Of a stretch of DNA of 64,000 nt, positions 1 through 64,000 are shown in pieces. A model generated the notes under the pieces. That model had not been told where the DNA came from, did no database searches, and was given only the letters and a program-made list of their open reading frames with translations. This stretch comes from Phocoena phocoena (Eukaryota > Chordata > Mammalia > Artiodactyla > Phocoenidae), in NCBI RefSeq assembly GCF_963924675.1, contig NC_089238.1, forward strand, positions 39,822,879 to 39,886,878, written 5' to 3'. Positions within the stretch are counted from its first letter, which is position 1. Each line of letters starts with the position of its first letter. A program made the position numbers and the translations under genes.

Positions 1-29
1 CCTCCAGCTTTGTTTTTTGGTGGTTTTTT

Positions 30-245
30 GTTTGTTTGTATTTAATTTTATTGGAGTATAGTTGATTTACAATGTTGTGTTAGTTTCAGGTGTACAGCAA
101 AGTGATTCAATTATATATATATATACATATATTCATTCTTTTTTAGATTCTTTTCTCATATAGGTTATCACAGAATACTGAGTAGAGTTCCCTGTGCTAT
201 ACAGTAGGTCCTTGTTGGTTATCTATCTTAGATATAGTAGTGTGT
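30..245 (-). mobile_element. L1 3' end, cetartiodactyl type
   Basis: Read on the minus strand this matches the 3' UTR of whale/ruminant L1 elements, with a run ending in CTCCAATAAAA just before position 30. The same 3' UTR appears in sense orientation near 60240-60310, which supports the identification. A (TA)n tract lies inside it at about 110-133. It is a truncated, inactive fragment. Confidence 0.8.
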
Positions 246-490
246 GTATCTGCCAGTTTTGTTCTTTTTTCTCAGGACTGCTGTGGCAATTTGGGGTCTT
301 TTATGGCTCCACATAAGTTTTAGGATTATTTGTTCTAGCTCTGTGAAAAATGTCCTGGGTATTCTGATAGGGACTGCATTAAATCTATAGATTTCTTTGG
401 ATAGTATGACATTTTAATAACATTAATTCTTCCAATCTAGGAGCATGGGATATCTTTCTATTTCTTTAAATCACCTTCAATTTTGAGAAA
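246..490 (-). mobile_element. L1 ORF2 fragment
   Basis: The minus strand resembles the distal reverse-transcriptase part of L1 ORF2 (the stretch about minor mismatches, calculated on wording typical of L1: ATAGATTTAATGCAGTCCC is visible in reverse complement near 370-390). No long open frame survives. Together with the adjacent 3' end it is a broken L1 insertion. Confidence 0.7.
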
Positions 491-569
491 CTGAATTTTA
501 ATTTAATTTTCATTAATTTAAGTAGCTACATGCAGCTAGTGGCTACCATACTGGACAGCACTGTTCTAG

Positions 570-1110
570 TACATGACTTTTGGTGAACATACTGATGCAT
601 TTCTGTTGGAGAATTCATTCCGCCCAGGAGTGGAATTTCTGGGTTATAGGACATGCATGTGTTTCGCTTTAATAGAGCTAAACAGTTTTCCAGAGTGGCT
701 GTACCAATCCACACTCCTAACATCAATATATGATAGCTCTAGTTGCCCGACATCCTCACCAATGCTTGGCGTTGTCTGGATTTTTTCACTTTAGCCATTC
801 TGCTAGACAGTAGAGATATTACCTTGTGGTTTCATTTGAATTTCTCTGGTGATTAAGTACAGTGTATTTAACACCTTGGATGTCCTCTTTTGTGAAGTGA
901 TTGTTTAAGCCTTTTGGCCACTTTTTCATTGGGTCTTTTTATTACTGATTTCTAGGAGTTCTTTATATATTCTGACTACCAGTCCTGTGTTGAATATATT
1001 ATTGCAAAAATCTTCTCCCTCTTTGTGGACTGCTTTTTGACTCTTATAATCATGTCTTTGGATTCACAGATGTTCTTAAACTTTTATATATAGACTATCT
1101 ATTCTTGTAT
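570..1110 (-). mobile_element. Older L1 3' region fragment
   Basis: The T-rich plus strand has the layout of antisense L1: a tract about a subterminal gap, 'GTGGACTGCTTTTTGACTC' near 1025, and the 'TTCTTTATATATTCTGACTACC' type segment near 960. It is diverged, with no open frame. The subfamily was not determined. Confidence 0.6.
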
Positions 1111-2735
1111 ATAATTTGCTTTATGCATATTTAACTTCAAAATTTACAGAAAATAAACCGATATGGAGCACACAGTTAGGGGACACCCTCTTGTACTCCT
1201 TAGGAGCAAAGGATTCTATTGCCGCACTTCAGAGAATACATTTCTACAAATGTGAAAGCCAAGGTGGGCACCTTTTAAGTTGGATGGCAGCCTTGTTAAA
1301 GGGTTTTTGTCTATTACTGAAATTTCAGGTTTTAGGTTAAATGAAACTTAAAGGACTGCTCGTGAAAAATTTAAACTTTTTTAAAAATCTCTCATTTTTT
1401 TCAAGATAAAAAAGTACCTCTAACACTAAAATACTGACAGTGATCCCAATAGCTTAAGTGCTGTTATAGTACGCGTGGCTACTACACATGCACAGCATGT
1501 CACCAACACTGTCTAAACAGTAAGAATCACAGCACTGTGACACAGTGGCTCTCCTTATCCTTGCGAGCGAACAGGATGATCAATTACACCTGTGTGACAT
1601 TAGTGCACTGGCGTATCTACCAAGTGTAAAATCCAGTTATCTAAAACAACATGACTCTCAGATTCCCAGACAGTACGTTATTTCTGAGTTTGTATATTCA
1701 GAAACCTGTGGGTTGTTCCTTAAATTCTTTTACAATAGGAATTACATTGAGCATTAAAAACACTGAACTAAGTAATGTAACCACCAGAGCGGGTGAAGTT
1801 CAGTGTCTGGTTTAACAACCGTTTACTATCATTTCAAAATCAATTTCTGCTCAATCCTAGCACAGCCAGCATTTCTCCTGCAGTGACACTTATTTTTAAA
1901 TGCACAAGAATGAAAGGCCCAGCTATACACCACTGCCTTATTACAAGAGCCACGGGGAAGGCGAGCTGATGAAACACACACAAGAGAGAAACGCGCACAG
2001 CATCATCCCTTTGTTCAACACTGGCTTTGATTTAGAGTAGAATGCAAAAAACATATTATAAAAACAGAATGAGGACCTGTTTCTAAGTGTAGTAGGTAAC
2101 CAAGAACTATACTTCCACTGCAAAAATCTTTATAGGATTCAAGCACTAAAGTGACACTAGTACTGAAACATAGGTAATCAGAAGTAGCAAAGGCACTGGT
2201 AATATGAGTCATCATCAAAAGACAGCCCGGGTAAATATCACACATTTCCTGTCAGCTGCTGCTAAGACTTGCATTTTTCGAACTGAAAAGGAATACTGTG
2301 GGTCTTTTTACTTATCAATTATTTGAAGAAAGGCTGTCTTAGGTCCCCTCACTGAACATGAGGCCTAGGTTACCAAATCAGTTTTCCTATATCATCACAA
2401 GACGTATTATACTCACTTGATACTGTTTGACATTGAATTGCTATAATTGATGGTATGGCTACTGTCTTGGGTCTCCCGCAAAGAACAAACCTACTGGAGT
2501 AAAACAGCTAATTGTGCAAAAATGGAGGATCCCATAAGGATGTGGAAGAAGGACACTTCTGTGTCTCGGGATCTATTATCTGGTTCCAGGCACCTGTACA
2601 GATTCCTCCCTGAGAAACATTTACCGGTGTCCTGAGGCAGATTACAAATTATTTAGAAAGTCTTTCAAAACTTTCCCCTTGCTCCAGCCATGGCCTTGAC
2701 CCTGTTCACATCTCCGTCCCTGTGACCCCTGCCCA
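1111..2735. other. Non-coding stretch, no gene seen
   Basis: AT-rich sequence with only short frames (under 80 codons) lacking codon structure or splice support. I recognise no family here beyond possible old repeat debris. It lies upstream of, or within an early intron of, BEAN1. Confidence 0.5.
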
Positions 2736-2739
2736 CCTA

Positions 2740-2930
2740 GAAGCCCAATCTCCCACCAAAGATCTTTATTTTAATATAGTCCAACTTACCCATTTTTCTC
2801 ATGGTTAGTACCTTTGTATCCTGTTTAAACAACCCAAGGTCATAAAGATGTTCTACAGTGTTTTCCATTTGGAGCTTTACTGTTTTACCTTTCACATTTA
2901 ACACTATGTCTAGGAGTGTTTTTAAATATT
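2740..2930 (-). mobile_element. Diverged L1 fragment
   Basis: The plus strand reads like antisense L1 3'-region sequence (ACTTACCCATTTTTCTCATGG and a TTTTACCTTTCACATTTA-type segment). It is short and old, with no coding capacity. Confidence 0.5.
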
Positions 2931-2934
2931 TTAA

Positions 2935-3115
2935 GGCTTAATTGTCATATATTGAGCACCTACTGTGTGCCAAGCATCCTGCCAGGCAGTGTGCTTTGAT
3001 TAGTTCAAAGAAATTGCTGCTCCCATTGTACAAATGAAGTGATAGAAGCTTAGAGGGGTAAACTGCCCCGAGGGCACCACCTGCAAGAGGCAGGGCCAAG
3101 ATGTGAACCCACGAC
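2935..3115 (+). mobile_element. MIR SINE
   Basis: Contains the MIR-type order: a 'TTGAGCACCTACTGTGTGCCA' segment, then 'CCCATTGTACAAATGAAG' and a degenerate 'AGAGGGGTAAACTGCCC' section before a 'GTGAACCCACGACTGTCTG' tail. Ancient and inactive. Confidence 0.7.
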
Positions 3116-3614
3116 TGTCTGTCTTACTTAGCCAGATCGTAGGACCAGATGAAGGTCAGCTCTGGTGGAGGAGCTCTGGGCTTCCTCCTGCCCTGAGGAA
3201 GGTGGCTGAGGTGTCATCCTTCTCCCAGAGGACACGAGGACCATGCACCGTCTCAGGATACTGAATGTTGGTGAATAAAAGGCCTTAGGACTGGGGCCGG
3301 TTTGCCCCAGCTCAGGGCTGCAAAGCAATCTTGGAGGTGGGCGTAGGGGTCCAGGGCTTGTCCCCAAACACTGCATAATGTTTTTAGAAACCCACATTCC
3401 CTGAACCACACGCTGAGAAACAATTCCAAAGCTCCACGGCTCAGTGTGATGGTGTCAGTCATTTGAGATCATCAGAATATATCATGGACAAGAAGTATCT
3501 ATCTTTGCCTGGTCTACTAGTTTTTCTCATCCTACCTACTAAAGTGACATGTTAATTGATCTCCTGGTCTTAAACCATTCTGGCATTCCTGGAATAAGTA
3601 CTTTCTACTTATGA

Positions 3615-3628
3615 GATATATATACATA

Positions 3629-3645
<17 letters not shown>
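3615..3645. repeat. (TA)n microsatellite
   Basis: An uninterrupted AT/TA run broken once by a C. It directly abuts the poly-T end of the antisense CHR SINE, so it may be the AT-rich integration target. Confidence 0.85.
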
Positions 3646-3662
<17 letters not shown>

Positions 3663-3857
3663 TTTGTGGTACGCGGGCCTCTCGCTGTTGTGGCCTCTCC
3701 CGTTGCGGAGCACAGGCTCCAGACACGCAGGCTCAGCGGCCGTGGCTCATGGGCCCAGCCGCTCCGCGGCATGTGGAATCCTCCCGGACCGGGGCACGAA
3801 CCCGTGTCCCCTCCATCCGCAGGCGGACTCTCAACCACTGCGCCACCAGGGAAGCCC
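3646..3857 (-). mobile_element. CHR-type SINE (cetacean, tRNA-derived)
   Basis: On the minus strand the element begins GGGCTTCCCTGGTGGCGCAG at 3857, runs through a tRNA-like head containing A-box/B-box-like sequence, and ends in GTACCACAAAAA with a poly-A tail that appears as poly-T at 3646-3665. This family is characteristic of whales and their close relatives and is the main taxonomic clue. Apparent open frames across it are repeat artefacts. Confidence 0.9.
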
Positions 3858-5034
3858 GACATATTGTTTTTAATACACTGCTGCCCTGGTGCTGGTTTCC
3901 CACATGCCCTTGTATTCTAGGAGTTGAGGGAACCACTGTGGAGCAGGGGACAAAATCCCATCACCTCTAACATGTTCCAGAATCAGAACCCACAAAAGCA
4001 AATGGCCAAAACAAAACCCAAGGAAGATAGTACTTGGGATGGGGACTTGGCCACCGTGGCCCAAGAACATACCTTTAGGCTGGTCCAGCTTGTGGTGGGA
4101 TAGCTGAGGATAATTTGCTGCTTTCACGAATTTAACACTGTACATATCAATTATTCATGAACTTCTTGGCAAGTCCACATTGTAGTAAGTGGTCATTTTT
4201 CAAAGCCACGATTTTGGGTCTCATAATGCAAAACTGGGATGTGATAGCTAATCCCCTAGCTGATGGGCGGGCCAAGCCAGCCCCTGCTCCCAGGCACAGT
4301 GACTGCTGGTGTTATAAAAGCTTGCGTTCTCTCCAGAAAATAGCCTAAGAGCCAACTCTAGGTGGGGACAAAAGAGGAGAGAAAATGAGTACAGGGCCAT
4401 TGATGATTCTAGCAAGGAAAGGAAGAGTTTGGTGTGGGTTCAAGCAGAAAGTCTAATTCTGCCATGGCTTGGTTCCATAATGTCAGCCAGTTTACCACTT
4501 CCTCTGCAGAAATAGGGAAAAGCGGTTTGTGACACTGTTTCAATGGGTTTTCCAGCCAACAAATAAATTGTTCATTAAACCAGAGATAAAACCTTAGTGA
4601 ATGATGACAAGATGGTAAACTTAGGGAGTTTGGCTACGTAAACGTACATGTGAGTTAATTTTGGTGAGTTTATTTAAGTGGCAGAATCTATCTCAATAGT
4701 GGAATAAATCACTTTCATCTTATATTTATAGAATTATGAAAGGCCTGTGGGTGGTCACTTATATTTTTCCAGTTATATTTTAATGCAGTGGCTGAAAATC
4801 TTCCACTTCGCAATGGAGCACTCTCCGATTAACTCTGATGTGTAAAACTGAGGGAAGCAGAGCTACTCTGCATGCCGTGAGAGCAGAGAACTCCATGCTG
4901 TACCAAGACTTTCCCTCGCAGCACTGGGGCACCTGTGTGGGAACTCTTGCTTTCCACGGTTTGAGAGGTTCATTTTAGTGGATTCATATACATGTTCCTA
5001 GTGCCTAGCATGTGTCCAGGCATAGAATAAGCAC
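3858..5034. other. Non-coding stretch, no gene seen
   Basis: Mixed-composition sequence with no convincing exon, RNA gene or recognised repeat. Short frames only. Confidence 0.4.
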
Positions 5035-5125
5035 TTAGTGAGTATTGGTGAGTGGATGGATAGGTGGGTAGATGGATGGATGATTGAATACATGGATGGA
5101 TAGATTATTGAATATATGGATGGAT
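5035..5125 (+). repeat. Degenerate (GGAT)n tetranucleotide repeat
   Basis: Runs of TGGATGGATGGATGAT broken by point changes and by TTGAATA interruptions. Common in vertebrate introns. Confidence 0.75.
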
Positions 5126-5944
5126 GCATGGCTGATCAAGTGGATCCTGAATACATGCCTAGGTAGATAAACACATTAGGAGAGTGAGTGACTTTATGGA
5201 GGACTAATTAATAGGTGGATGACTTCACATTCCAATCCTCCTTTTCACTATAACCTGCCCCACCTGTAATGCCACAAATGGCCAAGTAAAACGTGTCAGG
5301 GCCTTGACATACCATTAGCTGACCTCTTATAGAGCTACATCCCATTGTAAGAAGAATACTGAACACCAAGCAGCCTCTTCCTCATCCCCATATCCCAGTG
5401 TTCAGGGGACATCCCACAGCCTCACCCCAGGAGCACCTCCTCCTTTCCTGAGCTCTGTTGGGACCTTACCCTCTGTACTTCTGCCCAGGCCCCTTCCTCC
5501 CTCCCCTGATCTTGTTCTGGTTCATCCTTCAAGACCCAGCCCCTCTGTGTGGATATGTCCCTGACCTGTTCCCGGTACTCTGACTCTCTCCATCACAGTC
5601 TCCTGGTAACTAGGTGATATCACCAAGTGGGCTGAGAGGCTGCCCAAAACAGAAGGGGAGGGGACTCAGAAGTGCCCAAGCAAGTGGCCTGCCCTGCCAC
5701 GTCCCCTGCGCCAATCCCTGCTGGGAGGCTGAGACCAGCCATTGGTGAGCAGAGGGAAGACGGTGCCTGAATCCTGTTCCCCAGATTCCCTCCAAGGACC
5801 TCAAGGCCTCACCCTAGTGGCTTCAGCAGTGGAGAAAGAGGTGAACTACTGAGGCCAGACTTGCCAGGCAAGTAGACCTATGACAAATGTTTTTAGAATT
5901 TTTGGTGACAGGAACCATCAGTCAGATCTCAGTCCTTGCCCCCA

Positions 5945-5965
5945 CCCCCCCCCCCCCCCCCCCCC
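5945..5965 (+). repeat. Poly-C tract
   Basis: Twenty-one consecutive C after CCCCACCC. Its length is prone to slippage, so the exact count may vary between individuals or assemblies. No gene function is visible. Confidence 0.9.
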
Positions 5966-6489
5966 GCTTCTCCCTCTAGCCAGCGTCTCCGAAGGTGTGG
6001 GCAGGTCTGAAGGCCTAAAGATGCTGGCTCAGCACCTCCACTGTCGATGCCCTTTCTTTGTCAGTGCTCCCTGGTGGCTTCAGCCTGCAAAGAGCACTTG
6101 CCTGAACCGAGACAGAGTGACTGCACAGCTGCCCACACACTACAGTCAGCAAGGAGTCAGTAGTGATGGTCTGCTTCAGCTTCCCTGCCCTGCACGTTCC
6201 CCACTGTTTCCCAGCCTGCAGCCAGCCCTGACCCCATCCCCCGACGCAAGCCTGAATCTCATTGCCTCGCCCATTGTGTTCACCTGGCTCCCACCTCCTC
6301 CCCACCATTTCAGACCCCTTCACCCACCCTGCAGTTAGAACGGCTCAAGAATAAGCGTCTTTAAGCATCTTTCAGGCGGATAGCGACCAGGTCCCGAGTG
6401 GGCAGAGGACAAACCCACTCTACAGCGAGTGAGTGGTAGAACCAGGAATGGAGGCCCGTTCTCCTGCCTCCACCTCCACCGCACCCAAC

Positions 6490-6620
6490 TCTCTTCCCCT
6501 GCTCTGGACCCTAGTACATGGATTATCAGACACACCTGGGTTTAAATCCCAGCTCTGCCACAAAACCAGGTGGTCAAACTTCAGCTCACCAAGATTCAGT
6601 GTCCTATAAACGCGGGTGAC
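6490..6620 (+). mobile_element. MIR SINE fragment
   Basis: Contains 'CTGGGTTTAAATCCCAGCTC' followed by 'TGCCACAAAACC', the central MIR core in sense orientation. Degenerate and short. Confidence 0.6.
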
Positions 6621-6969
6621 GATGGTTCCGCACAAAGAGGGGGCAAGCGCCAGACCCGGCCCCACACCCAGGCCGCGGTCATGCAGGGCCTCTGACCCAC
6701 CTGTGGTTCCCAGTCCCAGCCTGGAGCAGAGGTCTGGAGGCGCGAGAGCTGGCTTCTGCCTGGCACAGTGGAGGCCCATGGATACAGGCACCATCCCAGC
6801 CCCGAAGGGGACCTTGGGACCCCATCCACAGAGTGGGGAGAGCACCAGCTGAGGCCTGCTCAAAGGACGTCAGCTTGGCAAGGTGGAAGAACTCTCCTCA
6901 GGAGCAGCTGCCATCAAACGCTTTCAGCTGAGCCCGGCTCCACGCTCCAAGTGCGGGCTTGCGGGCTTC

Positions 6970-8680
6970 CCCCACGCTCCACGCTCCACCCTCCACGCTC
7001 CCTGCTCCACCCTCCACGCTCCACCCTCCACGCTCTACGCTCCTCGCTCCACCCTCCACGCTCTTCGCTCCACCCTCCACGCTCCAACCTCCACGCTCCA
7101 CCCTCCACGCTCCAACCTCCACGCTCCTCACTCCACCCTCCACGCTCCTCGCTCCACCCTCCACGCTCCAACCTCCACGCTCCTCACTCCACCCTCCACG
7201 CTCCACCCTCCACCCTCCACGCTCCACCCTCCACGCTCCTCGCTCCACCCTCCACGCTCCACCCTCCACGCTCCTCGCTCCACCCTCCACGCTCCAACCT
7301 CCACGCTCCTCACTCCACCCTCCACGCTCCTCGCTCCAACCTCCACGCTCCACGCTCCACCCTCCACGCTCCTCGCTCCACCCTCCACGCTCCTCGCTCC
7401 ACCCTCCACGCTCCTCGCTCCACCCTCCACGCTCCACCCTCCACGCTCCACCCTCCACGCTCCACGCTCCTCGCTCCACCCTCCACGCTCCAACCTCCAC
7501 GCTCCTCACTCCACCCTCCACGCTCCTCGCTCCACCCTCCACGCTCCTCGCTCCACCCTCCACGCTCCACCCTCCACGCTCCTCACTCCACCCTCCACGC
7601 TCCTCGCTCCACCCTCCTCGCTCCACCCTCCACGCTCCACCCTCCACGCCCCTCGCCCCACCCTCCACGCTCCCTGCTCCACCCTCCACGCTCCTCACTC
7701 CACCCTCCACGCTCCTCACTCCACCCTCCACGCTCCTCACTCCACCCTCCACGCTCCCTGCTCCACCCTCCACGCTCCTCGCTCCACCCTCCACGCCCCC
7801 TGCTCCACCCTCCACGCTCCTCACCCCACCCTCCACGGCCCCTGCTCCACCCTCCACGCTCCTCACCCCACCCTCCACGCCCCCTGCTCCACCCTCCACG
7901 CTCCAACCTCCACGCTCCTCACTCCACCCTCCACGCTCCTCGCTCCACCCTCCACGCTCCAACCTCCACGCTCCTCACTCCACCCTCCTTGCTCCACCCT
8001 CCACGCTCCCTGCTCCACCCTCCACGCTCCTCGCTCCACCCTCCACGCTCCTCGCTCCACCCTCCACGCTCCTCACCCCACACTCCACGCTCCCTGCTCC
8101 ACCCTCCACGCTCCACCCTCCACGCTCCTCACTCCACCCTCCACGCTCCTCGCCCCACCCTCCCCGCTCCTCACCACACACTCCACGCTCCCTGCTCCAC
8201 CCTCCACGCTCCTCGCTCCACCCTCCACGCTCCCTGCTCCACCCTCCACGCTCCTCGCTCCACCCTCCACGCTCCACCCTCCTCGCTCCACCCTCCACGC
8301 CCCCTGCTCCACCCTCCACGCTCCACCCTCCACACTCCCTGCTCCACCCTCCACACTCCAACCTCCACGCTCCTCACTCCACCCTCCACACTCCAACCTC
8401 CACGCTCCTCACTCCACCCTCCACGCTCCACCCTCCACGCTCCTCACCACACACTCCACGCTCCCTGCTCCACCCTCCACGCTCCACCCTCCACGCTCCA
8501 CGCTCCACCCTCCGCCCTCCTCGCTCCACGCTCCACGCTCCTCGCTCCACCCTCCACGCTCCCTGCTCCACCCTCCACGCTCCTCGCTCCACCCTCCACG
8601 CTCCACGCTCCACCCTCCGCCCTCCTCGCTCCACGCTCCACCCTCCACGCTCCCTGCTCCACCCTCCACGCTCCACGCTC
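6970..8680. repeat. Heptamer-based minisatellite (CTCCACS family)
   Basis: About 1.7 kb built almost wholly from 7-bp units: CTCCACG, CTCCACC, CTCCTCG, CTCCTCA, CTCCAAC and CTCCCTG. The units are ordered into recurring longer blocks, for example CTCCAAC-CTCCACG-CTCCTCA-CTCCACC, seen near 7105, 7290, 7490, 7905 and 8365. A lone CTCCACGCTCCAAG occurs just outside the array near 6943 and may be the seed. Because 7 is not a multiple of 3 and no unit makes a stop codon, several frames on both strands stay open for hundreds of codons. These are artefacts of composition. The array lies upstream of the BEAN1 membrane exon, probably in an intron. Confidence 0.95.
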
Positions 8681-9049
8681 ACGTGGACCCTCACAGCAGC
8701 CTACTCCCTGGTGTCCCCCCACCCAGCGTCCAGTTCTGCAGCCAGAGGGCGCTCTTAAAACACTGTGACCGCGCCCCTTCATGTCTCCTCTCTACCCTTG
8801 AGATAAAAGACAGTCTATTGATTTGACCTTCATGGCGGGGCCCTGCCAGCCCTTCAGAACTCAGCAATGTTTTTTCAGCTGATGATATACCTTCACCCTG
8901 AGTAAGACGTAGGTCATGGCCTACTTTGACTACATGTTAAGGTGGCCCAGAAAAAGCAAAGCACCGTTTTAGGGAGAGAAAAATTTTACTTTAGCAAGAT
9001 CCCAGAAACATGAGCGCCAGTGCACAGTGCCTGGTAGCCACAGAGTAGC

Positions 9050-9250
9050 ATCTTGGCTAACAGCATGGGGCTTTGGCTCCCACTGACCCGGGTCCCTCTG
9101 TGGGCTGAGTGACATTGGACAGATAACCTGTCTGAAGCCCAGTTTCTCCACCTGTTAATTGGAGATCCCATCATGGACCATCATAAGAATTAAATAACAC
9201 AGTGCATGAAAAGGACCCAGCACGGTGAATGACACACAGTAGGTGTCCAG
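9050..9250 (+). mobile_element. MIR SINE
   Basis: Near-complete MIR order: 'GACATTGGACAGATAACCTG', 'CCCAGTTTCTCCACCTGTTA', then 'TAAATAACACAGTGCATG' and a 'CACACAGTAGGTGTCCAG' tail. Confidence 0.75.
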
Positions 9251-10324
9251 GAGATGATAGCTACTCATGCTGTATGCGGAGGGAGGGCCGCATCTCAGGG
9301 ATGACCTAGTATCTTGAGGTACAATTTCCTCTTGATCATCAGCACCTTTGTAGAAGCTGCTTGGGAAGAAAGTCTAGGATAGGGGCAAAGCTTGCCTTAC
9401 CCTCCGTCCTTTCCACAGCTGGTGCAGGGGGAGAGCAAGGCAGAGCAGTGGGAAAGGGGGCTAGCATCGTGTTGTTTCTCTGCGGTCATTTTTATCTTGT
9501 TGATAAAGTGGACCCTGAATTTGGAAATTGGAAGTTTCCCTCATAATTTAAAGCAGCACCTACCTCCGCCGGTCGCAGGGACTGGAAGATCAACTTCCCC
9601 CTGGCCATGCAGGCGGACGCCTGCACCAACTGGCTCCATCTGCAGGCATGGGTGTTGCCATCTCCACACCTGGCTGGTGATGAGCCTGGCACTGCTACGA
9701 GAGCGAGGTTCTCATTTGCTGCTGAAGCAGGGAGAGGGAGAGGCGTCTTCAGGGTGACCCCATGGGACTGGCACCCCCGCAGCAATTTCTGCGTGCTGAG
9801 CAGGGCAGGCATGCACACACAAATCCAACCCTAGGTTCTCATTCTGGGCACCTCCAGCCTTGCCATGGCCAGCTTTCTGGTAGCACATCTGCCTTGGACC
9901 GTGGGGTGACCAGTACATCCCAAACCATCGCAGCAGCTGGAACAGACCGAACAGGACAGTTGAGAGCAGTGTGGACCCCATACACTCCTACCGTCCCCAA
10001 GGAGGGCTGCTGTCTCTGACATTCCCAAGCCCTGCCATTGGCTTCAAAGGTGAGAGGAAGAGGGTGACGTTGGTTGGATGGCCAGCTGGCTTGTACTTTA
10101 TCAGAGAGAATACGGTAGCGGAATGACCACTGGCTCAGCTCTAGTCCAAGCCAAAGCCTGGTCATTGGCTCAGGAGTGAAAGCACGGCGGACTAGATGAG
10201 TGGTGGCCAAAAGCCTGTCCCCTGACCAGGGTACCCTCTGTGTGAAGTACTATGTTGAAAAGGATGCTGCGGCTGCCTCCTGGGCCAACAGGAAGGGAAT
10301 GATGATCAGCTAGCCATATACTGG

Positions 10325-10460
10325 CTATATATGATTGTGGTGGGTTACTTAATACCTTTGAGCCTCCGTATTCTCACCTATAAAATGGGGAGAACATAGC
10401 TTCAGGGATGAAGTGAGCTCTCAGCACAGAACCTACACATAGTGGGGGCTCTCAAAACAG
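10325..10460 (+). mobile_element. MIR SINE fragment
   Basis: Shows 'GTTACTTAATACCTTTGAGC', 'CTCACCTATAAAATGGGGAG' and a 'CACATAGTGGGGGCTC' end, the 3' half of MIR in sense. Confidence 0.7.
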
Positions 10461-11734
10461 TGGTCTGTGTTTGGCCCTCAAAGAATCCCAGAAATCTGCT
10501 TACCCTGGCATTTTCATATTAGAGGGTCAGGAAGCACGCATACTCAGCCAAAGCCCAAGGGAAGCTCCCTCTCCCCAGTGAAGGCACCTGCAGGGGAGCA
10601 GCTTCCAATGAACTTCAGCGAGCAAAGGCTTGGCTCTCAGGCTAGGATGACATTCTGGTCCAGGCAGTAGGGCCTCGAGGCCAGCCCCTCCTAATGAAGG
10701 TCGGTAGGCTGCAAGAGCCACCAGCATGGGCCGGAACTGCTGGCAGGGCACGTTCATAGCTCAGGCAAAGGCCCCAAGTTCATGCTTCACCTACCTGTCC
10801 CTGACATGGGCTGAGTGTGGGAGAGGCTTTTGGAGATGGTGCTGGGAAGGGATGGGAAGGTACAGGAGGCCACGGTTGAGTTTCTACCTTCTGATTTGCA
10901 TAAGTCCATGCCCTCACCTGGGAACAAAGCCCTCCTACAACTACCCAGGGAGGTAACCATCCACACTCCACTTGATTACCACTCAAGACAGAGACCTCAT
11001 TCCCCGGAGGCAGCTCAGGGCCTCCCTGCCACTTCCCCATCTGGTCTCAAGGCTGCAGCCACTCACTCAGTACGTGGCTTGGGCACCTTTGGTGAGCCCA
11101 GGCCCAGTGCTGAGCTTGAGGACACAGAAAGCGATCAAACACAAGCCCTGGAAACCGTGCATAATCATATGTGACAAATGCAGAACAGGGACTGGGACAC
11201 AGGCTCTGGGAGGAGACAGGGGGACCGCTTTCAGAACAGGGCCCAGGAAAGCTTGCCCCTGACCCTGTGGCTCACTGAGTATCTGAAGCTGGCTCCCTAT
11301 GGCTGTCCAGAGATGGGACCTGCACCCTCAGGAAGGGCTCATGCCTGGGGCAGGGGACAATGGAGAGTGAGCTCGGGACTCTGAAGCTTGGGCCTGAGCT
11401 CTCACTTGGCCCAACCACAGAGTGACTGAGTGACCATGGGCTGGAGCCGAGCATCAGTCCACACATCTATAAAAGGGGAAAACCACATCCCTGCCCAGCT
11501 GAGTGGGAGGGAATTAAGGGGCAGTCACGGACGCTCCCTAACGTGGTGCTGGCTCTCCCTGAGCGAGGCAGCAAGTGCCCATGGATGGTCCTGGCTGATT
11601 CCTACCCTTCCCTGGGACCCCAGCCCCCAGGGCTCTATCATCTTATCTTATGGGAGGACAAAGCCATCATGGGCCCCAGAAGCTTCCTTTAGTAGGGTTC
11701 TCAGGGACCCACCATACCATACCCCTTCCTAGAA

Positions 11735-11850
11735 GCCCCTTCCCACCTCTCTGCACCTTTACCCTTGTTCTCCCCCTGCCTGGAATACCTCCTAGCTTCA
11801 CCTCCTCTGGGAAGCCTTCCCTGATCTGATCCAACCCACTGTCATGTCTG
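11735..11850 (-). mobile_element. L2 LINE fragment
   Basis: The plus strand 'CTGCACCTTTACCCTTGTTC' plus 'GGAAGCCTTCCCTGATCTG' is the usual antisense L2 3' end. No coding capacity. Confidence 0.65.
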
Positions 11851-12054
11851 GGTCAGTTACTGCTCTTAACCCCAGGCCTGCCTGATTTCCCTGGAGTCCC
11901 CTCGGTAGGTTTCGCCCCTGAGGCAGGAGGCCAGTGTTGGAGGCCAGCACATCTGGTCCTCATACTCTGAGGCCTGTGTATCCCCCATCCCTTCCCAAGT
12001 CTTTGGTAAAGTCATGCTGACCTTCCAACCTCAGGTCTTGGTGGAATAGAGTCC

Positions 12055-12170
12055 TTGTCTAGCACTGAGTCAGGTTCAGTGGGTTCAAGCCTCAGCTCTG
12101 CCGCTAATTTGCTGTGTGACCTTGAGCAAGTCCACTGCCCTCTCTGAGCTTCCTTTTTCCTTTCTGTGAG
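12055..12170 (+). mobile_element. MIR SINE fragment
   Basis: Contains 'AAGCCTCAGCTCTGCCGC' and 'TTTGCTGTGTGACCTTGAGC', the MIR core, about 200 bp before the BEAN1 membrane exon. Confidence 0.7.
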
Positions 12171-12377
12171 TTGGTTGAGCTCCTAGGCCAGAGGCTTCAG
12201 AGGAGAGGCGAGAGGAGGTCAGCCCTCACTAGCAGAGGCTCCTGCGGGGAGGAGGGGAGCAGCGCCTGAATATCCTCATTTAGGGATGAATAACTCACAG
12301 GGCAGCAGGGAGGGAGGAGGAAGGTGTGGGGCAGGGTCCGTGCCCCGGCTCAGCATCCTCCCTCTCTCTGTCCACAG

Positions 12378-12641
12378 TAGCTCGATACAACCGCACCAGC
12401 TACTTCTACCCAACGTTCTCAGAGAGCTCGGAGCACAGCCATCTGCTCGTGTCTCCTGTGCTGGTGGCAAGCGCAGTCATAGGCGTAGTCGTCATCCTCT
12501 CCTGCATCACCATCGTCGTGGGCAGCATCCGCAGGGACAGGCAAGCCCGGCTCCAGCGGCACCGCCACCGCCATCGCCGTCACCACCACCACCACCATCG
12601 CCGCCGCCGCCGCCGCCGCCGAGAGTACGAGCACGGCTACG
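12378..12641 (+). CDS. BEAN1: BEAN1 membrane-segment exon
   Basis: The acceptor is ...TGTCCACAG before 12378 and the donor GGTGAGC follows 12641. It opens with ARYNRTSYFYP, which carries an N-x-S/T sequon (NRT), then the hydrophobic membrane helix, then IRRDRQARL, a classic positive stop-transfer. A tract of six His (CAC/CAT, 12581-12598) is followed by eight Arg (CGC x7 plus CGA, 12599-12622). The exon leaves phase 1 into the next. Confidence 0.95.
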
Positions 12642-15600
12642 GTGAGCTGCCGCCCACCCCGGGCCCTGGGACCCCTGTAGCCCAGGAGGCATCAGGGAGG
12701 TGGCAGCTCTGCCATGGGTGGCGCAGGGTGGTCAGAGGAGGCATCCTCGAGGTCATAAGTAACCAGGAAGAGCTCAGAGGCACTCACCATGTCTCAGGGG
12801 CATAAGAAGCCCAGTTGTCGGCCAGGGGTGAGGCTGAAGGTCAAAGGGAGGGTGTGGTGCTCCCTCCCCAGCCCTGGCCACTGTGAGACCAGGCCTGCCT
12901 GTTCCTACCCTTGTATCACCAGCCTGACCCCCGGAGAGTACCGGGCTCCTGCTCAGAGCAGGCCCACCCCCCACCAGGAGCCCAGGTACCACCCTCGACC
13001 TCCCGCCACCGCAGGACGGCCAGCACGCCCACCTCCCATAACTGGACCCGTGCTCTCCACTCCCGCCCCTCCCCAGGCACCTCTTCCATGCTGCTTTCTG
13101 CCTCTGCACCTTTGCATATGCTCTTCCCCGTGCCCAGAATGCCATTCCCCATACTTCCCCACCTGACAAAAGCCTACTTGTCCTTCCAGGCCTGGCTCAA
13201 ATACCACCTCCTTTTGCAAGTTTCTCTGGCCCCTCCTCCACCACCCCCCAGGCCGGGTTGACCCCCATTCCCTGTACTTCCTTAGCATCGTACCCACACT
13301 CCCAGCAGTACCCCGACACAGGACGGCTGTGCTGTACCGGTGAAAGCAGGAGCTGCGTGTAGCTCTCCGAGAGTTGAGCTCACAGCCCAGGACAGGACCT
13401 GGCCCAGAAGAAGTACTCCGCAGGCAAGGGAAGGAACCACTTCATTTCATCCTCACAGCAAGAGCTGTGTTAGCCCATTTTAAAGACTGGGAAGCTGGAG
13501 GGACTTGCCGAATGGCCCGAGTGCCCCCGAGCCTGCGCCTCGTACTTAGAGCCTAGGAGAGGTGCCCACAGGGGTTCCCTACATTAAGGTTGAGAGGTCA
13601 ACCTTGGCCTTGAGGAGAGAGATGGACCTAGGGGCAGGCTAGTCCATCCTGAGCCTGTGGTGGAGCCACAGGGCCTGTGCCACATGAGCAAGGTCCTGTC
13701 CCTGACATCAGAGCAGGTGGGGTGACAGCAGGCCACAGCCAGGCCAAGTCTGGGGTCAAGCCTTTGCTTACCCAGCCCCCGCTCCGAGGCAGCCCTGTTA
13801 CCGTGGAGACCCCTCTGTGGGGCTCCCGCCTCTCTGCCCACTTCTATTCTCAGCTCTGGCTTTGGCACCTCCTTGGGGCCTCAGCAGGGAGCCTGGAGGT
13901 GCTGATGCCCCTACACCACCTTCTAGCCTTCGGGGGTGCACAGGGGCTGCAAGGAGCCTTGGAAAGAAGCCAGGGAAGAGGGGACCTGAAAGCAGCAGAG
14001 CACCAACAAACACCACCCTACTGGCCCTGGGGACCCTCTGTCCTTCAGATGCCCTCCCCCGGCTCTAGTGACTCAGCCCCTCCCGGGCTCCCTCCCACCG
14101 CTCTGGCCGCTCCTTCTCAGACTTCCTGGTGGATTCCTATTCTCTGAGGAGAGGAATATTAAGGTCCCTCAGAGCCCAACCCTGGGCCCTGGGTCCTCTC
14201 TCTGTACCCACCCCATCTGTACCCACGTCCATCTCATCCACCTGACAGCTCCAGGCACCACCCGCCACCCTCACCCAGACGTCCCCGAGACACCGCCCCC
14301 TAAAGTCTCAGAGGCACCTCAGACCCAGGGGGTCCAAAACAGCCTTCATCTTCCGCTTCTTACTGCACAACCTCAGGAAAGTTGCTTAACCTCTGTGAGT
14401 CATCTGTACAATGGGTACACGGGGACCCACCCCAAAACGTTATTGTCAGGACTAAATTAGCACAGTACCTGGCTTATGAGTAAGTGCTCAGTACATGTTA
14501 ACTATTTTCATGATCTCTCCCTACCACCCCGAGAATACCTACTCCAGGGCCACTTCACTAATGCTGCAACCTCCACACCTGCCAGCCACCGGCCTGGCAC
14601 CTCCAAGGCATTCTCCACAAGACAGCCAACATGACTGAATTGTGACTCTACTGAACACTACTCAGTGGCTCCCCACTGCCCTCAGGACAAAGTTGGTCCT
14701 CCTCTGTCTGCCCACAGGGCCCTTCTGTAGGCTGGTCAGGTGCAGAGAGAGGAGCCAATGAATGTTTGAGAATGAATGAAGGAGTGAGTGAGTGAGACAG
14801 ACAGAAAGACTGAGGAAGGAAGGAAGGGAGGGAGGGAGGGAGGGAGGGAGGAGGGAGGGAGGGAGGGAGGGAGGGAGGGAGGGAGAGGGGGGGAAGGGAG
14901 GGAGAGAGAGAGGGAGGGGAGGGAGAGAGAGAGGGAGGGAGGGAGGGAGGGAAGGAGGGAGAGAGGGGGGAAGGGAGGGAGAGAGGGAGGGAGGGAGGGA
15001 GAGAGGGGGGAAGGGAGGGAGAGAGAGAGGGAGGGGAGGGAGAGAGAGAGGGAGGGGAGGGAGAGAGAGAGGGAGGGAGGGAGGGAGAGAGGGGGGAAGG
15101 GAGGGAGAGAGGGAGGGAGGGAGGGAGGGAGGGAGGGAGGGAGGGAAATTCTTCCATAAGATGGAAATGCCTTGAGCTTTAGGAGACAGATCTGGCCCCC
15201 CCCCTTTCACTTGCCTGGGCTTTAGAGCAAGTGACGTTATATCCGATCTGTCATCTGAGAGGAGGGAGTAGCCGCTTTCCTCCTCTCACAAATTGTTGAG
15301 GGTGAATGAGATCGTGAGGCTAGAGCACAGAGGTGCTCATGGATGCAGATTCCTCCTCCCCCCTCTCCCGGGCCTGTCAAAGTCGTTAACCTCAGATTTG
15401 GACTGAATAATGAACCGAAGTATATCTTAACTTGGGTAAATTAAGGGAAGAGGGAGATTTGGGCCTCCCTGGACCATTTGGGTCTGTGCTGATGTTGAAG
15501 ACAGGAAAGGAAAGGAGATAAGAAAGGAATTTGGGGAGTTCAAATAGGGTGTGTGTGGGGGGAGGGGGTTCTTTCCAGCTGTTCCTCAGGACCTCCACCC

Positions 15601-18600
15601 AGCTGGATGTCTGGGATTGACCTGGGTCATCTCAGGATTGGGGTCTGGGCTAGGTGAGTGCCTCAGGGAAGCCTCAGTCTCCCTGAGACGCTCAGCCTCT
15701 GCGGGGCCCAAGAAAAGCAACCCAGGGAGAGAGGTGAACAGCAGAGTGGTTCGGCCTGGTCAGCTCTCAGACCTGCCCACCAGGAAATAGCCTTAACTTC
15801 CCGAGGTCTGGACAGCCATAGCGCCCCCTGCCACTGGCACTGCGAGTGGGGCCCTCCCCACAGCAACGCTGGCAGGGACGGGATCCCGGCACCAGAGCCC
15901 AGTGGCCTCGGTTCCACTTCTGTCCTCACGCACTTATTTCGTGTTTTACTCTCTCCTGAGTTTCTTCCCCAATTTCTTCCCAAAATTCTCATCCTTCAGC
16001 TGGTGCCCTAAAAGGAAACAAATCTCATTTCAGCTCCTTCTTACAGCATATGTTATTGGGTTCCTTTTTCCTAGTAGAAAAGTAATATGTGTTCACTGTG
16101 GAAAACCTTTAAAATACAGAAAATATAAAGAAGAAAATAAGGGTTCTGATCCTGTCCTGCAGACAGAGCCGCTGTTACTACGTTTGGAATATTTTCTTCC
16201 GAGAGCTTTCTCGAGGTCCATAGATAACCCTGGGACTGCACCAGCAGATAGAGTTTCATATCCAGATTGTTTCCATTCATTGTTTTATCGACGTGAGAAA
16301 AAGAGATTTGGGGAGTAGAAAGCAATCTTTGGGGTCTACAGACTATGCATGAATTCCAGCTCCACATTCTACCAGCAATGCGAGCCTGAGCCTCTGGCTG
16401 TAGAATGGAAAGGGCAACTGCAACAGTGCTGCTGACCTCAAAGAAAGATCATGAGCCCCACCCCAGACAGACAAGCCCCGCCCCTGATGTTACGCCCTGC
16501 CCTCTGAGCCACCTGGGAGCCCGTTGGAGGTGAGGAGACCTCATGTCTCAACCAGTTATCTTTGCAGTTCCCACTGTCCGCCCCCCACCTCGGCCCACCC
16601 CTCTACCAGACCTGTCAGAAACTGGGAGGCAGAGGAGCTGGGACATCCAGCCACCCTCGGCCCAACCAATAATTTGCTGTGTGGCCTCCAGCAAGGCACT
16701 GAGCCTCTCTGAACCCCAGCTGTAGAATGAGAAGATTGTACTCCATCGGCATTTCCTAAGCAGTGTTACTAGGTCTCAGAAAATAAGATTCCGTGGCCAA
16801 ATGCTGCACAAGCACAGTTGAATGTGTTTCTCAGCTGTGGGACATTTCAGAGCCTTTGATGTACTATGTGAGAAAAACAAAAACAAGAACAAACAAAAAA
16901 ACCCAGAAGAGAGTATAGTATATGTAGTCATCAGAGAAACCCCTTTTCTCCCTGGGATACCTAAAGGGACGGAGGCCTGACCTCAGAGACCGCTGTTGTC
17001 CTCATTCCCTGACACTTCCTCCCCATTTTTTGTGCCCCAGCCCTTCTCCACAGCTCAAAGCTTCCTGTTCACACTACAGTCTTCTTTCACAACTCCCCCT
17101 CTTGGCTCAAGCTGTTCTGTTCCCTCTGCCAGGCCTGCCCCTCTTCCCCTGGCTGATTTCTAGACAAGATTCAGCTCTGGGAGCCCTTCCCCCCAGGAAG
17201 CCTTCCCTGACCTCCAAGCTGGGTCAGGCCCGTCTCTGCTCCCACAGCCCCAGTACAACATCTATCAAAGCTTGTGACATGTTGCCCACTACCAGGCTGT
17301 CCACAGGACAGGCTGCTCACTACCCTGGGAGCCCCACCAGGGCAGGGCCAGCTCTGCTCCCTGTGACCCCCACGCCCAGCAGGGCACTGGTGCTCACATT
17401 CTGGGGCTGTTGCTGACGGAATGAAAGCAGCCCTGGTTGGTAAGGGGCAGGATGGTGAGTTGGAGAGAACAGAATCTCAGTGGCCTCAGGCAGACATGTG
17501 AGGACCCTCCCTGGCACCAGCCTGAGGCCCAGGCTGAATGTCCGTTCCCTGCAGTGTCCGACAGGCACACGTATAGCCGCTCGAGCCACAGGACACGCTA
17601 CACCTGCAGCCCTGCCGAGGACTGGCCTCCACCCTTGGACCTCAGCTCTGATGGGGACGTGGATGCCACAGTGCTCCGAGAGCTGTACCCAGATTCTCCA
17701 CCAGGGTAAGGAGGCCTGAGAGGGCAGGGCTCTGGGCAAGAATCTCCAGCCCCCATGGGAAACAGCAACACCCCAGATGGCATAAAGGCAGAAAACATCT
17801 CCTCACCCTCCTGACCAAGCTGGTCCCTGTAAGGTGGGGCATGACTCAGCAGATGTCCCCGAGAGACACTTGAGAAGGAAAAAGGAAGAGACGTTCAGCT
17901 CCTTCAGGCTGGGTGAAGAGGTGAGGTGGAAGGTCCAGGCCCCAGCCCCTTAGCTTGTGCCCCCGAAGCCCAAATCACATCCACTGGAATAGGCATCCTT
18001 GTGTCCAGACTGCACTCGTGGCCAGCAGGTGGCCCTGTCCCATGGGGGGGACTCTTCCCTGGGGAGCCTTTGAGTCCTATCCTGTCCTGCCAGCCACCCT
18101 CAGGCACAGCGCCACCAGTTTGTACATGAAAAGAGGGGTCTGGGCCTCTATCACTTCCCCACCAGGAGACCACGTGGGCCCCACAAACAGCCCCATCCTC
18201 TCCATCACACTTTACCCTCTGCCCCCAGGGGCACTGGGAGGTATGAACTTTGCCTACAGGTGGGTGCTTTTTCACCCTGCAACCATGGGCCCCAGGGACA
18301 CCTTCCTAACCCTGGAAGGGCCACTTTGGGGTGAGTTGAGACCCAGAGGTGTCTAGCAGCCTGAAGCTGCTCCCACCAGCACCACCCACGCTCGGTGGCC
18401 AGCCTGCAGGTGCTCCAGCAGCAGCGGCTACAGTTCTGAGCGATCTGAGACCCAGAATTCGGTGGCTCACTCACTCACGTTCACACGGAACACTGGGGCT
18501 GAGTCAGGGCCAGAATCCAGGTCTCGGTGGTTCTGGGGTGCCCCTCCCCAGGGAGGAGAGGGGTTTCATCGGATTCAGTGTGACAAAGGCCTGACCTGGT

Positions 18601-19057
18601 CCATGCCGGGGCAGCTTGTCGCTGCGGCTAGGCCCCCGGCCCTCGGGGGCGACCCCGCCACCCACCACTGAGGCCGGCTTGCACAGGGCCCTGAGGGAGC
18701 CTCTTCTCTTGCAGTTACGAGGAGTGTGTGGGGCCGGGGGCCACTCAGCTGTACGTCCCCACAGACGCCCCACCCCCCTACTCGCTGACCGACTCCTGCC
18801 CTGCGCTGGACCGCGCCCTGGATGCGGGCAGTGGCCGCAGCCCTGGCCAACACCAGCAGGCACAGAGACCGCAGGGCCAGAGTGGCTTCCACACCATTTC
18901 CGTGGACACCCTGCCGCCTTATGAGGCCGTGTGTGGGGCCAGTCCCCCTCCATCGGGCCTGCTGCCACTGCCGGGACCAGAACCAGGGCCGAGGAGCTCC
19001 CAGGACTCGCCCACCCCAACCCGGGCCCCAGCCTCAGGCCCAGAGAGGATTATGTGA
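12378..19057 (+). CDS. BEAN1: BEAN1, NEDD4-binding membrane protein (5' end missing)
   Basis: Three exons (12378-12641, 17555-17705, 18715-19057) splice in phase into the C-terminal part of BEAN1, ending at TGA 19055-19057. BEAN proteins are single-pass membrane proteins bound by the HECT ubiquitin ligase NEDD4. The sequence shows a hydrophobic segment (12442-12529), a basic His/Arg tract, then an acidic/proline-rich cytoplasmic tail with two PPxY motifs (PPPY 18770-18781, PPY 18914-18922) that fit NEDD4 WW-domain ligands. The splice phase needs one base from an upstream exon. The short N-terminal coding exon I remember in human (about nine residues) was not found here and probably lies before position 1. 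Every junction has GT/AG ends and continuous reading. Closeness to the human protein, including the ...APASGPERI- ending, makes the identity firm. Confidence 0.95.
12581..12622 (+). repeat. Coding trinucleotide tract, His6-Arg8, in BEAN1
   Basis: CAC repeats run into CGC repeats in frame and encode six histidines followed by eight arginines. As remembered, the human protein has a longer His run and a shorter, interrupted Arg run here, so the tract seems to vary between species. Confidence 0.85.
13060..13245 (-). mobile_element. L2 LINE fragment
   Basis: The plus strand 'CTCTGCACCTTTGCATATGC' through 'GCCTGGCTCAAATACCACC' is the antisense L2 3' end. It lies in a BEAN1 intron. Confidence 0.75.
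14380..14510 (+). mobile_element. MIR SINE fragment
   Basis: Contains 'GTTGCTTAACCTCTGTGAG' and 'TGTACAATGGGTACACGG', with a 'AGTAAGTGCTCAGTACATG' end. Intronic. Confidence 0.7.
14811..15147 (+). repeat. (GGGA)n-rich polypurine tract
   Basis: About 335 bp of nearly pure G/A on the plus strand, made of GGGA units mixed with GAGA and GGGGGGAAGG blocks that repeat at longer spacing. The open frames across it (Gly/Arg/Glu or Ser/Pro/Leu) are compositional artefacts. It lies in a BEAN1 intron. Confidence 0.95.
15148..16995. other. BEAN1 intron, no gene seen
   Basis: Non-coding, with scattered old repeat-like pieces (an A-rich segment near 16100-16140 and a MIR-like core near 16660-16730). No supported exon was found. 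Confidence 0.4.
17000..17300 (-). mobile_element. L2 LINE fragment
   Basis: The plus strand carries 'CCAGGAAGCCTTCCCTGACC' and an adjacent 'CAGCTCTGGGAGCCCTTCC' as in antisense L2. Intronic and about 250 bp before the next BEAN1 exon. Confidence 0.6.
17555..17705 (+). CDS. BEAN1: BEAN1 cytoplasmic-tail exon
   Basis: The acceptor is CCCTGCAG before 17555 and the donor GTAAGG follows 17705. It encodes VSDRHTYSRSSHRTRYTC..., then an acidic stretch SSDGDVDATVLRELYPD and SPPG. Phases (1 in, 2 out) match both neighbours exactly. Confidence 0.95.
18715..19057 (+). CDS. BEAN1: BEAN1 terminal coding exon with PPxY motifs
   Basis: The acceptor CTCTTGCAG precedes 18715 and the first complete codon gives YEECVGPGATQLYVP. 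PPPY at 18770-18781 and LPPY at 18911-18922 are the WW-binding motifs. The protein ends PASGPERIM and stops at 19055-19057. The C-terminal residue is Met here and Val in the human protein as I remember it. Confidence 0.95.
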
Positions 19058-19117
19058 GGGACCCAGCGGCCGGTCCTGCCAGCCCCTCAGAGCTGGGCCA
19101 CACCTTTCAGGCACGCA

Positions 19118-19305
19118 GGGGCGCGCACACGCACGCACACACAGAAGCGCACACAGATGTGCACACATGGCACTCCCACATGTACACACAACTTGGACAC
19201 ACGCACACACTGATGCACCCATGTGCACACACACATCCAGACGCCCCACACGTGTGCAGACATGCACACACATAGGCCCCCCCTCACACACACACACACA
19301 ATCCC
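19118..19305 (+). repeat. CA-rich low-complexity region
   Basis: Imperfect (CA)n with GCAC/TGCA interruptions. It lies in the BEAN1 3' UTR about 60 bp after the stop. Confidence 0.85.
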
Positions 19306-20907
19306 ATCTGCGAAGGTTTCATTATAAAGGAAGCTCTCCCGACCTCCCAGTCTCCTCCCCAGCCTGTCAGTGATGCCTCTGTAGCCAATGCAGGGAGAAG
19401 AGAGGTGGAGAAGGGACCAGGGCTCATCCCGCCCTCTCCACCGGCCTGTCTGCCCTGCCCGCACCAGGCAGGCTGTGCCCAAACGCTGATTCTGCCTCCA
19501 AAACCTGCTCAACCGTCCCAGGTAGCTGCCTGCCCCGACCCCACCCCAGAGCAGCTGGCCCTCCCGGCTGGCAGGACAGGCCTCAGTGAGGCTCAGCTCC
19601 GCAATGTCCCCATCTCCCAACCCCAGGGCAGAAGAGCCACAACATCAACACCCTGCCACTTATAGGGTAAGGGACCCGGGTCTGGGGGCTCAGGCACAAC
19701 CTGGAGACCCTCGCAGCCCGCCTTGCCCATCCCTCGCCCAGTGCCCTCAGTCTGGTGGTGCTAGCGGAATCATCTCCGAAGCCCCCACCCCAAGCCACGG
19801 GTGATGGGCAGGGCCCTTGGTGGGCATGCAGTGGTGGTAGTGGGTCACAGCTGTGCCCACGTCAGTCCAACCACTGCCCAGGACTGAGGGTCTTCAAAGA
19901 AGATGAAGGGCTGCCGGGTACAGTTCTGAGGAGAGGAGCAGCCCCTCGCTAAGTACATGCCCAGCCGTCCATTACGGCCTAAGCTTGAGTGGGCTGGAGT
20001 CAGACCCCAGAAGCAGTGCTGTGCTCCTGGGCGGTGGCGCATAGTGGGGAATTGTGAGCCAACGCATTCTGGTCCTGCCCTCCATGGTGTTTGAGGAGGC
20101 GAAATGAAGGGGATGTGGGCCCCACTATGCCACTGCAAAAGCACCAGTGGCTACATTTTGGCCTTGCTGCCGGGGGTACCACGGAAGGGGATATGTGGGC
20201 CTGGTGGTAGAGACTCAGATCTTGGCCCCTGAATCCCAGCAATTTCCATCAGAGACCATGCAAGTAACAGAGCTAATTCCTGAAGACCCAGCCTGCCAGA
20301 GGGCGGCAGCCCAGCATCTGTGAAGAGCGTCCCTGCCAGCATCACCAGCGGTAGAGAGTTCTCAAATCCACCCTGCCTCCCTCCTCACCCCCTCCTTAAA
20401 CAAGAGCACCTCCAACCATCCTCTCCCCCACGTTTCAATTCCTCCAACAAAGGGCTAAGACAATTTAGTAATCCCTTTCTGAAAAGGGGCAGCAAGGAAG
20501 GCAATCGTGAATTTTATTTTCTGTAGAAATAGAACTTCTTCTGGTGCAGAACTGAAAGGAATCCACCCAGAGGTTCTGTAGCATCCTGGAGCCCCTGACT
20601 CCGCCCCAGGGAGGGACCTTGTTTACAAGCAGTTCTGTCCACCTTTGTGGTATACTGTTTTCTAGGCAAAAAATATCTGTCTATTGTACTGTATAGCCTT
20701 TAAATGCACTCCAGGGATGAGACTCTTTTAAGAAACGCATCCTGCTTCTGCAACCCTAGAGAGTGCTGGGGGCTCCGGAGGGGGGTGGGCGCGGAAAAGA
20801 TAAAAATCCCTACATGCTCATCAGTGTTTGAGGGATGGAGCTGAACAGCTTTTCTTGTTCCTGGATTAAGCGCTAAATAAGCAACAATGTATCTTTTCTG
20901 TGTTCAA

Positions 20908-20913
20908 AATAAA
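20908..20913 (+). terminator. BEAN1: BEAN1 polyadenylation signal
   Basis: Canonical AATAAA about 1.85 kb past the BEAN1 stop, followed within 20-30 bases by a plausible cleavage region. It is the best candidate downstream of the gene. Confidence 0.6.
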
Positions 20914-20939
20914 TATATCAGTAACAAACGTTGCAAGAA

Positions 20940-23900
20940 GTAATACGATCAAGGAGCCCCTAGTGGGGCTGGCACCATCTGAAACTTGTAAGGAAGGGAA
21001 ACGGTAAATAGCAGCAAACGGAAAATGTGTTACTTATCTCAAAATCAGCAGCCATTGAAGCCTTTTCATTCTCCTAGTGACAGGGATATTTGCGAAGCTA
21101 GTGACTTACAGGAGTTAATTTTTTTTTAACCTCTCTAAAACATGGCATCATTTCTCCAAGACTTGGCCAGTGTAACTGCCACCAAGACAGGCCATAAACT
21201 TCAAGACTCCAGGAACACCAGGGACTGCACTTTGACAGCAGTTGACTCTCCACACGCTGATGGCTTTGAAATGAGTTGTTTTCTCCCCCTCTGCAGAAAT
21301 TCTCTTCCTGCCTCTGCTTTCCATAAGACCTTGGCTTTGGTCGTTGATCCCTTGGGGACAGAGGCCGGTTCCCTTCTTCTGTCACTATTCCCTCCCACTC
21401 GAATTCAGGCAGAGTCCACTAGCATAGTCCTAAACCCCCAAGTGCCCTAAAGGTGGGGTGCGATCCTGAAGTAAGGTACAGCCCTGTCCCACCAGCCCCA
21501 CTGCAAGCCCACACTGCCACCTGCTGGCTGTCTCCCATCACTGTTCAAAGCAAATGAGTCAGCCCCTGAAACTCCCTTCTTCCACTTTCTAACCCACTGC
21601 CTGCGGACACTCATTATTGAAGACAGAACTTGTTTTGGTTCTGGGCTTGTCCTCCACCCTTGGGATGTTCCATGAGGTTTAAATCATTCAAGTACCCCAT
21701 TTTCAGGAATCACTCCTACCTCCACATCTCTCTGGCCACAGCCAGACACCTAAATGCCCCTTGCTGTGTGCAAAATAATCACCCCCCTGTCCTTCCAGAC
21801 ACCACTGTGTACGGCTCAGGTGCCACCTCTGTGCTCTGAGACCCCTGCTCCTGGGAATGAATGTAGCAGCCTTCATGGTGACGGTGCCCAGGCCACGTGG
21901 TGCCTGTGGTGACCCCAATCAGAACCACGCCACGCTGACACCCAGTTCCAACAGCAAATACACTCAGGATCCCCCTGGCCCAAGGCACTATCGAGCTCGG
22001 TGTTTTCCACCTCCTCCATCCACAACGTGCCTTGCATCCACATATGGTGCCACATCCAAGGTCCTTGTGCACACTCCTACAAGGAGACTGGCTGCCTCCC
22101 TCTGCCAGGGGCCTGAGGGGTCAGGCCAAGGAGAGCACCCTGGGCCCCAAGGAGATGGGAAGCGAAGTCAAATTCCCAGGACGGTGGGAACGGGAGGAAG
22201 GGCAGGACCAGGCCCTGGGACAGGATGTGGACGCAAGGGGCTGATGAGGAAGGTGACCCCGGGAGTACCACCACAGAGTGGGCAGTGAAACCAGGAAAGG
22301 AAGGAAGCCCATGCAGGGTGTCATCATGCTGGTCACCACTGTGGGCAACTGAGCTCCACCCCCTTGGCAAGCACACACAGCTCTCAGACTCTCAAGGGTC
22401 ATTGTCTGAGGCTGCTCTTCAGTGAATGTTAATCCCTGCCCCCATGTGCGCTGAGCAGGCACCTCTGGCCAAAGAAAGTCTTCAGACAGGGAAGATGCAG
22501 CTGCTTGCTAATGAGGCCACCGCCGCGGTCAGCACAAGGTGCCACCGGACGAGTAAGCACGGCCTCCAGACAGGGCACCCACAGCACCTGCCACACGTGA
22601 GCAGCAGAATCACCCGAGGGAGGGAGGAACGAGGGCTGATACCAAGCACGGCCGTCCAGAGCCTCCCGTCAGAACACCCACTGGCTTGCACCAGCCAAGC
22701 CCACCCACGTATACACACAGGGGTCTCTCATACCGACTTCCTAGAGAGACCCTCGGGCGCGCCCGTATGCAGCATCACGCAGCTCACGCCACCTGAGGTC
22801 TGTGTGCATTGGCTCAGATGGCTTCACTGCGCACACACTGTGCCCCTCACACTCAGAGCTCACACACTCAGGGGTCCCTCATGCACACCCCAAGGGCACC
22901 CATACTCACGCGCAGGCGTCATCATCGGTGTCCCCCAGAGACTGACTAGGTTGGGGGCATGAGCAATGGAAGCACAGGCAGCGTTACCATCTGAGAGAGC
23001 AAATCCTCTGTCCCGGCTCTGCTATGCTCGACCTCACGGCGCCCCTCCCCAAGCCCAGGTGAACTCTCTCAAGTAGGACCAATTGCCTGGGGCAGGCCTG
23101 GTGCTTCTGAGCAGGGAGGGGGCGGGGCATGCCTTTGCCCCCAGGGTTGCAGCCCAGCTGTGCCTGCTCAGCATCTCTCCAAGGAATCCCAGGTCTGCAG
23201 GGCCTCAGGCCCTGTGATCACAGCCTCAGAGAGACCACAACTACGCATCCCCACCAGCCTGACTCCTGTGACCTTGAGCCAGGCCCTTTCCTTCTCTGGG
23301 CCTCAGGACCCCATCCCCCATCAGCCTATCCTAACTCAAAGTACCCGCCACAAATCTCCAGCATCCCCTCTCCTCCCTCTGCCCCTGCGTTGTCCCCAAA
23401 GCAAGTCACCCTAGCAGGCAGAGAAAGCAGGTTCTCACTAAGGCACTCACTCCCCTGAGGGCCCAGAAAGTGTGAATAATGCGATTAACACTAAATCCGA
23501 CAGTTCAAGAGAAGCAGTGGTCCAATGTGGGGAGGAAGCTGGCATTGGAGAAGCAGGGCTGACCCACCTGCGAGAGGGCAGGGAGGGGAATGGATCCAGG
23601 CAACCTGCCAGCGCTCTCCCCCCATGATCTTGGACCACCCTGGAGACACTGGGGTGGAAGGCAGTTCACAGACATGACGGGGTTCCCAAGAGCCGAGGAT
23701 TAAGATATCCAGAATAAGTGAAGTGGTTAAATCATAGGTAACCAAAAGCAATAGGAGAATCACATGGGAGGGGGGGTTAAATTGTGTGTACCAGTTTGTT
23801 AAACTTTGGTTTAACATCTCCAGGCCCCTCCTCAGAGAGCAAATGAGGCCAAGGAGAGAGACAGAGACTAAGAAAATTAAAACCCTTTTGTTTTAAACCT

Positions 23901-24045
23901 CCCCTGGACCCGATTCCATTGTCTGGTGACCAGCCCTTCAAGATAATTCAGTGGCCTGGGACCCATCCCCAAACCTGCCACTTCTATTCGGTGATCTTAC
24001 AAATCTTTGGTATTATGGAAAAAGCATGGCCTTGGGTATCAGATA
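20940..24045. other. Intergenic stretch, no gene seen
   Basis: Between BEAN1 and the SPATA2-like gene. GC-moderate, with many short frames but no exon with splice signals and no recognised protein. Small MIR/L2-like pieces may be present. Confidence 0.4.
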
Positions 24046-24049
24046 GACT

Positions 24050-24542
24050 TGGTGTAGTAAGCTGAATAATGGCCCCCCAAAGATGTCCAGGTCCTGTTCC
24101 CCAGAACCAGTGAATATGTTACCTTCCATGGCAAAGGGACGTTGCAGGTGTGATTAAGGACCTTGAGATGAGGCAATTATCCTGGATTGTCCAGGTGGGC
24201 CCAGTGTAATCACAAGGGTCCTTATGAGAGGGAAGCCACAGGGTCATAGAGAAGATGTGATAAACTGAAGCAGAATGAAGAGAGAAGTGAGAGATTTCAA
24301 GATGCTATACTGCTGACTTTGAAGATGGAGGAAGGGGCCACAGCCAGGGAATGCAGGTAGCCTCCAGAAACTGGAAAAAGCGAGGAAACGGACTCTCCCC
24401 TAGAACCTCCAAAAGGAACCAGCCCAATGAGACTGATTTTGGGCTTCTCACCTGTAGAATTATAAGATAATAAATTTGTGTTGTTTTAAGCCATTAAATT
24501 TGCAGTAATTTGTTACAGCAGCAATAAGAAACTAAGATACTT
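24050..24542 (+). mobile_element. MaLR-like solo LTR
   Basis: Begins TGTAGTAAGCTGAATAATGG and ends 'TTACAGCAGCAATAAGAAAC' after 'AAGATAATAAATTTGTGTTG', which is the LTR polyadenylation region. Middle sections ('GTGATTAAGGACCTTGAGAT', 'AATCACAAGGGTCCTTATGA') are typical of old mammalian LTRs. No internal proviral genes. The subfamily is uncertain. Confidence 0.7.
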
Positions 24543-26459
24543 GGGTTTTAATCCCAGCTCTTACCCTCCCTGCCTCAGTCTCCTCATTCATAAAATGGGA
24601 GGAAAGGGGATTTGGCCTAGTGATGGACAAGGGCCTCTCTGGCTCTCTTTGGCCCCAGGCTGTCAGGATGACAAACGACCACCAGCATGCTCCCATCCAC
24701 CTTGGCCTGCACAGCCCTGACCTATGTCTCCTACCCAGAAGGGTGGTCAGATGTGACCTGGACTAGTTACCTAAACTTGCTGAGGTTCAGGATCAGATGA
24801 ACTAACGTGTGTGAAAGAGCAGCATCCCCACCACTGGGCCTAAAAAAATGACTAACCTAGACCAGCCTCCAGAGGGAGAGTTGCTACTCACTGGGAGACC
24901 CATTTCCAAGTAGCACTCCCATGAGGAAGTAAGTTCCCATCCAGAGGGGTAGGAACCGCCCTGGCCACAGAGCTCAGAAAAGATTGCAGGGGGCAGGGGA
25001 GTCAGGGGCAGGAAGCAAACAGACCCCCAGGTGTGGTGCGCCCAGGTCTGAGGCCGTGCTCCAAGGCCAAGCACCAGGCAGATGCCCTTCCTGATGATTG
25101 GAGGGGCAGGAGGCCAGCAGAGTCTCACAGAAAGCAAAGGATGGTCAAGAACCAAGTCTTCCTGGGCTGTGTTACTACAAGGTCACAGCCAGCTCCTGCA
25201 CACACACACACACACACCCCAACTGGGCTCTCCAGACTGTGAGCCACCAAGAGCAGGTGCTTTGTCTCATTTGCCTCTGAAGTCCCCGGGCTGGTGTGCA
25301 ACGGGCCAGGCCACCTGCTCAAGGACGACACTGCCGCAAGCACCATATGAGAACATTGAAAGGACCCAGGTCCAGGAAGTTGGGAAACAGAGCACAGGTT
25401 GCCCCCTCCTAGAAACTCACACCCCCAGTGAGCTCCCACATGAGAGGTCCTAAAGCCAAGAAGCCTAGAGACCTTACTTAATCCAGTGGTTCCCAATGCA
25501 TTTGGCCATAGGAAATCTTCACTCACGTAAGACTGATTAAAGCCCCAAACAAATGCTCCTCGCTGGAGCACACTTTGAGAAATGCTGACCCACATGGAAC
25601 GAGTGAGTCACTGAGTGGCTGAATGAATGAGTGAATCATCACTGAATTAAGTTGTGGGTGAATGGAAGGAAGGGAGAATGGGAGAGAGGGAGAGAGGGAG
25701 GGAGCAGTGGAGGGAGGGAAGGCTTGATGGGAGAGTGCATAGGTGATTGTACCCATCTCAATTCCTCCAAAAGCTGTCCCTGACTCAAGATCTGGGTATA
25801 AATAGTTTATGTGGGAGGTGATCCCAGGAAGCACAGTGAAGGAGTCAGGTATTAAGATGGGGAGGGAGAAGAGTCAACACAGATGCATCAATGAGCAGGT
25901 TATTGCTGTGGGCAACCGGGGCGATCCACTGGGGACCCTCTAAAAGACAGAGTAGAACACACCTCAGAGCTGTCCCACCAAGGACAGGAAGCTGGGGTTT
26001 CTATCCACTGACGCTCCTTGGTTGGCTGAGGGTTGCCCCTGGGTGTTAATTCCCTGGCACTTGCAGCCCGCACACCAGCCAAAGGCGGCTCTCAAGCAGG
26101 AGGCGTCAGGAGCCTTCGCAGGTGACATCAGGGTGGGCTGAGGGTGCCGGGCAGCACGGGCTGCGACCGCTGCAGAGGGGGTGTGGAAGGATGCAGGCGC
26201 TGCTGTGCTTTCCCACTTGCTCTTGGGTCAAGGCGAGAACCCAGACTGACCTCGGCTCTGCTCCACTGGGAGGAGATGAACAGAGCCCCAGAGTGACAAG
26301 CTGTGGCAGGCCACACCGTGCACAGCTTTCTCTTTTGCTAACACAACTTCCTCCTCGGCTTCCTGATTGAGCTGTGGGGCGGGACAGAGGCAGGCCAGCC
26401 TGGGCCTGGCCTGGGAGGCCCACCGGACTCTTGTCCACATCCAGTCTCTCGGAGCCGCC

Positions 26460-26801
26460 ATGAGCCGGCCCCGACCCCCAGGCCCAGAAGAGGATGCTCT
26501 TGAGACCCTCCTAGATGACCTCATCAGCTACTACCTGGACAGGGCAGGGGAGGGCCGGCTCGGGGTCTGCAGGCAAGCAGCTCTCACCTGCAGGGCCCAG
26601 CAGCTGCTGGTCACAGGGGTCCCTCCTCAGCTCTATCTGCCTGAGGATGTGGCCCCTGATCTGGGGACCACTCACTCCCAGGGGGCTCCCAGCTCTGCCC
26701 AGCACATCTGCCACAAACTGGTGCGGGCACTGGAGTTCCTAGAGCTGATCTCCGTCAACCTACTCCTGTTTCCCTGGAGGAAGGAAATCAGGTCCCTGAA
26801 G
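26460..26801 (+). CDS. SPATA2-like gene, coding exon 1
   Basis: Encodes residues 1-114, starting MSRPRPPGPEEDALETLLDD, a helical N-terminal half of the PUB region, and ending ...EIRSLK with donor AAG/GTAGGC. Any upstream non-coding exon is not identifiable by eye. Confidence 0.85.
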
Positions 26802-28571
26802 GTAGGCACCGCCATATCCCGGAGAGAGGGGGTCTCAGGGAGGGACCAGGGCTGTGCCTCTGGGTCTCGGGGAGGGACAAGGGCTGTGCCTCTGAGAGGG
26901 GGAACAGTGTGTCGTCTGTCATGCCCACTGACTTTGGTCCCATTTTACAGATGTAGAAACTGAGGGCTAAAAGAGGTTAATGCAACTTACCTGCGGTCAC
27001 CAGATAATAAGCAACCCAGACAGGACTCGAACTCAGGCAGTGCATCTCCTAACCACTAGGCTGTACTGCTTCTCTAAAGACACAGCACCAAGGAGCTCAC
27101 AAGAAACAAGGGAAAGATTTTGGCTGTGGAAAGCCACTGGAAAGGTTTAATCTCTTCCAGCTCCAGGCCAGGATTATTGGGCTGGAAGCCAGGATACCAG
27201 CTGGCTCAGTCATTCTCCTGCTGTGTGACTTGAGACAAAAGTCCTGCCTCTGGCCTCAGTGTGCCCTTCTATAAAATGGGACAGGGGTGACATGACTGCG
27301 GGCCAGGTTTCCATTTGGCCCCATGCCCTGGCCCACCTGCTTCTCAGGAGCCTCTGTGCCCTGGACATCAGCCCTTGGTCCTGCCTGGCCCCTCTCTGCC
27401 ACTCTGCTGAGACGTGTCCCCCTCTAACAAACAACCCTGTTTGTTCCAGACATACACAGGGAACTTTGTCTACTGGGTGCAGCCTGTGCTTTCTGAACAC
27501 ACACTGCAGACCATTCTGGGCAGGCTGGGCTACATGGCCACCTCCGAGGCCGAGTTTTCACTGGTCCAGGCCAGCAGCGAGGAGGACACCAAGCAGATGG
27601 TGTTTGAGATCTTCCTGACGAGAGTCATGTGTGAGGCCGTTCTCGGAACCTCAGGCAGGCAGCTCCTCGGGGCGGGCAGAGAGAAAGCGGACGGGCCCCA
27701 CTGCAGGCCGAGCTCAGAGAGAGGGCTGCTGAAGACCCACAAGGGCCTGCAGGAGGCCCAGTCAAGCCGAGGCCCCCCAGCAGGGGCGAGGACTGAGAGG
27801 GCCCTGGCCGAAAGCCCTGATGGTCAGCGCTCTCTGCCTGTGGTCTTTAGCCTGCCTGAGATCTCAATAGCCCCCGGCAGCCCCCTCACTGGCCCCCTGG
27901 TCTCCTTGGGGCCCCAGCGCCACGCCAGCACACGCTCGGACAGTGAGGAGTTCCTGACCTGCTACAGCGACCTTGTGCTGCACCAGACACCCTTGTTCCC
28001 CAGGGACCATCCCCTGAGCAGCCTGAAGGGAAAGCAACTCCAGAGCCCAGGCCTGGGGCCCAGCCCACCTCCAGGGGAGGCAACTGCCCCCGCAGGTAGC
28101 AGCAGCGAGCAGCCCCTGGTCCCCAGCGCAGCTCCTGAGAGAAAAGGGGTCACCATTCCCGGCCAGCTCTGCCTGGTGCCAGGCCCCCAGTTGTCAGAGA
28201 ATTCCTTGGACCCAAAGCCAGAAGCACAGCTGGAGGTGGCCGCCCCTGGTACAGAAGCTGCACCTCCAAATGCTTCCTCTGAGATGGATGAGCTCTGTGA
28301 GTACCTCGCCCATCTCCTCAGACCCCCAACTCCAGCAGGCCACCCCGGGGGCTCCCCTGGCCCAGGGGTTGAGGAGAACGGACAATCAGAGCCTCTCATG
28401 AGGCCAGAGCCAGCCGGTGAGGGTGGCAGCCCAGACGGTACAATCACTCAGTTCTGGAGGTCTCCTCAGGCCCCCTCTCATGTACAAGAGCCCCCCAGTG
28501 CTCACTATGTCCCCCCGGAGGGGATGGAGGTGCCAGCTGCCACACGAGGATACTACACGAGCAACAGCTGA
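26460..28571 (+). CDS. SPATA2-family PUB-domain protein (third paralogue)
   Basis: Two exons (26460-26801 and 27450-28571) join in phase 0 into a 487-residue protein. The start ATG sits in a near-perfect Kozak context (GCCGCCATGA) and is the first ATG in frame. Residues about 60-180 match the PUB domain of SPATA2/SPATA2L: FPWRKEIRSLK at 104-114 continues into TYTGNFVYW at 115-123, and FEIFLTRVMCEAVLG at 166-180 closes the domain. In SPATA2 this domain binds CYLD and bridges it to the LUBAC complex in TNF signalling. A similar role here is inference. Residues 181-487 are Pro/Ser/Gly-rich and probably disordered. I see none of the C-terminal Cys-rich zinc-binding region I recall in SPATA2. It differs from both SPATA2 and SPATA2L as I remember them. 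No frameshift or stop breaks it, so a pseudogene is unlikely. Confidence 0.85.
26802..27449 (+). other. SPATA2-like gene intron with MIR pieces
   Basis: 648 bp with GT...AG ends and a pyrimidine-rich TTTGTTCCAG acceptor. It contains a MIR near 26935-27075 ('TTTTACAGATGTAGAAACTG') and a second MIR-like core near 27180-27290. Confidence 0.75.
27450..28571 (+). CDS. SPATA2-like gene, coding exon 2
   Basis: Encodes residues 115-487, beginning TYTGNFVYWVQPVLSEHTL. After the PUB domain there are two segments that stand out from the low-complexity tail: an acidic SDSEEFLTCYSDLVLHQTP near 27940 and a helix-like EMDELCEYLAHLLR at 28281-28322. It ends GYYTSNS, with TGA at 28569-28571. Confidence 0.85.
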   Translation, partial: TYTGNFVYWVQPVLSEHTLQTILGRLGYMATSEAEFSLVQASSEEDTKQMVFEIFLTRVMCEAVLGTSGRQLLGAGREKADGPHCRPSSERGLLKTHKGLQEAQSSRGPPAGARTERALAESPDGQRSLPVVFSLPEISIAPGSPLTGPLVSLGPQRHASTRSDSEEFLTCYSDLVLHQTPLFPRDHPLSSLKGKQLQSPGLGPSPPPGEATAPAGSSSEQPLVPSAAPERKGVTIPGQLCLVPGPQLSENSLDPKPEAQLEVAAPGTEAAPPNASSEMDELCEYLAHLLRPPTPAGHPGGSPGPGVEENGQSEPLMRPEPAGEGGSPDGTITQFWRSPQAPSHVQEPPSAHYVPPEGMEVPAATRGYYTSNS

Positions 28572-28734
28572 GATTGTCACCCCTGGACGGCACAGGGGCA
28601 GACACCTGACTAAGCCGATTGCTCTTCTGCCAGGAAGGTGACACTTGGAGAGACGGTGGATCTGGGACCACAGTGGGGACAGCAGCCAAACCCACAGCTT
28701 GTCAGCCACAGGGACAAACCTGCTAATCCCAGCT

Positions 28735-28900
28735 GGTCTCAGGTCCCAGCACTGCCACCTATAGACTGTGTGACTTTGGGCCACTCACTGCACCTCTCTG
28801 AGCCATGTTTCCTCGTCTCAAAGTGGGTGTGGTGTCAGATCTACCTCACAGGAGGCTAAGAAGAGTTAATGAGGTGAGGTGTGCGTAGTGCTGACCTCAG
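28735..28900 (+). mobile_element. MIR SINE
   Basis: Contains 'GACTGTGTGACTTTGGGCCA', 'CTCTGAGCCATGTTTCCTCG' and 'GAAGAGTTAATGAGGTGAG'. It is likely within the 3' UTR of the SPATA2-like gene. Confidence 0.75.
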
Positions 28901-29479
28901 GGGGGCTTCCTGTCCCCTTCACATACCAGCTCAGTGTGTGACCTTGGGAGAGTCACCCTGCATCTCTGAATAGTAGTTTCCCTCAGCATCCTTAAGGCAC
29001 CTGTCACAGAGCAGATTAAAAAAGAGATGTGTAGACAACCAGACGTGTAATACACCCTTAATCTGTTTAGGGTCCTGTGTCAGCCTCCCTCTTCTCTCAG
29101 CCAACTTCAGGTTGACAGAGAGCAAGGCCACAGTTGGGAGCCCAGGGTCAGCTCAGAGGCCTGCTCTGCATCCAGGGTTGGGGGCTCCATCATCTGGACT
29201 GACTGGAGTGGGGGCGCCCCCCCACCAGCCTCTCCTGCCCCCACATATGCACACATGCATGCACACCTGCACACAAGTGGGTGTGTCCAGGAACGTACAC
29301 ACACACACACAGGCAATCCTCATAAGGGCCCCAAGAGAAAGCCAAGACCCTCTCTATGGGGTGGCAGGTGGCACCTGCCCAGGGCCTGTCCCTCGGCTTT
29401 GCATCTGTGAAGTGGGGAGGATGGCCCCTGCCTCTGAGGGTGGTGGTAAAGGCCCCTTCTGGGCATACAGCAGGTGCTT

Positions 29480-29485
29480 AATAAA
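29480..29485 (+). terminator. Candidate polyadenylation signal for SPATA2-like gene
   Basis: AATAAA in GTGCTTAATAAACATTG, about 0.9 kb past the stop. The surrounding CAGCAGGTGCTTAATAAA wording is also the end of many MIR copies, so the signal may be repeat-derived. Confidence 0.4.
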
Positions 29486-29499
29486 CATTGGCGCCTGCT

Positions 29500-31140
29500 T
29501 TGCTGTCCCCAGAGCTGAGCATATGACCCCACCATTTTCAGTCCCTACATCAAGGGGGACCACAGGTGAGAAGGATTTAAGGGGCATTGGCCCCGCCTCC
29601 CTCCCAATCAGACTATTTGCCAGGCCCTACACAGGCTTTTCAAGACAAATCGGGAAGCACTCTGCACTGGGAAGAGAGAGGCACTGGCCAGTCATCCATC
29701 CGTCCATCCATCCTTCCTCCCACCCACCCATGCCGATTACTCAGCACAGCACACAGCAGTCGACACTCAGGCCGGTAAGCTGTTGGTGTCTGGAGCCAGT
29801 GAAGCGGGGCCGGGGGGCGGGGATGGTCGGAGCAGACCCTAGCCATAAGCCTCCATTCTGGGGAAGGAGAACGTCAGGAACAGGCTGGGCTGGAGACAGA
29901 GAGGGTCAGGAGCCTCGGGAGAAGGGATGAGGTGGGAGGGGGTACGGACCTGGGAATCATGGCAACCAGGGCACCTCGTCCTGGGTCTGACCTGCAGCCC
30001 CTGACCATTTTGTATTCGTTATTTTCTGATCATTAACATAATAAGCAAGCTCAGTCCCAAACCACAACAGAACTTTTGTTCTCCCCGTGTTCCTGCCCCG
30101 CAGTGCTCCCCATCTACTGGAAAGCTGAGCCCAAGGTAGGAATCATTTTTGATTTCTCTTTCTCTCACATCCTTCATCCAACTATAGCTGTCACAACATG
30201 GACCAAATCTGACCACGTCCCTCCTCCTTCCACAGAGGCCTGAGCCCCTCGACTGAGCTCCCAAGGCCTGTCACTCAGATCCTGGGAGGACGCCAGCCCC
30301 CTTCCTGGTCTCCCACCCTCTGCCCTCATCCTCCTGCAGTCAGCTCCATCCAGCTGCCAGAGGATCCTGTTAAAACCTATGTTCCATCATGACTTTCACT
30401 CTGTGGTGTTGGATTAGAATCAGAGGTATCAATATGAACTCATGGTTTTTAAATTATAGTTAGATACAGAAATATAGCTATGTGTGTGTATGAGTGGGTT
30501 AGTACACATACATATGTTTCCTAACTCTGTCCCAAGAGTGGGCTTAGAAGCAGACACCCGGTAACAATGACTACACCTGGCACTTAGATCTTGGTCTCTA
30601 AACACCACTCACTCTCCAATACAAGGAACCGGAGATCCTAGTAGTTTATTCCAGGGATGAGCAGGTAAATATCACCAGTAATAAGATGCATGGACATCAT
30701 ACATCCTTTGATAAGATGCACTGAGGGAAGACACAACATCTTTTTTTTTTTATGGTGGCATCTTGCCAAAAATGTCTAACCCCACTCTAGCCATAAGAGA
30801 ACACCAAACTCAAATTCTCTAACAGTGAGAAACCCAGCTCTCATAATCTACAGACTATTTACTTATTTGTTCAATTCTAGTATATTGGTCGATTCTGGTA
30901 TAGTTTCAGAATTGCTAAACATATCCCTGCAAGAAACACTTCTAATAACTATCTTTCAGCATTTATGTAAAATAATTTTTACCTTTACTCTTCTCGTATC
31001 CAATCAAGACACTGTTTTCCAAGGTTACTTCAGTGAGTTCTTTTCTTCCCAGCACCTTCAGTGTGGTTGTTACTTGTGATTCATCTGTTTGTATTCCATC
31101 TTCCGTTCCCCCTACATCCTACTCCACCTTAACTATTTAT
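29500..31140. other. Intergenic stretch, no gene seen
   Basis: Contains short TCCA/CATC repeats near 29695-29730. No supported exon or RNA gene. Confidence 0.4.
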
Positions 31141-31149
31141 TTATTTGGG

Positions 31150-31775
31150 GGGTAAGTGAGACATTACTATGGTTAGAGTTATACAAAATGATATATTCAC
31201 AGGAGTGTATTCCCCTCTCATCCCAGCAACCCTGATCCCATTTTTCCCTTCTCTCCAGCCTTTTCCCACCAATCTATTTAGTTTCTGGGTTGCCCTTCCT
31301 GTACTTCCTATAGCATACTATAGATACTCATTTGGACACTGCTTTCTTCCCTTAACAGTGTGTCCTGGAAATCATATCACATCCATTCACAGAGAGAGCC
31401 TCCTCGTTCTTCTTCACAGCTGTATACTATTCCATTGTGTGGATGTACCATCGTTTATTTAACCACTCTCTTGTATATGGGTATTTAGGTTGTTTTCAAT
31501 TATTTTGCAATTACAAACAATGCTGCCATAAATAACCTTGTACATATATACACCTTCATGTCCTAGAAGTGGGGTTGCTGGATTGCGATGTAAGTATGTG
31601 TGTAGTGTGTCAGGTGGTATCCTATTTCCCTCCAGAAGGGGTAAACAAATTTGCATGCCCAACAGTAACGTGTAAGAGTGACTGTTTCCCCACAGCCTCA
31701 ACAACAGGATGTTTCGATATATATGTTTGTGTGTTTGCCAGTCTGGTAAGTATCTCAGTGTTCTTTTATTTGCTG
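31150..31775 (-). mobile_element. L1 fragment (left of LTR insertion)
   Basis: The plus strand has antisense L1 sequence ('CCATTGTGTGGATGTACC', 'CAATGCTGCCATAAATAACC', 'GTGGGGTTGCTGGATTGC'). It continues at 32150 after an LTR that interrupted it. Diverged and non-coding. Confidence 0.7.
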
Positions 31776-31779
31776 TCTT

Positions 31780-32147
31780 AGTCTGTTTGGACTGCTGTTA
31801 ACAAAATACCACAGACTGGGTGGCTTACAAACAAAAGAAATTTATATCTCATGGTTCTGGAGGCTGGAAGTCCAAGATCCTGGTGCCAGCATGGCTGGGT
31901 TCTGGTGAAGGCCCTCTTCCAGATTGCAGACTGCCAACTACCCCCTGTGTCCTCACATGGTAGAAGGGGCTTGGGAGCTCTGTGAGGTCTCTTTTATCAG
32001 AGCACTAATCCCATTCATGAGGGGTCCACCCTCATGACCTAATCACCCCCCTGCAAAGGTCCCACCTCCTCATGCCATCACCTTAGACATTAGGTTTTCA
32101 ACATATGAATTTGGGGGAGACACAAACATTTAGATCATAGCATCTGC
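31780..32147 (-). mobile_element. MaLR (MST/MLT1-like) solo LTR
   Basis: The plus strand reads as the reverse of the mammalian MaLR LTR: 'TTAGTCTGTTTGGACTGC', 'ACAGACTGGGTGGCTTAC', 'CTCATGACCTAATCACC' and 'ATATGAATTTGGGGGAGAC', ending ATCATAGCA. No proviral body. It splits the older L1. Confidence 0.8.
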
Positions 32148-32149
32148 AT

Positions 32150-32785
32150 TTCTCTAATTGAGTGAATTTGAGTATTTTTCATATCTTTAAGGGCCATTTT
32201 TATTATCTTTTTTGTAAATTTTGTTTGGATATTTTTCTCATTCTTCTATTGGAGTTTTGGTTCTTTGTCCATTTTTAAGAATTCTTCACAAATATTAGCC
32301 CTTTGTGATATACACTGTGAATATTTTCTCCCACTTTGTCCACTGCCTTTTGACTTTGTTTCCAAATGAGTTTTGTCATACACATTTTTTAGTCAGATTT
32401 ATCAATCTTTTATTGTTCCTAGATTTTGAATTAAAGTTACAAAGTTTTCCCTACATCAAGGTTTTAAAGAAGAAGAATTCATTCTTCTAGTACTTGCATG
32501 GTTTCATTCTTTACATTTAGATCCCTAACCACTTGGAATTTATTTTTGGGTATGATGTGAGATATGGATCTATTTTTATCTTTTTCCAAATGGCTACTCA
32601 GTCATCTCAGCACCATTTATTTAAAACTCCACCTTTATCCCCAATCATCATTGAGATGTCACCTTTATCATGTACTTGGATCTATTTCCAGGCTCTCTAT
32701 TCTGTTCCACTGGTCTACTTGTCTATTCATGCACCAGTATCATACTGTTTCAATTATAGAAGTTTTATAGTATGTTTCAACATCT
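32150..32785 (-). mobile_element. L1 fragment (right of LTR insertion)
   Basis: Antisense L1 wording such as 'AATATTAGCCCTTTGTGATA', 'TTTTCTCCCACTTTGTCCAC' and 'CAGCACCATTTATTTAAAAC'. The 5' part of the same old L1 as 31150-31775. Non-coding. Confidence 0.7.
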
Positions 32786-32999
32786 GGATCCCCAAAGGTA
32801 GTATTTATTTAAAACTTAGCAACTGGTCCTGCTCTGGGCCCCTTCCACACGCCAGGCTGGTTATCCTCACCGCCCTAGGAAGTGAGCAATGCTCCCATTC
32901 AACAGGTAAGACAGCCAACACTCACGAGGGGTGACAACACTCAAAAACATGCCAAGTTTTCTTGGAACTCCTGGATGTCCACTTCTAGAAAACATCAAG

Positions 33000-33195
33000 C
33001 TAAGAGAAGTGGTCCCCAAACGGTGGTTCCTGGACCAGCAGACTCATCATCACCTAGAAAGTCATTAGAAAACAAATTCTCAGACCCATCCCAGATCTAC
33101 TGAATTAGAAACTCTGGGGGTAGGCCCTGCAGTCTGTGTTTTAACACGCCCAGCAGAGGACTCAGATGCTCTGAAGTTAGAGAACCATGAGCTAG
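33000..33195 (-). mobile_element. MER5A-like DNA transposon remnant
   Basis: Shows a MER5A-like order, 'GTCCCCAAACGGTGGTTCC' to 'ATCATCACCTAGAAAGTC' and 'TCCCAGATCTACTGAATTAG', ending 'TCTGAAGTTAGAGAACCATG'. These are non-autonomous hAT-Charlie elements without coding capacity. Confidence 0.65.
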
Positions 33196-34734
33196 AGCAT
33201 CCCAAAGGACACAGAACCAGGAGTCATCAGCAGCTGCAGGCCCCCTAAAACAGTGCTTCCCAATGTGTGTTCCAAGGAACATTAGCACATCTGGAGATTG
33301 TTGATGTATACTCCCCAAATGGGAGGCCCTACTGTCAAGTGAGTTTGAGAGTCCCTGGCTAAAACAAGGTTTAGAAGGTATTTTTATTGCAGGACTTCTT
33401 GACTTTATCTAGGCTAATGTACCTTGTGCATCTCAGAGAGAGTACCCAGGTGGTGTTTCCCAAATTTTCTGGACTACGGAACCCTCTTTTCTCAGAGCAC
33501 CTATTCCTATCTCCCAGGACACCTGTGTTCCACGGACCCCAGTCTTGGAGAAGAAAAAGCCAAAAAATGCAGAAATTCAAGAAGAGAGCAGTAAATGCCA
33601 ATACCCATTCTGATTCCACAAGCTTGGCTTTCTCCTAGCTTCTGTTTAATGACAGCTTTTGCCAAGTTCACCATCTTACAGAAACTAGAGGAACACAGAG
33701 CTCACCCCAGCCTTAGAGGAGCCACAAGGTTGGGGTTATTAGGAAAAGAAAGCGTGTGCCAGTGACCCTGGGGCCTCTGGTAAATAAGTAATCCACTGTC
33801 AAAGCCCAGAGACACTGGGCACAATACTATTGTTATTAGATTCTCAACGGTGGAGGGCTGACATCTCCAAGAGCTTGTCAATTATTTTAATAACTGTAAC
33901 TTCAGGGTGAAGAGGCCAAGCGGGTGAGGTTACTCATTCCGCAGATGTGTGAGCATCTGAAGTGCGCTCCCCCATCTGGCCCCAGGCTCTAGGAAAATGA
34001 GGGTGATGCAGATTCCATAGCACCCAGGGGTAGACAGGTTTTGGAAACATCTCCTACCTGCTCCCAGAGCAATAAATACCTCAATCCTTCCTTCCGCAGG
34101 TCAGATGGTGGGAGCCTGCGGGAGTCCCAGGAAGGGTCTCTGACTGATGCATTCCTCAGGCAGGGGGGCACTTCTCATCTAGGTGAGGGGCTCAGGTGGA
34201 AAGGAAGAAAAGAGGCAGGAAGAGAAAAAGAAAGGGAAAAACAAGCAGGGTGACAGCACTTCCCAGGGCCCACGTTTAGCAAGGGCCTGCCAAGCCATGC
34301 CACGCTCCTTATGGCCATTCCTGGGAGTCCCTGGGGAGTGCCTCCCTCTGCTTGAGGAACTGGGCCCCGTGCCTACCACGTGCCATCTGCCCTTTCCCTG
34401 CCCTGGTTCTCAGCAGTGTTCACAACTGCTCTGTGACCCCTGCCACCACCAGCCCTGCCTGCCACATGGGGGAGAGCAACCCTTGGTGGGCTGGGCTCTA
34501 GCCATTTCCTGTGACATCTCTGGGCCAGGAGATTTTTGTGACAAGCCCCAGCCACTGTGAGTACATACAGCATCCTCTCCAAGATGCCGGAGTGGGAGGA
34601 CAGAGAGCTCTTATGGACCCGGACATCCCCTGTTAGGAACACAGTGTTTAAAAATTAAAACATTACCTTGCTGGTACAAGGATGCTGCAGGGGCCTAAAA
34701 TCACTGGCATAGGAAGCACTCCAAAATTATCACC

Positions 34735-36514
34735 AGGTTTTAAGTGAAGGATTTATTGGCTATCACAGAGCAAGATTTTTTTTTTTTTTTAAATCACATT
34801 TCCCCCAAAACAGATGCTCAAATTGAGGGGAAATTGGACTGTTTGTTTGCAAAGGCCCAAAGATGGTCCTGGCATGTCCAGATGCCTGGAAGCAGAGGCG
34901 CTGCCTCCCCCAGGTTTCTGGTCCATCACCAACATCTGAGCTGAGAGACACATCCCCACCGGACTGCCGCCCTCACCCTGTGCACACGGCCCAGGAGTCA
35001 GTCCAGCCAGAAAGGGCCGGAAGCCAGAGTGCTGCCCTCCTAGCGCTGCCTCTGGGCCCAGGCCACCCGGGGCACCTGTCACCTATGTAGTGTCAGAGAA
35101 TTGCATGCACAGGTGCCACACTCACACAGAGGATGGGATGAGGCCTTCCAACCTTCAGGTACACCAACCACCACTCGGGAGAGGCCAAGGCCTGTTTCCC
35201 CAAGTTCATAATCAATCCTTCCCCGTGTCTGCAACAGCCTTCTGGAAGCTCTCTCCACCCACCTCCAAAATTCAGGAGCTCCAGTGCTCCAAGAGCCTGT
35301 GCTTGCCAGCCCCAACTTTCCTGCCCAGACTGTCCCCGAAGAGAATGTTCTTCCTTTCTTTTGCTTCCTACTTGACTCAGGAGACAGCCGTGCCTTCAGT
35401 GCATTGTTACAGCTGAGCGGAGCTAAGATATTCTCTGAACTAATAAAGATGGTTCATGCCCTAGGGCCCATGGTGTCCCTTTGGATGGAAAAACATTTCA
35501 AAAAGACATAAGGCCACTGTGTCTCTCCCCTGGGCCACAAACGCCCAGGAATTCCAAGGGTGAAGCTCCTCACACAAGGCCACTATGGAGGAAGGGAGCC
35601 TCAAAAGCCAGGCTGGCAGCCCCTTGCCCAGAACAGCACTGGGCACACCAGCTTGGCGCCATAGGCCATTGCCCTGCTGGGGAATCGGCAGCAGCTCGAG
35701 CAGGACCTTCGTCACCAAGGAGACCGAGCACCATTCAGGAGCCAAACCACGATTCTCCTAAGGACAGGAAAGTCCCGATGATGAGGCGGTAAGTTCCACA
35801 TCAGCCTCACGCTAGTGAACCACTGAACGCTGGGCTCGAGCCAAATACCACACAATTTTGTGAAAGTCTAGAAATGCTAACTGTCCTCAGGAGCTGCTCA
35901 AATAAGGAGAAAATGATGATGCTGGCTGCATGCACTGCTGCCCCCGCTACCCACAAACACACACACACAAACTCCCACACACGTGCGGGGCTCTCCAGCA
36001 GGGAAGGCAGGGCTCTTGGGATGAGGCAGCCTGGGGCAAGAGATTGATCGTTTGGGAGTCACCAGAAGTCTGAATGGTGCTGACTCCACTGTCACTGGCT
36101 GTGTGACCCCGGGGAGTCCCTTAGCCAGTCTGAGCTTCAACTTCCTCCCCTGGGATGTAAGACCACTACCTCACCCTGGAGGATGGTCTGAAGGGCTAGA
36201 GATCATGAGCCCAGGGTCAGTCAGGTGGCTCTTCCCTAATTTAGAGGGGTCCAGAGGTGGGAAACCACCGGGAGAGGCACCAGGGGAATGCAAGGCTGCG
36301 ACACCAAAGGGCCACGACAAACCCATTGGTCCCATCATGTCATTTACCCACGAGGGCCAGAATCCCAGGATAAAGACACTGGCAAAGGAGAGAAGACCAT
36401 TAGGAAGACAAATGTGCCCAGATAGAAAGCCCTCCCGAGAGTGGATTGTTCCAAACTGCTCGTGAGAGCAAACTTGGCAGCAGCGGGCATTTCTCTGGCA
36501 TGATCTTCCCCGTC
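34735..36514 (-). other. TK2: TK2 3' UTR (inferred)
   Basis: Extends from the TK2 stop (36515-36517) to the first good minus-strand polyadenylation signal at 34752-34757. It contains a MIR-like core near 36090-36180. The end point is inferred and longer or shorter forms may exist. Confidence 0.6.
34752..34757 (-). terminator. TK2: TK2 polyadenylation signal
   Basis: TTTATT on the plus strand is AATAAA on the TK2 strand, in context CCAATAAATCC, about 1.76 kb past the stop. GU-containing sequence follows within 30-40 bases. Confidence 0.55.
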
Positions 36515-62025
<25,511 letters not shown>

Positions 62026-62059
62026 TGCCCCGCGGGCGAATCCACCGGGCCTGACCTTC

Positions 62060-62067
62060 CTTCCGGC
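62060..62067 (-). promoter_or_regulatory. ETS/GABP-type motif near TK2 start
   Basis: GCCGGAAG on the TK2 strand, 35-42 bases upstream of the ATG and inside the CpG-rich region. GABP/ETS sites are common in promoters of nuclear genes for mitochondrial proteins. Not tested for binding. Confidence 0.4.
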
Positions 62068-62329
62068 GCACGTCGGCGAAAGGGCGGCCCAGCGACTGGG
62101 CCCGCCTCCGCGCACCGCCTCCAGCCCCGCGCCCGCCCCGCCCTGCCGGCTCTTAAAGAGACCCCGTCTCATTTCACCCTCTCTCCGAGAAGGTGAGAGG
62201 TTCGCCCTTAGCAGCCTGGAAATCTTCCCGCCAACGAGACGCTGTTAGAATGAACCCATGATTTGGCAAGACTCGGGGCATGGGTGGCCAATAACACCAG
62301 CGACTGATTGGTTAATTAACTATTGGAGA

Positions 62330-62535
62330 TTAGTTAATTGAGCATCTGTTGTATCCAGGCACCTGGCACGCAAGGTGTCATTTATTCTTCCCAACAACCG
62401 TATAGGTGGATATTGTCAATCCCATTCTCCGGGCTTAGCTGATCCTTGGAAACTTAGGTAACTCGTAAAAAGTGATCAGAAGCATTCATTAAGGGGTGGA
62501 GCTGGAATTCAAGCTCATCTATCTTGCTTCACAGC
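62330..62535 (+). mobile_element. MIR SINE
   Basis: 'TTGAGCATCTGTTGTATCC' then 'ATGGATATTGTCAATCCC'-like core and a 'GGAATTCAAGCTCATC' end. Between TK2 and CKLF. Confidence 0.65.
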
Positions 62536-62629
62536 CAGCACTCTTTCCTCTGAACTTTGACATTTCCAGGGTCTGGACTGTAAATATATTAGATCCCTCA
62601 GGAAGTTATTTTAAAAAAAAACGAGAACA

Positions 62630-62960
62630 GGCCCCAAATGGAGTCGCTTATGCTAAGCCCCACTCACCAAACCAAGGCTTAATTATAGTTTTGGCTCTCC
62701 AGTCAATCAGGCTTCGTCTGATCAGCACTAGTTAGGTGACCTGCCTGATAGACCCCTGCCATGCCCTAAAAAAAGTAACCTTGCAATAACCAACTTCTTT
62801 GTTCTCGCTCCCTTCTGCCTATAAAAATCTTTCATTTTGTACAGCTCTTCAGAGTTCCTTTCTATGTTAGATTGGGTGTGATACTTAGCAGGATCCTGTG
62901 GGGCTCCTGGGCACAAAAGTCTTTCTATGTGCCCCATCTCTTTGATTACAGGAAATAGGC
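62630..62960 (+). mobile_element. ERV LTR fragment
   Basis: LTR-like U3-R: 'CTGCCTATAAAAATC' (TATA-like box near 62818), 'GTACAGCTCTTCAGAGTTCC', then 'CTTTCTATGTGCCCC'. No viral genes. Class I type suspected, subfamily not assigned. Confidence 0.55.
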
Positions 62961-63134
62961 TTCATTCAGCCTCTATGACCTTCCCTAAATTCCATCTGGC
63001 ATATTCAAGCAGCTGCTAATTAGGGAAGGGAGGGGATGCAAGACAAAGGAGAAACAAACAGTCAAGAGAAACAATAAAAGAAAAAGAGAGAGAGAGAGAC
63101 AATAAAAAAAAAAAGAGAGGGAGAGAGAAACAAT

Positions 63135-63540
63135 AGTGCAGACTTGGGGCAAGGTCCTGGCTCCCCATCAAGCGATATACACGACAGTATCTTTGAGCTG
63201 TTTTGCAGATACTGAAACCCCCATCAGATGGGAGAAGTCAACGGTTAAGGACGGTATGCTGCCCACAAGCACGCAGACCCCAGACACCTTGGAACCAGAA
63301 GGTTGATGATGCTGACTCCCACTTACCACCAACCAATCAGAAGAATGTCCAGGAGCTGATCACGCCCTCTTTGAACAATTACTGTAAACCTTCTGACTAA
63401 CCTCTCCAAGTTGGGACACACAGTTTTGAGGGCATTAGCGAGCTGTGGCCCCCTTTGCCTGGCAAAGCAATAAAACTTTTCTACTTCACCCAAAACTCTG
63501 TCTCCGAGATTAATTCGGTGGCAGGGTACAGAGGCCGGAT
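63135..63540 (+). mobile_element. ERV1-type solo LTR near CKLF promoter
   Basis: Contains 'CCAATCAGAAGAATGTCC', 'GGCAAAGCAATAAAAC' (AATAAA at 63469-63474) and a U5-like 'CTCTGTCTCCGAGATTAATT'. This arrangement is the R-U5 border of class I ERV LTRs. Non-coding, no provirus body. It lies on the same strand as CKLF, 423 bases before the CKLF ATG. Confidence 0.75.
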
Positions 63541-63749
63541 TCAACTTCAGATGCCACCCGATTTGAATCCATTTTTGTTCAAATAAAATCTTAAAATTTT
63601 TAATATGCCTCAATTTATCTTTTAACAAAGGCACAACCAACGTTCCCACTGGACAACTAGGGGGTGGGGAGAAGCTGGCCTGCTTGGCTCCCCTCTAGGT
63701 CTGAGGAAACGCTGCGCGCGAACCCAGGCTTTCCGCATAGCGGGGGCCA

Positions 63750-63763
63750 CCAGTAGGTGGCGG
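63750..63763 (+). promoter_or_regulatory. CTCF-type motif
   Basis: CCAGTAGGTGGCGG matches the CTCF core CCASYAGRKGGCRS at every position. CTCF binding here is inference. Confidence 0.6.
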
Positions 63764-63816
63764 CGGACAGGGTCAGGGTGGCTGCCGCATGTACCCAAGT
63801 GCGGGCGGAGGTGACC

Positions 63817-63828
63817 TGCGCATGCGCG
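63817..63828 (+). promoter_or_regulatory. NRF1-type motif
   Basis: TGCGCATGCGCG contains the palindromic NRF1 core GCGCATGCGC. It lies about 135 bases before the CKLF ATG. Confidence 0.7.
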
Positions 63829-63962
63829 CCGCGAAGGCGGGACGCCTTAAAGAGCGGCTCGAGGCCACAGTGGCCGTTGCAGCTGTGGCGCGAGGCCTGG
63901 CAGAGCGGTCCGCTGAGGAGGGGAACTGACGGAGAAGTGCTGCTGCTGGGTCTTTAGGCGAG

Positions 63963-64000
63963 ATGCTGACGGTGAAGCTGAAACCGAGGCACCGCCTCTT
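63963..64000 (+). CDS. CKLF: CKLF, first coding exon (partial, cut by window end)
   Basis: ATG at 63963-63965 begins MLTVKLKPRHRL and the window ends two bases into the next codon. It aligns with human CKLF as I recall it (M..V..K..HR), and CKLF follows TK2 head-to-head in other mammals. CKLF is a MARVEL-family membrane and secreted chemokine-like factor. The N terminus differs from human at positions 2-3. Only 12 codons are visible, so this rests on synteny plus a short match. Confidence 0.75.
   Translation, partial: MLTVKLKPRHRL

Follow-up and report, generated by a model that had tools for sequence, protein, structure and literature searches.

Does the interval between BEAN1 and TK2 in the Phocoena phocoena genome hold a third gene of the SPATA2 family, and if so, what might its protein do? 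The window analyzed here is a stretch of 64,000 nt (C20:39822879-39886878), for which an earlier sequence-only reading had proposed an intact third member of this family. We favor, with a probability of roughly 0.6, the reading that the locus is a functional protein-coding gene and a third SPATA2-family paralog, at least as old as the common ancestor of mammals, birds and squamates, whose product would be a CYLD-binding, non-LUBAC adaptor.

A two-exon gene between BEAN1 and TK2

Two segments of the plus strand, when joined, encode 487 codons and a stop, with no internal stop codons.

26460..26801, plus strand: coding exon 1, 342 nt, residues 1-114 (start codon to ...RSLK), supported by tblastn of relatives
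26802..27449, plus strand: phase-0 GT-AG intron, at the codon boundary found in same-genome SPATA2L (both sides) and SPATA2 (acceptor side)
27450..28571, plus strand: coding exon 2, 1122 nt, residues 115-487 plus stop, supported by tblastn of relatives

The ATG at 26460 has the context GCCGCCATGA, and the splice signals are AAG/GTAGGC at the donor (GT at 26802) and TTCCAG/ACA at the acceptor. An exact 30-base piece of exon 2 occurs once in the 2.51 Gb assembly. Exon 2 is contained in an open run of 386 codons, the longest in any frame within 27401-28600. When the 1122-nt exon was shuffled 2,000 times (first order), the longest open run had a mean of 170 codons and a maximum of 373. The length of the frame had been put forward as an argument for selection, and the run does exceed the shuffle maximum; however, GC-rich DNA yields long open runs, and thus frame length alone is moderate evidence only. 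The decisive evidence that the gene is real is, at the sequence level, its SPATA2-family homology. The translated protein displays the SPATA2_PUB-like domain PF21388 (E 3.4e-25, 89.2 bits against a cut-off of 27 in a Pfam scan), and with the frame open over all 487 codons the proposal of an intact third family gene holds. The finless porpoise model departs from this frame just before the stop (window 28568-28571) and adds an exon that matches 29630-29773 by tblastn. Such a 3′ extension is unlikely in the window, as it has CT, not GT, at that donor.

The neighboring coding pieces are as follows.

12338..12640, plus strand: BEAN1 coding piece, ends approximate (tblastn with BEAN1-containing models)
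17515..17739, plus strand: BEAN1 coding piece, ends approximate (tblastn with BEAN1-containing models)
18716..19057, plus strand: last coding exon of BEAN1, with its stop at 19055-19057 (tblastn)
48258..48353, minus strand: TK2-type deoxynucleoside kinase exon piece, by motif; it matches solved deoxynucleoside kinases (E 0.00035)
55564..55659, minus strand: piece with the motif GNIASGKTT, which we take to be the deoxynucleoside-kinase P-loop

Thus the gene starts approximately 7.4 kb downstream of the BEAN1 stop and is followed by TK2-type kinase pieces on the opposite strand, which agrees with the position first assigned to it. The corresponding human interval contains the SCA31 repeat, an insertion at chromosome 16 position 66,490,397; canonical TK2 ends at 66,508,003 and TK2-EXT is primate-specific (PMC9883315). 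No TGGAA/TTCCA array of the SCA31 type is found in the window with Tandem Repeats Finder at its default threshold. Other arrays are present: a minisatellite at 6972-8680, with about 82 copies of the 21-base unit CCACGCTCCACGCTCCACCCT, upstream of the BEAN1 coding pieces; a GAGG array within BEAN1 (14812-15146); and a GGTGAGG/GGGAGAG array between the third gene and the TK2 pieces (39238-39634). An Rfam scan of window positions 19000-36000 gave 0 matches.

Relationship to SPATA2 and SPATA2L

The PUB domain of the protein is of the SPATA2 type, also in its predicted fold. The SPATA2 PUB structure, PDB 5ljm, matches it with an E value of 7.6e-18, and no other PDB entry matches at E up to 1. The HOIP/RNF31 PUB differs, with 19% identity or less to the window PUB in structural alignments, and the Pfam scan shows no ligase domain in the window protein. 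In SPATA2, this type of PUB does not bind PIM peptides, according to PMC5031558.

A whole-genome search with PF21388 gave six matches at E up to 1. Two are the exons of the third gene and two are those of a gene at C20 59.32 Mb, which is SPATA2L (donor AAG/GTAGGG, acceptor GCAG/ACT) and has the same K/T codon boundary. A further match, on C15, is exon 2 of SPATA2, which begins with TYTG directly after a TAG acceptor; exon 1 there is partly N, and only the acceptor side is readable. Since SPATA2L on both sides and SPATA2 on the acceptor side share the K/T boundary, the phase-0 intron position is common to the family genes. The sixth match, C2:20679760-20680326, is uninterrupted along the domain and represents an intronless SPATA2 retrocopy, broken by a stop codon and frameshifts. 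The third-gene PUB pieces display 28-34% identity to same-genome SPATA2L and SPATA2, both of which are separate genes, so that the claimed distinctness from these two is borne out. A divergence this strong is what would be expected of old paralogs.

Could the locus nevertheless be a SPATA2 or SPATA2L retrocopy, or a decaying duplicate whose frame is open by chance? The long open runs expected in GC-rich DNA (shuffle mean of 170 codons) and the existence of a SPATA2 retrocopy on C2 speak for it. However, the third gene has retained the family intron, its PUB is far from those of both paralogs, its tail motifs are common to bird and squamate relatives, and its length of 487 aa is equal in the window, hippo, rhino and donkey. 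We consider this explanation very improbable. A retrocopy or chance frame is ruled out by the shared intron, the sauropsid relatives and the separate SPATA2 and SPATA2L, and the retrocopy objection raised with the original proposal falls away.

In a PUB tree of 39 rows, which includes one provisional human SPATA2L row, the third-gene rows fall on one side of a branch with support of 98/96; with the same-genome SPATA2L used instead (34 rows), support is 96/96. In the trees the sauropsids do not form a single group, with one sparrow row placed among the mammals, and a long stem branch of 1.1-1.2 changes per column leads to the mammalian third-gene PUB. The fine branching order is thus unsure, because the sauropsids are poorly separated from the mammals and the mammalian stem is long. 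A grouping of the mammalian third genes with SPATA2L is not rejected on the PUB alone (p-AU 0.187). The AU p value for a grouping with SPATA2, 0.262, says little, as this comparison effectively asks whether the sauropsid rows form one branch side.

It is the tails that decide the placement, as far as sequence comparison goes. By BLASTP, bird and gecko tails match the window tail at the conserved box described below (E 5e-7 and 1e-6, respectively), and the bird tail matches it also at the C-terminal EPP motif (E 5e-4). The SPATA2L and SPATA2 tails do not match it (best E 2.4 and 7.2), and a profile comparison of SPATA2 tails with third-gene tails agrees, with no credible match (best E 0.035).

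The resemblance to SPATA2 consists of the N-terminal SPATA2_PUB-like domain, the intron acceptor codon, an aromatic residue and a Thr at the CYLD lower-wall positions, and a long tail; the tails of the two cannot be aligned, and the third protein has an SDSEEF..YSD box of its own. SPATA2L, a CYLD interactor with a less well-known role, has the same domain and intron position and lies on the same contig, about 19.5 Mb away, but its PUB pieces are 28-33% identical to those of the third gene, its tail is unrelated, and a DLYRD motif and a CCDTC Cys cluster belong to it. With SPATA2L a separate gene, the third gene is not its ortholog. The SPATA2 side was sampled by a third protein search, which gave 113 proteins, by name SPATA2 and fish SPATA2-like, many of them nameless. 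Among these, SPATA2-like proteins of bony-tongue fishes (P0139, P0140, P0143) group with an eel protein beside teleost SPATA2, and the arapaima one is without the D-L-Y motif.

Distribution, conservation and database labels

Of 7,994 candidates scored in a first protein search, 40 proteins were returned, and a profile search returned 47; each list includes one fish SPATA2 (sucker, eel), which is not the third gene. Relatives are found in hoofed mammals, carnivores, xenarthrans, afrotherians, birds and squamates. The mammals are porpoise, fin whale, hippo, pig, deer, banteng, sheep, musk deer, rhino, donkey, horse, several carnivores, armadillo, tamandua, sloth, manatee, elephant and tenrec; the sauropsids are nine bird clusters (one placed with birds by sequence), five geckos and a boa. 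An extra gene peculiar to cetaceans, one of the possibilities raised at the outset, is ruled out by this distribution across placental mammals, birds and squamates. The nearest named relative is a finless porpoise protein (98%, 8 differences in 486 residues). No rodent, rabbit, bat or marsupial name occurs in either list, an absence that is suggestive only, because cluster representatives alone are named, some are nameless, and candidates were scored only where they share words with the query.

The gene is a real new member of a known family; it has no name of its own but already exists as database entries. These are labeled 'uncharacterized protein', 'hypothetical protein', 'spermatogenesis-associated protein 2-like protein' or 'protein BEAN1', and in the armadillo 'WAS/WASL-interacting protein family member 1-like'. 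Judging by titles and the beginnings of abstracts, none of the open-licence papers listed describes a third SPATA2 gene. Two models are irregular. The fin whale model (P0002) contains the last part of exon 1 twice and omits a stretch of exon 2, which probably reflects a prediction fault or else a damaged copy. P0030, which includes the N-terminus of pig P0008, reads on from exon 1 as RSLK/EGSASP where the window has RSLK/VGTAIS, and thus the pig donor may not be a GT at the same place.

The window protein was aligned with 19 of the 40 proteins from the first search, a selection made to represent the groups without the short, fused, exon-only, primate and near-duplicate entries. Of 49 invariant columns, 34 are in residues 85-180, 8 in residues 277-295 and 7 in residues 1-84, with none in the remaining tail. 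Mean identity to the window in the 13 other mammals and the 6 sauropsids, respectively, is 84% and 57% in the PUB core, 50% and 10% in the linker (residues 181-270), and 85% and 47% in residues 271-300. The two conserved islands, the PUB core and the SDSEEFLTCYSD box, show, to judge from the alignment, the pattern expected when purifying selection acts on a domain and a short motif. The predicted model is largely disordered in the tail (335 of 550 model residues below pLDDT 50), which carries three motifs.

27936..27971, plus strand: SDSEEFLTCYSD box, residues 277-288, conserved in mammals, birds and squamates
28278..28319, plus strand: SEMDELCEYLAHLL, residues 391-404, a low-confidence predicted helix, conserved in mammals
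28476..28517, plus strand: C-terminal (V/I)(R/Q)EPPxxxYxPP motif, residues 457-470, common to birds too

No counterpart of the box was found in SPATA2 or SPATA2L tails. The same protein end (TSNS, PSNS, SSNS, TSHS, PGNS, PGND, PGNG) is seen in 8 of the 14 mammalian rows, i.e., window, hippo, rhino, donkey, banteng, snow leopard, armadillo and tamandua, and a different end in the fur seal, pig, sloth, manatee, elephant and tenrec models.

The 'protein BEAN1' label raises the question of whether the exons are alternative 3′ exons of BEAN1, with the product a BEAN1 isoform or read-through and not a free-standing protein. Five BEAN1-labeled models include the sequence (finless porpoise, walrus, puma, musk deer, gibbon); those of puma, musk deer and gibbon contain BEAN1 protein sequence, and in puma and gibbon BEAN1 is joined to exon 2 at 27447/27453 (tblastn). 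However, the finless porpoise and walrus models begin at the third gene's own ATG with no match to BEAN1 exons, and the remaining named mammalian models in both lists carry no BEAN1 label. The start Met is aligned in all 20 proteins, BEAN1 has its own stop well upstream, and the bird and gecko proteins stand alone. A BEAN1 isoform is therefore judged improbable, and a free-standing third gene is preferred.

The primate entries are different. The gibbon 'BEAN1 isoform X2' (P0034) has BEAN1 sequence joined to a shortened exon 2, and the langur model (P0050) consists of exon 2 only, with a skip. Among 44 positions invariant in 14 mammals, the langur copy, whose version of the conserved box is LDSEEVLPCFSD, differs at 12; in a leave-one-out control, 13 mammals differ at 0 to 4 of 44 to 48 positions. 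The tenrec differs at 13 of 57 and is as divergent as the langur copy, yet its gene is seemingly intact. For the shorter gibbon piece the count is 4 of 27 (controls 0 to 3 of 27 to 30 in 13 mammals, 10 of 37 in tenrec). From these two gene predictions, decay of the third gene in catarrhine primates, and apparently its loss there, is likely. As for the suggestion of a gene lost or unannotated elsewhere, loss thus seems apt for two catarrhines, but the gene is annotated in many genomes, though unnamed or labeled BEAN1. The apparent catarrhine decay, with no rodent copy found, may explain why the gene is unstudied.

Predicted role as a CYLD adaptor

CYLD restrains NF-kB and cell-death signaling, and SPATA2 is the known bridge from CYLD to LUBAC, docking on HOIP by a D-L-Y motif. 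One short feature bears on CYLD binding.

27450..27461, plus strand: TYTG, residues 115-118; Y116 and T117 correspond to SPATA2 Y114 and T115, where mutation reduces CYLD binding

All 20 aligned proteins have Y or F at 116 and T at 117. As these lower-wall residues, important in SPATA2, are retained, the third-gene PUB is inferred to bind the catalytic (USP) domain of CYLD in a SPATA2-like manner, a putative interaction based on two residues and the fold. Of the CYLD/LUBAC-type adaptor originally envisaged, the CYLD part is plausible, with binding predicted from the retained contact residues, and the LUBAC part is unsupported in mammals. The window protein has no [DE][LMIV]Y motif anywhere, and thus not the Asp-Leu-Tyr-Thr PIM expected of a SPATA2 ortholog; nor has it the Cys-rich C-terminus of SPATA2, with 4 Cys and no CxxC in residues 186-487. 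The D-L-Y motif is absent from the mammalian and bird third-gene tails scanned, and is found in 6 of 6 squamate tails and as DLY in 109 of 113 SPATA2-side proteins. The squamate DLYS may have been gained rather than retained. With the motif missing, the mammalian and bird proteins would not dock directly on HOIP/LUBAC, although the squamate protein still carries it. The SDSEEF..YSD box may be a displaced HOIP motif, though the profile comparison of the tails yielded no credible match to speak for it, and the third protein may have a non-canonical HOIP-docking site. The box resembles what we take to be tyrosine-based SH2-binding motifs together with an acidic CK2-type site. In the proposed mechanism the disordered tail would recruit CYLD to a partner by way of the SDSEEF..Y box and the EPPxxxYxPP motif, and the protein would anchor CYLD, or activate it, at a place distinct from LUBAC.

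A different role for a real, conserved gene should also be considered: the PUB may no longer bind CYLD, serving another partner, or may compete with SPATA2 for CYLD without delivering it. The long mammalian stem branch, from which it follows that the CYLD interface may have drifted, the absent HOIP motif and the lack of a Cys-rich end are consistent with this. However, no other large block is as conserved as the PUB core, where T117 and an aromatic at 116 are always present, and SPATA2L is reported to co-purify with CYLD too (PMC5031558), so that CYLD binding may be general in the family. We regard this alternative as unlikely but serious, and retain the CYLD-binding, non-LUBAC adaptor as the preferred reading.

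A broader scenario, doubtful as a whole, is that of a third amniote CYLD adaptor whose LUBAC docking motif was lost separately in mammals and birds and which would steer CYLD away from linear-ubiquitin complexes by means of a new SDSEEF..Y docking box. Humans and mice are assumed here to be without the gene, so that this arm of CYLD would be invisible in them, and in some primates a relic exon would be spliced to BEAN1 in the interval that has the human SCA31 repeat. There is in any case an annotation problem, with the gene unnamed, labeled BEAN1 or, in the armadillo, taken for a WAS/WASL-interacting protein, and the primate remains of the gene may matter for the interpretation of BEAN1 isoforms in the SCA31 repeat interval. 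If the protein also binds CYLD, hoofed mammals, cats, whales and birds would own a regulator possibly absent from the standard models, and findings in mouse and human cells would apply to them only in part.
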